From: a bacterium
GTDB taxonomy: Bacteria > Sumerlaeota > Sumerlaeia > SLMS01 > JAHLLQ01
DNA length: 64,000 bases
Assembly (NCBI GenBank): GCA_020444065.1
Contig: JAHLLQ010000001.1
Location: 806,001-870,000 of the forward strand
Direction: 5' to 3'
The notes under the pieces are model-generated. The model searched no databases, was not told the DNA's origin, and worked only from the letters and a program-made list of their open reading frames with translations. Below, piece after piece: positions 1-64,000 of the stretch. Numbering within the stretch: the stretch's first letter is position 1; every line of letters starts with the position of its first letter. The translations under genes were made by a program, and so were the position numbers.

Positions 1-2045
1 TCGAGGGCGTTCTGACCCCAAGTGTCTTGATCTCTGATCGGGGGGAAAGCGTGGCTGCCAGCACTCCCAGCTTCTCCTTTGCGCTTTCGGGAACTGATGT
101 GCACGTCGCCTGGGAAACAAGCAATCAACTGATCGCGTACAACGGCGCGTCCTATACAATGGATGTCGTCGATCCACTGGTCAGCGGTGTCACTGTCGGT
201 GATGGAGTGGGAGGCCTGTCGATCGGGGAAACGGTCGACATTCTCTGGGTGGCGAACGACGACACGGCTGTGTCTTCGCTTGATCTGGAGCTCTCGATCG
301 ATGACGGACAGAGTTGGTCTGATATTGCTCTCGATCTTGAGAACACAGGCACTTACTCTTGGACGATCCCGTTGCTCGCGTCCGATCAGTGCATCATTCG
401 CGTGACCGCCGAGGACTACTCGCTGAATCGCGGCAGTGCCAGTTCCTCGCGGTTCACAATCGGAGATTTCACATCGCCCGAGGTACTTCTCTCCAGTCCC
501 TCTGGTGGCGAGACCTTTGTTTCCGGCGATGTCACCCGCATTGAATGGAGTGCTACGGATAACGTGGCAGTGACAAGTCAGAGTCTTGAATACTCCCTCA
601 ACAATGGCTCGACATGGGCGCAAATCGCGGCGCCCATCCCCGGTAAAGGCTTCTTTGACTGGACGATTCCTACGGCCAACTCTTCGGCGTGCCTTGTCCG
701 TCTTCGTGCGGTGGATTCCTCTTCGAACATCTCTGAGGATCGTTGTGACACGACCTTCACGGTCCGCATCCAGAATCAACCACCGATCGCTCCCTTTGAA
801 CCCATTCCAGCAGATGGCTCCAAGGTCGACAACGCGGCCCCGACGCTGCAATGGCGGTCGTCCGACCCAGACTTAGATACCCTGTCCTACACCGTTTTCC
901 TGGGAGCGCCAGCGCCGACGACTATTGCTTCGGGGCTCACGACACAGACCCTCGCGCTTGATCCCCTGCCCCGGAATGAAACCTACACGTGGCAAGTCGC
1001 CGCATTCGACGGAGTCACGACGACAACCGGTCCGGAATGGACTTTCGCGGTGTCGCAATCGTTGATTCCGCCTCGCTGGTTGAATGGCGAGGCGGCAGGT
1101 ACCGGCTCAATTCAATTGGTATGGGAAGACGACAATGAATCCAGTCCGACGGCCTTCCTCGATCGTCGACTAGCAGGCGCGGCCAATTATCAGAACATCG
1201 CCTCGCTCGATTCGCTCGATGAACAATTTGAAGACACCGGTCTCAACCCCAATACGATCTATGAGTATCGGCTCCGCAGCGTGTTCGGCGATGAAGAGGC
1301 GGAGAGCTCCAATGAATTCTCCGTCAGCACCCAGAACAGTCATCCCTCGCAACCAACCTGGATCTGGCCCGAGCCATACGCCGTCGATATTCCGACCAGC
1401 GCCTCCCTCTCCTGGAATGCATTGGATCCCGATCCTGGGGACTCGCTGGAATTCACTGTCTTCTTCGGTACCTCGAACCCGCCCGTCGAAGTGACCACCC
1501 AGACATTGCTGATCTTCACTTCGCCCTCGGAGTTGAACTATGGAACGGAGTACCACGCAATGGTGCGTGCGACCGACAGCCATGGCGACTTCACCGACAG
1601 TCCGCTGCTTTCCTTTGTGACCGAAACGGAGCCCCTACCTGACGCGCCGAGTGATCTTGTCGCGTCTCTGGATTCTGCGACAACGATTTCGCTGACGTGG
1701 AGTTCTCCCTCACCGCCATTCGTCGGAACCCGCATCGAGCGTGCGATCGGCGCTGCGTCATTTGAGCAAATCTCTGTCACGGATAAATCATCATTCATCG
1801 ATTCCAATCCTGGAGACTCGGGAGAGACAGTACGCTACCGCGTGAGAACCTTCAATGAATCCGGTGACTCATTGTACTCGAACGAAGCCTCTGTTACGAT
1901 TCCCTCTCCGACACCAACGCCCATCCCAACGCCTTCCCCAACTCCTTCCGTGGGTGAGCTGTGGATTGTGGTGGAGAATGGGCGTCCAAGCCTATGGGAC
2001 GCATACGAACCTCACTGGCGGATGCCCAAGTCATCCGATGATTGA
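1..2045 (+). CDS. Exported FnIII/Ig-like multidomain protein, 5' partial
   Basis: The reading frame is open to the left edge of the window (a TTG at 27 is internal), so the N-terminus and any signal peptide are missing. The visible 670 or so residues are a string of beta-sandwich repeats. Two adjacent Ig-like units share the pattern S-P-x-G-G-E followed by x-D-G-x-x-W and W-T-I-P; FnIII-like units with W-x-x-x-D-P-D and Y-x-V-x-A motifs follow. A short linker [14 protein letters not shown] precedes a tail rich in Trp. No catalytic motif is visible, so an extracellular binding or adhesion role is the most that can be inferred. The gene points toward the convergent opp operon and is not obviously part of it. 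The last residues after the linker may not be the original ending (see the next entry). Confidence 0.75.
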   Translation, partial: EGVLTPSVLISDRGESVAASTPSFSFALSGTDVHVAWETSNQLIAYNGASYTMDVVDPLVSGVTVGDGVGGLSIGETVDILWVANDDTAVSSLDLELSIDDGQSWSDIALDLENTGTYSWTIPLLASDQCIIRVTAEDYSLNRGSASSSRFTIGDFTSPEVLLSSPSGGETFVSGDVTRIEWSATDNVAVTSQSLEYSLNNGSTWAQIAAPIPGKGFFDWTIPTANSSACLVRLRAVDSSSNISEDRCDTTFTVRIQNQPPIAPFEPIPADGSKVDNAAPTLQWRSSDPDLDTLSYTVFLGAPAPTTIASGLTTQTLALDPLPRNETYTWQVAAFDGVTTTTGPEWTFAVSQSLIPPRWLNGEAAGTGSIQLVWEDDNESSPTAFLDRRLAGAANYQNIASLDSLDEQFEDTGLNPNTIYEYRLRSVFGDEEAESSNEFSVSTQNSHPSQPTWIWPEPYAVDIPTSASLSWNALDPDPGDSLEFTVFFGTSNPPVEVTTQTLLIFTSPSELNYGTEYHAMVRATDSHGDFTDSPLLSFVTETEPLPDAPSDLVASLDSATTISLTWSSPSPPFVGTRIERAIGAASFEQISVTDKSSFIDSNPGDSGETVRYRVRTFNESGDSLYSNEASVTIPSPTPTPIPTPSPTPSVGELWIVVENGRPSLWDAYEPHWRMPKSSDD

Positions 2046-2576
2046 GAGTGATGCATTGCCGATGATCTCTCCATCCCATCTGCTGAACGTCAGTGCGCGA
2101 TCCGGATCTCCATTTGCTTGTCTGTGATAGCGATGACGATGGCCTTATCGAAGTAGAGTCCAATTGGATCGGTGGATCGGACCCGGACGGATGCCATCGT
2201 CTGAGTCTCATAGTTGAACTCAATGGCTGTCCGCAATAGTGCGCCGTCGAGTTGGAACGAAGCGTTGTCCGTGTCGCCGGTTCCCGGAACTTGAGCCCAG
2301 CTCTAAATTCATATCTTGATTGAGCATATTTCGAGTTGTCGGCGCCTCGTTCGATGGCCCAGAGGAGCGCCTTGATCGCCATCATGCGACCAGATGAGCG
2401 CTGGGTTGGAGCACATTCGATCGCTGTCTGTAGCTCCTAGAGCGAGGCGGATTCGTAGTTGGAGAGAGTTCGTGCCAGGGACATGACCGGGCATAAAAAC
2501 ACAGGCGACCTGCCCAAGAGAGAATCTTCAGCTCACGGCAGGAAAATCGTTCTCGACAGAACGTAACAGAATCGCT
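2046..2576. other. Non-coding stretch with a possible decayed coding relic
   Basis: About 530 bp without a convincing gene. Between 2087 and 2235 on the plus strand, in a frame different from the upstream gene, a short stop-bounded translation reads CDSDDDGLIEVESNWIGGSD. This resembles the Asp-rich calcium-binding repeats (DxDxDG) that often end exported proteins of this kind. It could be the frameshifted remains of the original C-terminus of the gene ending at 2045. The rest shows nothing recognisable except the terminator near 2550. The minus-strand ORF at 1894-2385 has no domain-like features and overlaps the upstream gene; I do not count it. Confidence 0.35.
2541..2563 (-). terminator. 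Intrinsic terminator of the opp operon
   Basis: Read on the minus strand, CGTTCT-GTCG-AGAACG forms a 6-bp stem with a four-base loop, followed directly by ATTTTCC. It lies 14 bases beyond the stop codon of the oppC-like gene, the last gene of the leftward operon. Confidence 0.5.
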
Positions 2577-3716
2577 CTATGCACTCGGATCGATTGCGTC
2601 GCGCAAGGCATCGCCGAGCATGTTGAAGGATACCACGGTGAGCAGAACCGGCACTGCCGGAAGGAGCAGCCATGGGAACTGAACAAGCACTCGGACGTGT
2701 TGGGCTTCTTCGAGGAGCACGCCCCAACTGGTCATGGGCGAGCGTATGCCGAGGCCAAGGAAACTGAGAGCGGTCTCGCCGAGGATCGTCCCGGGGATCG
2801 CCAGCGTGGCGATCACGATCAGGTAGCCGTAGCAGGATGGAATGAGGTGCTTGAAGACGACGTAGCGATCCTTCGCGCCGAATGAGCGGGCAGCCTTGAT
2901 GAAATCCCGTTCGCGATACGAAAGCACAAGGCCGCGAATCTGGCGCGCCAGCCCTCCCCAACCGATCAGCGAAAGGATCGTGACGATTCCGAAGTAGATC
3001 ATCAGCGGGCTCCAGTCTGCCGGCAAGGCAGCCGCGAGTGCCATCCAAAGGGGGATCGGCGGGAAGGCCATGAGGAGCTCGATGAAGCGCTGGATCGCGC
3101 CATCCACCAGTCCGCCCAGGTAGCCGGAGATCGTGCCGATGACAGTGCCAAGGAAGGTGCTGATAAGAACGCCGACGAGACCGATGGTCAGTGAGATTCG
3201 CCCGCCATACAGGATGCGCGAGAAGAGGTCGCGGCCCATACGATCGGTACCGAGAACAAACCACTCCGCACCCTCCGCACCAAACAAATGAAGGTCGGTC
3301 TCGACAAGTCCCCAGAACTCATAGGTCGCTCCGCGGGTGAAGAACTTGATCGCGTGGCTTTTCGACTTGTCCAGTTCGTACTCACGCTCAAGGCCGTCTT
3401 CGCTGAAGGACATTTTGTAGTCGTACACGAATGGCCAATGCAGGCTGCCGTTCTCCACAATGTGAGGGAGTTGGGGGGGGACATGCACGCGGTGGATGTA
3501 TGGTTCCTGAGGGCTGTATGGCGAGAGAAAGCCTGCGAACAAGGCCGAACCGTAGAGCAATACGACAATCAGGCCGCCGACAAACCCGAGGCGCGATTTT
3601 CGAAACCTCCTCCAGACAAGTTGCCATTGAGACAGAGGGGCCACGCCCTCTTTCTCTTCGAGGACCGCCTGGTTTGCCGCCTGCGGAACTTTCGTTTTCA
3701 GCGTGCTCCTATTCAT
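2577..3716 (-). CDS. oppC: ABC transporter permease, OppC/DppC family
   Basis: Inner-membrane permease of an oligopeptide-family (PepT) ABC importer, 379 aa. An N-terminal OppC_N-type segment with the first membrane helix at about residues 43-63 is followed by a long extracytoplasmic insert (residues 65-165) and then the usual block of five helices. The cytoplasmic coupling loop has the EAA-type pattern KAARSFGAKDRYVVFKHLIP. A longer frame begins upstream, but the ATG at 3716 gives MNRSTLKT, overlaps the end of oppB by 8 bp and fits the coupled layout of the operon. In the fructan operon it is expected to pair with OppB and be driven by OppD and OppF. Substrate assignment to fructo-oligosaccharides is inferred from context only. 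Confidence 0.88.
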   Translation of the reverse strand: MNRSTLKTKVPQAANQAVLEEKEGVAPLSQWQLVWRRFRKSRLGFVGGLIVVLLYGSALFAGFLSPYSPQEPYIHRVHVPPQLPHIVENGSLHWPFVYDYKMSFSEDGLEREYELDKSKSHAIKFFTRGATYEFWGLVETDLHLFGAEGAEWFVLGTDRMGRDLFSRILYGGRISLTIGLVGVLISTFLGTVIGTISGYLGGLVDGAIQRFIELLMAFPPIPLWMALAAALPADWSPLMIYFGIVTILSLIGWGGLARQIRGLVLSYRERDFIKAARSFGAKDRYVVFKHLIPSCYGYLIVIATLAIPGTILGETALSFLGLGIRSPMTSWGVLLEEAQHVRVLVQFPWLLLPAVPVLLTVVSFNMLGDALRDAIDPSA

Positions 3717-4698
3717 AACGAATCCTCGGGTCCACGATAGCGAGGGCAATGTCGGCCAGCAGGTTTCCGACGAGCAGCGTGGCGCTGAGCATCAGGATCA
3801 GCGATCCGGCCAGATACATGTCCTGCACGCGAAGGGCTTCGTAAAGCAGGTATCCGGCGGTCGGCAAGTTCAAGACAATCGAGATGATTGCGGAACCGGA
3901 AAGGAGCGTTGGGAGGCTCATGCCGATGATCGAAATCAGTGGATTCACGGCCATGCGCAGGGCGTGCTTTCCGATAACCGCCTTTCGATTCAGGCCCTTT
4001 GCGCGGGCCGTGCGAATGTAGGGCTGACCGAGAGTATCGATGGTGCTGCCGCGCATGATGCGCATCAAGCCAGCCGTTCCGTTCACCGCGACGATTAGTG
4101 CGGGGACCGGGAGGTGCTTCAGCAGATCCACGAACTTCCCCCACGTCCACGGACTGAACTGGTACTCGGGCGAGAAGAGGCCGATGAAGCTGTAGTCCAG
4201 AACAAACACACCGAATACCAGCAGGAATAACGCGAGAAGGAACTCGGGCAGGGACATGCCGATGAAACTGACGGAACTGATCACATTGTCCTCGATTTTG
4301 TACTTCTTCATCGCGGCGTACATCCCCAGGGGCACCGCAATGATGTACACGAAGAGGAAACTGCACGCGGAAATAAGCAGTGTGAAACCGAGATAGCTCC
4401 AGATCAGCTCGTTCACTTCGCGCTGGTATGCGAAGGATTCACCAAAGTCACCGCGGGTGACGATGCCCTTTATCCAGAGCAAGTACTGAATGTGTGCAGG
4501 CTTGTCGAGGCCGTAGCGGCGCTCGAGTTGCTCAACCTGGATCATCGAGCTTGTATCGGCCCCGAGAGATTCGAGCTCGATAATCTTCTGTTCAATGAAA
4601 CTGCCAGGCGGCAATTGGATGATGATGAAGCTGATCAGCGAAATCGCAAACAGCATCGGCACAAAAACCAGGAGCCGGCGGAGTATGAAGTGACCCAT
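3709..4698 (-). CDS. oppB: ABC transporter permease, OppB/DppB family
   Basis: 329-aa inner-membrane permease. The N-terminus MGHFILRRLLVFVPMLFAIS is typical of OppB/DppB proteins, with the first helix directly at the start, a roughly 90-residue periplasmic part, and five further helices. The EAA loop is seen as YIRTARAKGLNRKAVIGKHA. The stop of the solute-binding protein gene abuts its ATG with no gap, and its own end overlaps oppC by 8 bp, so the three are almost certainly translated together. Length matches the family. Confidence 0.9.
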   Translation of the reverse strand: MGHFILRRLLVFVPMLFAISLISFIIIQLPPGSFIEQKIIELESLGADTSSMIQVEQLERRYGLDKPAHIQYLLWIKGIVTRGDFGESFAYQREVNELIWSYLGFTLLISACSFLFVYIIAVPLGMYAAMKKYKIEDNVISSVSFIGMSLPEFLLALFLLVFGVFVLDYSFIGLFSPEYQFSPWTWGKFVDLLKHLPVPALIVAVNGTAGLMRIMRGSTIDTLGQPYIRTARAKGLNRKAVIGKHALRMAVNPLISIIGMSLPTLLSGSAIISIVLNLPTAGYLLYEALRVQDMYLAGSLILMLSATLLVGNLLADIALAIVDPRIRYE

Positions 4699-6636
4699 CT
4701 ATTCGCCCTCCTCCTGACGCTTCTGGTACAAGTCGATGTAGAATTGCTCCGGGAATTTCGATGCCGGTTGGGTGATTGCCCAAGGGCCGAGGATGCCGGT
4801 ATCGGGCACGTTCTTGAAGTAGTTCTTCGTTACGACCAAGGCAGGTTGCCGTCCCGAGGTGCCGAACATGAATGGACCTTCTTCGAGCTGAATCTCGATG
4901 GCATCGAGCACCAGGCCGTGGCGCTTCTGGAGATCCGGTTCCGTCTTGGCCTGTTCATACAACTCGATCAGGTCCTTCATGAAACCCTCTGGGGCTTCGC
5001 CTTCCTTGCCTCCTGTGGAGTACCAGCGGCCGACGCGCGGGTGCCAGGTCTTTGCGTCAGTGGGGAATGCATAGCCGGGAAATGTGAAGAGGTCCATTTC
5101 GGAGTTGTGCTGCATGTACATGTCGTAGTCGCCATTTGTGATACGAGTCCACAGGTCGGTGGACATGGCACGGCGCACAATGACGTTGATTCCCACGGCA
5201 CGCCAATCATCGGCGATCAGTGCGGCCTCATCTACGGCGATCGGATCGTCGAATGTATCAATCGTCAGACTGAAGGGTCGGCCGTTATGCATGCGGAAGC
5301 CGTCTTCATCGCGTTCGGTCAGTCCTGCGGCGTCGAGATATTCCTTCGCTTCTTCTGGCTCGAAGGCAGACCAGTTGGTTGTCCATTCGTGGCGAACGCG
5401 TTCACCTCGGGGGGAATTGAAGTGCCAGGATTCGTCCGTGATAGCGGCAGCCTGTGGACGGGACAGTCCGTGCCAAATGACCTGGTTGATCTTTTCGCGA
5501 TCGATAGCCAGGGCGAGACCCCGACGGAAGTTCTTATCGCGAAAGAGCTCTCGTCGCTCCGGATCCGGCGGCGATAGATTCGGAAAAACGGCGTGCCATG
5601 CGGCGGTTCCCTCTTCCCACGCGTTGACTCTGTAGCCTCCGCGATCGGCAAACTCCTTGAGCATCGCGTAGTCGCCAAGTGCAACCCGGCGGAACTGGGC
5701 ATCGATATCGCCGGCGATGATCATCAGCACGCCGGTCTCTGAGTTCTGAACGCGAAAAGATTCGAATCGGTCGATGTAGGGCAGTTGGCGCCCCTCTGGA
5801 TCGGTGGCCCAGTAATACGGATTGCGCTCGAACACGACGCGATCGCCTGTCTTTGAGGCAAACGTCAACATCCAAGGCGAGAGGGTTGGGCGCTCCACAT
5901 TGTCCACCACGTTGTTGCGGCGGTTGAATTCGGTAAAATCCTCGTAGTCGGAGAAGTCCGGGTGGAACTTCTTCAAGTAGTGTGACGGGAGAATTACGGT
6001 TTCAGGGACCCAAAAGCCGGTAGCCATAATGATCGGCAGGAAGTAGAAGGCCTCCTTGTACTTGAACGTCACGGTGTACTCATCGGGCGCCGAGACTTCC
6101 ATTTGTTCGCCGCGAGAGAAGGCCCACTCGGGCGGGACGATGCCGACACGATCATCGTTGCACAGATCCCACCAAAACAGGATGTCCTTGCTGTTGAAGT
6201 CGTCGCCATCCGACCACTTCACTCCCTTGCGAAGATGAAACGTGATTTCGTTTCCCGCGTCGTTGAATTCCCAGGACTCCGCAAGACCCGGAATGATGTC
6301 GGATACTTCCGGGTTCCAGCGCGTCAGTGTGTAGTAGTTGTTGATCAGCCGAACAGTGACCATGTCCTGGGCGATGTGGTAGTGCCGCCAGGTGCCTCCG
6401 TAGAGTCCCGGTTCGTTCACAGGTTCAACGATCATGGGACTTTCGGGGAGCCGTTCGCTCAAGGGCGGAAGATCACCCGCGCGCACCTTGGCCTTCAGCA
6501 CCGGGGATTCCTTCAGGCGGAGATTGGCCTCCTTGCTCAGCTCCTCGTACAACACGGTATTCTCGTCCTGCGGGCCGGAATCCGTGCAAGAGGCGAATAG
6601 CGGGAGGATGAGCAGCAATACGATGATGCCTCTCAT
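4699..6636 (-). CDS. Extracellular solute-binding lipoprotein, family 5 (OppA/DppA-like)
   Basis: The 645-aa substrate-binding subunit of the Opp-type importer. The start is placed at the ATG at 6636, which shares an ATGA overlap with the stop of oppF; the longer frame would destroy the signal sequence. [17 protein letters not shown] is a lipoprotein signal with the modified Cys at residue 17. The mature protein shows the SBP_bac_5 pattern: [20 protein letters not shown] followed by [15 protein letters not shown], and later [20 protein letters not shown]. It is longer than E. coli OppA (about 540 aa). Family-5 proteins bind peptides, nickel, opines and, in several thermophiles, oligosaccharides. 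Position between GH32 genes and fructokinase suggests beta-fructo-oligosaccharides; this is inference. Confidence 0.87.
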
Positions 6637-7664
6637 TTCGAGCCCCTCCCTTGCAGTTCCAGTTCCTCGCTGAAGTGACACGCAGCCATGTGATTAGGCG
6701 TCACTTCCCGGAGCGGGGGAACTTCGCTGGAACATTTCTCTCTGGCGTAGGCACAGCGCGTGTGGAAAGGACAACCGGACGGCGGTGCGGCGGGATCGGG
6801 CACATCGCCCTGCAGATGATCCGGTCTTTCCAAGCGCGCATCCGGATGAGACACGGGGATGGCACTGAGGAGACTTTCGGTGTATGGATGTTGCGGATTG
6901 AGGTAGATTCTCTCGGACTTGGCCAATTCGACAATCCTGCCTAAGTACATGACGGCCACGCGATCGCTCATGTACTTCACGACATCCAGGTTGTGAGCGA
7001 TGAAGAGGTACGTGAGATTGTGCTTCCTCTTCAGTTCCTTGAGCAGATTCAGAATCTGCGACTGCACAGAAACGTCGAGGGCAGAAACCGGTTCGTCTGC
7101 GATCACGATTCGCGGGTTCAATGCCAGTGCCCGTGCGATGCCGATGCGTTGCTTCTGTCCGCCCGAAAACGAATGCGGAAATCTCCGCGCCTGCAGAGGA
7201 TTCAGCCCGACGGTCTCGAGCAATTCCGCGACGCGTTCCTTCAGCGCCTGGCCCCTCAATTCATTGTGTATCACCAGTGGCTCCGCGACGATTTCCCCAA
7301 CCGACATACGCGGGTTCATGGACGAAGACGGGTCTTGGAAGATGATCTGCAATTGCCGGCGCACGTGCTTCATCTCGTCCTGCCCCAGAGGCAGGATACT
7401 GCCCAGCGTTCCATTCGCTCGCACGAGGATTTCGCCCTCGGTTGGTTCGATCAACCGGAGCACGGTTTGCACGAAAGTGGATTTTCCGCAGCCGCTCTCC
7501 CCCACCAGCCCTAGCGTTTCGCCCTCGTGCAGCTTCAGACTGACACCGTCAACGGCATGAATGTGTCCAACCGTGCGACGGAATAATCCGCGCCGGATCG
7601 GAAACAACGTCTTTAGGTCGCGAGTCTCCAGGACCACCTTGTCTTGGTTGGTCTCCACGCTCAT
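6633..7664 (-). CDS. oppF: ABC transporter ATP-binding protein, OppF/DppF family
   Basis: 343-aa cytoplasmic ATPase. Walker A is [12 protein letters not shown], the signature is [14 protein letters not shown], Walker B is [14 protein letters not shown] and the switch His is in [11 protein letters not shown]. The C-terminal oligopeptide-transporter domain contains [15 protein letters not shown], whose cysteines bind a 4Fe-4S cluster in characterised relatives. N-terminal [10 protein letters not shown] and the AVDGVSLKL segment are typical of OppF rather than OppD. It overlaps oppD by 4 bp at one end and the binding-protein gene by 4 bp at the other. Confidence 0.93.
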
Positions 7665-8725
7665 GCCTTTTCCTTCTCCAGCAAACTCGGATCGAGAGTC
7701 TCTTCATCCTGATAAATCCAACAACTGACCTTGTGCGTTTGCTCCGACAGGGGCATCAGTGTTGGCGAATACTTGCAGATGTGCATTTCCTCGGGACAAC
7801 GGCCGCGAAAGGGGCAGCCCTCTGGAACATGGCGATGATCAGGGACGGAGCCGGCGATACGTTCCAGCGGCCTGCTCGGATCCGATTCTGGCCGGGGAAC
7901 ACTGGCAAAGAGTCCCTGTGTATAAGGATGCTTCGGATTGTCGAAGAGTTCCTTCACAGGCCCGCTCTCGACAACCTTGCCGAGATACATCACGACCACC
8001 TCGTCGGCGATTTCAGCCACCACTCCCATGTCATGCGTGATGAATAGAATCGACATCCCAAAGAGCTCCTGAGTGGACCTCAGCACATCGAGTACCTGCG
8101 CCTGAATCGTTACGTCGAGAGCCGTCGTTGGTTCGTCTGCGATCAGCAGCGCCGGGTTACATGACAAGGCCATGGCGATCATTGCACGCTGACACATGCC
8201 ACCGGAGAGCTGATGGGGATATTCGTCGTAGCGTCGATCCGGCGCGGGGATACCGACCTCGCTGAGGAGATCGACGGCAAGCATCTTGGCCTTCACCTTA
8301 TCAAGGCCCTGGTGTAAGCGGATCGCCTCGCTGATCTGGTTGCCAATTGTGAACACTGGAGTCAGAGAACTCATCGGCTCTTGGAAGATCATGGCGATCT
8401 TGTTGCCGCGAATGGATCGAATCTCCTCGCCCTCTGCCGCCAACTTCAAGAGATCTACGGGCTCGTTTTCCCAAGAGTGCTTCCCCGCGCGGAAGAGAAT
8501 CTCTCCTCCGGCGATGCGGCCCGGTGGATCCACGAGCCGCAGAATCGACAGACCGGTCACGCTTTTTCCGCAGCCACTCTCGCCCAGTAGGGCTACTGTC
8601 TTATTGCGTGGAATTTCGAAGGAGACATCACGCACTGCGTGCACCACGCCATCCTCTGTGTCGAAGGAGACGGATAGATTGTTAATCTCCAAGATCGGCG
8701 TCTTGATGGCTTTGCCCTCGGTCAT
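7661..8725 (-). CDS. oppD: ABC transporter ATP-binding protein, OppD/DppD family
   Basis: 354-aa ATPase partner of OppF. Visible motifs are Walker [15 protein letters not shown] (the Ser-Val after Lys is usual in OppD), Q-loop [11 protein letters not shown], signature [15 protein letters not shown], Walker [15 protein letters not shown] and [12 protein letters not shown]. The Cys-rich C-terminus ([15 protein letters not shown]) is present. The ATG at 8725 lies inside an ATGA overlap with the upstream exported GH32 gene, so transporter and hydrolase are co-expressed. Confidence 0.93.
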
Positions 8726-11700
8726 TGCTTCCCCGCGCTCCAGATCGACTTCATCGGCCAGGCTGTGAGCTTCGTTATCGTGGCAGTGCCGCCGGTGCTG
8801 AAGGCGCCAACTTCGATCGAATCAGTGCGTTCAGGATACACCCGCGTGGTGAATGCACCGCGTCCGTTGGCCGCAAAGACTTCGATCACGGAATGGTCGA
8901 TGAAGATGTGCAGCCGCAGGGGCTCACCCTCGTCCAAAGCAAATGGCCCCTCCTGAACATCCCGCGCCACGTTCTTCTGGAAGCTTGATTGCGTGCGGTC
9001 GAGGATGAACTTCTTTGCTCCGTAGTCATAGATCAGGCGTGTCTCTTCTTCACCGCCGGGCGAGCGCATCAGTGCCAGGCCGAATTGCTCCGCGTTCCCA
9101 CGATCTACCTCGAGCAGCAGTTCCAAAGCGCGTCCGCCTATACCGTCCAGCACGTCCGTCTCCGGCGAACTCACGGGCACATCGCGCAGTTTAGTGGGCT
9201 CGCCTCGGAGTTGCTGAAGTTCATCGAGGGGTTGTTGCAACAGACGTCCGCGCTCGTCCAATGACCACACTCGTGGCAGTCCATAGAGGTGCGCCCAACC
9301 TGCAGCCAACTGGTCCTCGGAACTGCGCTGCTCCGGAACAATTCCGATCGCGATTGTGCGGCCTCGATCGTCGGTCGTGACGGCCGGACTGAGGTAGTGA
9401 TTGATGATCTCCAGTCGTGTGGGCTCCGTCTTCTCCGGGATGAACTTCTGATTCTTCCATTCTCCCAGCCAATATGAGTTACGGCCCGGCATTTCAGTGA
9501 CACCAAAGAAGTACTTCTCCCCCAGGTCTACGACGACCGGCATTTCCCAAAAGAAACCGGACTCGGCACGCTTGCCGATCATCAACGGCCCCAAGTACTT
9601 CCAGTCGAGGAGATTCTCCGACTCATAGAGCAGAGCTGTTCCGCCAACATCCGGCACGCCTGCACCGACGACGCAATACCACGTAGCGTCTTCCTTCCAC
9701 ACATACGGATCGCGGAAGTCCATGAATGCGCCGGGGGGACGACTGGAGATGATCGGATTGTCGGGCGAGGGCTTGAAGTGGCGAGCCTCTTCATCGCCAC
9801 GAGCCAAGCCAATTCGCGCCCTGGAGCCATCCACCGCGGTGTAGATCAGTGACAAGACACCGTGGTCGTTCACGGCATCGCCGGACCAGGCGCCTTCCTG
9901 GCTCATGCCAGGCTGAGGTGCCAATGCGATAGGATATTCCTCCCAGTGAACCAGATCGTCGCTCGCCATGTGCCCCCAGTGAATAAAGGCCCAGTAGGGT
10001 CCACTCGGATTGTTCTGATAGAAGAGGTGGTACTTCCCATCATCCATCTGGACAAGACCGTGGGGCTCGTTGGTCCAGTCGGATGCGGGCATGACATGAA
10101 ACTGAGGACGGAGATGATCCGCTTCGAATCGATCCGGGCGGACGGTCAGGTCCGGCTGAGCGGGCGGATTGCCATTTGCGAATTCTGCAGCTATCTCGGC
10201 AGGATCCATGGCGCGGTCGTAGATTTTCACTTCATCGATCAGACCGTTAAAGACACCCATTGGAAACAGGTCGACGACGAATGGCGTTTCATTGTCGCGG
10301 CCGATCAGGAGATCTGCGTCTTCGGCACGGTGAATGGGCGCGTTCAGAACGACCGAGCGCTCCACTTCCTCCCCATTCAGGAAGAGGGCCAGGCCGCTCT
10401 CTGAGTCCATGGTGGCGGCCACGTGTACCCATTCATCTTTCGGCAGAAGTTCCGGCGCCCAGATTGCATGCCAGATGCCACCGATGTTAATTCGGAATCC
10501 CCATTGGCCAAACTTCGTCACGCCGAACGTGTAACCTGCTTCAGCATTGTGTTGATTGATGAACGGCGCAAAGGCGGGAGGATAGACCTTCGCTGCTATC
10601 CATGCCTCTATCGTGAAAGAGTCCGTCAACATAGGGGCGCACCCACCGTCGCGCTCCACCCAGGTCGAGAAGCCGTCGAGCAGGAGTGCATCACCCGCCG
10701 CGCCGGCGCGGTACTCGGGCCGACCGTAATTGTTTGCAATCGGATCGACCATGCCACTTGCGAGGTCGAGCACAGTATCCTTGCTTTCGCGATCGAAACG
10801 CCACCATGCCAACAACGATGGATCATCAATAGGCCGCGGATTCGGTGTGGCCAGATAGCCCAGCAAATTCGCGGTGAAAACCTCGAGCGTACTGCGTTGG
10901 GAGTTGGGCGATTCTGTGTGCCAGTCGAAAGCTCCCGAGCCAACAACGATCACCTTGCCGCGGCCGAGTCGATACTCACCGGCAGCGACTTTGTTAATCG
11001 TATTTTCGTTGTCAGCCAGCCAGATGCCGTCGAAGTCCGACGGCGAATCCCACCATGCCAGCACGTTGTCGACGGATGTGCCATCTGCAACTGTCAGAAA
11101 CGGGTTCGGCAGGTTTGCAAAGACAGGATGGCTTTCGCACCAGGCACGAAATCCCCAGCCGTCACTGCGCGACGGATCGCGCAGAACCGTTGTGGGCGGC
11201 GTGTCTTCGATCCCAAGCGGCACCGCGTATTGCACGGCAAAGCCGGTCAGTAGCAGTCCGCCACCGTCCTTGATGTAGTTTCGCAACAACGCAGTTGTAT
11301 CTGGCTCCAGGGCCTCTTCGGAAAGTTCAATGTTCGCCGCTTCGTGCCACCAGAGCACATCGAAGTCGCTCACTGGGTGTGTCGTGAGATCGGCGAAAGG
11401 GACATATTCTGCAACGGCATTCTCAGCCGCCCAATCGTATGCAGCGCCCTCCTCGGCGGTCAGCATGTCAGTGCGCATCGCGGCGCCAAGCAGTCCAATG
11501 CGCACTTTGCGTTCGGCAAAATGTCGTACTAATTCAGCAGGATCGGGTCGTGAATTTTCCTCGGCGCCAAGGTACACGAGAGTATTCTCCGTCAGCTTCT
11601 CAAGGTTCTTGCGGTTCTGGTTCTCACGGCCATCGATTTGCCACTCGAAGGCACCGGCCCCAATGACGATGACCTTGCCCGAGCCGACGCTGTATTCGCC

Positions 11701-12312
11701 CATGGCGACCTTTCCGCCGTCCCATTCCAGATCTGCCAGCCACCGACCGTGAAACTGTGCTGGATCGTCCCACCAGCAGATGTTGTTCTGCACACGAAGC
11801 CCCTCAGACAAAACATGAATAGGGCCTTCGAAATCCCTAAAGGCGGGATGGTTCTCCACCCGGGGCTGGAAGCCCCAGACGCCGCTGGTCTGGAAATCGG
11901 ATTCGATGCTGGTCGGAGGTGTGTTTTCGATCCCAAGGTTCACGACGTATTGAGCCGCGAACCCCGACAACAAGACACCTCCACCATCCTCGACGAATTC
12001 CCTGACTCGCCGAATCGTTTCAGGCACCGTGGCTTGAGACGGAAGATTCGTGTCTGCCGTATAGTGCCACCAGATCGCCGTTGCGCCATCTAGCGCGTCG
12101 TCTTCCCTCGCCAAATCATTCAGAGAAATATAGCGCGTTTCGAGATTCTCGCCGGCCCATTCGTAGGCCTCGTGAGCCTCCGATTCGACGTCGGCAAACG
12201 CGTTCACCTGACCGATGAGGGCCAACGTCCCTGCGGTCGCTGTCGTCGGCAGCATGGCTCCGGCGAAGAGAACGAATAGTAGGTTCCTGTAGAAGGATAT
12301 CGCTCTGGTCAT
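8722..12312 (-). CDS. Exported GH32 fructan hydrolase-like protein with two GATase-like domains and LamG
   Basis: 1196 aa with four modules. The ATG at 12312 was chosen because it forms an ATGA overlap with the preceding gene and begins a clean signal peptide (cleavage near TATA-G, residue 27). Two similar domains of about 230 residues (about 28-262 and 266-495) follow, each with LALIGQ/IGLLGA, IWWHY/LWWHE, GGGxLLxGFAxQY, DNxxxWWDxPxxFxGxWLAD and GxGKVIVxGxGAF. They resemble glutamine-amidotransferase-like folds such as the DUF4960 type. A LamG-type module spans about 510-715, and GH32 with its beta-sandwich about 735-1190. GH32 landmarks: WTNEPHG with Glu749 where the nucleophile Asp is expected, FRDPYVW (Asp868, transition-state stabiliser) and WEMP (Glu923, acid/base). 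The Asp-to-Glu change makes classical activity uncertain. Confidence 0.85.
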   Translation of the reverse strand: MTRAISFYRNLLFVLFAGAMLPTTATAGTLALIGQVNAFADVESEAHEAYEWAGENLETRYISLNDLAREDDALDGATAIWWHYTADTNLPSQATVPETIRRVREFVEDGGGVLLSGFAAQYVVNLGIENTPPTSIESDFQTSGVWGFQPRVENHPAFRDFEGPIHVLSEGLRVQNNICWWDDPAQFHGRWLADLEWDGGKVAMGEYSVGSGKVIVIGAGAFEWQIDGRENQNRKNLEKLTENTLVYLGAEENSRPDPAELVRHFAERKVRIGLLGAAMRTDMLTAEEGAAYDWAAENAVAEYVPFADLTTHPVSDFDVLWWHEAANIELSEEALEPDTTALLRNYIKDGGGLLLTGFAVQYAVPLGIEDTPPTTVLRDPSRSDGWGFRAWCESHPVFANLPNPFLTVADGTSVDNVLAWWDSPSDFDGIWLADNENTINKVAAGEYRLGRGKVIVVGSGAFDWHTESPNSQRSTLEVFTANLLGYLATPNPRPIDDPSLLAWWRFDRESKDTVLDLASGMVDPIANNYGRPEYRAGAAGDALLLDGFSTWVERDGGCAPMLTDSFTIEAWIAAKVYPPAFAPFINQHNAEAGYTFGVTKFGQWGFRINIGGIWHAIWAPELLPKDEWVHVAATMDSESGLALFLNGEEVERSVVLNAPIHRAEDADLLIGRDNETPFVVDLFPMGVFNGLIDEVKIYDRAMDPAEIAAEFANGNPPAQPDLTVRPDRFEADHLRPQFHVMPASDWTNEPHGLVQMDDGKYHLFYQNNPSGPYWAFIHWGHMASDDLVHWEEYPIALAPQPGMSQEGAWSGDAVNDHGVLSLIYTAVDGSRARIGLARGDEEARHFKPSPDNPIISSRPPGAFMDFRDPYVWKEDATWYCVVGAGVPDVGGTALLYESENLLDWKYLGPLMIGKRAESGFFWEMPVVVDLGEKYFFGVTEMPGRNSYWLGEWKNQKFIPEKTEPTRLEIINHYLSPAVTTDDRGRTIAIGIVPEQRSSEDQLAAGWAHLYGLPRVWSLDERGRLLQQPLDELQQLRGEPTKLRDVPVSSPETDVLDGIGGRALELLLEVDRGNAEQFGLALMRSPGGEEETRLIYDYGAKKFILDRTQSSFQKNVARDVQEGPFALDEGEPLRLHIFIDHSVIEVFAANGRGAFTTRVYPERTDSIEVGAFSTGGTATITKLTAWPMKSIWSAGKQ

Positions 12313-14459
12313 GAGATGTTGGTCCATATGGATTTCATTTTCCAAACGCGAAGGGCCTTAACCACGGCTGTTCCTCCGGCCGCATACATGTCCACACCCA
12401 CCGAGTCGTCCCGCTCCGGATAGACGCGCGTCGTAAGACAAGCGCGATAATTCGCGTAGATCTCCATAATCGATCGATCCACGAATATGCGAAGCCTCAA
12501 CGTCTCTCCATCCTTCAAAACTACGGGAACCTTCTTGTTATTGCGGTCCGTCTCGGGGTTTCGGCTGGAACGTTCCTGATTCACGATGAGGGCTTTCTCA
12601 CCCTGGTCAAAGAAGATGATAGTTTCTTCCTCGCGATCGGGCGATTGGCGCAGGCGGAAGCCAACCTCGCGCACGTCACGCAAATCTATTTCCGCCTCGA
12701 TCTCCAACATGTCGCCTTTGACTTCCGGCAACAGGTTAGCCCCCCCATCCGGAACGGAGAGGTCATCACAGGACCACTCATCACCGCGCAATACTCGCAG
12801 TTCTGGAATGGGCTCGATCTGTAGCTCGCCATCGTCGCCCAGCGTCAATACGCGCGGAAGCGTCTGTACGCTTGCCCAGCCCGCCTTCCACTGAGAGCGA
12901 TCGCTGCGGGCCTCTGGACTCCACGCCATCATCACGCGACGACCTTTTCCATCCAGTTGCACGTGCGGCGCGTAAAAACTTCCCTTCGCGTCGATCTCGC
13001 CGTGTGTTTCCGGGAAGAAATGATGGTCCTCGTATCGCCCGACGAAGTACTGCACATTGCCGTAGGGCTCATGCGAGATCAGCAGTACCCAGCGATCGCC
13101 CAGCGGGAAGAACGATGGGCATTCCCAAACCGTGTGGCTCAGCCCCTCGCTGCCGGTTAAGAGGGAATGCAAATACTCCCACTCAAGCAGATCTTGCGAC
13201 CGGTAGAGTGGCAGAAAGCCGCCCTGATCCTCGACGCCTGAACCGACGATCATGTAGTAGTGTCCATCGTCTTCCTTCCACACCCAGGGATCGCGGAATC
13301 CGCAGGCAGCGATGCCTTTCGGTGGTGCGGGGACTACAGGATTTTGATCTGCCTTCTTGAATTCACGCAAACACTCATCGGCATAGACCAGACATTGGCA
13401 CTCGGGATACACGCCGGTGTAGAGCAACGCCGGTCGGCCGTCGTGTTCAATCGTGCATCCAGAGAAACATCCATCCCGGTCCGGCCCGTCCGGTGATGGA
13501 GCCAATGCGATGGGCAGATGGCGCCAAAAAACAAGGTCCTCCGATACGGCATGTCCCCAGTGCATCGTTCCCCAGTAGGGGCCGTTTGGATTGTGCTGGT
13601 AGAAGAGATGAAACTCGCCCTTCCAGTAGAACATCCCGTTCGGATCGTTCATCCACAGGGCACGGGGAAGGAAATGGAAGGCCGGGCGCTGTGGATCTCT
13701 CGCTGCACGAGCCGCCAGCGCGTCTTCCATTTCGGCCTGCCTTTGAGCAATGTCCTTTGCGCGTTGGAGCACAGTTTCCGAGCCTCCAGAGAGCCAGACG
13801 ATTTCCTCGTCCGTAATGGAACGATCCCAGAACACCGCATGGACGATCTTGCCGGAGAAACGATGTATGGCCTTGCCATCCTGCCACTCACCACCAATTA
13901 CCAACGGTCCCGCTGGCCGGCGCAAACGCCCCGAAGCGGTGCCATGATGGTGCAACAATTGACCGTCCACGTAAAGGTCCAAACGATTGCCGGTGTAGCG
14001 CACTACGATATCGTGCGCGTCGTGGTCCTGGAGCAGATTGAATGGAACCTGCAGGAAGTATAGCTCCAACTCCGTTCCCCATTCGACGATCACGTTGAGC
14101 GGTGAGACACCATCGCCCACGGAGAGGCGCAACAGTCGGTCCGTCGCATCGGTTCCTGCAGACAAAATTGTGCACTCCCCAATGTCCTTGGGCAGTGTCA
14201 GCCGAACGGCAAAGGAGAACTGCTCCGCCTCTGCCGCGACGATCGCATCGAGGCCTTCCTGTGTCACGAGGCTGCCGTTCTTGAAGACTGCGGAGCCCAG
14301 CGTGAGATCCAGATTGCCAACGGGCTCGACTGAAACCTGTCCATTTCGAGTGCGGCCTTTCAGATCCTCAAACTGCCATTGCAGCAGGGCATCCTCAAAA
14401 GGGCTGAGCGTCGCGTCGCGCCGCCTCTTATCTGTTTGTCCAATTGCGGTTGGCATCAT
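12309..14459 (-). CDS. Intracellular GH32 beta-fructosidase (sucrose/fructo-oligosaccharide hydrolase)
   Basis: 716 aa with no signal peptide (MMPTAIGQTDKRRRD), so it probably acts in the cytoplasm. Residues about 20-235 form a LamG/concanavalin-like module (YTGNRLDLYVDGQLLHHHG), an unusual N-terminus for a cytoplasmic GH32. The catalytic propeller has all canonical motifs: WMNDPNG (nucleophile Asp272), FRDPWVW (Asp390) and WECPSFF (acid/base Glu446), followed by the C-terminal beta-sandwich ending in RIFVDRSIMEIY. The start at 14459 has a GAGAGG ribosome site 7 bases upstream. It follows fructokinase by 18 bp and overlaps the exported GH32 gene by 4 bp. Expected role: release fructose from imported oligosaccharides. 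Confidence 0.93.
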   Translation of the reverse strand: MMPTAIGQTDKRRRDATLSPFEDALLQWQFEDLKGRTRNGQVSVEPVGNLDLTLGSAVFKNGSLVTQEGLDAIVAAEAEQFSFAVRLTLPKDIGECTILSAGTDATDRLLRLSVGDGVSPLNVIVEWGTELELYFLQVPFNLLQDHDAHDIVVRYTGNRLDLYVDGQLLHHHGTASGRLRRPAGPLVIGGEWQDGKAIHRFSGKIVHAVFWDRSITDEEIVWLSGGSETVLQRAKDIAQRQAEMEDALAARAARDPQRPAFHFLPRALWMNDPNGMFYWKGEFHLFYQHNPNGPYWGTMHWGHAVSEDLVFWRHLPIALAPSPDGPDRDGCFSGCTIEHDGRPALLYTGVYPECQCLVYADECLREFKKADQNPVVPAPPKGIAACGFRDPWVWKEDDGHYYMIVGSGVEDQGGFLPLYRSQDLLEWEYLHSLLTGSEGLSHTVWECPSFFPLGDRWVLLISHEPYGNVQYFVGRYEDHHFFPETHGEIDAKGSFYAPHVQLDGKGRRVMMAWSPEARSDRSQWKAGWASVQTLPRVLTLGDDGELQIEPIPELRVLRGDEWSCDDLSVPDGGANLLPEVKGDMLEIEAEIDLRDVREVGFRLRQSPDREEETIIFFDQGEKALIVNQERSSRNPETDRNNKKVPVVLKDGETLRLRIFVDRSIMEIYANYRACLTTRVYPERDDSVGVDMYAAGGTAVVKALRVWKMKSIWTNIS

Positions 14460-14477
14460 TCATTTGCCTCTCAAGAA

Positions 14478-15380
14478 TTACTTCCCAATGGGTTCCTTGC
14501 GGACAGCCATGAGGTCTCCAATCGCCTCTCGATCATGGGGCGGCGTCGCGCCGTTCTGGGAGGCCACGAAAGCCCCAACGGCATTGGCGCGCCGCAAGGC
14601 TTCACTCGGCTTCACCCCCGCCAGAAGTCCCGCCAACAGTGTCGCCAGGAAGGAATCCCCGGCACCGACTGCATCGGCCACTTGAACTCGGAAACCGGGG
14701 TCGAACAGCCAGGAGCCCTGGTGCAGAAGACAGGCACCGTCTGCTCCGCACGTCACACAGACCGACTCGATACCGAATCGCTCCGCCAGATTGCGCGCCT
14801 GGTCCTCTTTGCTGCCCGAGAATCCAAAGTGCTTCCCCAGTAGCGCCTGTTCGTGGTCGTTCATCTTCACGACCTTTGAGCATGGAAGGCAGTCCGCTAC
14901 GACATGCAAATCGTCAAAGGGCGGACGAAGATTGATATCGAAGACTGTGTAATCCGCCTTCCGAATCAACGTCTGAATCGTTGCTCGCGAAACTTCCGAT
15001 CGTTGCGCCAAGGAGCCAAAAACGAGCGCGCGCGCTTGTGCCGCAGCGCTCTGCAATTCATGTGTGACCTCGATTGCATCCCAGGCAGAAGGCTGAACGA
15101 CGTCGAATGTGGGACTCCCGCCTGAATCCAGATCCACAATCACGAATCCCGTGGGAAGGTGCTTGTCGACCTGCACGAGGTCCGTGACGAGGCCGCTGCG
15201 CGTCAAACGCCGCAGGACCTCTCGTCCCAGTTCATCGTCCCCCACACGACTGGCGAAACGAACCTGTTGTCCGGCTTCGCGCAGATGACTGGCGACGTTG
15301 TAGGGCGCCCCGCCGAGGAATAAACCGGAGGGCAATGCGTCCCACAAAACCTCGCCCAGGCACAAGATTTCCCCACTCAT
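14478..15380 (-). CDS. PfkB-family fructokinase
   Basis: 300-aa ribokinase-fold sugar kinase. The N-terminus ILCLGEVLWDALPSGLFLGG is the fructokinase-type start, with the substrate loop GGAPYNVASHL. The C-terminal signature VADAVGAGDSFLATLLAGLL contains the catalytic Asp of the GAGD anion hole. Several starts are possible (TTG 15404, ATG 15386, ATG 15380); I prefer 15380 because a GGAG lies 9 bases upstream, whereas it is only 3 bases from the ATG at 15386. It is the first gene of the leftward operon and would produce fructose 6-phosphate (specificity inferred from context). No clear copy of the 18-bp motif lies upstream. Confidence 0.88.
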   Translation of the reverse strand: MSGEILCLGEVLWDALPSGLFLGGAPYNVASHLREAGQQVRFASRVGDDELGREVLRRLTRSGLVTDLVQVDKHLPTGFVIVDLDSGGSPTFDVVQPSAWDAIEVTHELQSAAAQARALVFGSLAQRSEVSRATIQTLIRKADYTVFDINLRPPFDDLHVVADCLPCSKVVKMNDHEQALLGKHFGFSGSKEDQARNLAERFGIESVCVTCGADGACLLHQGSWLFDPGFRVQVADAVGAGDSFLATLLAGLLAGVKPSEALRRANAVGAFVASQNGATPPHDREAIGDLMAVRKEPIGK

Positions 15381-15455
15381 TTCCATGGTCTCCGGAAAAG
15401 TCAAAGTCTCTCAGTGATTTGGGCGTCGTATCAGTTGTTGGTGATTTGGCAGCAG

Positions 15456-15488
15456 GGTTGGGAAGAGGGATTCGCCCTCTTCCCAACC
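15456..15488. terminator. 14-bp perfect hairpin between beta-helix gene and fructokinase
   Basis: GGTTGGGAAGAGGG (15456-15469), loop ATTCG, and CCCTCTTCCCAACC (15475-15488) form a perfect 14-bp stem. It lies 18 bp beyond the stop of the leftward beta-helix gene and upstream of fructokinase. It lacks a U-tract on the minus strand, so it may be an inefficient terminator or an RNA-stabilising 3' hairpin that reduces read-through into the fructokinase operon. Confidence 0.6.
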
Positions 15489-15506
15489 TTCTGTCGCAGG
15501 TGATTG

Positions 15507-17924
15507 TTACTCGAGGTTCAGGATTCGCCAATCGTCAACGGCACTGAAGTCCTGGCCGCTGCCGTCGAGGTCCACGCTAACCGTTCCCTCATCGGGATCG
15601 TCGCTGGAGACTTCGACATTGGCGTCATTGTACGATGCGGTCGCACCGCCGGTGGGAGCAAACCGTACCGTGATCGTGACTGCCGGATCGGCCGGCGCCA
15701 GAGTGAAGGGCGTCCCCGGAGGAGAAACGAGCGAGTACACACCGGCGTCCGTCCCGGTAATCGAGATGCTGGTCACTTCCAGGTCCTGACCACCGACGTT
15801 GTCGATATTGAACGTCAAATCACTCGTCGCCCCGGCTGTAATTGTTCCGTAGTCAAGCAGCGATTCCGTCAGGTTAATGTCCTGATCCGGCGGGGGCGCA
15901 ACGCCCTCACCCTGAAGCGAAACGGGGAAGCTACTTTCATCCGGATCGTCGCTCGTGATGTCGAGTTGAGCCGCGTTGTAGACCTGCGCAGCCGAGGGTT
16001 CGAAGGTCACGTCCAGGGAGGTATTGCCACCAGCGGGAACTGCCACAGGCAGACCACTGGAATCGACAGAGTAGACGGCCTGGTCGGCACCGCTGATGGT
16101 GGCGCCACTAATCGTCAACGTCTCCGTCCCCACATTATCAACTTGGAGAGTAAGGGTCGACGAAGTTCCGGTTACGACCTGTCCAAAGACCAGTGGTGAG
16201 ATCGCATCGATATCCGGTTCGCTCATCTCAAGAGCGCCCATATCCGGGGTCGAGCCCGTGGGATTGGGGCGGGCAGAACCTTCATAGTCGTCTGCGACAC
16301 CCAGATCCACGCCGGCGTTCAGGGCTGCAGAGCCCACGTTCAAGTGGAAGTCCCCGGTGCCGAGACCTGTTGGGTCGGCGTAGAAGTTCGGGTTTGTTGC
16401 CGACACGGAGTTCGATCCGATACCGCCAACGGCCCCGGTTTCACTGCCGCCGATATCGGAAGTCGTTGAGTTGAAGAGTGAGTAATCGACGTCCCAACTA
16501 TTCGTCGCGCGGTTGTTGACGAGCGTGTCCACCATGCCATCGAAGATGCAGTTGCGGATGAAGAACGTCGAATCTGTACCGCCGCCCGAGAAGACCGCGG
16601 CAGCTGAAGAACCATCGTCGGCCGCAAAAGTGCAGTGCTCGAAACTGAAAGAGCCGTTCTCGGCCAGGATAACACCCAAACCGCCTGAGCCACCGCGGAA
16701 GATCGTGTTGGTGAAGTCGCCGCTGCCCGCGCCATTGCCTGCCACGACAACGAGACCAACCGCGCTGCTGCCATAGTCGAAATAGCTGCGGTCGACCGTG
16801 ATGAGAGCCGGATCAAGGCCTGTCGCACGAAGCTGCGAGTCGCCGCCCGGTGCATTGTCGTAGAACAAAGTATCGGACACGTTCAACGTCGTCGAAAATC
16901 CAAAAGCAGTTCCGCCATCATGCTCGATCCAGATGCCTTCCGTGCCGTTGCTGAGAATGTCGCAATTCTCGACATTGATTACGCTGTCTGCGGTGTAGTT
17001 GAAAATGCGGTGAATGCCCTTGTTGCTATTGCTGGAAATGGTGCAATTCTGGAACGTCGCATTGACGGGGCTGAAGAGACCCACGCCGGAGTCGTTTGGC
17101 TGTCCGGTGATCGTCACGCCATCGATGTTCAACGTGCTCAAATCGGTTCCGTCAGGCTTCAGGCCGACCCCCGTGTTGCCGGAGATGGTTCCACCTGTCA
17201 TCGTGAACTGTTCGCCAATGATGATCACGCCGTCGCCGGAGTTATTCTGGATATCCGTATCGGTCGCAGTCACAGTACCATCAAAGTAGAAGAGTCCCGT
17301 GCCGCCGTTGCCGGAAATCGACGAATTGGATATATTCAACTTAGGATCGAATGGCGTTCCCGGCGCGCCAAAGAACACGCCAACTTCAGTATTCGAGTTC
17401 AATTCGCAGTTTGTGACGTTGATGGTCGCTTCGACGCCAACTGTGTCCACGGTGATAGCACGGCGCGTATTGCCATTGAGCGAGCTGTCGCTCACGGAAA
17501 CAGTGTACGTGCCTACTCCGAAGAGTTGAAGGCCGGAGTCGTTGCCACCATCGCCGTTGCCATCGAGAGCGCAACTCTCGATGAAGACATCCGCCGGCGT
17601 ATTCACATTCACGCCGTTGTCGCTGTTGCCTGAAACGGTGAAACCGCGCAGGGTCATTGATGTACATCCCGCAACAACAGACACGCCATCCACGCCGCCG
17701 CTGATGATGGCGCCAATGGGGTCCGATTCAATTGTCAGGTTTTTGTCGACAGAAATCGTGCTATAGGTCCCGCCGTCAATCACCGTCAACGTATCGCCCA
17801 CCGAAGCAGCATTGATTGCTGTCTGGAGGGCAGCGCCACCACCGGAGACATCGGCTGCGAAACCGATCGAGACCATTGCAGTCAAGAGACCCAACGTCAG
17901 TGCCACTTTGCGTATTGATTTCAT
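15507..17924 (-). CDS. Exported right-handed beta-helix protein with two choice-of-anchor D domains
   Basis: 805 aa. The signal peptide MKSIRKVALTLGLLTAMVSI ends near GFA-A (residue 23); the start has AAGGAGAG upstream. Residues about 30-555 are a parallel beta-helix built of short repeats of the type xITxxxIxGNxxxGV, with many Asn/Gly turns; the segment begins GGAALQTAINAASVGDTLTV, typical of proteins with polysaccharide-lyase-like folds. Two ASPM/SPD-2/Hydin-like (choice-of-anchor D) domains follow, each containing FGQVVTGTSSTLTLQVDNVG-like or YGTITAGATSDLTFNIDNVG-like strands and TSDDPDE. It ends in the short tail DDWRILNLE. No catalytic residues were identified; it could bind or degrade polysaccharide. 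It is a paralogue of the neighbouring 644-aa protein. Confidence 0.82.
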   Translation of the reverse strand: MKSIRKVALTLGLLTAMVSIGFAADVSGGGAALQTAINAASVGDTLTVIDGGTYSTISVDKNLTIESDPIGAIISGGVDGVSVVAGCTSMTLRGFTVSGNSDNGVNVNTPADVFIESCALDGNGDGGNDSGLQLFGVGTYTVSVSDSSLNGNTRRAITVDTVGVEATINVTNCELNSNTEVGVFFGAPGTPFDPKLNISNSSISGNGGTGLFYFDGTVTATDTDIQNNSGDGVIIIGEQFTMTGGTISGNTGVGLKPDGTDLSTLNIDGVTITGQPNDSGVGLFSPVNATFQNCTISSNSNKGIHRIFNYTADSVINVENCDILSNGTEGIWIEHDGGTAFGFSTTLNVSDTLFYDNAPGGDSQLRATGLDPALITVDRSYFDYGSSAVGLVVVAGNGAGSGDFTNTIFRGGSGGLGVILAENGSFSFEHCTFAADDGSSAAAVFSGGGTDSTFFIRNCIFDGMVDTLVNNRATNSWDVDYSLFNSTTSDIGGSETGAVGGIGSNSVSATNPNFYADPTGLGTGDFHLNVGSAALNAGVDLGVADDYEGSARPNPTGSTPDMGALEMSEPDIDAISPLVFGQVVTGTSSTLTLQVDNVGTETLTISGATISGADQAVYSVDSSGLPVAVPAGGNTSLDVTFEPSAAQVYNAAQLDITSDDPDESSFPVSLQGEGVAPPPDQDINLTESLLDYGTITAGATSDLTFNIDNVGGQDLEVTSISITGTDAGVYSLVSPPGTPFTLAPADPAVTITVRFAPTGGATASYNDANVEVSSDDPDEGTVSVDLDGSGQDFSAVDDWRILNLE

Positions 17925-17976
17925 TTATCTCTCTCCTTGCTTGTCGTGTTCATTTCACGTGCGATGTTGGAGAAGG

Positions 17977-18007
17977 GGCGGCGACGGAGATTGAGCCGTT
18001 CGCCGCC
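17977..18007 (-). terminator. Hairpin downstream of the second beta-helix gene
   Basis: GGCGGCGA (17977-17984) and TCGCCGCC (18000-18007) pair, with an additional inner CGG/CCG, just beyond the 3' end of the gene that stops at 18033. No U-tract follows on the minus strand, so the terminator assignment is tentative. Confidence 0.35.
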
Positions 18008-18032
18008 TTCCCTGTGGACGAAGAAGAATCTC

Positions 18033-19967
18033 TTAGTACAGCGACCACTGGGTAACGCCTGCCACGGCACCGTACTCGTAGGCGCCCATGTCCGGTGCAG
18101 ATCCGGAGGGCCGCACTGCTCCATCCAGATCATCCGTGACACCGAGGGTATCCCCAGCGTCGATCGCCGGCGAACCGGCCTGCAGATGGAAGTCGCCAGT
18201 ACCTGGTCCCGAAGAATCGGTCACAAACAGCGGGTCCTGACCCAGTTTATCGTTTGCGCCAGACGATACACCGGAGCCGATGGTGTTCGAATTGCAGTAG
18301 AGCACATTGTAGTCGCTGTCGATGCTCGCATTGGCATTCGTGCCATTCACGGCATTCAGACCAATATCCCAGCCGGCCACGATGCAGTTGCGCATGGTGA
18401 CGCTGGCGGGATTCAAAGCACCCTCAAACACCTCGGCCGTCACAGCGGCTTCATCCGTTTCACCGCTGCCTACTAACGTACAATGAGTCAACGTTGCTTC
18501 TGCATTACCGATCAGATCTGCTGAGGCAATGTTCACGACTTTCAGGCCGCCGCTCGAAGCGCCATCGTCCAGCAGGCAGTTTGTGAAGTCGTGGGTGCCA
18601 GCGCCGACGAGGGCGATATTGTCCTTGGTTCCGTTGCCTTGCACGAACGTGCTGCGCTCGGCCACCAGGTTCCTCACCCCATCGCCGTCGAACAGGATGT
18701 TCCCTTCGCTGTCTCCGGCCACGTTGTTGTAGCTCACCGATGTATCAGTCAACGTCACATCGATTGGCATGCCGATGACCAGGATTCCAACCTTCTGGTT
18801 GCTTTCGACCGTGCAGCCATTGAGGTTCAGAATCGTCGACGTTCCGTTGTCATTGAACAGACGCGCGATACCTTCTGTACTGTTGTTCTGAATCGAGCAA
18901 TTGGTGAATGTGTAGTTTCCCTGGCCGAATATGCCGAGACCCATCTCTCCATTGCCGTGAAACTCGGTTCCCGTCACATTGGCCGTCAGGTTTCCTGCAC
19001 CGCCATCCGGCTGGAAGCCAACGGTGGCGTTGTCACTCACCGAACCGCCGGTCATCGTGACGCTGATGGGGCCGTAGGCGTTGTTGAAGGCAAACCCGCG
19101 GCCATTCCCGTCGATCGTGCAGTTCTGCACGATGAAGTTGCCAGCGGCGAACCGAATCACGCCATGATCGCCGTTCCCCATGATCGTGACCCCGTCAATG
19201 GTATAGTCACGCGCCGCAGGTCCGGAGGCGTTATCGTCCAGAAACAGCCCGTGGCCAACATTAGTGGAAATCGAGCCGCCGGTGATCGTGCCCGTCCCAA
19301 AGAAGTCCACCATGCCTGCTCCACCATTGTTCGTGATGTCGCAGTTCGTCAGCAGGAAGTCGACCGACAGTCCGCCGGGTTTACCCAGCAGGACGCCTTC
19401 GTTGGTGTTCCCGTCGATCGTCACCCCGCTGGCATCGATACTGATGGTGCCGGGGCTGTCGAACGTCCAACCACGGTGCGAGTTGCCACTGAAAGTCGAA
19501 TTCGCGATGGTCAGGTCGAGGGTCGCCGCACCAATGTCCGTCTGGTGCAGGCCGGAACCACCACCGCTTCCAGATGTACCATTGCCGTCCACGTTGCAAT
19601 CCGTGATGGCCAAGGCCCCGCCGCTCTCGATTGAGATACCGTGGAAGCCGGCGCCGCTGATCGTGAAGTTCTCGATCGTCACATCCGCCGCCTGAACGGT
19701 CACGCCGCTATCCAGGGATGTCCCCGTAATCGTGGCTTTGCCATTCTGCGACAGAAGTGTCAGGTTCTTGTCGATCGTGACGGCTTCATTCGCCGAGTAA
19801 GATGACGCGTCCACGAGAATACGGTCGGTATCCACCGTTCCCGCGTCATCAATGGCGGCCTGGATGGTCGAAAAGTCGGCCGGGACATTTATGTCCGCTG
19901 CCAGCCCAGAACCCGTCAGGAGACCGGCGGCAACGGCAATGGCAGCTACTTTGTTGAAGTTCTTCAT
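18033..19967 (-). CDS. Exported right-handed beta-helix protein
   Basis: 644 aa. The ATG at 19967 gives the signal peptide MKNFNKVAAIAVAAGLLTGS, cleaved near GLA-A; TGGAG lies 8 bases upstream. DINVPADFSTIQAAIDDA is the common entry into pectate-lyase-like beta-helices. The rest is a series of coils with repeated GNxxxG and xxIxNCxIxxN patterns up to about residue 620 (DPLFVTDSSGPGTGDFHLQ then GSPAIDAGD, a segment shared by the neighbouring 805-aa protein). It lacks the choice-of-anchor domains of that protein and ends AGVTQWSLY. Tandem duplication with the 805-aa gene is likely. No enzyme activity can be assigned. Confidence 0.82.
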   Translation of the reverse strand: MKNFNKVAAIAVAAGLLTGSGLAADINVPADFSTIQAAIDDAGTVDTDRILVDASSYSANEAVTIDKNLTLLSQNGKATITGTSLDSGVTVQAADVTIENFTISGAGFHGISIESGGALAITDCNVDGNGTSGSGGGSGLHQTDIGAATLDLTIANSTFSGNSHRGWTFDSPGTISIDASGVTIDGNTNEGVLLGKPGGLSVDFLLTNCDITNNGGAGMVDFFGTGTITGGSISTNVGHGLFLDDNASGPAARDYTIDGVTIMGNGDHGVIRFAAGNFIVQNCTIDGNGRGFAFNNAYGPISVTMTGGSVSDNATVGFQPDGGAGNLTANVTGTEFHGNGEMGLGIFGQGNYTFTNCSIQNNSTEGIARLFNDNGTSTILNLNGCTVESNQKVGILVIGMPIDVTLTDTSVSYNNVAGDSEGNILFDGDGVRNLVAERSTFVQGNGTKDNIALVGAGTHDFTNCLLDDGASSGGLKVVNIASADLIGNAEATLTHCTLVGSGETDEAAVTAEVFEGALNPASVTMRNCIVAGWDIGLNAVNGTNANASIDSDYNVLYCNSNTIGSGVSSGANDKLGQDPLFVTDSSGPGTGDFHLQAGSPAIDAGDTLGVTDDLDGAVRPSGSAPDMGAYEYGAVAGVTQWSLY

Positions 19968-20019
19968 TGTTGATACTCCATGCAAATGGTTTTGGGTGGT
20001 GGGCTAATGGGCCCGATTT

Positions 20020-20037
20020 CATCACTCCTGTGAAATG
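20020..20037 (-). promoter_or_regulatory. Possible degenerate copy of the fructan-cluster 18-bp motif
   Basis: Minus-strand CATTTCACAGGAGTGATG matches the motif at 23813-23830 (CACTTGACAGGAGTAAGG) at 14 of 18 positions. It lies 52 bp upstream of the beta-helix start at 19967, about the spacing seen for the better copies. TTGAC is changed to TTCAC, so function is uncertain. Confidence 0.3.
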
Positions 20038-20104
20038 GTTTGGGGTTCACCTGCTAAAGCGTCTCGACGTTTGCGATTCGTTCTTCTCGATTCGGATTCA
20101 TTAA

Positions 20105-20719
20105 TCAGTGAAAGGGTTCCTTGTTCGAGGACAGAATATCGCCCGATGAAATCGTTCCATTGGTCGGATCATAGATGAGCGCTTCGCCGCGCTCCAAATC
20201 CACATAGTCCACAGCGTCGACGCCGATAAAATCGCGCTCCAGGTTTGGACCCAGGTTTCCCATGATCCACTTGAAGCCCAATTGATCGACAACTGAAGCC
20301 CGCGCGCCTGCCGGCGGATCGTGGAAGAACGGATCGCCCCAGTACTCGTAGACGTTCTTGTCGCCATAGGGATTATTGTCGTGATCTGGACGATTGCTCT
20401 GGAAGGGGGTGAAGAGCACAGACGTCAGGTAGGAGATAGGCGTTGTGAGAGTCACCCACGTCGTGTACTCGTCGTCCGCGGGAGTTCCCGATAGTGCATT
20501 GTAGTCGATGATGTAGTGATTCGTATCGACGGCGTAGGACTCCAGTCCCGTGCGAATAGTGCGCATGTCCGCTTTCGCGCGCGAGACCTTCGATCGGGTT
20601 TGCGCTTCCAGGAAGTTGGGAACCGCAATGGCAGCCAGAATTGCGATGATTGCCACCACGATGAGCAGTTCGATCAAGGTGAAGCCGCGCTTCTTTGTCT
20701 TGGATTTGCTGAACTTCAT
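20105..20719 (-). CDS. Type II secretion/type IV pilin-like pseudopilin
   Basis: 204 aa. Class III (prepilin) signal MKFSKSKTKKRG, with Gly12 at -1, Phe13 at +1 and Glu17 at +5, runs straight into the hydrophobic stalk FTLIELLIVVAIIAILAAIA and then VPNFLEAQTRSKVSRAKADM. The globular part is GspG-like, with short segments ending YDPTNGTISSGDI. Prepilin peptidase would cleave after Gly12 at the cytoplasmic face, and the protein would join a pseudopilus or pilus fibre. It sits alone, without assembly ATPase or secretin genes in the window, between exported beta-helix and GH32 genes. The same VPNF-EAQ-RSKVSR and YDPTNGT-S-GDI blocks recur inside the giant protein at 47870-55636. Confidence 0.9.
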   Translation of the reverse strand: MKFSKSKTKKRGFTLIELLIVVAIIAILAAIAVPNFLEAQTRSKVSRAKADMRTIRTGLESYAVDTNHYIIDYNALSGTPADDEYTTWVTLTTPISYLTSVLFTPFQSNRPDHDNNPYGDKNVYEYWGDPFFHDPPAGARASVVDQLGFKWIMGNLGPNLERDFIGVDAVDYVDLERGEALIYDPTNGTISSGDILSSNKEPFH

Positions 20720-20788
20720 GCTCTTTCACTCCGTTCTTCATTGAGAATTCGAGGTTTCTTCGTTTCCAACAGATCCTGTCGTTATGGG

Positions 20789-23764
20789 CTAGTATCCCAT
20801 CCACCCGATCGCGTTCGCTGTTCCGGGAGTGGCAGTCGGACTCGGGGGCGGCGTAGGTGTCGGTGTAATCGGGTTCTCGCCCAGCGGCCAGATATCCAAC
20901 GAGATCACCTTGGACGTTCCACCCTGCGAATACAAGTCCATCTCCACGCTGTCCGTGCGCTGCGGATAGATCCGCGTCGTCACCACCGACCGCCTGTTCG
21001 CGAAGATCTCTATGGTAGAGCGATCGATGAATATGCGCAGCTCCAGGTTCTCGTTTCCTTCCAGCAGGTGCTGTGCAACGACGTCCCACTTCCCAACCTG
21101 GTTGCTCGTACTCGAGAGCCCGCGCTTTACGAACAGTCCACCAACAGCATTGTACTGGATCAGCGTCTGCTCCTGGCCATTGGGCGACTTGCGTACCTTG
21201 ATCCCGAAGGCGGACGCGTCCTGCAGGTCCACCAGGGCGCGGATTTCAACCATGTCGCCGCCGACTCCAGGGAGGTATCCGCTCTCGCCGGCTTCGACGA
21301 AGATATTCGTGAAGTTGTGTCGTTCGCCTCGCAACATCTCGAGTTCCGGCGCCGGCGCCTGGCGCAATTGATTGCCGTCTGCCAGCGTCAACATTCGCTG
21401 CATGGTAAACAGGTTCGCATATCCCGCGGCGAGTTGTGCCTCGCTTGTGCGATCTTCGATCATCACGCCCATCGCGTAGATCCTGCCGTCGTCCGTGTAT
21501 GAAATCGATGGCGCCAGGACATGCTCCGGGCCGAGATCGAGACGCCGAGGAGTTCCATACTCTGCGTCCGGAACGAACTTCTCATTCACCCAATCGCCGA
21601 TCCAGTAAACGACATCCACGGGACCGGGGTGACCGGGAGCAGGGATGGCGTTGACCAGGAAGATCCACTTGCCGTTCGGAAAGCGCCCGAACATTGGCAT
21701 CTCCCACATGTGGTTCACAACATCCGGCGGTCGACTGAACATAATGCCCCGATACTCCCAGTTCAACAAGTCGTGGGAGCGATACAGGTGCACTTCTCCG
21801 CCCGTGTCTTCGTAGCCGGATCCGATGATCACCCAGTACCACCCGCCATCCTGCCAGATGAACGGATCGCGGAAGCCCAGAATCCCCGGCCGCGCACCGG
21901 GAGGCAGTGCCGGCAGGACAGGATTCGTCCCCCACTTGTGAAAGTTAATGGCCAGGTCTTCGCCACTTGTCGCGACACTCTGCGTTTGGCCCTGATCGTT
22001 GCTCGTATAGAGGATAGTCAGTTCATTGTTATGAATTGTCGTCGAGCCCGACCATGTGCCGTTGCGATCGTACACGCCCTCGGGCCAGATCGCATCCGTC
22101 ACCGGGTACCAATTCGCGAAGTCCGGACTGATCAGATGCCCCCAGTGCTGATTGCCGAAATACGGGCCATTGGGGTTCTTCTGGTGGAACAGATGGTAGT
22201 TGCCGCGATAGTACTGCATGCCGTGAGGCTCGTTGGTCCAGTCCGCGGGAGGAATAGCATGCCAGCCCGGCCGGGTCGGGTCATGGGAGAAACGGCTTTC
22301 CGGGACAATGATCTCGGCGGCCGGAGGGAAACCGCCCTGATAGTGAATCAGTATTTCGTCCGCCGCCAGGGCTCGATTGTAGACTCGCACCTCGTCAATC
22401 AGGCCGTTGAAAATGCCGAGAGGGAAGATACCGAGCGCGCCGCCCTGATTATGGCGACCTATCTGAAACGGGATGTTCGAAGCAGCTTCCAGGTCACCCG
22501 CGACGAAGTTGTTCTCGGCCACCTGGCTGCCATTCAGGTAAATCCTCAGCCCCACATTGCGATCGTAGGTGCCCGCCAGATGAATCCATTGGAATTTCGG
22601 CAATGGAGCCGGCGCCACAACCGAGTGCCAATTACCGTCCGCACCGATCGAGAAGTTCCAGACACCCCAAGGGTCGACGCCAAGAAAGAAGCCGCGCGGG
22701 GCCTCCTGCTGGTTCACAATGGCCGCATCTTGCGCAGTGTAAGGAAACGCCCGCACCGCGACCCAGGCTTCCACGGTCAGTTGGCTGACATTCTGGTTTA
22801 CAACGCCAGGGCCGAAGTCTGCGAAGGTTGAGTATCCATCCGCGCGAAGCCCCTCTCCCCATGGGCCGGGGGCGAATTCCGGATCGCCAAAGTTGTTGGG
22901 AACGCCCGCCGCCTGGCCGGTCCGCCATTCCTTGATCTGCTGCTGATCGTTCAGATCTTCCATCGTAAAGCGCGCCATCAAGTCGCCCTTCGGAATGGAA
23001 CGCAGCGATCGCAGAGTATTCATTGTGAACGTTCGCAGCGCGTCGATTTTGCTGTTCCATCCACCGACGGCAAACTCGTAAGCGCCTGTGCCAATCACGA
23101 CCACGCGTCCGTCGCCAGGACGGTATTCTCCGGCCGCAACGATGTCGCCCTGCCATTCCGTATCTGCCAACCAGATCCCATCGAACTGAGATGAGTCCGG
23201 CCACCAGGCGATCTTGTTGTCCACGGAGAGGCCTGGTGCGAGCGTGGCGAACACGTCCGGCAGGCCGTCGAAGACCGCGCTTTCTGTTTTCTGAGAAAAT
23301 CCCCAGGGGCCGGAGTCGCCGGGCTCGATTGATACGGACGGCTCGGTGTCCTCGAACCCAAGGTCGACAACGTACTGGGTCGCGAATCCCGAGAGCAGTA
23401 CCCGACCGCCAGCACTCACCCAATCGGCGATCGCGGCAACCGTCGCCCCCTGCCCCGGCAGGACCACGCTCTCATCATAGTGCCACCAGAGCGTCTTGTA
23501 ATCGCCGAGAATAGACGGGTCGGCGGCGATGTCATCCAAATGAAGGTACTCGGCATCGAAAGAGGTCAGCGCCCAGTCATAGGCAGCCCGCTCCTCATCG
23601 GACAGGGAGGCGTAGCTGGCGTGGCGGCCGAGGAGGGCCAGGTCAGCCGCCGACGCCAGATTTGCCACACAGAGGGCAAGTACGACGAAAACCACCGCCA
23701 CCACAGGTGCCGAGCGGCCCGATTCGCGGAAATCTCGGGATGTTTGAAGAAGTCGGTTCGCCAC
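20789..23764 (-). CDS. Exported GH32-like protein with GATase-like and LamG domains
   Basis: 991 aa, starting at a GTG (23764); no in-frame ATG exists upstream before a stop at 23801. The signal peptide ends near ASA-A (residue 39). Modules: one GATase-like domain (about 40-260; GGRVLLSGFATQY, KIAWWPDSSQFDGIWLAD, GDGRVVVIGTGAYEF), a LamG-type module (about 275-480), GH32 catalytic and sandwich domains (about 498-955), and a linker PTPTPPPSPTATP ending NAIGWMGY. As in the operon paralogue the nucleophile motif is WTNEPHG with Glu512 in place of Asp; FRDPFIW (Asp633) and WEMP (Glu688) are present. The 18-bp motif lies 48 bp upstream. Probably a fructan-binding or fructan-degrading extracellular protein; hydrolytic activity is uncertain. 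Confidence 0.86.
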   Translation of the reverse strand: MANRLLQTSRDFRESGRSAPVVAVVFVVLALCVANLASAADLALLGRHASYASLSDEERAAYDWALTSFDAEYLHLDDIAADPSILGDYKTLWWHYDESVVLPGQGATVAAIADWVSAGGRVLLSGFATQYVVDLGFEDTEPSVSIEPGDSGPWGFSQKTESAVFDGLPDVFATLAPGLSVDNKIAWWPDSSQFDGIWLADTEWQGDIVAAGEYRPGDGRVVVIGTGAYEFAVGGWNSKIDALRTFTMNTLRSLRSIPKGDLMARFTMEDLNDQQQIKEWRTGQAAGVPNNFGDPEFAPGPWGEGLRADGYSTFADFGPGVVNQNVSQLTVEAWVAVRAFPYTAQDAAIVNQQEAPRGFFLGVDPWGVWNFSIGADGNWHSVVAPAPLPKFQWIHLAGTYDRNVGLRIYLNGSQVAENNFVAGDLEAASNIPFQIGRHNQGGALGIFPLGIFNGLIDEVRVYNRALAADEILIHYQGGFPPAAEIIVPESRFSHDPTRPGWHAIPPADWTNEPHGMQYYRGNYHLFHQKNPNGPYFGNQHWGHLISPDFANWYPVTDAIWPEGVYDRNGTWSGSTTIHNNELTILYTSNDQGQTQSVATSGEDLAINFHKWGTNPVLPALPPGARPGILGFRDPFIWQDGGWYWVIIGSGYEDTGGEVHLYRSHDLLNWEYRGIMFSRPPDVVNHMWEMPMFGRFPNGKWIFLVNAIPAPGHPGPVDVVYWIGDWVNEKFVPDAEYGTPRRLDLGPEHVLAPSISYTDDGRIYAMGVMIEDRTSEAQLAAGYANLFTMQRMLTLADGNQLRQAPAPELEMLRGERHNFTNIFVEAGESGYLPGVGGDMVEIRALVDLQDASAFGIKVRKSPNGQEQTLIQYNAVGGLFVKRGLSSTSNQVGKWDVVAQHLLEGNENLELRIFIDRSTIEIFANRRSVVTTRIYPQRTDSVEMDLYSQGGTSKVISLDIWPLGENPITPTPTPPPSPTATPGTANAIGWMGY

Positions 23765-24166
23765 TGAGGCTGGTTCCCTTTCAACGTTGCTGTTGATGGT
23801 CTAGGCAAGCCACCTTACTCCTGTCAAGTGCTATTTGGAGCGCTACGACGAGGGCATGTCGATCCACTCAATCTCTCTCCAGCCCATCTCGCCCGGATCG
23901 CCAGACTCCATTTAGAAAGCTATCAATATTGGTTTTATGAGGTACATTCCTGGAAATTCTCTCGGAGATGCGACGTCCGTGAGAACGCAAAATCACGCGC
24001 AGAAAAACTGCTCAGACTTCGCCTTACAGGAGCAAATGTCGCCTTCCGAATGACAAAACCTTCAGTCCGCGGCCCTGGAACATGTCGAAGTGTTCATTTC
24101 AGTGCTGTGTGAGTTCGAGCGATCCAACCTCTCCCATGCTCGCCTTTCCGGTCACACAGACGGGGG
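23765..24166. other. Intergenic region upstream of the 991-aa GH32 gene
   Basis: About 400 bp with no convincing ORF. Apart from the 18-bp motif at 23813-23830, which lies in the promoter-proximal 70 bp of the leftward GH32 gene, I see no repeat, RNA or terminator in it. Confidence 0.6.
23813..23830 (-). promoter_or_regulatory. Shared 18-bp motif upstream of the 991-aa GH32 gene
   Basis: Minus strand CACTTGACAGGAGTAAGG, 48 bp before the GTG start at 23764. It contains a perfect -35-like TTGACA; a weak -10 (TAGACC) lies about 18 bp downstream. Near-identical sequences precede the LacI gene and two other GH32 genes, so it is a candidate operator or operator-embedded promoter of the fructan regulon. 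Confidence 0.6.
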
Positions 24167-25174
24167 CTACAGGGAGCGTACCGAATCTCGCGCGACGAGC
24201 TCGGGCGGGAAGCGCTTCACAAGGTACCCCTCCGATTCTGCACCCTGCAGTTGCGACACCAGGATCTCCGCAGCGCTACGCCCCATTTCGGCGATGGGCA
24301 GCGCAATGGTCGTCATCGGCGGATTCAACAGCCGGGCGATTTCGATGTCGTCGCAGCCCACGACGCTGACATCTTCGGGGATCTTGAGCCCCAGGTGCTG
24401 GGCTGCTTCGTAAACGCCGAGAGCAATCATGTCGTTGAAACAGACAACGGCGGTGGGGCGCTTCCGTGAGGGGACATCGAGCACCTTCAGGCCGGCTTCG
24501 AAGCCCTGTTGCGTCGTGTCTCCCGCCTTCACGACGCACTGGCTGTTGAAGTTCACGCCACTCTCCATCAGGCACTGCACGAAGCCCACAGCACGCTCGG
24601 CCGCCGAGACAATCTTCTCCGGCCCCTCCAAATAGCAGAGGTTTGTGTGCCCCTTCTCGATGCAGTGCTCGGCGGCCAGATAGCCAACCTCCCGATTCTC
24701 GACTTCGACGAAATGGGATTCGAAGCCACGGATCGGACCAACGCAGACGAAAGGTGTCTTGCGCAACCGCAGCGATTCGTAGTGACTCAGCCGCCCCTCC
24801 ATTTGAAAGGGAGATAGGATCAAACCGGCCACTTGATAGGCGAGGAGATCCTCGATCGCTTCCTCCTCTGCCTCCTTTGTCTGCGTCTCAAAGAAGATGA
24901 TGTGCAGGCCTTCCTTGCGAAGCACGGAGTTGATTCCCTGAATCAAGTCGGCGAAGAACGGGTTGCGGATGTTCAGAATCGTAACGCCAACCAGATTGGT
25001 GTTCTTCTGAAGAAGCGTGGTCGCCATTCGGTTTGGGCGGTAGTTGTACTTCTTGACAATCTCGAGAATGCGCTCCCGGGTCGGCTCGGAGACACCCGGT
25101 TTCCCCGTCAAGGCCACATGGACCGTCTGCCGCGAAACGCCACAGATTCTCGCAATGTCTTCCATCGTAATCAT
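24167..25174 (-). CDS. LacI-family transcriptional regulator of the fructan region
   Basis: 335 aa. The N-terminal helix-turn-helix is ITMEDIARICGVSRQTVHVA with the hinge region YNYRPNRMATTLLQKNT, followed by a periplasmic-binding-protein-like sensor domain (LVGVTILNIRNPFFADLIQG; later VVGCDDIEIARLLNPPMTTI). The ATG at 25174 is preferred over the GTG four codons upstream because of the AGGGG and because family members begin just before this helix. It lies between two GH32 genes, and the 18-bp motif is found before its own gene and before three of them, suggesting autoregulation and local control. The effector is unknown; LacI relatives in sugar loci often sense the imported sugar or its phosphate. 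Confidence 0.9.
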   Translation of the reverse strand: MITMEDIARICGVSRQTVHVALTGKPGVSEPTRERILEIVKKYNYRPNRMATTLLQKNTNLVGVTILNIRNPFFADLIQGINSVLRKEGLHIIFFETQTKEAEEEAIEDLLAYQVAGLILSPFQMEGRLSHYESLRLRKTPFVCVGPIRGFESHFVEVENREVGYLAAEHCIEKGHTNLCYLEGPEKIVSAAERAVGFVQCLMESGVNFNSQCVVKAGDTTQQGFEAGLKVLDVPSRKRPTAVVCFNDMIALGVYEAAQHLGLKIPEDVSVVGCDDIEIARLLNPPMTTIALPIAEMGRSAAEILVSQLQGAESEGYLVKRFPPELVARDSVRSL

Positions 25175-25250
25175 TGTTGTCGGCACCCCTTCGCTGGGCG
25201 AGTCACTCCCACTTTCCTTCCAATCGTCGTGACGAAAGGTGCCCCAAGAG

Positions 25251-25268
25251 CCTTACAGGCGTCAAGTA
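25251..25268 (-). promoter_or_regulatory. Shared 18-bp motif upstream of the LacI gene
   Basis: Minus strand TACTTGACGCCTGTAAGG, 76 bp before the ATG at 25174. It matches the fructan-cluster consensus YRCTTGACNSSWGTAAGG throughout. Its position suggests autoregulation by the LacI protein. Confidence 0.58.
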
Positions 25269-25361
25269 AATCATAGCCATCCCGACACCCGGCCCAATTG
25301 CCGCGCGTCACTGGGGGACGTGGAAACCTCGCTCGATAGGCGACTCTGCAGCCAAAGAGCG

Positions 25362-27371
25362 TCAGTCGCCTCGATTGGAACTCCACTGCTCCAGGTTGCC
25401 GCGTTCCTCAGGAAACGCCGTCGACATCGCCCACGCGTCGAATTGTGAAAGTCGAGCCTTCCCTCCTTCCGCGAACAGGGCAATCGACTGATGATCCGGA
25501 GGCACGTCGATCACGCGCGTGAAACATGCTCGGCCGTTCACAAAGATCTCGATCACGGACCTGTCGAGGAACACGCGCAGGTCGACCGGCGCGCCTGGGG
25601 CTTGCAGCCTGTATAGCCTCTCGTCGCCGTCGACACGAACTTCCGACCCATCGCAGACGATCGCTGTGCCACCGACCCCGTTCTCATTCGTCCGAACCAG
25701 GAGCCCAAACCTGTTCGCACTCCCGGCCTCGATGGTCAGGCGCAACTCCAATGTATCGCCCTGCACCTGGGAAATAACCGTGGTTCCGTCATTCACGTTC
25801 ATGGGCCCAATCCGCGTGTGCTTGCCGCGAAGTTTCTGTAACGCGGGCAGGGGTTCGAAGTTAAGGCCACCGTCTTCCGCAAGTGTCAGAATGCGCGGCA
25901 AGGATTGCACTCCATTCCACCCCTTGTCGTCGGGGAATCCGCGCACCCAGCCCCACATCACGCGCCGGCCTTCTGCATCGATCGTCGAGGTTGGTGCATA
26001 ATACCATTCTCCGTGATCGATCATCCCGCTGTGCCTCGGAGCGAATGTTCCGGACTGCTCGTTGAATGTGCCGACAGTGTACTCTGCTCTCCATCCGGGC
26101 AGCGACATCACCAGGACGAACTGATCGCCCAAAGGAAAGAAATTCGGGCACTCGATATTCGCCTCGGTTGGATGTTGGTACAGGATGCCTCGGTACTGCC
26201 AGTTTCCGAGCGTGGGATCCGCTCCTTCGTACAGCGCCACCACCCCACGATACTGATCGGCTGCAGTCTGGATATTGCCGCCCAAAACCATGTAGGCCCT
26301 GTCACGAAGGCGAAACATGAAAGGGTCACGCCATTCGTAGATGATCTGGTCGCCGTTGATAGCCGGTGTCATGATGGGATTTGCTGGCGGTTTTTCCCAG
26401 GCGATCAGATCTTCATCCCTGGGTCGAACGATCCACTGCTCGGCGTAATCACGGGCCGAGGGGCTGGCCTTGATGCTTGTGTAGAAGAGCATTGGCTTGC
26501 CCTTCTCGTCCAAAGCTGCACAACCGGACCAGGCGCCAACCTCACCGAGCTCAATCGACGGCCAGAGAGCCACCGGCAGGTGCTCCCAAGTCACCATGTC
26601 TCGACTGCGCGCATGCCCCCAGTACATTGTATCCCAACGATCCCCAAAGGGGTTGTGTTGATAGAACAGGTGATACCAGCCTTCGTAGAGAAGTGGCGCA
26701 TTCGGATCGTTCATCCAGAGCGCTGGTGGTCGGAAGTGATATGTCGGACGGCGGGGATCCTCTTCTGCCCAGGAGACTGCTCCCAGGACACTGTTCCAGG
26801 CTTCTTGAACTTTGGGGTTGTCAGTAGTTTTCATCGCTCTCCGATCGCTCTGCACAATGTAGTCAACGGCGAGGTGCCCCCATGCATCGGTTGCCTGGTC
26901 GACAACAACGATTCGAGCAGAACGGCCAATATAGGGCATAACATTCCACGAAACCCAGCGGAGATGTTCGCTGTCTCCACCATGTGAAGCCGTCCCGGTT
27001 GCACTGGCGACTTTCTCACCTCCGATGTACAATTCCAGACAAGCGCTTCCCGGGATGTTTCCTCCTCCAATGAGGAAGTTGATGTACTTCCGCTCGATCG
27101 TGAATTCGGGTGAGATCAAGTATCCGGTGGCCCCATCGCCATAGCTGAATGTGTTGACAAGTCGGCTTCCATGAAATGAGGCGACCGGTCGCTGATCGCC
27201 AATCGCTCCGCCTGCCGGCCCCAGGGCAAATGCAGTGCCGAGAGGAATCCATGGCAGGAAACTGTCGCGCTCGAAATCGTCCAAGACCAAGTCGGATCGG
27301 GCGCAACCATTCAGCAACAGAGAGAACGCCATCAGGGCTGCCAGGGTTCGTATACCCCTCATGAATGTCAT
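25362..27371 (-). CDS. GH32 beta-fructosidase lipoprotein
   Basis: 669 aa. The signal peptide is of lipoprotein type (AFSLLLNGC, Cys23), so the protein is membrane-anchored. The ATG at 27371 has GAGG 8 bases upstream; ATG 27362 is an alternative. Residues about 28-180 form the N-terminal module common in GH32 proteins of planctomycete-like bacteria (DFERDSFLPW; FSYGDGATGYLISPEFTI; AWGHLAVDYIVQSD). The catalytic domain has WMNDPNA (nucleophile Asp222; final Gly replaced by Ala), WRDPFMF (Asp349) and IECPNFF (acid/base Glu407), then the beta-sandwich with RVFLDRSVIEIF. All three catalytic acids are present, so it should be an active exo- or endo-fructanase. The 18-bp motif lies 62 bp upstream. 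Confidence 0.91.
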   Translation of the reverse strand: MTFMRGIRTLAALMAFSLLLNGCARSDLVLDDFERDSFLPWIPLGTAFALGPAGGAIGDQRPVASFHGSRLVNTFSYGDGATGYLISPEFTIERKYINFLIGGGNIPGSACLELYIGGEKVASATGTASHGGDSEHLRWVSWNVMPYIGRSARIVVVDQATDAWGHLAVDYIVQSDRRAMKTTDNPKVQEAWNSVLGAVSWAEEDPRRPTYHFRPPALWMNDPNAPLLYEGWYHLFYQHNPFGDRWDTMYWGHARSRDMVTWEHLPVALWPSIELGEVGAWSGCAALDEKGKPMLFYTSIKASPSARDYAEQWIVRPRDEDLIAWEKPPANPIMTPAINGDQIIYEWRDPFMFRLRDRAYMVLGGNIQTAADQYRGVVALYEGADPTLGNWQYRGILYQHPTEANIECPNFFPLGDQFVLVMSLPGWRAEYTVGTFNEQSGTFAPRHSGMIDHGEWYYAPTSTIDAEGRRVMWGWVRGFPDDKGWNGVQSLPRILTLAEDGGLNFEPLPALQKLRGKHTRIGPMNVNDGTTVISQVQGDTLELRLTIEAGSANRFGLLVRTNENGVGGTAIVCDGSEVRVDGDERLYRLQAPGAPVDLRVFLDRSVIEIFVNGRACFTRVIDVPPDHQSIALFAEGGKARLSQFDAWAMSTAFPEERGNLEQWSSNRGD

Positions 27372-27433
27372 CCACTCCGCCTCTCAGCACTGAAGCACGA
27401 ATGCCCCCGGGTTGGTTGAACATGGCGCGAGAG

Positions 27434-27451
27434 CCAGACACCTGTCAAGTG
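27434..27451 (-). promoter_or_regulatory. Shared 18-bp motif upstream of the GH32 lipoprotein gene
   Basis: Minus strand CACTTGACAGGTGTCTGG, 62 bp before the ATG at 27371. It matches the copy at 23813-23830 at 15 of 18 positions, and the CACTTGACAGG core is identical. Together with the motif at 27573 it lies in the roughly 280-bp divergent promoter region between two GH32 genes. Confidence 0.55.
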
Positions 27452-27572
27452 GCTTGGTGGACTCTGCAGGCCAGGTGGCGGGGATCCCCTGATTGTACTG
27501 ATCGCAACTAAAGGTGGGCTTCTCATGCAGCCACGACATGCAAAATCGGAGAACATAATGGGCTCCCCTTTG

Positions 27573-27590
27573 CGCTTGACTGGTGTAAGG
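27573..27590 (+). promoter_or_regulatory. Shared 18-bp motif upstream of the 985-aa GH32 gene
   Basis: Plus strand CGCTTGACTGGTGTAAGG, 59 bp before the ATG at 27650. It is oriented toward its gene, as are the other copies. No strong -10 box follows at the standard distance, which favours an operator or a non-canonical promoter over a plain sigma-70 promoter. Confidence 0.58.
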
Positions 27591-27649
27591 AGGCCCTGTC
27601 ACTGGTCTTTAGAAGGCCCCCTTAGCCTCCCCTGAAGAAGGCAAAATCG

Positions 27650-30607
27650 ATGTCCCGTTCGCGTGGTCTGAAATCCTCTCTCTTCGCACTTCTTGTGGGT
27701 ATCCTTGGCCTCTCTGCGATGCAGGACGCTCCAGCAGAGGGGGCAGTCGTTCTCGGCGCAGTTTCTTCGTTCGACGACCTGACTTCCGAACAGCTCAAGG
27801 CCTACGAGTTTGCCATCGGGAGCTGCGGGGCGCAGCTGCTGACATTCGATGAGATCGCGGCCGATCCCGGGGCGTTCGACGATGTGGATGTCGCCTGGTG
27901 GCACGAGGATGCCTCCACAGATTTGCCTGAGGCAGCAAATGACGCCACGGTCCTTAGCCAAATCCAAGGTTTCGTCGAGTCGGGTGGCGGCCTGCTTCTC
28001 ACGGGGTTCGCTCCCCAGTATGTCCTGTCCCTGGGCTACGAGGACACGCCTCCTTCCCTTGTTATCCAAGATCCAACAACATCGGGTGAATGGGGATTCC
28101 GCCAAAGGGAGCCTGCGCACCCGATCTTCAACGGCCTGCCTGAGACATTTCTCGTCCTGTCAAGTAACCTGACCGTCGATAACAATATTGTCTGGTGGAA
28201 CGATCCTACCCGCTTTGACGGCAGGTGGCTGGCAGACACCGAATGGTCGGGCTACCTGGTGACAGTCGGGGAATACACGCTCGAACAGGGACGCATCCTT
28301 CTCGTCGGCACAGGAGCCTTCGAGTGGGATCATCCGGGAGAGAACCTTCACCGCGACAATCTGGAATTGTTCACGGCGAACATTTTGGATTATTTGACGA
28401 CCCCTCTGCCAACCCCGACTCCCTCACTGACGCCGACACCGACTCCCCAGCCCGGCGAGGACATTGTGCTGGCCGACTTCGAATGGTCCCACTGGAATGG
28501 CTGGTCGGCCACCGGCACTGCGTGGGGAGGTGCGCCCTCCACGGGAGCGCCCGCAAGCAACTTCCTGGGCGGGAGCTATGCCAGTTCCTCGTACGGTGGC
28601 GATGGAGCCACAGGGGTCCTGACCTCCCCCCCATTCCTCATCAATCGCGATTATCTGAAGTTCCTGACCAGTGGTGGATCGTACCTTGAGGCGAGCGGCT
28701 ACGGCGGGCAGACGCGCGTCAACCTGCTGATCGATGGAGAAGTCGCGAAATACGCTGCGGGCAGCAGCCAGACCAATCGCATGGATTGGCTGGAGTGGGA
28801 TCTTCGCGATCTCCAGGGGGCGACTGCCCAGATTCAACTGACCGATACGGCTACTGGCCCGTGGGGGCACCTCAACATCGATCACATCGTCTTGTCGAAC
28901 TCTCCTCTGAATGACCTGTTTGCCATCGACAGGAAATACCTCAATATCCCGGTGCGCCTGGATCGTCCCGAGAGAGTCGTTGATCTCTTGATCGATGGAC
29001 TGGCGGTTGAGGAGTTTAAGATCAACCTGGGCACGCCGACAGATCACGACTTCTATGCATTCATCGAGATGAGTGCTCACATGGGCGAACGGGCGCTTCT
29101 CCGTGTAGATGCCACCAACGTGCAGGATGTTTCCCAGTTCCCTCTCAGGGACGAAATCATCACCGACACTCCCATTTACGAAGAACCACTGCGCCCACGC
29201 TATCACTACACGGCACGCCGCGGCTTCATGAATGACACCAATGGCATGGTCCACTTCAACGGCGAATACCATCTTTCTTACCAGCACAATCCCTTCCAGC
29301 TCAGGGTCGGCAACCAGGTGTGGGGACATGCCGTCAGCACGAACCTGGTGCATTGGCTTGAACTCCCCACTGCGATCAACGGCGATGCGCTTGGCCAAAT
29401 CTGGTCGGGATCCGCTGTCGTGGATACTGCGAACACCTCAGGTCTGGGCGAAGATGCCATTGTGAGCTTCTACACGAATGCCGCGGGTTATGGGAACAAC
29501 AACATCATGTCGGCGGGACAGAACTTCACCCAGAGCTTCGCCTACAGCCTTGATCGCAATCGGACACACATCAAGTACCGCAACAATCCCGTCTTGCTGA
29601 ATCAGCCGCCCGGCGATAATCGCGACCCTTATGTCTTCTGGTACGAACCCGATCAGAAGTGGATCATGTTGCTCTGGTTGCGCAATAATCCCAGCACGTT
29701 CGCCTATTTCTCATCTCTCGATCTGATCGAGTGGACGAAGACGTCCGAGTTCATCTTCGATGGAGTGATCGAGGTGCCGATGCTCTTTCAACTCCCGTTG
29801 GATGGAGACGAGACGGACATGCGATGGATTCTCTGGGCGGGCGACGGCCACTACTACATTGGCCAATTCAACGGCGAGTCATTCACGCCCGCAAACGGTC
29901 CCTTCTGGATGCCGGGGGCAACGGATAGCAATTTCATCATGGCCGCTTCGCAGATCTTCAGCAACATGCCGGATGGCAGGAAGATCTTGATGGCCAATGA
30001 TAACAGTGCACGTGACTTTCCCGGGATGCCCTTCAACAAAATGCTCACCTTCCCCGTGGAGCTGAGCCTGCGCACAGACCCGAGCGGCTCACCATGGATC
30101 TACGCAAATCCTGTTGAAGAGATTGCCGAACTCATCGAAGAAACACGCGAGTGGACTAATGTACCCCTTGGCGGCTCCAATGCTATTCCGAACACGTGGG
30201 GCGAAGCCTACATGATCGATGCGAGTTTCGAATGGGGTAGTGCCAGTTCGCTGACCTTCGACCTCGGAACAGCCGAAGTCACCTACAACATTTCTACACG
30301 GACTCTCAGTTGCACGCCGGATGGAGCGCATACATCCAGTCGCCACATGGATGGCTCAACACCTCTTGGCGATTCGTTGCGCTTGCAGATCCTTGTCGAT
30401 GTTGGATCGGTAGAGATCTTCGGCAATGACGGGCACCGCTACATGACGATCGCAGTACCGCCCAGAGCCGGAGAGCAGTCGCTGTCGCTGACGGCTCAGG
30501 GATCAGGCGCCGTGCTCAAACAGATGTTCCTTCACAAGCTTGGTTCCTGCTGGGAACGCACGCCGGAACCACCTGCGATTCGGGGCGAGGGTCTCTTCCT
30601 ATACTAA
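27650..30607 (+). CDS. Exported divergent GH32 protein with GATase-like domain
   Basis: 985 aa, ATG with AAGG 8 bases upstream. An N-terminal signal segment (to about residue 32) precedes one GATase-like domain (about 33-250; VAWWHEDAS, GGGLLLTGFAPQY, NNIVWWNDPTRFDGRWLAD, GRILLVGTGAFEW). A PTPTPSLTPTPTPQP linker (about 253-270) leads to the GH32-associated N-terminal module (about 275-420, closely like that of the 669-aa lipoprotein: YGGDGATGVLTSPPFLI), then GH32 (about 515-970). The catalytic motifs are divergent: FMNDTNG (Asp529, Pro replaced by Thr), NRDPYVFW (Asp659) and IEVPMLF (Glu708, Cys replaced by Val). The three acids remain. It ends RGEGLFLY. It faces away from the rest of the cluster and is transcribed divergently from the lipoprotein gene. 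Confidence 0.84.
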   Translation: MSRSRGLKSSLFALLVGILGLSAMQDAPAEGAVVLGAVSSFDDLTSEQLKAYEFAIGSCGAQLLTFDEIAADPGAFDDVDVAWWHEDASTDLPEAANDATVLSQIQGFVESGGGLLLTGFAPQYVLSLGYEDTPPSLVIQDPTTSGEWGFRQREPAHPIFNGLPETFLVLSSNLTVDNNIVWWNDPTRFDGRWLADTEWSGYLVTVGEYTLEQGRILLVGTGAFEWDHPGENLHRDNLELFTANILDYLTTPLPTPTPSLTPTPTPQPGEDIVLADFEWSHWNGWSATGTAWGGAPSTGAPASNFLGGSYASSSYGGDGATGVLTSPPFLINRDYLKFLTSGGSYLEASGYGGQTRVNLLIDGEVAKYAAGSSQTNRMDWLEWDLRDLQGATAQIQLTDTATGPWGHLNIDHIVLSNSPLNDLFAIDRKYLNIPVRLDRPERVVDLLIDGLAVEEFKINLGTPTDHDFYAFIEMSAHMGERALLRVDATNVQDVSQFPLRDEIITDTPIYEEPLRPRYHYTARRGFMNDTNGMVHFNGEYHLSYQHNPFQLRVGNQVWGHAVSTNLVHWLELPTAINGDALGQIWSGSAVVDTANTSGLGEDAIVSFYTNAAGYGNNNIMSAGQNFTQSFAYSLDRNRTHIKYRNNPVLLNQPPGDNRDPYVFWYEPDQKWIMLLWLRNNPSTFAYFSSLDLIEWTKTSEFIFDGVIEVPMLFQLPLDGDETDMRWILWAGDGHYYIGQFNGESFTPANGPFWMPGATDSNFIMAASQIFSNMPDGRKILMANDNSARDFPGMPFNKMLTFPVELSLRTDPSGSPWIYANPVEEIAELIEETREWTNVPLGGSNAIPNTWGEAYMIDASFEWGSASSLTFDLGTAEVTYNISTRTLSCTPDGAHTSSRHMDGSTPLGDSLRLQILVDVGSVEIFGNDGHRYMTIAVPPRAGEQSLSLTAQGSGAVLKQMFLHKLGSCWERTPEPPAIRGEGLFLY

Positions 30608-30741
30608 TCGGTGGGCTCGAGAGAGTCAGCCCGTCGTAAGATCCTAAATCTCGCTCCAACTCCCAAATGAACTTCGCAGGCAGCTCCGAAACCTATTCGG
30701 AGGGAAAAGAAACGCACTTCATCCATCATCATTCATCTGTA

Positions 30742-30849
30742 CCAGAATTTGTCGAAACTAATGTGGATTCTGAGAATTTTGAGAAATGCGAGATTCTGGA
30801 AGCACAGTAGTACCAGCATTCTCTGCGTTTTCGGAAGTGCCATTATCGA
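30742..30849 (+). repeat. 108-bp direct repeat, copy A
   Basis: About 97 of 108 positions match copy B at 41006-41113 by eye, in the same orientation and without gaps. It includes the last codons and the 3' flank of the IS3-type transposase remnant, so it is probably the 3' end of an insertion sequence. Copies A and B bracket the GH13/GH31 module. Confidence 0.8.
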
Positions 30850-31048
30850 TCCGGCCGACTTCCGCCGGGGCATGGCTCCCGAGGGAACCATGCGGCCGCA
30901 CTTCGTCGTAGTCCTTGCGCCAGGCATCCACCTTCTCGTGCGCATCGCCCCGCGACAAGAACCAGTGGACATTCAAGCACTCCTTTCTCAGTTGTCCATT
31001 GAAGGATTCGATGAAGGCGTTGTCCGTGGGCTTGCCGGGACGGCTGAA
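30758..31048 (-). pseudogene. IS3-family transposase (OrfB) C-terminal remnant
   Basis: The minus-strand translation from 31048 reads FSRPGKPTDNAFIESFNGQL and continues RKECLNVHWFLSRGDAHEKV and WRKDYDEVRPHGSLGSHAPA. This is the conserved end of the IS3-group rve integrase core, including the last catalytic Glu (in NAFIESFNG) of the DDE triad. The two catalytic Asp residues and everything upstream are missing; the open frame before residue FSRP does not look like transposase. It is therefore a 5'-truncated, inactive remnant. Confidence 0.85.
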
Positions 31049-31476
31049 GCAAGGAGAGCAATGCATAGGCTGATTCCGCCAGTGACGAAACGAGAGAGTG
31101 ACATAGTATCCTCCATAAGGGCGAGCAACTGACTCTTGCGGTGCGCGAAAGAACGACGCCTCATGCGCCCTCGCTATTTCAAGGTAACGCGAGAACAACG
31201 AGAGCTGCACCCGCAGATTGGCTGGCAATCAATGAAGAACGGCACGGAGAACGCCATGCGTCCTCGCACCTGGTGCTCGATCATCCCTGCCTCCCAAGAT
31301 TGTTGCTGTCATTACTATCATCAGAGAACAAGAGGTCCAGTCGTGTTTGTTCGGCACTCTCCCCAGAGACTCGGTTTCAGGTCTTCGATCAGTGGTTCAA
31401 TCGCGGGCATCCTGGCGATTCGGGACGTATTCCCTGGAGCGGTCCAAAATCGAAAGTCTTCTGCGGGTTTTCGTAA

Positions 31477-31507
31477 TTGAGATTCTTTCGCTTGGGTGGG
31501 ATAGAAT
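31477..31507 (+). promoter_or_regulatory. Candidate promoter of the GH13 gene
   Basis: TTGAGA (31477-31482) and TAGAAT (31502-31507) are separated by 19 bp, slightly longer than ideal. The TAGAAT lies 36 bp upstream of the ATG at 31544 and differs from the -10 consensus at one position. Confidence 0.35.
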
Positions 31508-31543
31508 GGGCCAAGTCTCCGACAAGCGAAAGGATTTCCAGCC

Positions 31544-33814
31544 ATGAAGAGAACGTGTACTCGATACCCATTTGCTGCTGCGGCATTTTCCGCTGTTGCG
31601 TTCATTCTACTCACCAGCGGAGCCAACGCTTTTCCGACTTGGATTGGTGTTTATGGCGGATATGTGCGCCACGATGGGGGGAACCCCGGGGAATTCACGG
31701 TCTTGATGAATCAGAATTACTATGGGCTGCATGCTCAAGTGGGCATCAAGATCAACGATCAGGCCTATACACGGTACAGCATGTCCTGGGATGGTTCGCC
31801 CAATGGCGATTCACGCTGGAAGTACTCGCCAGCCCAGGCGTTTCCTCCCGGTGCCACTGTTCAGTACTACTTTCGTGGTTACGATGACTGGGGCGGCGTG
31901 ATCTACGACAGCAATAACGGGAACGATTACAGTTTCTCGATCCCCACCCCGACGCCGAGCCCATCGCCGACGCCAAGTCCTACGCCAACGCCCTCGCCAT
32001 CGCCATCCCCGAGTCCTTCGCCGACTCCGACGCCTTCGCCCACGCCGAGCCCAACTCCGGTGGTGCTGTCCGCATACGCCGGGATGGGAGCGATTCCATA
32101 CAGTGGTGGAACGACATTCCGAGTCTGGGCTCCCAACGCAGACTCTGTATCGGTGATGGGGAGCTTCAATGGATATGATAAGGACGCCAATCCGTTGGCA
32201 TTCGAGACGTCCTCGTCGGATGGCCTGTGGTCGGCGGACGTGGTCGATGCAGTCCCGGGCGATGACTACGAGTACGTGATCCGCTACGAGGATCAGACAC
32301 TGTATCGAACAGACCCGCGTGCGCTCCAGGTGGAGAACTCGGTGGGCAAGGGTATCATCGTGGATCCGGAATGCGACTGGAGCAGTTTCTCGACTCCTCC
32401 CTTCCACAAGCAGGTCATTTACGAACTGCACATCGGCACGTTCAACGACAACCCAGGTGGCGCGCCGGGGACTTGGAACAGTGCGACGCAAAAGTTGGAT
32501 TACCTGCACGATCTGGGCGTCAACATGATCGAAGTCATGCCGGTTGGCGAGTTCGCCGGCGACTTCTCCTGGGGATACAATCCCGCGTTCCCATTCGCTC
32601 CGGAGAGCGCATACGGGACTGTGGACGACATGCGGAATTTCGTCGAGCAGGCGCACCAGCGCGACATGGGTGTCATCATCGATCTGGTGCACAATCATTG
32701 GGGACCGAGCGATCTTGATATGTGGTGCTTCGACGGGCCAAGCTACGGCAATGGTGGGATCTATTTCTACTCGGATTGGAAGAAGAGCACACCCTGGGGC
32801 GATACGCGGCCGGACTATGGGCGCTATCAGGTGCGCAAGTACATCAAGGACAACGCGCTCTACTGGCTGGAGGACATGCACTGCGATGGATTGCGGTGGG
32901 ACTCGACGACCAACATCGACGTAGGCGACGGCTGGAATCTTATGCAGTGGTGCAACGACAAGATCGATCAGAGCCAATCATGGAAGATCTCGATCGCGGA
33001 GGACCTCCAGAATAACGAGTGGGTCACGAAGGCGACAGGTGCGGGCGGGGCAGGGTTTGACTCGCAGTGGGACGCGGGGTTCGTGCATCCGATTCGCGCT
33101 GCGATCATTACGACGAACGACAGCGACCGCGACATGTACTCGGTGCGAGACGCGATCACCCACAAGTACAACGGCGATCATGTTCAGCGCGTGATTTACA
33201 CCGAGAGCCATGATGAGGTGGCGAATGGCAAGTCGCGTGTGCCGGAGGAAATCTGGCCAGGCAACGCAGATAGCTGGGCGTCGCAGAAGCGCTCGACATT
33301 GGGCGCTGCGATTGTGATGACCTCTCCCGGTATTCCGATGATCTTCGAAGGGCAGGAGTTGCTCGAGGATCGCTACTTCCAGGACACCGATCCGATCGAC
33401 TGGACTCGCGCGACAACCTTCAACGGGATCCACGACCTCTACCGCGATCTGATCCGCCTGCGGCGAGACTGGTACAGCACGACGAAGGGATTGCAGGGAA
33501 ACAATGTGAATGTCTTCCATGTGAACAACAGCGCGAAAGTCATTGCCTACCACCGTTACGATGCCGGCGGGCCCGGTGATGATGTCATCGTCGTGGCGAA
33601 CTTCTCGAATAGGTCCTTCTCGAGCTACAATATTGGATTCCCGCGCGGGGGAACGTGGAAGGTGCGTTTCAACAGCGACTGGAATCACTATGGACCGTTC
33701 GATAACTTCTATGCGTACGACACGGTCGCCAATTCCGGCGGGAAGGATGGGTTCGGATACAACGGCAATATCGGAATTGGGAAATACACAGCGATTATTC
33801 TCTCTCAGGATTAA
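31544..33814 (+). CDS. Exported GH13 alpha-glucanase of the branching-enzyme/trehalohydrolase type
   Basis: 756 aa; AAAGGA precedes the ATG by 9 bases. The signal peptide ends near ANA-F (residue 29). Residues 30-133 form a small beta-sandwich that resembles starch-binding modules ([33 protein letters not shown]). A long Pro/Ser/Thr linker (about 135-173) follows. Next come a CBM48-type domain ([20 protein letters not shown]) and the GH13 barrel with region I DLVHNHWG, region [11 protein letters not shown] (nucleophile Asp453), region III ISIAEDL (acid/base Glu486) and region IV TESHDEV (Asp557). The arrangement is like GlgB or maltooligosyltrehalose trehalohydrolase, but here secreted. Activity on alpha-glucan is well supported; the exact product is not. 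Confidence 0.88.
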
Positions 33815-33827
33815 TCTCTTTCCAAGG

Positions 33828-33880
33828 CAGGAGAGACAATCCCCCGGGTCTGCGCGGCGTCGGGGGATTTCTCTCTCCTG
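33828..33880 (+). terminator. Long hairpin after the first GH13 gene
   Basis: Arms 33828-33846 (CAGGAGAGACAATCCCCCG) and 33861-33880 (CGGGGGATTTCTCTCTCCTG) pair over almost their full length around a 14-base loop. It begins 14 bp after the stop codon. There is no run of U after the stem, but the size suggests transcription end or mRNA processing between the two GH13 genes. Confidence 0.6.
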
Positions 33881-34015
33881 GCTGAGCATGTGGAATCGTG
33901 CTACTTATCTGCGGATTTACGTAATTGAGTCTACGATGCCGGCGACGCAGGGTGATCGCCGGAGGGGCCTGAAGGCTTCCTCGTCGCTCAGGACCATCTT
34001 TCTCGGGAGAAGCTC

Positions 34016-36532
34016 ATGAGAATCGCCCATTCAACCGGTTTCGTTTGTCTTGCCATTTCGGGAATCCTGTTGTCGGGCTGTGCCACGCAGCCACCGGCAG
34101 AGAAGCTGGCGGTTCGCGGCGGTGGCTCAGTCTCGGGCCAGCCTATCTGGCCTCTCGCCTATTCTCCGCGTATCTTGTCCGAGACAAGAATCGTCAATGG
34201 CGTCCCCGAGGAGGTCGAACTCGATGGATGTGTGAGGGGAGAGATCACGGACATCCGGATTCTTGGCGTCGAAGGAGGCGCGGGCATCTCGGCCTCTGTG
34301 AAACGGGGAACGATTCTCCAGGTCGAGTCTCTTCCGGATATCGTGCAGCAAGGCGTCGTCCATTTGCTCCTGACAACTTCCGATGGGATGAAGTGGCCGG
34401 TAGGCTTCCCCGTCAGCGCAGAGAGTTTGCCGTCTCGCCGAATCACGTTTCAGGCGGAAGAGGGAACGCGCCCGAAGAGCGTTTCGATCGCCGGCCAGTT
34501 CAACGGATGGAATTCATCGGCCAACCCTCTCTCGGACGATGAGGGGGATGGAATCTGGGAGACCGTTGTCTCGATCCCGCCGGGGAAGTGCTCCTACAAG
34601 TTTGTTGTGGATGGGAACTGGCTTCTCGATCCTGCGAACCCGAACACCGTGATGGATGGAGGACATGAGAATTCGCTTCTGGTTGTTGGCGGTGAACGGC
34701 GCGCCGACAATTCCCCATTGCCGATCTTTGTTCTTCCCGCAGGGGCGCCCGGAATAGGCCCACAGGGCGGCTTCTACGTTCAATTGACGGATGATGCTCG
34801 GCTGGCAGCCGACGGCGTCGATGTCTTTGTAAACAACGTCCCGCTCTTGGCTGATGAGATCGACGTGGCTGCCGAGACGGGCCTGGTCAGTTTGAAAGTC
34901 CCAGAGGATAAATGGAGCTCTCAGCAATCTGTATCAGTCGTGGCCAGGGATACGACTGGGCGGACGGGATCGAAGGCAGCGCCCTTCGACTTCGCTGATG
35001 CACCGCGGTCGCCGAAGGATGAGACTATCTACTACGTGGTCCTGGATCGTTTCAAGAACGGGAATCCATCAAACGACGACCCAGTCGACGATCCTGAGGT
35101 TCATCCGTTGAATAACTTCGCGGGTGGCGACATCGCTGGCGTTCGGCAGATGATCGACAGCGGATACTTCGATGATCTCGGAGCAACGACGCTCTGGATT
35201 TCGCCGCCATATGTTCAGCCGGATATTGCCTTCAAGGATTCCAAGCCGCCGCACCGGAAGCTGACCGGATATCACGGCTACTGGCCCACGGATATGCGGA
35301 ATGTCGAGCCGCGATGGGGCACGGTGGAAGAATTCCGTGCAATGGTGGATGATGCACACCAGCACGATATGGCGGTCATTATCGACTTCGTCAGCAATCA
35401 TCTGCACGAAGATAATCCCATGGTGAGGGAGCATCCCGATTGGTTCTCGAAACTCGAACTGCCGGATGGAACATTGAATATTCGCCAGTACGATACCCAT
35501 CCGTTCACCACCTGGTTCGATGACTTCCTTCCGGACATCGCTTACGATAAATCCTCCGAGGCTACTGACTACATGACCAATACGGCAGTCTGGTGGTTGG
35601 AAGAAACCAACGCCGATGGATTCCGCCACGACGCGGTGAAGCATGTTCCAAATGTCTTCTGGGAAACGACGACACGGAAGTTGAATGAACAGATTGCGGA
35701 ACCCGCCAAGAAGCGCATCTACCAGGTTGGTGAGACCGTCTCGTCGCGATCCACCATCAACCACTTCATCGGTCCCCGCTTGTTGGACGGGCAGTTCGAT
35801 TTCCCGCTCTTCTGGTCCATCGAAAGCGCTCTGGCATGGGAAACTTCGAGCATGAGCGATTTGGCTGGAAGTTTGCAGGAGAGCGTCGATGATTATCCGG
35901 TTTCCGCGATCATGAGTCCTTTCATCGGCAATCACGATGTACCTCGTTTCATGAGCAAAGCGGAGTACGACAGTTTGCCCGGGAAAAAGCACGAGGCCGA
36001 GGAAGACTCTTTCACAAATCCGGCACACGTTGATGATTCGCAGTCTTACGAGAAACTCAAGCTGGCATTCTCTTTTCTTCTAACCGTACCCGGTGGCCCG
36101 ATGATGTACTACGGCGACGAGATTGGAATGACGGGATCCGGCCGACCGGACAGCCGACGCATGTTCCTGCCACCCGAAGCGTGGGATAGGAATAACCAGG
36201 ACACGTATCAGACGGTCCGAGCGCTTCTTCATGCTCGGCAGGAAAGTATCGCCCTCCGGCGTGGAGACTATCAGTTGCTGCAATCCGGCGAGGAACACAT
36301 CGTATTCGCACGCATTTCGCCGGAAGAAGTCGTCATCGTTGCACTACAACGTAAAACGGATGAGCAGCCACCCATGATTGTAGATATTCCCGAAGCCTGG
36401 GGGCACCCGGTTGGAATCGAGGCGCTTGCTTTGAATGGTCTGGGGGCAACGAGTGCAGGAATAGTCGAAGGCGGACGAGTCAGAATCGAAGCGACTTCGT
36501 ATTCTGGCGGGGCCTGGCGACTCGTCTGGTAA
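34016..36532 (+). CDS. GH13 alpha-amylase lipoprotein (cyclomaltodextrinase/neopullulanase-like)
   Basis: 838 aa; GGAG lies 6 bases before the ATG. The lipoprotein signal GFVCLAISGILLSGC is cut before Cys22, so the enzyme is membrane-anchored. A CBM48/AMPK-type glycogen-binding domain occupies about residues 140-225 (SVSIAGQFNGWNSSANPLSD; GKCSYKFVVDGNWLLDPANP). The GH13 barrel follows (from about 325) with IIDFVSNH, GFRHDAVKH (nucleophile Asp539), YQVGETV (acid/base Glu573) and FIGNHDV (Asp641), then a C-terminal sandwich domain. MMYYGDEIGMTG is the conserved end of the barrel. It would produce maltodextrins from starch or glycogen. Confidence 0.9.
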   Translation: MRIAHSTGFVCLAISGILLSGCATQPPAEKLAVRGGGSVSGQPIWPLAYSPRILSETRIVNGVPEEVELDGCVRGEITDIRILGVEGGAGISASVKRGTILQVESLPDIVQQGVVHLLLTTSDGMKWPVGFPVSAESLPSRRITFQAEEGTRPKSVSIAGQFNGWNSSANPLSDDEGDGIWETVVSIPPGKCSYKFVVDGNWLLDPANPNTVMDGGHENSLLVVGGERRADNSPLPIFVLPAGAPGIGPQGGFYVQLTDDARLAADGVDVFVNNVPLLADEIDVAAETGLVSLKVPEDKWSSQQSVSVVARDTTGRTGSKAAPFDFADAPRSPKDETIYYVVLDRFKNGNPSNDDPVDDPEVHPLNNFAGGDIAGVRQMIDSGYFDDLGATTLWISPPYVQPDIAFKDSKPPHRKLTGYHGYWPTDMRNVEPRWGTVEEFRAMVDDAHQHDMAVIIDFVSNHLHEDNPMVREHPDWFSKLELPDGTLNIRQYDTHPFTTWFDDFLPDIAYDKSSEATDYMTNTAVWWLEETNADGFRHDAVKHVPNVFWETTTRKLNEQIAEPAKKRIYQVGETVSSRSTINHFIGPRLLDGQFDFPLFWSIESALAWETSSMSDLAGSLQESVDDYPVSAIMSPFIGNHDVPRFMSKAEYDSLPGKKHEAEEDSFTNPAHVDDSQSYEKLKLAFSFLLTVPGGPMMYYGDEIGMTGSGRPDSRRMFLPPEAWDRNNQDTYQTVRALLHARQESIALRRGDYQLLQSGEEHIVFARISPEEVVIVALQRKTDEQPPMIVDIPEAWGHPVGIEALALNGLGATSAGIVEGGRVRIEATSYSGGAWRLVW

Positions 36533-36650
36533 CCGGCGTCATCGGACTGTTTCCATCAAGCTTGAATTCGCTTGACTCAAGGTGCTCTGCAACGAGATGC
36601 CATGGTTCCTGAATGATCGGAACAAGTCTTGAGCGAAGCGAGCGAGAAGT

Positions 36651-37832
36651 TTGAACGCGCCCCTTGTAGCACTGGATATCGCCGGAACGTCGTTCACAGA
36701 GACCTACCGGATCGGAGTCTTCCACGGCATCATCGACTATGCCCGGAAGAATACGACCTGGAAGTTGCTCTACAACGTGCGCACGTTTTCGCTGGTGCAT
36801 CGCTACAAGAGCTACGATGAGTTGATAGGGCTAGGCGCTTCGGGCATCATCTTCTCCACGCGCGATCCCGGACGACTCGAGGCTATTCGCGAGACAGGTC
36901 TACCTGCGGTCAGTATTACCAACAACCCTGGGGGAAGCGCTCCGACCGTTATAACGGACGACGAAGAGATTGGCCGAATCGGCGGCAAGCATCTTCTGGA
37001 GAGAGGCTTTGTCAATTTCGCCTTCGTCGGTTCCACGAAAGAGCCTTGGGAAGTTCAACGGCATCGCGGCTTCGAATCTGCGGTGATGGAGAGGGCAACG
37101 ACGTGCTATTTCTTTCGCGACGAGAAGGACGCCGAGGGTGACCAGGATGCCGTCACGGCCCGGGAGTTGGAGGAGTGGATCAAGTCTCTGCCGAAACCGA
37201 TCGGAATCATGGGCGCCGACGATGGTCGAGCCCTCCATGTCCTTGAGGCCTGTCACGATCTTGGTGTCTCTGTTCCTCAGGATGTTGCGATCCTGGGTGT
37301 AGACAACAATGTTGTGGTGTGCGAATCTCTTCTTCCTTCACTCTCCAGCGTCGCGCAAAACAATGCGAGAGTGGGGTGGGAAGCGGCGGCGTTGCTCGAT
37401 CGCGCCATTCAGGGAGAACAGCTGGGACCAGTCCAGATTGTAGTGCCGCCCCGCGAGGTGATCACGCGCATGTCAACGGACATCATTGCCATCGACGATG
37501 ACGCCTTGGCGCGCGCGTTGAGTTTCATCCGCGAGAACCTGGCGGATTCTTTCTCCGTCGATCAGATTGCGCGCGCCGCAGGCGTTTCACGCAGCCTGCT
37601 GGAGAAGAAGTTCCGAACCAGTCTCGACTCGACGATAACGGACCTGGTTCGTGACCAGAGACTGAAAGCCGCCATGCGCCTGATGGTTGAGACTCCGATG
37701 ATGCTGAAGGAGATCGCGGAGGCGACCGGTTTCCGTCGCGCAACGTACTTCTGCAGCGTCTTTCATCGCGAGATGGGCGAATCTCCTCGCCAGTGGCGAT
37801 CCCGACATCGGATCGACATCCCGAGAGAGTGA
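36651..37832 (+). CDS. XylR-type transcriptional regulator (LacI-like sensor plus AraC HTH)
   Basis: 393 aa. It begins at a TTG (36651), the only usable start after an in-frame stop at 36630. Residues about 1-275 are a periplasmic-binding-protein-like sensor (VALDIAGTSFTETYRIGVFH; IGIMGADDGRALHVLEAC; VAILGVDNNVVVCESLLPSL). Residues about 290-385 are a double helix-turn-helix of the AraC type (FSVDQIARAAGVSRSLLEKK; LKEIAEATGFRRATYFCSVF). This is the architecture of E. coli XylR. It is surrounded by GH13 and GH31 genes, so an alpha-glucan-derived sugar is the likely signal rather than xylose. Its stop codon is 1 bp from that of the convergent GH31 gene. Confidence 0.88.
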   Translation: MNAPLVALDIAGTSFTETYRIGVFHGIIDYARKNTTWKLLYNVRTFSLVHRYKSYDELIGLGASGIIFSTRDPGRLEAIRETGLPAVSITNNPGGSAPTVITDDEEIGRIGGKHLLERGFVNFAFVGSTKEPWEVQRHRGFESAVMERATTCYFFRDEKDAEGDQDAVTARELEEWIKSLPKPIGIMGADDGRALHVLEACHDLGVSVPQDVAILGVDNNVVVCESLLPSLSSVAQNNARVGWEAAALLDRAIQGEQLGPVQIVVPPREVITRMSTDIIAIDDDALARALSFIRENLADSFSVDQIARAAGVSRSLLEKKFRTSLDSTITDLVRDQRLKAAMRLMVETPMMLKEIAEATGFRRATYFCSVFHREMGESPRQWRSRHRIDIPRE

Positions 37833-37833
37833 T

Positions 37834-40512
37834 TCAGTTCCGGCTCAACCGCAGTTGCGCTTCTCCAGCGAGAGATTTCCACCGCAACACAGTGGCCTGA
37901 ACGCCGTCGTCCCAACGTACAGAATCCGGGGCATTCGTTGCTCCCTGTTCCATCGTGAGTCTCTGGTGCATGAGGTGAACCTCAAGTGGCCGGGATTGAG
38001 AGACAGAGATGGTCAGATCGATTCTCTGTTCCACAGGACTCGCGGCTTCCACGCTGATTCCCTCCGTTGTTGCAACAGAAGGGGCGCCGGGCCAGATCTG
38101 CAGGATGCGGCGATCATCCATCGTCACAACATCATCGGACAACTTGGAAGATGCCGGAACAAGGGTGTCGACATCGGCCGGGAGCATCGGAATCACTGAG
38201 CCCGCGGCGACGTAGAGCGGAATCCGATCCATCGGCGCGTAGGCCTCGATGTACCTCCCGCCGGCGATTCTCTCGCCCGTCCACCAGTCTATCCACGTCC
38301 CTCGCGGGATATAGACGCTGCGGTGAGTTCCAGGTTGGTAGATTGGCGCAACGAGAATTGAAGGCCCGAACAGGTATTGGAAGTCCTCGCGACTGGCAAT
38401 CGGATCGCTCTGGAATGCCAGGACCATTGGGCGGATGATTGGCATACCAGTCTCATGCGATTCTTTCGCGGCCGCATAGATGTACGGGAAGAGCTGTGTG
38501 TGCAACTTGGCGTACTGGCGATAGATGTCGAGGGACTCTTCGCCGAAACTCCATGGGCCGAGATTCGATGTCATGTGAAGTTGCATCAATGGCGAGAAGC
38601 ACCCGAACTGCGTCCAGCGATTGAAGAGCTCCGGCGTTTGCGTGCCGTGGTAGCCGGAAATGTCATGTCCCCACAGCGAAATCCCAGAGAGAGCTGCTGT
38701 CTGGCCAGCTCGGATCACACCCGGCAGACCATTCTCAAAATCCCAGCCTGCGTGATTATCGCCCGCCCAGCAGTAGGGGAATTTCTGCGTCCCGGCAAAT
38801 CCCGGACGTGCAAAGAGAACGCCGTCGCCATCCATCCGTTCATCGATGTACTTCTGCATGGTTTCGAGATAGAGATACCCAAAGCGTCCCTTCATCTCTG
38901 CCGGTGTCGATCCGTCGTGCAATACGGCATCCAGGACGAATGTGCCTTCGCCATCGTCGCACTTCCAAGCCTTCACACCCCACTTCTTTGTTTTGTCCAG
39001 TTGCTCGAACCACCACTGAACGGCCTCAGGATTCGTGAAGTCCACAAGCCCGCCCTTTCCCTTCCACCAATCAGAGATCATGACCTCGCCATCGGAGTTC
39101 TTCACCAGGAAGCCTTCGTCCGCCGCCTCCTGGAAATTGCTTGAAGGCCCCTTCGCGATTCCGTGCATGTCCTGGACGTTTTCGCTGTTCACAAATGGCG
39201 TCAGCCACAGGCATGTGTAGAAACCGAGTTCTTCCACCCGATCGAACATGGCGCGGGGATCTGTGAACTGCTCGTCGTTCAGCACGAAGTCGTTGTAGCC
39301 GCGCTCCCAGGGACTGTCGATCACCAACACTGAACCGGGAAGATCGTACTGTCGATACTTCTCCACATCCTCAAGCACTTCCTCGCGGTCATTATGCACA
39401 TTGCGGCTCTTCCACGGAGCGAAAGACCAGACTGGAGGGACTGGCGGGCGACCGGTTAGCGCGGTGTACTCCTTCAGCGTATCGCTCAGATCCGGTCCCG
39501 CGATGAAGACCACGCGCAGTTTGTACTCGGTGTAGTTCAGGTGACAGGTGGAACGCTCAGTTGCATTCAAGTCGAATGTTCCGGGCGTGAAGCTATCCAC
39601 CCACACGCCGAAGCCGGAGGAGTTCATGATGAATGGGACGGGCTTGTAGGAAACGGCTCCCTTCTCTCCGGGGTGATCCATGCTGCGCATCGGAAGGATG
39701 TAGCCCTTCTGGTTGATCGAATTGAATCGTTCGCCACCCCCGTAGTAGGAATCGTTGCCCGGCACGCCGAGATCCCATTCATGAAGCCCGCCATCTTCTG
39801 CTTCATAAGTCAGAGAGACTGAACGAGCACCGGCGCATTCGACCGTGAGCACAATCGTCCCATTCGCCAACCGCCCCGGTTGCGAGGAATCGATCACTAG
39901 ATCCTTTTGGGGAACTCCATCCATGACGATGGGTGGAATGAGCAGGTTTCGGCTCACGGTTCCGCGCTCGTTCAAGAATGCGATCATGAGTTGGCTCTTG
40001 GATTCGACCATCGAAATGCGCGCGGCCGAACATGAGATTAGCGCCTCCAGCGTCTCCGGCGGATTTTCCGGATCATAGATGGAGTTTCCATGATCGCCCG
40101 TGCCAGGAACGAACGGATCCGCGGTCCATTCCATCCCGCCGTCCTTTCGCGTGATCACGAATTTGTACTCCGTTCGTCCCGAGGGGATTTGTGCGACTTT
40201 ATACCAGACACCATTCGGAGCAGCCTGCTCCATGGATCCAGTCGAATCATTGGATTCGTATCCTGTCCAGTTGTTGAATTGCCCGGCCAGAAAAACGTTC
40301 GCAGCCTCCGGAGCCTCGAAGGTGAATAGCACGCCGCCTTCCACCTCCCTCGGAGGGCCTGCCTTCTCGATGAAGACAGGTTCCGCGCCCAGACTCGCGG
40401 CGACGATCAACATCAGGAACAAGAACGGCGGAATGAAATGGGAGGAACGAACGCACGCGAGCGCAAACGCTACGAATGAAGTTTTGCGATCTCTTGAGAA
40501 GAGCATATTCAT
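37834..40512 (-). CDS. Exported GH31 alpha-glucosidase with N-terminal CBM48-like domain
   Basis: 892 aa; AGGAG lies 6 bases before the ATG. A long N-terminal hydrophobic segment (about residues 27-43, cleaved near LGA-E) directs export. Residues about 55-150 are a CBM48/AMPK-type module (ANVFLAGQFNNWTGYESND; EYKFVITRKDGGMEW). GH31 N-domain, barrel and C-terminal sandwiches follow: PPVPPVWSFAPW, the nucleophile motif AWKCDDGEG (Asp519) and the acid/base motif WAGDNHAGWDF (Asp585), then SGISLWGHDISGYHG. The family includes alpha-glucosidases, alpha-xylosidases and transglucosidases; next to two GH13 enzymes an alpha-glucosidase is most likely. It is transcribed toward the XylR-type gene, with a 1-bp gap between stops. 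Confidence 0.9.
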   Translation of the reverse strand: MNMLFSRDRKTSFVAFALACVRSSHFIPPFLFLMLIVAASLGAEPVFIEKAGPPREVEGGVLFTFEAPEAANVFLAGQFNNWTGYESNDSTGSMEQAAPNGVWYKVAQIPSGRTEYKFVITRKDGGMEWTADPFVPGTGDHGNSIYDPENPPETLEALISCSAARISMVESKSQLMIAFLNERGTVSRNLLIPPIVMDGVPQKDLVIDSSQPGRLANGTIVLTVECAGARSVSLTYEAEDGGLHEWDLGVPGNDSYYGGGERFNSINQKGYILPMRSMDHPGEKGAVSYKPVPFIMNSSGFGVWVDSFTPGTFDLNATERSTCHLNYTEYKLRVVFIAGPDLSDTLKEYTALTGRPPVPPVWSFAPWKSRNVHNDREEVLEDVEKYRQYDLPGSVLVIDSPWERGYNDFVLNDEQFTDPRAMFDRVEELGFYTCLWLTPFVNSENVQDMHGIAKGPSSNFQEAADEGFLVKNSDGEVMISDWWKGKGGLVDFTNPEAVQWWFEQLDKTKKWGVKAWKCDDGEGTFVLDAVLHDGSTPAEMKGRFGYLYLETMQKYIDERMDGDGVLFARPGFAGTQKFPYCWAGDNHAGWDFENGLPGVIRAGQTAALSGISLWGHDISGYHGTQTPELFNRWTQFGCFSPLMQLHMTSNLGPWSFGEESLDIYRQYAKLHTQLFPYIYAAAKESHETGMPIIRPMVLAFQSDPIASREDFQYLFGPSILVAPIYQPGTHRSVYIPRGTWIDWWTGERIAGGRYIEAYAPMDRIPLYVAAGSVIPMLPADVDTLVPASSKLSDDVVTMDDRRILQIWPGAPSVATTEGISVEAASPVEQRIDLTISVSQSRPLEVHLMHQRLTMEQGATNAPDSVRWDDGVQATVLRWKSLAGEAQLRLSRN

Positions 40513-40884
40513 GAAATACTCCTGCCTGAGATTGGCGGAATAGAAAGCAAACGTCTGAGAAGACAGCTAGTCGATCGGGATTCGGCAATCAATTACACAA
40601 TCCCTCATAAGACTTCCGACATCGCAGGCTGCAGCGCTGATCGTTGGCCTGCCGACTTTGCGAACCAACCGACTTGGACCTCCGAAGTGAGAGGCTCCAT
40701 GTTCAATTGTAGACATGCAAAGCGTGCCTGTTGCTATGTCACGGCGCCCCCAGCACTTAACCCCATTGAAAAGAGGTCGACAGGGCCGGATTGAGGTGCA
40801 ATTAGCACCTGTTGCACACGCACAGGTCCGCTCCTGCCTTTAGGGCGGGTCGTGGACTTTTGAGTTGTGTGGAAATAAAGGTAG

Positions 40885-40933
40885 TCGGGGTGGCGAGACT
40901 CGAACTCGCGCCCCCCTGCTCCCAGAGCAGGTG
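40885..40933 (-). pseudogene. tRNA-Pro(UGG) 3' fragment, degenerate
   Basis: The minus strand from 40933 down to 40885 gives the anticodon arm CCTGC-TCTGGGA-GCAGG, the T-arm GCGAG-TTCGAGT-CTCGC, the 3' acceptor strand CACCCCG and discriminator A. This is the 3' two-thirds of a bacterial tRNA-Pro. Position 33 of the anticodon loop is C instead of the invariant U, the D-loop is shortened (TCTGG-CGCACC), and the matching 5' acceptor strand (CGGGGTG) and D-stem start are absent; no CCA is encoded. It is therefore a truncated tRNA, as left by an integration or deletion event. Confidence 0.7.
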
Positions 40934-41005
40934 CGCCAGAACTCTAATAAGGAGTGATTGGATCTGGTCGGGATTGGCCTCAATCCAGTTGTGCCAGAAT
41001 TTGTG

Positions 41006-41113
41006 CCGGAATTCGTCGAAACAGATGTGGATTCTGAGGACTTTGAGAAATGCGAGATTCTGGAAGCACAGTAATACCAGCATTCTCTGCGTTTTCGGGG
41101 GTGTTATTATCGA
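41006..41113 (+). repeat. 108-bp direct repeat, copy B
   Basis: Same orientation as copy A (30742-30849), about 90 % identical. The minus-strand translation (PENAENAGITVLPESRISQS) matches the tail of the transposase remnant at copy A, but no transposase core is present here, so this is a solo IS end. Its right edge runs into the tRNA-Ser fragment. Confidence 0.8.
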
Positions 41114-41131
41114 ATCCCGCCCTCTCCGCCA
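41110..41131 (+). pseudogene. tRNA-Ser 3'-end fragment (possible attachment-site core)
   Basis: TCGAATCCCGCCCTCTCCGC followed by CA is the T-loop, 3' T-stem, 3' acceptor strand and encoded CCA end of a bacterial tRNA-Ser. The rest of the tRNA is missing and the repeat takes its place. A terminator follows 50 bp downstream, as expected after a tRNA gene. Such 3' ends are common targets of tyrosine integrases; no integrase is present in the window. Confidence 0.6.
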
Positions 41132-41180
41132 GATTTTTTTGTAGAAATTGCTGCACTTGCAGCGACTGAATTGAAGGAAA

Positions 41181-41206
41181 CCCCCTGCTCTTGGGGGCTT
41201 TTTTTC
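41181..41206 (+). terminator. Rho-independent terminator after the tRNA-Ser remnant
   Basis: CCCCC (41181-41185), a seven-base loop and GGGGG (41193-41197) are followed by C and seven T residues. This is a classic terminator on the plus strand, now orphaned downstream of the tRNA-Ser fragment. Confidence 0.8.
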
Positions 41207-41342
41207 GTTGGTGGTTCTCTTTCGTTTCGGGTCTGGATGGGATGAGGCGAATCGAAGATCGCCCACGCAATACCGTCTCGGTTCCAGAATACTGCAAACC
41301 GCATACACTGCAACGGCGATCAGTAGAATTGTCAATGGTGAC

Positions 41343-41909
41343 TCAGGAGGACTTCTCCCCCTGTTCGCGGGCGAGGTGGAGCATGCGATCCAGGATGGCT
41401 TTGCGCTGCTCGGGGGTGAAGGGTTCGTGGTCGACGAGGTGGAAGAACTTCAGTCCGTGCGCGGCGAGCCAGATAATGGCAGCGTCGGCGTTGAAGTTCT
41501 CCCGTTTGCCCCACAGACGATTCTCGAGGTCGTCGAATCGGTCGGATGCGGCTCGGGCGATTTCGGGTTCATTGGCGATGGCAGCGATGATCGCGACGCC
41601 GATCTGGCGATCGTAGAGCGGGTCCTTTTCGGAGGCCTGCGTCGCTTGGAGGTAAGCTTCCAGCTCGGACTTCATGTTGGGGCCAAGGCGCTTGACTTCG
41701 GCTTCGTGGGCAGCGATGGCCGCCTTGCAATGAGCGTCGAGAATTGCGGCGATCAGGGCCTGCTTAGTCTTGAAGTGATAAAGCAGCCCGCCCTTGCTGA
41801 TGCCTGCTTCGGCGGCCACGGCATCGAGCGTCAGGTGCGCAGCGCCGTCCCGAGCCACGATTGTCTCGGCGGCTTTCAGAATACGCTCCTTTGAACTTGG
41901 GCGCGCCAT
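41343..41909 (-). CDS. TetR-family transcriptional regulator
   Basis: 188 aa. The ATG at 41909 has GAAGGG 8 bases upstream and is preferred over a TTG two codons earlier. The TetR N-terminal helix-turn-helix is clear: KERILKAAETIVARDGAAHL then TLDAVAAEAGISKGGLLYHF and KTKQALIAAIL. The C-terminal ligand domain is of the size usual for this family and has a late segment LWLAAHGLKFF-like (IIWLAAHGLKFFHLVDHEPF). TetR proteins mostly repress adjacent efflux or metabolic genes; the neighbours here are recQ upstream and the tRNA debris, so no target is evident. It shares the strand of recQ, 109 bp downstream of it. Confidence 0.88.
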   Translation of the reverse strand: MARPSSKERILKAAETIVARDGAAHLTLDAVAAEAGISKGGLLYHFKTKQALIAAILDAHCKAAIAAHEAEVKRLGPNMKSELEAYLQATQASEKDPLYDRQIGVAIIAAIANEPEIARAASDRFDDLENRLWGKRENFNADAAIIWLAAHGLKFFHLVDHEPFTPEQRKAILDRMLHLAREQGEKSS

Positions 41910-42018
41910 GTGCAATTCCCTTCGAGTGTGGGATACCCCAATACCCCAGTTCGGTTCAATCTCCCCCGGGGGCTCCTACTGGGCAAACAAAATCCCGGGG
42001 CCGGTCAAAACGGTTCCG

Positions 42019-44169
42019 TCATCCACGATTCCGGAGGCAAGCCTGGACGATGCGCAACTGCAAGTAAGTGGCGCGGTGATTCAGGGCTTTCTTGATGGGG
42101 GCGAGTCGGCCGTCGGGCGACTCCTCCAGTTCGGCCTCGATTTCCTCGGCAAGATCGGTCGGCACCCACAGTGTGGCATCGGTCAGCCCTCGATCGCGGA
42201 TGTACGAGGTCAGGTGCCGCTCGATTTCCCGGTTCTCCAGACCAAGCTGCCGGGCTACGGCTTCGAGTGGCACATTGAGGTCGAAGAGTTCGTAGGCGTC
42301 GGGCTTTTTCGCGGCGATTTCCGCTTCGCTGCGGTGGAACCGAGGACGGCTCTGGCGCTGCCAGAGGGCATCCAGGAAGGGCTCCGCATAGTCATTGAGC
42401 TTCCGTTTCCCGACGCCGTGGATCCGCGAGAACTCGATGAGGTTCTTCGGCCTGCGCTTCACGATTTCGTGCAGCGATCGGTCACCAAGCACCATGTACG
42501 GCGGAACCTTGTCGCGCGCGGCCAGTTCCTTTCGCACGGCGCGGAGGCGTTCGAATTCCTGCTGCTGATCGGAGGTCAGATCTCCGGATGCCTCTGGGCC
42601 CTTGGCAGGCTTCGAGGTCCGATCCATCAGGATCGCGATCTTGCGGTTTCGGAGGATCTCCCACCCGCGTCTTGTCACGGACAGAGCGCCGCCCTCTCCC
42701 GCCGCGAGAAACTCATTGGCGCGCAGTTGCTCGATCCAGTCTTCGACGGCTTCCCTGCTCTCTCCGTGCAGCAGGCCGTGGGTGCTGAGCTTGTCGTGTT
42801 CTGCATCCAGAATGGCGCGACGTTTCGATCCGCGGAGGACATCTGTCGTGTAGGCGGCGTTGTGCGCTTCGTCGAGGCGCTTGACGCAGGAGAGGATCTT
42901 CTGCGCCACGGTATGGCTGTCCGGCACGGGAACGAACCCGCCGGAACAATGATCGCAATGCCGGCAATTGTCGGCAGGATAACGTTCGTCGAAGTGCTTC
43001 AGCAAGAGACTGCGGCGACACTCCGTGGCATTGCACCACGCATACATCTTGTCCAGGTGCGCGTTGGCGATGCGCTGCATTTCGGGCGGCGCCTCGCTCA
43101 TGACGAGTTTCCAGGTCATGACGTCCTGGTAGGAGTGCAGGACGACGCTTTCTGCCGGAAGGCCGTCACGCCCGGCGCGACCGCTCTCCTGCTGGAAATT
43201 CTCCAGCGATTTCGGCATGCCCATGTGCACGACAAACCGCACGTCGGGCTTGTTGATTCCCATGCCGAACGCCGTGGTCGCGACAATGATGTCTGTCCGA
43301 TCGTTGATGAAGGACTCCTGGGCGGCGATGCGTTCCTCGGAGTCCTTTCCGGCGTGGTAAGGCAAGGCATCGAAGCCCTTCTGACTCAACTGGTCTGCAA
43401 CGCGATCGGTTTCCTTGCGCGAAATGCAGTAGATGATCCCCGGCTGCCCGGGGTGACGGCGAACGACTTCGATCAACTTGTCCACGGCGCGCTTTCGAGG
43501 CATCGCTGTGTAGTGAATGTTCGGCCGGTCGAATGACCCGCGCAGAACGAGAGGGTCGCGCAGGCCAAGTTGATCGACAATATCCTGGCTGACTTCGCGC
43601 GTGGCGGTCGCCGTGTAGCCGTGCATGTCTGCTTCGGGGAAAACCTCGCGCAACTCACGAAACTGTCGGTACTCCGGCCGGAAATCATGTCCCCACATGC
43701 TGATGCAATGGGCCTCGTCGATCGCGATGAAAGAGACTTCGGACGGACCGAGTAATTGCCGCAGGTCGTCGAGCGCGACGCGTTCCGGGGAAAGATAGAG
43801 GAGCTTCAGGCGGGCTTCGGCCAGCGCCTGGCGGACCTCCCAAGCCTCTTCCTGGGGCTGGCCGCTGTGCAGGCAGCCGGCTTCGACGCCGCTGCGGTGG
43901 AGTTGCATGACCTGGTCGCGCATGAGCGAAATCAGCGGAGAAATGATCAGCGCCATTCCCGGGCGGCGCAGCGCAGGCGCCTGAAAACACAGCGATTTCC
44001 CGCCTCCCGTCGGGAGCACGACAAGGGAGTCGCGCTTCTGCATGACGGCCGTCATGGCCTGGTCCTGCAGAGGGCGGAACTCGTCGTATCCCCAAATGTC
44101 CTTCAGGGTGCCGAGCAGTGCCTGGTGGGTGGAGGCGGATGAGGTCTTGGCTGGGGGCGTGGCGGTCAT
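42019..44169 (-). CDS. recQ: ATP-dependent DNA helicase RecQ
   Basis: 716 aa. Helicase motifs: VVLPTGGGKSLCFQAPAL (I), AIDEAHCISMWGHDFRPEY (II plus the RecQ aromatic loop), MHGYTATAT (III) and QESGRAGRDGLPAESV (VI). The RQC zinc site (CNATECRRSLLLKHF, then CRHCDHC) and winged helix follow. An HRDC domain (FERLRAVRKELAARDKVPPY; LIEFSRIHGVGKRKLNDYAE) and a C-terminal HTH-like extension of about 110 residues complete it. It unwinds 3'-5' at stalled forks and during RecF-type recombination. Slightly longer than E. coli RecQ (about 610 aa) because of the C-terminal extension. No clear ribosome-binding site precedes the ATG. Confidence 0.95.
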   Translation of the reverse strand: MTATPPAKTSSASTHQALLGTLKDIWGYDEFRPLQDQAMTAVMQKRDSLVVLPTGGGKSLCFQAPALRRPGMALIISPLISLMRDQVMQLHRSGVEAGCLHSGQPQEEAWEVRQALAEARLKLLYLSPERVALDDLRQLLGPSEVSFIAIDEAHCISMWGHDFRPEYRQFRELREVFPEADMHGYTATATREVSQDIVDQLGLRDPLVLRGSFDRPNIHYTAMPRKRAVDKLIEVVRRHPGQPGIIYCISRKETDRVADQLSQKGFDALPYHAGKDSEERIAAQESFINDRTDIIVATTAFGMGINKPDVRFVVHMGMPKSLENFQQESGRAGRDGLPAESVVLHSYQDVMTWKLVMSEAPPEMQRIANAHLDKMYAWCNATECRRSLLLKHFDERYPADNCRHCDHCSGGFVPVPDSHTVAQKILSCVKRLDEAHNAAYTTDVLRGSKRRAILDAEHDKLSTHGLLHGESREAVEDWIEQLRANEFLAAGEGGALSVTRRGWEILRNRKIAILMDRTSKPAKGPEASGDLTSDQQQEFERLRAVRKELAARDKVPPYMVLGDRSLHEIVKRRPKNLIEFSRIHGVGKRKLNDYAEPFLDALWQRQSRPRFHRSEAEIAAKKPDAYELFDLNVPLEAVARQLGLENREIERHLTSYIRDRGLTDATLWVPTDLAEEIEAELEESPDGRLAPIKKALNHRATYLQLRIVQACLRNRG

Positions 44170-44357
44170 GGTGGGTCAACGGGAGCAGTGGGAGCGTTCG
44201 CTCTACGCAGAGGGCAACGGGCCCGATTGTCAAGGGACTCGGACGTTTGTCGGAAATTCCTGGTATTGTCGGGAACCATTCGCCGAGAGCAGTTGTCGAA
44301 GTTCCTACATTGCCGGAATAGAACACAGAATCGCGGACTGCCAGACCGTTATGTTCG

Positions 44358-44386
44358 TTGACGCCTGTATTTCTGTGCGCTATCCA
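44358..44386 (+). promoter_or_regulatory. Candidate sigma-70-type promoter of the large exported protein pair
   Basis: TTGACG (44358-44363), 17 bp, then TATCCA (44381-44386). It lies in the 296-bp divergent space between recQ and the gene starting at 44466, leaving a leader of about 70 nt. Confidence 0.4.
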
Positions 44387-44465
44387 GGCATTGGGAGTGA
44401 AGGATTGGGGTGGGATTCTGCTGCACTCATTCGTTTTTCCTGCCATCTTACCGGAGGTCGTTGCC

Positions 44466-47400
44466 GTGAGGACTCTCTGCCGTCTTGCCGTTGTGATTCT
44501 CGTACTGGCGGCCGCTGTCGCCCATGCTCAGCAGCCGGACCCCTCGCCCACGCCGGCGGGGTTTGTTTTTGTCCCGTATGATAAAATGGAGGGCCCCCGT
44601 TTCTCCAGCGACCAGTCGGTGCTGGTACCCTATGCGGAGTTCCTTCGTCTGAAAGGCGCGGATGGCCCAAAGAGCGATTCGCCGGAGTTCGAGCCCGTCG
44701 CGGCGATCTCCAGTGCGCGCTACGTCGGTCACGTCGTGGATGATGTGGCGGCGTTCGACGTGGAGTTGCGAATCGAGGTCCTGGCGCGGGGCGACGACTT
44801 CCTCGTCGTTCCGCTTCCTTTCACTGGCGCCGCGATCGAGTCCGCAACCGTGGAAGGCCCGCCTGCATCGCTCGCTCCGCCGGAATCGGGTGGCGGCCTT
44901 GTGCTGACGGTTCGCGGCGAGGGCGAGCGTGTTCTGAACCTGCGTCTCGCGACGCAACTCGAAACCCAGGGGGTGGAGAAGCACTTGAGGTTTACGACAC
45001 CGCGGGCGGCGGCCAGTTCCATCGAGTTACATGTGCCGGAAAGCGTGCTGCTGGTAGAGATTTCCGACGGATTGCCAGCGCGATTGGGCGAAGCGCCGCA
45101 AGGCGAGTCGATGATCCTGGCCTCGGCTGGATCGGGGGATCGCGTTGTACTGGCATACCGCCCGCGGGCGAAAGAAGAGGGCGCCGCTGCCGAAACGCGC
45201 CTTTCTGTCGATCAGAAGCTTGTTCTGCAGGTTTCGCCGCGCGATGTTCAGATTCGCGTGCGCTTGTCGGTCGATGTGCTGAGCGGCGAGGCGCAGTCGA
45301 TGGCGCTGCGCGTGCCACCGGAGGTGCGCTTGCTGGGCGTCTCGGGGTCGTACCTGAAGAGTTGGTCGGAGCCGAATGCGAATGGTGAAATGAGCATCGA
45401 GCTTGTCCGGCCGATGACGGAAAACTTCGAGATCGCACTGGATGCGCAGATGAGCGACGACAACGCTCGCCTCGTGATTCCGGAAATCCGCTGCATGAAC
45501 GCTGCGCGGGAGAGCGGCACTATTGTCGTCGTTCCGACCGAGGGCCTCTACCTGTGGCCGGATCGCACCAGCGGTCTGGATGCGATCTCTGCGGTGCAGG
45601 CGGGATCGTCCTCGCTGGCTGCACGCGCGTTCCAGTACGCCCAGCCCGGTTGGGAACTTGCACTGACGCGCCAGGAAATTCCCGCCCGCCTGCGGGCCGA
45701 ATCTATTGTCCTCTACGAAGTGACAAACGACATGGTGCGCATCAAGTCGCGGCACCACATCGCCGTGCAAGCGCGCGGCATATTCGGCGTTACGCTTGAG
45801 ATTCCGAAGGACTACGAACTTCGCGAGGCCGGGCCGCCTGACCTGGTTGCCGGATTCCGCGCGTCGGACGGCCGCGTTGAGGTCAACTTCCGTGGCGAGC
45901 AACGCCAGGCGGTCGACGTGGAACTGCGACTGCAGCGCTCTCGTCCTTCAGTGGAAGGGCGTGTCCAACTCCAGCCGATTCGCATCGTGAATGCGGAGGA
46001 AGATCTTGGAGACATTGTACTGGCGGCGCCACTTGCACTGAAGGCAACGGAGGTTGAAGCGAAGGGACTCGAGCCGACGGATGTGCGCTTGCTGCAGGGC
46101 AAGCTGAGTAATCTGCGATCAAGCGACCTCGTATCTGTCTTGGGCTATCGTTACTTCTCCCCCACATTCCAGGGCCTGGTGGCAATCGAACGTCAGCGCA
46201 CGCGGTTGACGTGCGAGACAGAGAACCTTGTTTCCATTATGCCGTCACTGATGCGAATCGATGCGACGATGAACTACACTGTGGAGTTCTCCGCGACGGA
46301 TGAATTCCAACTGCTGGTTCCGACATCGGCCGGCGAAGATGTCCGCATCACGGGCGCGGATATCAAAGAGAAGGTACGCTCCACACCAGGGCCGAACGAT
46401 GAGTTGACAACATGGACGGTTCGGCTGCAGCGGCGCGTGCTGGGTGGTTACACACTGCGTGCCTCCTTCGATGTCCCGCTGGAAGGCGCCGAATCCGGCA
46501 AGCCGGTGAATGTCTCCGTCCCCATCGTATGCGTGGCGGGCGTGGCTCGCGAAACCGGACATGTTGCCGTGGCGCGCGGTGAGAACCTTGAGGTGCGTGC
46601 GTCCGTGTCCGAAGGGCTGGAAGTACGCGACGTGAAGGAACTGCCCGCTTCGCTTGCGAATGCGTTCCTCGGATTCCGGTATTTCGAGCCCAGGGAAGTA
46701 GACCTGAAGCTCGAACTGATTCGGCATGAATTGGAGAGCGTTCTGGGTGCACTCATCCGCCGCATGCACATCGATTCCGTCGTGAACGAGCAAGAGAAGA
46801 TTGTTCACGAGGTCTATCTGGAAGTGCAAAACAATCGCGAGCAATACCTGGAGTTGAAGCTGCCGAAGGGCGTCGAGATCTGGTCGGCGTCCGTGCGGGG
46901 AGCGTCCGTGCGCCCGGCAATTCGCGAAGCCGATGGCGCCAGCTTGATTGAGCTCACAAAGTCCGAATCGAAGGATTCTGCGTTCCGCGTGCGGCTGATC
47001 ATGCACCAGACGCTGGAAGGCAATGACCTCGGGCGGAGCGGTACGCTGCGCTTCGATCCACCCGAACCACTGAACATCCCGGTGCTTCGAACAACGTGGC
47101 GGCTCTTCCTGCCGCGCGACTATCGCTACGTGAATTTCGGCGGGACGATGCGACTGAATGAAGGCGGCACAACGCCGTGGATCGAGCCGGCGACGGAAGC
47201 GCTGTTGAACGATCTTCCGGCTGGAATCGCAGGGGGAGTTGCGCGGCCTTCGCTGAATCCGCGAGTCTCGCATCCGCAGATGAACTACGATGCCCAGGAG
47301 ACAGACGCGGAGCGACAGGCCCGCCTGCAGGGCGCTGCGCTGGACATCGCGATCGTGAAGGAAGGAGCGCAGTTCCAATTCAGTAAGTTGAGCGGGGTCG

Positions 47401-47861
47401 GGACCATCGAGGTCGACTATTGGAAGCGCAAGAGCCTTGTGATCCTGCAACTGGTCATCGGTATCGTTGTGTTCCTTGGTCTGATGGTGGCGATGGGGGG
47501 AAGCAAGCGTCTCTCAATCGGGGCGGCGGCAGTTGTTGTCGCTTTCATTCTCGCAAGCCTGACAGATGGCCTGTGGGGCAGGCTGTTTGCGACGGCTCTG
47601 GCGGCATCGCTCGCAGCGCTGGCCCTCGGAATCGTCCTCCTGTTTGTGGGGAAAGCGCGCGTCGCTGCGCAGGAGATCAGGAATCGCCCCAAGCCAGAGC
47701 CGACAATTCGCTTCGATGAAAGCCTGATGTCTGACTGGCCACCGCCGAAGCCCAAGGCAGATGACAAGGAAGAGCCGAAGGAGGAACCGGCGCCTCCTCC
47801 ACCGGCAAAGGAGGATCAGAAGAAGCCTGGCGAACCGACAGACGATCCCGAAGCGAAGTGA
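44466..47861 (+). CDS. Large exported membrane protein of unknown function (paralogue of the next gene)
   Basis: 1131 aa. The GTG at 44466 was chosen because GGAGG lies 8 bases upstream and it opens the signal peptide MRTLCRLAVVILVLAAAVAH (cleavage near AHA-Q); the longer frame has no such features. After the signal comes FVFVPYDKMEGPRF and VLVPYAEFLRL, a motif repeated in the next protein. About 950 residues of beta-rich sequence follow, full of alternating strands (YTVEFSATDEFQLLVPTSAG). A membrane region of three or four helices (about 990-1070) precedes a cytoplasmic tail rich in Pro, Glu and Lys. I do not recognise a characterised family. Topology suggests a large periplasmic sensor or scaffold anchored at its C-terminus. 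It is spaced 8 bp from the next gene, so the two form an operon. Confidence 0.8.
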   Translation: MRTLCRLAVVILVLAAAVAHAQQPDPSPTPAGFVFVPYDKMEGPRFSSDQSVLVPYAEFLRLKGADGPKSDSPEFEPVAAISSARYVGHVVDDVAAFDVELRIEVLARGDDFLVVPLPFTGAAIESATVEGPPASLAPPESGGGLVLTVRGEGERVLNLRLATQLETQGVEKHLRFTTPRAAASSIELHVPESVLLVEISDGLPARLGEAPQGESMILASAGSGDRVVLAYRPRAKEEGAAAETRLSVDQKLVLQVSPRDVQIRVRLSVDVLSGEAQSMALRVPPEVRLLGVSGSYLKSWSEPNANGEMSIELVRPMTENFEIALDAQMSDDNARLVIPEIRCMNAARESGTIVVVPTEGLYLWPDRTSGLDAISAVQAGSSSLAARAFQYAQPGWELALTRQEIPARLRAESIVLYEVTNDMVRIKSRHHIAVQARGIFGVTLEIPKDYELREAGPPDLVAGFRASDGRVEVNFRGEQRQAVDVELRLQRSRPSVEGRVQLQPIRIVNAEEDLGDIVLAAPLALKATEVEAKGLEPTDVRLLQGKLSNLRSSDLVSVLGYRYFSPTFQGLVAIERQRTRLTCETENLVSIMPSLMRIDATMNYTVEFSATDEFQLLVPTSAGEDVRITGADIKEKVRSTPGPNDELTTWTVRLQRRVLGGYTLRASFDVPLEGAESGKPVNVSVPIVCVAGVARETGHVAVARGENLEVRASVSEGLEVRDVKELPASLANAFLGFRYFEPREVDLKLELIRHELESVLGALIRRMHIDSVVNEQEKIVHEVYLEVQNNREQYLELKLPKGVEIWSASVRGASVRPAIREADGASLIELTKSESKDSAFRVRLIMHQTLEGNDLGRSGTLRFDPPEPLNIPVLRTTWRLFLPRDYRYVNFGGTMRLNEGGTTPWIEPATEALLNDLPAGIAGGVARPSLNPRVSHPQMNYDAQETDAERQARLQGAALDIAIVKEGAQFQFSKLSGVGTIEVDYWKRKSLVILQLVIGIVVFLGLMVAMGGSKRLSIGAAAVVVAFILASLTDGLWGRLFATALAASLAALALGIVLLFVGKARVAAQEIRNRPKPEPTIRFDESLMSDWPPPKPKADDKEEPKEEPAPPPPAKEDQKKPGEPTDDPEAK

Positions 47862-47869
47862 GGCGAGCC

Positions 47870-50800
47870 ATGAACCGCATCGCACTCCTCATTCTGATCG
47901 CGGCGGCGCTGGGACTGCTGGCGCCGCCCGCCCCGGCCAAGGAAACCCCGCCGGTCGAAGTCTTCTTCGTGCCGCGCGAGGATCTCGGGCGCGCACCCGG
48001 ATACACCGCAGAAGGCGTGTTCCTTCCATTAGATCAGGTCCTTGCTCTGATCGGTGAAGCCAATCGCCGCCAAGCCGCCAGGCCACCTGAGAAGGCACTG
48101 ACCTGCAAGTCGATCGAACTTGCGGGAGAGCTTGATCGCGATCTGCTGCTGCAAGGCGAGATTGCGTTCGATGCGCCTTGGGAGGGTTGGGCCGCCGTCC
48201 GCATCGACAATGGAAAAGTGCCCTGGACAGCTCAGGGCACACCGAACGATCCGCCGGCATTTCTCGTCGGCATCGATCGCGCAACCTACCTGATCGCACG
48301 GGGTCCAGGCGCAGGAGCGCTGCATGTCGAAGCTCAGTACTCCTTCAATGCCGATTCGCCGGATGCGATGGTTGCGATTGGAGCTTTCCATTCGCCGACG
48401 CGCATCTCGATCAAAACATCGGAGCACTGGCGCGCGATCGAATCCGATGCACCTTCGCGCGAGGAAGGCGACGTCCTGGTCGTTTCCCCGCTGCCCGATG
48501 AAGACTTGATGCTCTTCCCTCAGCGGCGCCCTCCGCTGCGCGAGGCCGATGCGATTCTACAGCATATTGATCGCACTGTGCGGGCCATTGGATCCGGACT
48601 CGAAGTTGTCGATGAAGTGAGCTTCGCCTCGCAGTTCGAAGAAGGCGCCGACCTCGAATTCGAATTACCGCAGGGACTGGAACTACTGGAGATGTCCACA
48701 TCCGGGCCTGCGAGAGCCGCCAGGATGGGCAATATTCACGTTACTCTGCGTGCTTTGAGCGCGACGGACGAGTTGCGCGTGACGCTTCGGTACAGCGCTT
48801 CCATGACCGGTGATGCCTACACCCTGCCACCGTTCCCATCGATCGGTGAGGAGGTCACTTCGACGGTCAGGATGAGAGGATCGGATGATTGGATTCCGTC
48901 TCTAACTCAGGACGTTCCGCAGCTTTCGTTCATGCAGGGCACAGCCGGCGATCGTCTGTATTCCTGTTGGGGAGCGCTGCCCGAACTGCAAGTCGCGCTG
49001 CTGCCGAAACACGTGGACACGCCGCCGCAGGTGATTGGGCTCGTGCGCATCGATCGCAACGAGGCGAATTCGGTCTTCACGATCTCCGGCATCTCGTCCG
49101 ATCGCCAGGAACTGCTCTTCCGATGTCATCCCGACTGGATTGTCACAGAAGTCGGCGGAAGTCAGCAGGGGCATTTCTACGAACAGTATTACACCCAGCG
49201 TCGAGCCGATGGACATTGGACCATCAAATGGGAATTTGCCACCGCTCCGAAGTACATTCAGGTCAAGTTGCACCACGCGGGTTCGTGGGGCGCGCCTGGA
49301 ACGACGAACCAGATGGAGTTTCCGTACCTCTCGCTGGAAGGCGAGCGCCCTTCGACTTATGAGCTCGGTGTCGAGAGCGACGAGACATTGGAACTTCAAC
49401 CGACGTCACTCGAGGACCTGACTGTCATCCCCGTCGGCGAATTGTCCGATGCCTGGAATCAGACAGTCGCTCTTGAAATAGCCAGAGTTCAGACTCAGCA
49501 GGGGGAACTGCCGTATCCTCGAGTCGATCTCGCGATGCGAGCAACAGGTTCGCATCCAAAAGGTTCTCTGGAGATTCGCGGACGCAGTTCCGAGACCCGC
49601 GCCACAGTGGTGACTGCACTCTCCATCCAGGAAGATCGCACGTTTGTGCGTACGCAGGTAAAATACGACGTGCGCTACGCGCCGCAGGATCGCTTTCAGG
49701 TAATCCTGCCGAAGGGTATCAGTTCCGCAGTGAAAGTCGATGGACCCGAAATCCGTGAAACCGTGCGCGAGACTGTTCCTGAAGGCGAGCTCTTCACGCT
49801 GACCACTCGCCATAGTGTCTTGGGCCAGTTCGCAGCGACGTTCGAATGGGCGGTGGATCGCTCGTCAACGGATGCGTCCGTGGACGCCCCCGAGATACGC
49901 GTCGTTGATGCCACCTATCAGCAGGGCTTTATTCTGCTGGAGGCGTCGGAAGCGCTGAAGTTGACGGCCGAGGCGAAGAACCTCGCGGAGACGGATCTCG
50001 CCGAGGTCCCCGACAATCCGTGGCAAGAAGGCAATCGTATTCTGGCCGCCTATCGCTATGTGGAGCCGCCGTATTCTCTTCGCATCGAAACGGAGAAGTT
50101 CCAGCCTGAGGAGTTGCTGTCGGGCCTTGTTCGCGAGGCCAATCTGCAGACGACGGTCTCGGAGTATGGCGAGAGATTGACGCTTGCCGAGTACCGCCTG
50201 CTGCCAATGGCGGAGCAGCAGTTCCTCGAAGTCGATCTCCCACTGGATGCGCAAGTCTGGTCGGTGCTCGTCAATCGCAAGGGCGAGCGCCCCGCGCGGC
50301 GCAATCGAGCAGATGGAACGAGCGTTCTGCTGGTTCCGTTGCCCACACGGCGCACCTCGGGGAGCGACGTGCAAATCTCTATTCTGTATCGCCAGCCCGG
50401 CCAGCCGTTGGATGCGGCGTCGAACCTCGACCTGGCGGCGCCATCACTGCCCGTGCCGGTCAACAAGACGACATGGCAACTCAACCTGCCGTACGGGTTC
50501 GAGTACCTGAGCTTCCAGGGCAGTTTCGTCGACTTGATCAATGTGCGCGAGCCGTTCGTTACGTTCCTTCGAAAGGCGTACTACCCTTCGCGGCTCGTTT
50601 TCCTGAATGCTTCGAGAGTATCTCTGATTATCTCGATGGCGATTCTGGCGTTGTTCGTATTCGTCGGTGTGATTGCCGTTCGGAAGTTCCGCGAAGCTCG
50701 GCAGAATCGCGAGCCGAAGGAGCCGGCCGTTTCGGCCTCCGGATGTGGGGTGCGTTTGATCGAGTGGCTTATAATCGGCGCAATCGTTGCGATTTTGGCA

Positions 50801-53800
50801 GCGATTTCCGTCCCGAATTTCATGGAGGCGCAAGTACGCTCCAAGGTTTCGCGCGTAAAGTCCGACGCCCGCTCGATGGCAACTGCGATCGAGAGCTACT
50901 TCGTCGACAACAACGGATATCCGTACAATTCCGAGATTCTCTGGCAGGGGCCGGTCAAGTACATGACGTCGTCCTTTGTCGACCCATACAACCTCAAGCC
51001 GGGCGAGTCACTGAAGTACCTGCAAGGCTTCGAGGCTGTGCGAAGTGCCGTGCAGGCCGGCATGGTTTTGCCGCAACAGCCGCCGAATTCCTTCTGGCTC
51101 GTCTACAGCGTCGGTCCTGACAATCGCGACGATCGCGCACAATTGCAGTACGATCCGACGAACGGCACGGTTAGCGCGGGCGACATCATTCGTATCGCCG
51201 AATCGAATTGGAATCCCTCGTACGGCAGACATCAGCAAGCACAACAGTCTGCTGGGAATGTCATCGACATTCAGACTCACGTCGATAGAGACGGGCGCAC
51301 TGTCGTCAGCAGAGTCAAGTCAGCTGAGCGAAGTCCTGCTCCCACCGAGGAATACCGTTGGGGTTTTGAGGGTGATTCCATTAGCCAGCAAGAGGAACAG
51401 CGGGTGCAGTCGAACTATTACTCCGATCCGTTTAGCACGCCTGCCGAATTCGCCGACAGAGAGTTGCGCGAAGCCGAGGAGGCAATGGCAGGCATTGATG
51501 TCAACCGGGTAGACAGCGGAGCGGCGAGCCCGTTCGGAGCAAGCTCGAGCGCTAGCGGTCCCAGTGTCGATGAGATTCCGACGGTTATCATGACCGATAA
51601 GATGACGGAGGACACGTTTGATTTCAGTACAGATGCTGAACAGAATCGCTTGCGATTCCAGGATGCGTTAGTATTGCAAGGCGAGGGGTCTCCGGGTGCC
51701 AGTCCTGGCGCTTCCAACTTAACATACCTCTTCGGGCAGGACGGTTCCCGCAGTCGCGATGGTGCCATTGCAACTACTGCGACAGACGCACGCCAGGCCG
51801 GGTTGCTTTCTCTCGCGATCGAGATTCCCGAAGGCGGTTATCAGCGCCAGTTTGAGGGGCTGACCGGCGATGCGTCGATGCGTGTCCGCTTGTTGGATCA
51901 GCATTCCTTCCAGCGCCTGCGCTTTGCCGTTTGGTTGCTCGTGGCGCTTGCTCTCGGCGCAGTGTGGATCGCTGCTCGCCAGTACTACCTGCATGCCATC
52001 GTTCTCACACTGGCCGTGGCGTTCTTCGGCCCGCTGATTGTGGCCACACCATGGGTGGCGTTCTACAATGCAGCGCTCCAGGGTGCATTGTTCTCTCTGC
52101 TGGCTCCATTGCTGGCACGGGTGATCCACTACACGGGACATGCACCCAAAGCGAAGGCCGTCGCCGTTGGCGCGCTTCTGCTTGCGCTAGCCCCGTTGCA
52201 GGGGACGCACGCGGAGGAGCCCGTTCGCCTGATCGCGCCATACGATGAAGGACTCCCGCAGCCCGGAGAGAATCCCAATGTCTTCGTCGATCGTGTGATG
52301 TTCGAAGAACTGTGGAATGCCGCACATGCTTCGACGGAGTCGCTTCCCGACAAACATCCCCCGGCATTCATCGCATCCTGGAAGCTGGTTGGCACTTGGC
52401 TGCCGGAGCGCTCGGTCGTCGAGGGCACGTTGACACTGCATGCCCTCAACACGGGCGACGGACCTTCACTGACGCCGGTTGCATTCGATCAACTCGCCTT
52501 CTCGGAACTGCAATCCACACCTCCCGGGGCAACGTTGCAGATGGAGGATGAGAAGCCGATGCTGCTTCTTCCCCCGCACTGGACCGGCATCGTGGAGGCG
52601 AGTTTCGAGGCCCCGTGTGATTCGCAAGGCACAAGCGGACGCCTTGAATTTCAGGCGCCTGCGTCAGGGACGGGTTTCTGGCAGATCTCGATTCCCTTTG
52701 CAAATGCCACGGCGGACTCCTCGCATCCAGTCATCATCGAACGCAAGGGAGAGACGTCTCTCCTGCGTGGCTCTGCATCCGAAGGACCGCAGACGATCGC
52801 CTGGTCGGCGGAAGGCGGCCCCAGCGTCCGCGAGCAAGCGAGCGACTGGCGTGCGGAAATCGAAACGGACATCACGTGGCAACATCTTGCCTACGCGCAG
52901 GCCTGGCAACTGCTGCGATTAAGCGCGACGTCGGATGCGGGTACTTTGCCCGGCGAAGTGTCCCTGAATGTCGGTCCTCTGCGCATCATGGATGTTGCCG
53001 GGCCGGCAGTGGAATCGGCTGTCATCGATGGGGATATCTTGAGGATTCGGCTGCGCGAGACGCGCGAAGCGAACATCGTGCTGCAGTCTGTATTGCCTGC
53101 CCCCCAGGGAGATTGGAGGGTTGGCGGTATCGGAGTCGGGGGCGGAACAACGTCCCGGCATATTGTCCGGTTCAACTTCGATGGCGGAATCGAGATTCGG
53201 GAGATGAGCCCCGTTGGGCTCGATCGCCAGGCTGCGCGGGGAGCGCGCTCCGGGTTCTCGACACAACAGTATCGCACGACTGCATCCGACTGGAATGCGA
53301 CGATCAAACTCGCGCGCCTCCCGGAAGTCTTCGATGCGAATGTAACGGAGCTCTTCGTGCCTGAGGAAGGTCGATTGCGCCACGCTGCCACCCTGCAGAT
53401 TCAACCACGCGGGACAGCTATCCGCACGCTTTCGCTTGAACTTCCTCCTGAAACGCGCGTGGAGGAACTGAGTGGCGACCAGTACACCGACTGGATCTGG
53501 AATAACGGCAGGCTGCAGGTTTTCCTCTCCCCTGCCGTCGAGAATCCGACAACGATCCAATTTCTGGCTTCCATTCCGCTCGAGGGAACGGCAAGCACGC
53601 TACACGTGCAGCCGCTGCGCATCGCATCGGAAGGCGACGTGAAGCAGAATATCGCCATCGTTCTTTCTCCCGATGTGGAACTAAAGGAAGTCGATTTGGC
53701 CGGCGCCACGGCCGAGCCGCCAAATCCACTGCACACGGGTCTGTTGGCGAAGTACTTCGGCTCTGAATGGGATCCCTTCGCACCGGGGCCGCAAGAGCCG

Positions 53801-55636
53801 CAGATGCAGATGCAACAGAACGCGATGCCGCCGGTCTCGCGCAGGGGTCCAAACCTGCGCCTGCGTGCCTACGAGTTGGCGCGACCGGCCGAAATGACGT
53901 TTGAACTGACGCGTATCGATGCGGCGGCGCTGGTGACGATCTTCAATCAGGTCACAGTGTCCGACGGCGTCCAAAGTCTGTCAGCAGTGCTGCGGGCGGA
54001 ACCCCGCCGGGGTCGGATGCGACAGGTAGAGGCGGTTCTTGCGCTTCCGGAATCGAATGCGGCTGCCGCTTCACGCCTGCAAGTCGATGGACCAATACGC
54101 AGCTTCCGCACGCAGGATGAAGGCAATGGTCGTGTTCGCGTGATCGCGGAGTTGGACGCCCCCTACTCCAGGCAGGTCCAATTGAATGTTCAATTGTACC
54201 AGTCGGCGGATACGGCCGCCGGCAGTGAGGTGGTGCCGACAGTTCTTCTTCCTGCGGATCAGTCCGGCTCACGGGCGCTGCTGCTGTTGCGTCGGGAATT
54301 CGAAGGCGAACTCAATCCGACCGACCGCGCCGGAGCGCGAAGCATCGAACCAACGGCGGTCCAGTGGCCGAGCAGCATGCGACCGCTCCCATCCGACCAG
54401 GTCTATGAGCTGGATCAGACCCGGCCGACGTTCAAAATCGTTCGCCATGCACAAGGTGAAACGCTGCGCGCGGTGGTCGAAGTACTGCGCCAGCGCACAA
54501 TCGTGACTCAGGATGGATTCGAGCGCCACGAACTGGAACTCGTCCTTCAGAACCAGTCGGAGCAATTCCTCCGCGTTGCCCTGCCGTACTCGCGCGACGA
54601 GATCTCCGTTTACGAAGTTCGTGTCGCGGGCAAGACAGTCAGCCCAACGTTTGGGAAAGAAGCTGGTCGGGATGTCCTGCTCATTCCTTTGATCCGCACT
54701 GGGATTCTGGATCCGGAACTCAATGCCCGCGTTGCCTACGCGGCAAAGACCGATTCGCTCGAAAGCAGTGGTAAGCGCGAACAGAAGCTGCCCGAAGTGT
54801 TGGGCGGCGTACCAGTGCTGCAGTCGGCCATGATCCTGATGATGCCGACGACCTACAAGTTCAAGCAGTTCGAAGGCTCCCTGAACCGCGTCGACCTCGT
54901 CGATCTGGAAGTGGACGAAGCGCTTCGCCAGGCGCGCCGGGCGGAGAATCTCTCCGAGGTCGCGCTGCGGTCGGAGGGCGAAACGCTGGAGAAGGCTCTG
55001 AGCAGCCTGAAGTCTGTGCAATCCAAGGCCACGAGCCAGTACAATTATGCGATGAGCACGTCGGAAGCGTACGATCGTCGCGGCGTCGCCAAGAAAGGCA
55101 AGGAAGTCGATCTCGGCATGAAGCTGCAGCAAGAGCGCGCGCAAAATCTGCAGCGTGCGAACGAAGCCCAGATCCAACTCTACAGCAACGTGCAGCGATT
55201 GATGCAAGCGGATGAGGATGTGGCTGTCCAGCAACTGGCCGGAGAGATCAGAAACCAGGCGATACAAGCGCCAACCGTCGCCCCTAGGGTTGAGGCGGCG
55301 CAGGTGGACTTCCCACGCGAAGGCGACGTGTTCGTCTTCCGCCAGATCCAGGGCACGGGCGCAATTCAGTTCGAATACGCCTCCCGCCAATCGACTGGAA
55401 AGCGAAACGACTTCCTGCTGGCCACGGCGTTCGTGGCGTTGTTGGTCAGCGCGCTTGCCGCCGGAAAGAAGGTCGTGACCTCGCGTCGGCGAGTCGGAAT
55501 CACGCTGATCGTCGTTGGGATCGTTGCGTACGCGCTCGCGGTCGCCATCGACCTGGCAATCCTGGCCGCCGTGGTCGGTGTGCTGATGATCCTGCTCGGG
55601 CGAAGCCCAAGGGATGCTGAGGAGGAAATCGCCTAG
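47870..55636 (+). CDS. Giant exported membrane protein, apparent two-gene fusion with embedded pseudopilin domain
   Basis: 2588 aa, starting at the ATG at 47870 (GAGG 6 bases upstream). First half: signal peptide (to about 24), VEVFFVPREDLGRAPGY then VFLPLDQVLALI, beta-rich periplasmic part, a helix at about 915-937, then a basic linker and a pseudopilin-like segment (about 958-1110). That segment has GCG-VRLIEWLIIGAIVAILA, VPNFMEAQVRSKVSR and YDPTNGTVSAGDI. A disordered stretch and three helices (about 1350-1422) end this half. Second half: a signal-peptide-like sequence (AVAVGALLLALAPLQGTHA, ending at residue 1448), VRLIAPYDEGLPQP, more beta-rich sequence, a probable coiled coil (about 2347-2446) and C-terminal helices (about 2515-2578). 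Function unknown; paralogous to the preceding gene. Confidence 0.82.
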   Translation: MNRIALLILIAAALGLLAPPAPAKETPPVEVFFVPREDLGRAPGYTAEGVFLPLDQVLALIGEANRRQAARPPEKALTCKSIELAGELDRDLLLQGEIAFDAPWEGWAAVRIDNGKVPWTAQGTPNDPPAFLVGIDRATYLIARGPGAGALHVEAQYSFNADSPDAMVAIGAFHSPTRISIKTSEHWRAIESDAPSREEGDVLVVSPLPDEDLMLFPQRRPPLREADAILQHIDRTVRAIGSGLEVVDEVSFASQFEEGADLEFELPQGLELLEMSTSGPARAARMGNIHVTLRALSATDELRVTLRYSASMTGDAYTLPPFPSIGEEVTSTVRMRGSDDWIPSLTQDVPQLSFMQGTAGDRLYSCWGALPELQVALLPKHVDTPPQVIGLVRIDRNEANSVFTISGISSDRQELLFRCHPDWIVTEVGGSQQGHFYEQYYTQRRADGHWTIKWEFATAPKYIQVKLHHAGSWGAPGTTNQMEFPYLSLEGERPSTYELGVESDETLELQPTSLEDLTVIPVGELSDAWNQTVALEIARVQTQQGELPYPRVDLAMRATGSHPKGSLEIRGRSSETRATVVTALSIQEDRTFVRTQVKYDVRYAPQDRFQVILPKGISSAVKVDGPEIRETVRETVPEGELFTLTTRHSVLGQFAATFEWAVDRSSTDASVDAPEIRVVDATYQQGFILLEASEALKLTAEAKNLAETDLAEVPDNPWQEGNRILAAYRYVEPPYSLRIETEKFQPEELLSGLVREANLQTTVSEYGERLTLAEYRLLPMAEQQFLEVDLPLDAQVWSVLVNRKGERPARRNRADGTSVLLVPLPTRRTSGSDVQISILYRQPGQPLDAASNLDLAAPSLPVPVNKTTWQLNLPYGFEYLSFQGSFVDLINVREPFVTFLRKAYYPSRLVFLNASRVSLIISMAILALFVFVGVIAVRKFREARQNREPKEPAVSASGCGVRLIEWLIIGAIVAILAAISVPNFMEAQVRSKVSRVKSDARSMATAIESYFVDNNGYPYNSEILWQGPVKYMTSSFVDPYNLKPGESLKYLQGFEAVRSAVQAGMVLPQQPPNSFWLVYSVGPDNRDDRAQLQYDPTNGTVSAGDIIRIAESNWNPSYGRHQQAQQSAGNVIDIQTHVDRDGRTVVSRVKSAERSPAPTEEYRWGFEGDSISQQEEQRVQSNYYSDPFSTPAEFADRELREAEEAMAGIDVNRVDSGAASPFGASSSASGPSVDEIPTVIMTDKMTEDTFDFSTDAEQNRLRFQDALVLQGEGSPGASPGASNLTYLFGQDGSRSRDGAIATTATDARQAGLLSLAIEIPEGGYQRQFEGLTGDASMRVRLLDQHSFQRLRFAVWLLVALALGAVWIAARQYYLHAIVLTLAVAFFGPLIVATPWVAFYNAALQGALFSLLAPLLARVIHYTGHAPKAKAVAVGALLLALAPLQGTHAEEPVRLIAPYDEGLPQPGENPNVFVDRVMFEELWNAAHASTESLPDKHPPAFIASWKLVGTWLPERSVVEGTLTLHALNTGDGPSLTPVAFDQLAFSELQSTPPGATLQMEDEKPMLLLPPHWTGIVEASFEAPCDSQGTSGRLEFQAPASGTGFWQISIPFANATADSSHPVIIERKGETSLLRGSASEGPQTIAWSAEGGPSVREQASDWRAEIETDITWQHLAYAQAWQLLRLSATSDAGTLPGEVSLNVGPLRIMDVAGPAVESAVIDGDILRIRLRETREANIVLQSVLPAPQGDWRVGGIGVGGGTTSRHIVRFNFDGGIEIREMSPVGLDRQAARGARSGFSTQQYRTTASDWNATIKLARLPEVFDANVTELFVPEEGRLRHAATLQIQPRGTAIRTLSLELPPETRVEELSGDQYTDWIWNNGRLQVFLSPAVENPTTIQFLASIPLEGTASTLHVQPLRIASEGDVKQNIAIVLSPDVELKEVDLAGATAEPPNPLHTGLLAKYFGSEWDPFAPGPQEPQMQMQQNAMPPVSRRGPNLRLRAYELARPAEMTFELTRIDAAALVTIFNQVTVSDGVQSLSAVLRAEPRRGRMRQVEAVLALPESNAAAASRLQVDGPIRSFRTQDEGNGRVRVIAELDAPYSRQVQLNVQLYQSADTAAGSEVVPTVLLPADQSGSRALLLLRREFEGELNPTDRAGARSIEPTAVQWPSSMRPLPSDQVYELDQTRPTFKIVRHAQGETLRAVVEVLRQRTIVTQDGFERHELELVLQNQSEQFLRVALPYSRDEISVYEVRVAGKTVSPTFGKEAGRDVLLIPLIRTGILDPELNARVAYAAKTDSLESSGKREQKLPEVLGGVPVLQSAMILMMPTTYKFKQFEGSLNRVDLVDLEVDEALRQARRAENLSEVALRSEGETLEKALSSLKSVQSKATSQYNYAMSTSEAYDRRGVAKKGKEVDLGMKLQQERAQNLQRANEAQIQLYSNVQRLMQADEDVAVQQLAGEIRNQAIQAPTVAPRVEAAQVDFPREGDVFVFRQIQGTGAIQFEYASRQSTGKRNDFLLATAFVALLVSALAAGKKVVTSRRRVGITLIVVGIVAYALAVAIDLAILAAVVGVLMILLGRSPRDAEEEIA

Positions 55637-56538
55637 CGGCGCCTCGTGCGGCGCAGAGCGTCCCAGGTGAAGATCGCCAGCCCGAGCCAGATCAGAAGGA
55701 AGCTGATGAACTTCATCGTCCCGAAGGGCTCTTTGTAGAGGAGCCACCCAAGGAGGAACTGAAGACTCGGGGCGATGTACTGGATGAATCCGACCGTGGT
55801 GTACTTCAAGCGACGGGCGGCGCCTGCAAACCAGAGCAGCGGCACTGCGGTGACGATCCCCGCGGCGACGAGGAGGATTGTGTCCGACCCATTGCCGGCA
55901 GCGAAATGGCTCTCGTGGGTCGCCATCAGCCACCCGACGTATCCGACAGCAATGGGCAACATCAGGAGTGTCTCTACAGTCAGACCGCCGAGGGCACCAA
56001 TCCGGGCGACCTTACGAATCAAGCCGTAGAGGCCAAACGAGAAGGCGAGAATGAAGGAGACCCATGGGACGGTCCCGACGAGCGTCGTCATCGCTAGTAT
56101 CCCGGCCAGGGCGCAGAAGAGGCTGACGACCTGCCAGCGGCGGAGCCGCTCGCCAAGGAAGAGCGCCCCCAGCAACACGTTCACCAGAGGGTTCATGAAG
56201 TAGCCGAGGGCGGCCTGGATGACGCGCTCGTGGGCCACGGACCAGATAAATGTCAGCCAATTGATCGAGACCAGCGTCGCCGTCGCCACGAGCGCCAGCA
56301 GCGTCCGCCAGTCGCGGAACACGCGGAGGATGGTTCGAGCCTCGCCAAGGACGAGAACGATTGCGATCAACAGGATGAAGGACCAGAGAGCCCGATGGGC
56401 CAGGACCTCCAAGGCCGGGATGTGGGCGACTGCCTTAAAGTAGATCGTCACAAACCCCCAGCCCCCGTACGCCAGGAGGCCATACATCACGCCGCGACGA
56501 GTTTCCGCGGGATCGGCTGGGTTGAGCTTGGGTGTCAA
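55633..56538 (-). CDS. rarD: RarD/EamA-family permease
   Basis: 301 aa with ten predicted membrane helices and the RarD-type start ETRRGVMYGLLAYGGWGFVT, IYFKAVAHIPALEVLAHRAL and the later NPLVNVLLGALFLGERLRRW and TTVGFIQYIAPSLQFLLGWL. The start is a TTG (56538) with AAAGG 8 bases upstream; starting at the internal ATG would remove residues that align with RarD. Family members are drug/metabolite-type exporters; the substrate of RarD itself is not firmly established. Its stop overlaps the stop of the convergent giant gene in a shared CTAG. Confidence 0.88.
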   Translation of the reverse strand: MTPKLNPADPAETRRGVMYGLLAYGGWGFVTIYFKAVAHIPALEVLAHRALWSFILLIAIVLVLGEARTILRVFRDWRTLLALVATATLVSINWLTFIWSVAHERVIQAALGYFMNPLVNVLLGALFLGERLRRWQVVSLFCALAGILAMTTLVGTVPWVSFILAFSFGLYGLIRKVARIGALGGLTVETLLMLPIAVGYVGWLMATHESHFAAGNGSDTILLVAAGIVTAVPLLWFAGAARRLKYTTVGFIQYIAPSLQFLLGWLLYKEPFGTMKFISFLLIWLGLAIFTWDALRRTRRR

Positions 56539-56766
56539 GTTTGGGACCTTTCAGGGCGTCGATCAGCCCGGGGAGTCTGCCCCGGGGATGGCCCGCGGGG
56601 AAAGGCCCAAAGCGAACATGGGCAAAAAAGGCCGCGAAGTTGCCAGCCGCCGCCCCGTGGGGGGCAGGAAAAACCCGGGCTTCTTGATTGACGATGCGAC
56701 CGGGGCGCTCCACACTCTGTGAGTAATCTGGACCGCTATGTTCTGTATCTTCCGGAGCCTTGTCGC

Positions 56767-58446
56767 ATGCCTGCTTCATGCAAATCGTTCATAATCCCCG
56801 CGCTTCTGGTGGCCGCAGCCACCGTTCAGGCCCAGGAAATCGTGATCGACGTCCCGGCCGCGCGCAGTGTGCAGATCGCCGAAAACCGCAGAAATCCCGG
56901 TGAAATCTCCCCCATCGCCATGGGCGATGTGGACGGAGACGGGCTGGAGGACTGCGTGATGGGTGCGCCCCGCGCGGGCGGCCTGTTGACCGTCGACTCG
57001 GGTATGATTTACATCCGTTTTGGCGGAGACTACCTCGGCCTGCCGCCTGCCAGCGATGACGGCGGCGTCTACTACGATCTGACGTCGCGCCCCGACGCCG
57101 TGGTGACGCCCCAGTACTCCGCCGTGACGTTCGCGGATTCGCTCGGCCGCATCCCCAGTGGCGTGCAGATCTTCCCCGAGCGCGGCGGCGAGTTCTTTGG
57201 CTCTTCGGTCGCGACGGGCGACTTCAATAACGACAATTTCGCGGACATCCTCATCGGTGCGCCGCATCCCCTCGGCGATCCCGATCTCGGCACCGTCTAC
57301 CTGATCCTGGGTCGTGCTGACCTGGGCGGCCTGACGTATGTTGAGGACGAGATCTTTAACGCCAATGCGGTGGAAATCAAAGGCCGCTACCTGGGCGCTC
57401 GCTTCGGCGAGGTCGTCGAGTTCGCCGACCTCGACAACGATGGGTTCGATGACATCCTGATCGGGACCCCCCGCGCTGCCACAGGCGGTACAGTCGACAT
57501 CATCTATGGTCGACCCGTGCTGGACTGGTCTCGCGCGACGATTGACAGCGTCCCGAATCCGAAGACGCGTATCTTCTCGAATGTCGCGGATGAGCGCTTC
57601 GGCTCGGCGATCACGGCCGGCGATTTCAATGGCGATAACTTCCCCGAGTTGGTGATCGGCGCCCCACGCTGGCCGATTCCGGTGAATGCCAATGGACGTG
57701 TGGTCGTCCTGGAGTTCTCCGGCGGCCGTCCCGCCAGCATCGATATGTCCGTCAGCCCACCGTACCTCACGGTCGAAATGACTTTGAATTTCGCGGGCCT
57801 TGGCGGCGCCGTTGCGGTCGGCGATCTGGATAACGACGGGGTCGACGATCTGATCGCCAGCGCTCCACAGCTCCAGGTCGGTACGCGCACAAACCTGGGC
57901 GGCGTCTACCACATCAGCAATCCCAGCCAGTACGCCGGCGATACGCTGGAGATGCCATTCGATTCAGACATAAGCATCTTCGGCACCGGCCAGTCCCAGG
58001 AGTTCTTCGGCTGGTCGCTGGCCGTTGGCGCATACGATATCGCCCCGGGTATCGAGCTGCTCGTGGGAGCGCCGGGCAAGAACACGCCGGATGGAACTGC
58101 GGCTGGTGCGGTGTTCGTCTACCGGTCGGGGGCTCTGCCGGCGACTTCAATCCTCGAAGGTGAGCTCGGCTATCAGATCAGCCAATTCCGCGGGACGGTT
58201 GCCAACTTCCGGTACGGCACAGACGTGGCCATCGGCCAATTTGATGGCTTGGACAATGGCGATATCTTTGCGTCGGGAAGCGGCGATCTGCCATTCGACT
58301 CATCCTGCGGCGGCGACGTTCTGGCCGACTGGCAGATTTGTCACGACGGCCGCGAAGGCATCCGTGTTTACGGCGTGCTGGCAGGCAGCGTGCCCCAGGC
58401 TCCGATCGAATTGAGCGCAAAGCCCGGCTGGATGATGATGGAGTAA
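56767..58446 (+). CDS. Exported FG-GAP (integrin-alpha-like) repeat protein
   Basis: 559 aa. The ATG at 56767 (GGAG 9 bases upstream) starts the signal peptide MPASCKSFIIPALLVAAATV, cleaved near VQA-Q; the longer frame has no role. Six FG-GAP repeats form a probable beta-propeller: GDVDGDGLEDCVMGAPRA, GDFNNDNFADILIGAPHP, ADLDNDGFDDILIGTPRA, GDFNGDNFPELVIGAPRW, GDLDNDGVDDLIASAPQL and a last degenerate one (IELLVGAPGK). The DxDxDG loops bind calcium in known relatives. It ends SAKPGWMMME. Probably an extracellular binding protein; partner unknown. A terminator follows at 58474. Confidence 0.88.
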   Translation: MPASCKSFIIPALLVAAATVQAQEIVIDVPAARSVQIAENRRNPGEISPIAMGDVDGDGLEDCVMGAPRAGGLLTVDSGMIYIRFGGDYLGLPPASDDGGVYYDLTSRPDAVVTPQYSAVTFADSLGRIPSGVQIFPERGGEFFGSSVATGDFNNDNFADILIGAPHPLGDPDLGTVYLILGRADLGGLTYVEDEIFNANAVEIKGRYLGARFGEVVEFADLDNDGFDDILIGTPRAATGGTVDIIYGRPVLDWSRATIDSVPNPKTRIFSNVADERFGSAITAGDFNGDNFPELVIGAPRWPIPVNANGRVVVLEFSGGRPASIDMSVSPPYLTVEMTLNFAGLGGAVAVGDLDNDGVDDLIASAPQLQVGTRTNLGGVYHISNPSQYAGDTLEMPFDSDISIFGTGQSQEFFGWSLAVGAYDIAPGIELLVGAPGKNTPDGTAAGAVFVYRSGALPATSILEGELGYQISQFRGTVANFRYGTDVAIGQFDGLDNGDIFASGSGDLPFDSSCGGDVLADWQICHDGREGIRVYGVLAGSVPQAPIELSAKPGWMMME

Positions 58447-58473
58447 GCTGCGCCGAACAGACCAGAATGCAAC

Positions 58474-58505
58474 GCCCCCCGGCTGCGAAGGCCGGGGGGC
58501 GTTTT
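58474..58505 (+). terminator. Terminator between FG-GAP gene and thiG
   Basis: GCCCCCCGGC (58474-58483), loop TGCGAAG, GCCGGGGGGC (58491-58500), then GTTTTC. A perfect 10-bp GC stem between convergent genes; it may serve both strands. Confidence 0.8.
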
Positions 58506-58530
58506 CTATCTGCGAGTGTGCACGCGCCGA

Positions 58531-59325
58531 TCAGAAGTCTTTCAGCGGCGTGCTGGCGCTGGCGTAGAGGCGCTTGTCCATGCGGCCGGCGGTAAAGGAC
58601 ATGCGGCCGGCGATCGTGGCAAGGCGGAACGCGTGGGCCATAGCGACCGGGTCGGCGGCCTTTGCGATGCCGGTGTTCACCAGCAGACCATCCACACCCA
58701 TCTCCATCGTCAGCGAGCAATCCGACGCACAACCAACACCCGCGTCGACGATGATCGGCACGTTGGCGAACTCCTTGATCAGGCGAATATTCGCGGGATT
58801 CAGAACGCCCCGGCCGCTGCCGATGGGCGAGCCGAGCGGCATGACGGCCGCGGCGCCGGCTTCTTCGAGGCGACGGGCCAGAATGATGTCGTCCGAGCAG
58901 TAAGCCATGCAGGTGAAGCCCATCTCGGTAAGACGCTTTGTGGCTTCCAGCGTACCGATCGGATCCGGCATCAGCGTCTTCTGATCGCCGATCACTTCCA
59001 CCTTGATCAGATCGCCCAGTTCCAGTTCGCGAATCAGTTCGGCGACCTGGATGACTTCCTCGACCGAGTAGCACCCGGCGGTGTTCGGAAGCAGCGTCAT
59101 CTTCTTTGTATCGATATAGTTCAGGAGGTTGTTTTGAGGATTCTTGAGATCCACGCGACGCAAAGCGACGGTCACCATGTCTGCCCCGGAGGCAACGTGG
59201 GCCTGCTGCATCACATCGAAATTCTCGTACTTGCCGGTCCCAACGATCAGGCGGGACTTGAGTTTGTACTTCCCGACGACAAGCGGTTCATCTTTGAAGT
59301 CAGGGACTGCGGTCAGTTCATTCAT
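58531..59325 (-). CDS. thiG: Thiazole synthase ThiG
   Basis: 264 aa, the normal length. It forms the thiazole phosphate of thiamin from 1-deoxyxylulose 5-phosphate, dehydroglycine or glycine imine, and ThiS-thiocarboxylate. Landmarks are SRLIVGTGKY, the Schiff-base Lys108 in LIKVEVIGD, MPLGSPIGSGRG and VPIIVDAGVGCASDCSLTME followed by VDGLLVNTGIAKA. It lies 6 bp downstream of thiS. No thiE, thiF, thiH or thiO gene is in the window. Confidence 0.96.
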   Translation of the reverse strand: MNELTAVPDFKDEPLVVGKYKLKSRLIVGTGKYENFDVMQQAHVASGADMVTVALRRVDLKNPQNNLLNYIDTKKMTLLPNTAGCYSVEEVIQVAELIRELELGDLIKVEVIGDQKTLMPDPIGTLEATKRLTEMGFTCMAYCSDDIILARRLEEAGAAAVMPLGSPIGSGRGVLNPANIRLIKEFANVPIIVDAGVGCASDCSLTMEMGVDGLLVNTGIAKAADPVAMAHAFRLATIAGRMSFTAGRMDKRLYASASTPLKDF

Positions 59326-59331
59326 CAGAAG

Positions 59332-59529
59332 TCATCCTCCTCCGATAATGGAGAGTATCTCGACCTGGTCGCCCTCGTGGAGTTCCTGCTGATCGAAGGT
59401 GTGACGCTTGACGATCTTGCGATTGATCATGACAGCCACGTGCTTGGGCTGCAGGTCGAGTTCGTGAATCAGCTCGGTGACAAACTGAGCTGTTGTTTCG
59501 CGGTTATCGCCGTTCACAACGAGATTCAT
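59332..59529 (-). CDS. thiS: Sulfur carrier protein ThiS
   Basis: 65 aa of ubiquitin-like fold ending in the diagnostic Gly-Gly (EILSIIGGG), which is adenylated and thiocarboxylated before sulfur transfer to ThiG. The ATG at 59529 (MNLVVNGDNRE) is chosen because the upstream ATG at 59541 has no spacing to its Shine-Dalgarno-like AAGGG; family members start at this point. There is one extra Gly after the usual GG terminus. Operon with thiG. I looked for a TPP riboswitch in the 290-bp leader and found none. Confidence 0.92.
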   Translation of the reverse strand: MNLVVNGDNRETTAQFVTELIHELDLQPKHVAVMINRKIVKRHTFDQQELHEGDQVEILSIIGGG

Positions 59530-59822
59530 GGCGTGTTCCATCCCTTTAGGGGGGCGGCCCGGTTCAGCCGCTCGGGTGAAGATTTACGCGTCCAACAGGC
59601 GGGGAGTCAAACCCTGAGAAGAAGGACTGCAGTGGGCTGTGGGATGCGAGTTTCGGACCGCCAAAACACTGCGGAAATGCTCTCCTGACGAATTTTTATC
59701 CACTGGATCGAGGTTTTCCCTAGACAGCGTAGCGTTTTCGACAAAACTACTGGGTCAATCTTAGACGGTTTTTTCCTCGCGGAATTTCCGTCAGCGGGTT
59801 GCATACCGGAAAGGGCAAAACC

Positions 59823-60419
59823 ATGGTATCCGGCGGAGTGCTGGTCCTGAATCGCAACTGGATGGCCATCCACGTCTGCTCTGTGCAGCGGGCCATCTCG
59901 TTATTGGTGCAGGACCTGGCGCGAGTGGTCACCGAGGAGTATCAAACCTACAACTTCTCCACGTGGGCGGCGCTTTCGTCTCATGTGGAAAGCGAAGGCA
60001 GCCGGTTCATTCATTCGCCGAGCCTGCGTCTGATGGTTCCGGAGGTGATCCTGCTGACCCGGTACAATCGTCTGCCGCCTCGGATGGTGAAGTTCAATCG
60101 TCGCAATATATACGTGCGCGATCACTTCACCTGCCAGTACTGCGGCAGGAAGCCCCCGCGCGAGGAGTTGACGATCGATCACGTTCTGCCGAAGTCGAAG
60201 GGCGGAAAATCGGAGTGGGAGAACGTCGTCCTGGCGTGCCAGCGCTGCAACGCGAAGAAGGGTAACAAGCTGCTGGAGTACGCGCCGATGAAGCTGATCC
60301 GGCCGCCCAAGCGCCCGCACTGGCTGTCGATCATCCGTCATTCAATGAAGGGTGTGGAACGGCCGTTGTGGCAGAAATTCGTCGATGTCGCCTACTGGAA
60401 TGTCGACCTGGACGAATAG
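59823..60419 (+). CDS. HNH endonuclease family protein
   Basis: 198 aa; AAAGGG lies 7 bases before the ATG at 59823. N-terminal residues GGVLVLNRNWMAIHVCSVQR are typical of the widespread housekeeping HNH proteins of this size. The zinc-binding HNH core is FTCQYCGRKPPREELTIDHV then LPKSKGGKSEWENVVLACQR and CNAKKGNK, with two CxxC pairs and the catalytic His of IDHV. No restriction or mobile-element genes are adjacent, so a general nuclease or repair role is more likely than a selfish one. A bidirectional terminator follows. Confidence 0.9.
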   Translation: MVSGGVLVLNRNWMAIHVCSVQRAISLLVQDLARVVTEEYQTYNFSTWAALSSHVESEGSRFIHSPSLRLMVPEVILLTRYNRLPPRMVKFNRRNIYVRDHFTCQYCGRKPPREELTIDHVLPKSKGGKSEWENVVLACQRCNAKKGNKLLEYAPMKLIRPPKRPHWLSIIRHSMKGVERPLWQKFVDVAYWNVDLDE

Positions 60420-60448
60420 GCCCGGCATCAATCGTGGAAACAAACACG

Positions 60449-60480
60449 GCCCCTGGAGTGAAATCACTCCGGGGGCATTT
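60449..60480. terminator. Bidirectional terminator between HNH and aminotransferase genes
   Basis: GCCCCTGGAGTG (60449-60460), loop AAAT, CACTCCGGGGGC (60465-60476): a 12-bp stem with one G-U pair. ATTTT follows on the plus strand and a T-rich stretch on the minus strand. Confidence 0.8.
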
Positions 60481-60485
60481 TCGTA

Positions 60486-61631
60486 TCAGCCAGTTTCGCG
60501 AACAGCGTCGACGACACGCTGCATTTCTTCCGGCGTCTGGTAGAAGTGAGGCGCCATCCGAAGAAACCCACGGCGCGCGGAACAGACGATCTTCTTCTCC
60601 GCAAGGGCCCTGACAATTGCGCTCGGGTCCTTTTCCGCGTGCTCGAAGGCGACGATTCCGCTGGCGTGCTCTTCGTCGGCCGGAGAGATCAGCTTCCATC
60701 GCAAGTCCCGCAATCCATCCTGCAGCACGCGGCAATTCGCTCGAATGCGTTGGGCAACAACGTCGATGCCGACTTCATTCAGGATCGTCAACGAGGCGCC
60801 CATTCCCTGCACGCCGACCTGGTTGGGTGCGCCTTCTTCAAAACGACGTGCCGTGGGGTCCGGCGGCAGATCACGCGCGTCGTAGTCCTCGAACCCTTCG
60901 CGCCCGAGCCAGCCAACAAAGGTGTCGTTGAACATGTCCAGGCGATGGGCATTCACGTAAACAATGCCGGCGCCTTCGGGCCCGAGAAGCCACTTGTGGC
61001 TGTCGGCCGCCAGGAAATCGATGCAGCACTCGTTTGCATCGATCGGGAACGCTCCCAACTGCTGAATCGCATCGACGCAAAACAAGACACCAGACTCGCG
61101 AAGGAGTTTGCCGATTGCAGCCAGGTCGTGACGGAATCCGGTCGAGTAGGAAGCTGCCGTGAGCGACACCATCGCGACATCGTGTTCAGAAAGTAGACGT
61201 GCCAAGTCCTCCATCTCGTAGCGGAAATTGCGCTCCGGCCACGTGACGACCTGCACGCCTGCACGTTCCTCCAGGCCCTTCCAGACGTACCAATTGGCAG
61301 GAAATGTGTGCTCTTCGACGATGATGGTCTGGCCCTTCAGCCAATGAAGGCTGTTAGCAACAATCATCAGGCCGTGGGTGGTGCTCTTGACGAAACCGAT
61401 CTCCGCTTCGTCGGCGCGCAACATCATGGCAGCTTCGGATCGAGCCATTCCCAATCGCGCAATCCAGCGCGGAAGAGCAACAAGTCCCTGCTCGGAAGCC
61501 TCCTTGGCATATCGCTGAATTGCTGCTGCCGTGCGCGCCGGCAGCGGCGAAATGGCAGAGTGACTGAGGTAGATCGAATTGCGCGTGATCGGGAACTCGG
61601 CAGCGATGTCGAGCCCTTCCAGGGAACTCAC
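60486..61631 (-). CDS. Class V PLP-dependent aminotransferase (cysteine desulfurase-like)
   Basis: 381 aa, starting at GTG 61631 within a GTGA overlap with the stop of pheA. Fold-type I landmarks: [20 protein letters not shown] at the N-terminus, [17 protein letters not shown], and the PLP-lysine motif [33 protein letters not shown] carries the cofactor-pairing Asp. There is no Cys-containing loop near residue 330 of the kind needed for a desulfurase; closest general relatives are isopenicillin-N-epimerase-like and kynureninase-like members. Operon position after pheA might suggest an amino-acid role, but the substrate cannot be told from sequence alone. Confidence 0.85.
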
Positions 61632-62734
61632 TTCAACTGCTCCTTCTGCTGGGCGGAAAGTTCACGCGGCGATGCCTGGCGCGGATAGCTACCGAGGATT
61701 CGCATCATGTGGCAGTTCGGCTCCAGGCTGGCAATCGCTTCGATGATGTCCGACTGAGTCCGATGGCCGAGTATGTCGACAAAGAAGACGTACTCCCACG
61801 CCTTCTTCTTGGTCGGGCGCGATTCGATCTTGGACATGTTGATGCCGCGATCGGCCAGGGGCTTCAGCAATGTGAACAGCGCGCCGGGCTTGTCCTTTAC
61901 GGAGAACATCAGCGACGTCTTGTCGTCGCCGCACGGCGGCGTGTCTTCCTTTGCGATGATCAGGAATCGCGTCGTGTTGTCCTGATTGTCCTCGATGCCG
62001 GCGGCCAGAATGCGCAGTCCGTACTGATCGGCGGCCAGATCGCTGCCAATTGCGGCGGCGTGTTTGACCGTGCGCACCTTCTTCATGCCAGCAACGGTGC
62101 TCGGCATTTCAATAAGTTCGACCTTTGGAAGGTGCTCGCGCAGCCAAGTGCCGCACTGTGCGAATGTCTGCGGATGCGAGTAAATCTTCTTCACGTCTTC
62201 CAGCGCTGTGTTGGAGAGCAGGCAGTGTCTGATCGGCAGCAAGACTTCGTGGCAGATTCGGCAATCGAAGTCCATGAACCCGTCAAGCGTGTCGTGAACC
62301 ATGCCACCGGTGCTGTTCTCGACAGGAACGACTCCGTAGTCGACCCAGCCCTGGTGCACGGCCTGGAAGATGTCGCGGATCTTGTCATTCGCTTCGAAAT
62401 CGACAGCACTGCCGAACTCGCGAATGGCAGCCTGGTGGGCAAACGTCGCGGCCGGCCCCAGGTAAGCAACGCGCAGGGGCTTCTGCAGATTCAGACAGGC
62501 GCTGAGGACTTCGCGCATGACTGTCGAAAGCCCAACGCGCGGGAAGCCTCCGTCGCTGCGATCGAGGGCGCGCTCGAGAACTTCGCGCTGGCGCCCCGGG
62601 TCAAATGTCTGGCGGCCGGCGCCGGCCTTGGCCTGACCCACTTCGCGCGCAATCGCTGCGCGTCGATCGAGCAGGCGAACGAGTTCGCGATCGATCTCGT
62701 CGATTTCTTTGCGATAGTCCGACAACGGGTTCAT
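61628..62734 (-). CDS. pheA: Bifunctional chorismate mutase/prephenate dehydratase (P-protein)
   Basis: 368 aa with three domains. AroQ-type chorismate mutase (about 1-88): [20 protein letters not shown] then [11 protein letters not shown]. Prephenate dehydratase (about 93-270): [33 protein letters not shown] and the catalytic [11 protein letters not shown] regulatory domain (about 280-355): [20 protein letters not shown] followed by KIESRP, where Phe binds for feedback inhibition. It makes phenylpyruvate from chorismate. It overlaps the aminotransferase gene by 4 bp. Confidence 0.96.
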
Positions 62735-62853
62735 GCAGCCGTTCTCCTCGGCGTGAATTCACAACGCAGGCTCGGGGGTGTGGGGCTCTTTGGGCAACGG
62801 GAAAAACGGGAGCCGGCTGTCCGGACTCAAAGGCTCGGGGGGCAGCCGAGCCG

Positions 62854-64000
62854 TCAGTGTCGGAAGTGGCGCATCCCGGTAAAGACCATGGGAATGCCGT
62901 GCTCGTTGCAGGCGGCGATGACTTCCTCGTCGCGAATGGAGCCGCCGGGCTGGATGATGGCCCGCACGCCCTGGGCGGCGGCGCTGTCGATGGAATCGCG
63001 GAAGGGGAAGAACGCGTCGGAGGCCAAATAGCTATCGTCCAACGGGGCGTGGGCCTTGAGAGCGGCGAATCGCGCCGAGTCGACACGAGACATCTGGCCG
63101 GCGCCGATTCCGATCGTCGCCGTGCGGGAGGCGAACACGATAGCGTTCGACTTGACCCACTTCACGCAGCGCCAGGCGAAGAGCAATCCGTCCAGGTCTT
63201 CATCGGTCGGGGTGGCATCGGTGACGACACGGAGGTCGCGGTGCTTCACCGTGCCCAGGTCGCGATCCATCAGCAATAGACCACCGACGATTCCGCGCGG
63301 GAGGAGTTTCTGGCGTTTTGGCGTGAACTTGCCGGTCGCAAGCAAGCGAAGGTTTTTCTTCTTGGTTAGGACCGCCAGCGCCTCATCGTCATAGGATGGC
63401 GCGATCACGACTTCGTTGAATGTCTCGGCGATGCGCTTCGCTAAATGAACGTCGACCTCAACGGACATCGCGATGATTCCGCCGAATGCGGATTCCGGGT
63501 CGGTTGCGCGGGCAGCGTCGTAGGCATCCAGGCCGGACTCGCCGACAGCGATGCCGCAAGGGTTCCCGTGCTTCACAACAACTGCCGCAGCCGATGCAAG
63601 ATCGGTGAAGTCCCGGACTGCCTCGAGCGCGCCTTCGGCATCGAGGATGTTGTTGTAGGACAGTTCCTTGCCGTGAAGCTGGCGGGCGGATGCGATGCTA
63701 GTTTCATCGTCTGCCGGATCGCGATAGAAGGCGGCACGCTGGTGCGGGTTTTCTCCATAGCGCAACACCTGAGAACGAGGAACGGAAATGGTCAGTTCGG
63801 AAGGCAGCTCTTCCAGCTCCTCATCATCGCAATCGTGCCCATTCAGGAAGTTCGCGATCGCTGCATCGTACGTCGAAGTGTGCTGGAAAACCTTGGCGGC
63901 CAGGCGCTTTCGCGTCTCGGGAGTCGTCTCGCCGTGGGCCTCGATTTCCTCGGCCACGATCGCGTAATCTGCCGGGTCGCAAATGGCCGTCACCGCTGCG
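62854..64000 (-). CDS. purH: Bifunctional AICAR transformylase/IMP cyclohydrolase PurH, 5' partial
   Basis: The frame is open to the right edge of the window; the GTG at 63993 is internal. About 380 C-terminal residues are visible, roughly 70 % of the protein: the end of the IMP cyclohydrolase domain ([13 protein letters not shown]) and the whole transformylase domain. The latter is marked by [65 protein letters not shown] and the terminal [14 protein letters not shown]. It carries out the last two steps of IMP synthesis. Confidence 0.96.

Follow-up and report, generated by a model that had tools for sequence, protein, structure and literature searches.

According to the sections of the Islander paper considered here (PMC4383910), genomic islands can be delimited by two marks, a tRNA gene that was regenerated upon integration and the displaced fragment of that same gene, which together form the endpoints of the island, and the T loop of the tRNA is among the named crossover sites. 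Here, we analysed a 64,000-nucleotide stretch of DNA from a member of the Sumerlaeota (G000:C1:806001-870000, hereafter the window), which contains a locus with a comparable layout. As in the Islander islands described in those sections, an intact tRNA gene is followed downstream by a 3' fragment on the same strand, and the distance between them, 79.9 kb, falls within the 2-200 kb range (PMC4383910). The att block of the T-loop/J class reaches from the T loop to the CCA end, as it does here (PMC4383910). There is one difference, since Islander, as described there, demands an integrase open reading frame inside the island (PMC4383910), whereas no tyrosine integrase was detected in the island proposed below.

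The fragment, TCGAATCCCGCCCTCTCCGCCA, is located at 41110-41131 (+) of the window, corresponding to 847110-847131 on contig C1, and is identical in 22 of 22 positions to the CCA-containing 3' end of an intact tRNA-Ser(GCT) gene located further upstream on this contig, in the same orientation (C1:767177-767269), directly behind uvrC, as recognised with Pfam. The common block runs from the T loop to CCA, a short att identity of 22 bp, and the 5' part is missing from the window copy. ARAGORN found no tRNAs in the window, therefore the tRNA-Ser sequence at 41110-41131 is not a complete gene. When the whole genome was scanned for the TCGAATCCCGCCCTCTCCGCCA pattern with at most one mismatch, three sites were returned, tRNA-Ser(GCT), tRNA-Ser(GGA) at C6:9043, and the window fragment itself, and the reversed pattern gave no match. 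An exact 22-mer matching one of three tRNA-Ser ends is expected only ~2e-8 times by chance in 64 kb, counting both strands. The fragment lies outside any conserved coding domain, as the three open reading frames that overlap it matched no Pfam family at E ≤0.001. A terminator-like stem (41182-41197) starts 50 bases past the CCA and is followed by a run of T, the two together occupying 41182-41206 (+). The initial annotation of this DNA had already noticed the terminal 22 bases of a tRNA-Ser with CCA and a terminator 50 bp beyond them, and both observations hold. Its start at 41101 was 9 bases too early, because 41101-41109 belong to the neighbouring repeat, and its statement that the fragment begins exactly where repeat copy B ends is accurate to within about 4 bases, as the homology between repeat copies A and B extends to a common TCGA. 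According to that annotation, its reading would fail if no tRNA-Ser of this genome shared these 22 bases, and tRNA-Ser(GCT) has all of them.

As independent support, a two-breakpoint G+C model was fitted over C1:750001-890000. The best breakpoints, 767200 and 847400, are both within 300 bp of the att blocks, which start at 767248 and end at 847131, and the G+C content is 0.570 within the island and 0.600 outside. On a 1-kb grid, none of 8,515 interval pairs equalled the G+C score of the att-bounded interval, and among 600 equally long placements only 3 reached it. The first called gene outside the island, at 41343-41915 (-), encodes a TetR-type regulator (Pfam), and its G+C content is 0.62. 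Judged from sequence, C1:767177-767269 and 41110-41131 most plausibly represent the attL and attR sites of a genomic island of ~79.9 kb (~C1:767270-847109), of which the window holds positions 1-41109, as delimited by the att sites and the G+C breakpoints. Probably, a foreign block of DNA of about 80 kb was once spliced into the chromosome at this tRNA-Ser, and the tRNA-Ser end in the window most probably constitutes the right attachment-site half of what is now a decayed island. An attachment-site half had been one of two explanations offered in the initial annotation, which suggested looking for an intact tRNA-Ser at the other edge of an island; such a gene is indeed present, on the same strand, and this gene, the composition edges and a block with a deviating G+C content and distinctive cargo all support that explanation.

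In the course of events that we propose, the island would have entered by site-specific recombination in the tRNA-Ser(GCT) gene, within the stretch that begins in the T loop and closes with the 3' terminus, presumably by the action of a tyrosine recombinase. The element's own copy of the 3' end would have made the tRNA-Ser whole again at the left edge (attL, C1:767177-767269), and the original 3' end with its terminator would have been displaced to the right edge (attR, 41110-41206). The integrase of the island would since have been lost, leaving beside attR a short segment, named X below, that probably holds its last codons and the arm-site repeats, and the island is presumably immobile by itself now. 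We have high confidence in this explanation as a whole, namely that the window contains the attR of a ~79.9-kb tRNA-Ser(GCT) island with fructan/glucan cargo and a lost integrase.

The cargo is distinctive. In the 5.2-Mb genome, the glycoside hydrolase family GH32 (PF00251), a fructan-digesting type, gave eight matches, which represent seven genes, and all of these are located inside the island at 771.9-836.1 kb. Those in the window, assigned with Pfam, are a GH32 gene with DUF4960 and laminin G-like domains (8722-12345, -), three further GH32 genes (12309-14459, 20789-23764, and 25362-27371, all -), and another with DUF4960 (27650-30607, +). Towards the right edge these are followed by two genes for alpha-amylase-domain proteins (31544-33814 and 34016-36532, both +) and one for a GH31 glucosidase-type protein (37834-40512, -), the last complete called cargo gene before the edge. 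Pfam scans covered 39 called island proteins, and these comprised the 7 GH32 proteins, two Opp-type ABC transporter sets, two PfkB kinases, the two amylase-domain proteins, the GH31 protein, LacI-type regulators, a LacI/AraC-like fusion, beta-helix proteins, giant surface-type proteins, and a Ser/Thr kinase. Phage structural, conjugation, and SusC/SusD families were absent from these 39 proteins. By domain content, the cargo appears to serve mainly the utilisation of fructan- and glucan-type carbohydrates. Three of four genomes from the same family have no PF00251, and the fourth has one match, which scores 38 bits. In a wider set from the class, PF00251 is present in 20 of 41 genomes (own genome included), in some with more than 200 bits, so GH32 is not foreign to the class.

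Two other features of the island content were observed. It contains two diverged but similar modules, one at L005:1390-14634 (-) and one at 2580-20719 (-) of the window, which have in common an Opp-type ABC set, GH32 genes, PfkB, a beta-helix protein, and a protein with an N-methylation motif, as if one cluster had undergone duplication or had been taken up on two occasions. Near attL, at C1:767608-769650 (L086:1608-3649), a gene for a CAP12/Pycsar-type TIR protein (PADLOC candidate PDC-S35) is followed by two NYN-domain genes, and these left-edge genes are possibly defence genes.

An empty site, with uvrC, tRNA-Ser(GCT), and TetR/RecQ together, was searched for in relatives that all belong to other genera, with no congener among them. 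It was not found by way of TetR or RecQ, nor in the uvrC regions of four relatives, nor was there a site match among the matches listed when family and class members were searched with tRNA-Ser plus uvrC DNA. Within the 4.5-6 kb examined near uvrC in four relatives, tRNA-Ser(GCT) was absent; in one relative (G013), a tRNA-Ser(GGA) lies at a contig end, 2.2 kb past uvrC. A relative that bears RecQ (L087) has no tRNA at that locus, and the nearest named RecQ match was from a Candidatus Sumerlaeota MAG with 57% identity, in a search that may omit the window's own genome, and makes membership of the genome in this phylum probable. When the flanks downstream of tRNA-Ser at 18 loci of relatives were compared with the outer flank of attR, no convincing homolog emerged. 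One of them, from G001, begins with a similar run of T, but this is too simple to count as homology.

Segment X, repeat copy B of the initial annotation, is ~120 bp long, occupies 40990-41109 (+) at the right end of the island, and adjoins the att core. Three copies are present in the genome, copy B, copy A at 30735-30864 (+), and a copy at C13:21313-21433. Copy B and the C13 copy directly adjoin tRNA-Ser 3' ends, those of two different tRNA-Ser genes, and do so at about the same nucleotide. Because X meets a different tRNA-Ser 3' end on C13 too, X is, to judge from these contexts, an element end that comes to lie next to tRNA-Ser 3' termini and not a copy of IS3. At the start of X a 12-bp sequence, TGTGCCRGAATT, occurs twice in tandem (40990-41013, +), and the C13 copy has a tandem repeat as well. 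Towards the tRNA, a reading frame is open in all three copies and closes with different stop codons, TAA, TAG, and TGA, at one and the same position, and a 12-nt indel between the copies keeps the frame. In the window this open tail, VPEFVPEFVETDVDSEDFEKCEILEAQ followed by the stop, spans 40991-41074 (+). Based on the tandem 12-bp repeats, the open tail, and the different stops at one place, we infer that X comprises the 3'-terminal part of an integrase gene that has since been lost, together with possible integrase arm-type sites, in which case at most 27 codons of the island's integrase remain.

That an integrase should end here is plausible because the integrases of relatives can end beside tRNAs. 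Among 20 integrase loci of relatives, which were picked for length and weak score and not at random, six have a complete tRNA within 70 bp of the integrase end, facing the integrase. At two others, L272 (G035) and L274 (G018), the sequence directly after the integrase resembles, to the eye, the remnant of a tRNA 3' end in the same orientation, which is the layout proposed for the window site, and at the remaining 12 neither a complete tRNA nor a remnant was recognised. In the own genome, one of eight integrase loci examined (L015) ends ~10 bp from a tRNA-Leu. A tyrosine integrase, which the initial annotation had suggested looking for, was not found in the island, and none of the eight PF00589 matches that a six-frame scan of the genome returned is located at 767-847 kb. 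Like the lack of an empty site among the relatives, the shortness of the att identity and the occurrence of GH32 elsewhere in the class, this counts against the island explanation.

It is quite possible that X is not an integrase tail but only non-coding DNA of an attP arm, or the end of some other gene. No integrase with an X tail was present in 39 genomes of the class, in which only the three own copies and one match with E 0.1 were found, the latter not accepted as a relative of X. Likewise, the VPEFVPEF pattern had no integrase-like C-terminal context in viral contigs among the matches listed (at least 120 loci, by a rough motif test). Moreover, 11 of the 13 codons that differ between copy B and the C13 copy alter the amino acid, as do two of four between copies A and B. 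Against a non-coding origin speak the frame that is open in three copies, the three stop codons at one position and the in-frame indel, and the integrase genes of relatives show that such a gene can end right beside a tRNA end.

The presence of copy A within the island leads to a second alternative, which refines the island explanation and does not replace it. The island might be a tandem or composite of two X-ended elements lying side by side, the first ending at copy A (836.9 kb) with the GH32 genes in its cargo (767-837 kb), and the second ending at copy B (847.1 kb) with the amylases and GH31 as cargo (837-847 kb), while the inner tRNA fragment was lost or swapped for IS3. Copies A and B have the same orientation and are ~10.26 kb apart, and copy A, which is 86% identical to X and its edge, has kept the TCGA edge. 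It is the only copy fused to a truncated IS3 transposase, a C-terminal scrap with rve_3 (Pfam; 30865-31228, -) that is cut off where X begins; judged against the IS3 copy at C6:2-58, canonical IS3 sequence ends at that point, and this scrap occupies the place where the inner tRNA fragment would be expected. However, no tRNA fragment was recognised at copy A, another rearrangement could explain a duplicate X, and neither half contains an integrase, and we regard a tandem make-up as conceivable but tentative. Within 30735-31228, the stretch at the X/IS3 junction matches the tRNA-Ser end by eye in 13 of 22 positions, which makes it a possible secondary site of attachment.

On C13, X adjoins a displaced 3' end that derives from another tRNA-Ser, CGAATCCCCCTCTCTCCGCCA (C13:21292-21433). 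The 3' flank and terminator at this end resemble those of the intact tRNA-Ser(GGA) at C6:9043-9132, and based on this similarity we propose a second island that would span both contigs, leaving C13 at its end and continuing from the start of C6, between C13:21313 and C6:9042. This proposed island is not distinct in G+C content (0.621 inside versus 0.624 outside on C6, and 0.593 inside versus 0.568 outside on C13). An IS3 copy is located at the C6 contig end (C6:2-58).

The right edge of the first island carries a second tRNA scrap. A displaced 3' part of a tRNA-Pro(TGG) gene (40882-40943) with 90 bp of its 3' flank, together 40792-40943 (-), is identical in 140 of 154 alignment columns to C12:55656-55809. 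It is located ~170 bp from the tRNA-Ser fragment, in the opposite orientation, and its start faintly resembles a site at 24.2 kb on C13, 2.8 kb from the X copy there. The 47 bp between this scrap and X, taken together with the tRNA-Pro start, scored 64.5 against C13 and at most 36.5 elsewhere, with 177 kb of stretches from C1, C6, C12, and C3 as background and the query's own place excluded. The 47 bp alone scored 32.5 against C13, which is no better than shuffled sequences (mean 28.8, maximum 39.5), so that their recurrence on C13 is suggestive. The sequence hints at a second attachment event at the tRNA-Pro scrap. A more far-reaching reading, which we consider rather unlikely, combines these observations into a family of integrative elements with X as common right end that insert into various tRNA-Ser genes at their 3' ends. 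Copy A would have recombined into an IS3 transposase gene that resembles a tRNA-Ser end as a secondary site, the carbohydrate cargo would have been moved before the integrase was lost, and a tRNA-Pro att system (40792-40943, with the faint partner at 24.2 kb on C13) would have been stacked alongside. If true, integrations of two or more kinds would have left their layers at the right edge.

The tRNA-Pro piece with its 90 bp of flank shows that tRNA scraps do scatter in this region, and the tRNA-Ser piece might be a chance or homologous-recombination copy and the composition edge a coincidence. Such a chance origin is very improbable in view of the correct orientation and configuration, the proximity of both breakpoints (≤300 bp), and the X-tRNA-Ser junction that is found again on C13. 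Least credible is the other explanation offered in the initial annotation, the scar of an IS3-type element that inserted into a tRNA-Ser gene whose 5' part was afterwards deleted: IS3 scraps do occur in the island (C1:769974-770126 and 836.8-837.2 kb) and copy A is fused to one of them, but X, which adjoins the tRNA-Ser fragment without IS3 sequence, is not an IS3 end, since canonical IS3 continues differently from the X start (C6:2-58), no IS terminal inverted repeat was recognised next to the fragment in the comparison with IS3, the junction with X falls at nearly the same nucleotide in two different tRNA-Ser ends, and a random IS event gives no matching composition edge 80 kb away at an intact tRNA-Ser.

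The preferred explanation, a tRNA-Ser(GCT) island that has lost its integrase, would place all detected GH32 genes, and with them a whole catabolic capability, on one sharply bounded tRNA-inserted island in the uncultured and little-studied phylum Sumerlaeota, and would turn a repeat that was formerly taken for an IS copy into the end of an element. As far as the main texts of two Sumerlaeota papers go, GH32, inulin, fructan, and sucrose are unmentioned in the one (PMC8092238), where the word island occurs once, as a place name, and GH32, fructan, genomic island, and integrase are unmentioned in the other (PMC10866078).

With respect to its content, the island resembles other described systems. 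Catabolic islands and polysaccharide-utilisation clusters have their glycoside hydrolases, transporters, kinases, and regulators clustered in a single block, as is the case here. It differs from polysaccharide-utilisation clusters in its transport functions, for which there are two Opp-type ABC systems in place of SusC/SusD among the 39 proteins scanned. With respect to the attachment site, a viral contig (L400, IMGVR_UViG_3300031673_000039) carries the same tRNA-Ser 3' end ~250 bp from an integrase with Arm-DNA-bind and PF00589 domains, which lends support to the island explanation. As in the window, a complete tRNA is lacking according to ARAGORN, and short repeats are visible by eye on both sides of the tRNA-Ser end, towards which the integrase points. 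Unlike at our locus, the integrase is intact and the contig is viral. The mechanism of insertion into a tRNA gene is textbook knowledge, and this instance of it is new.
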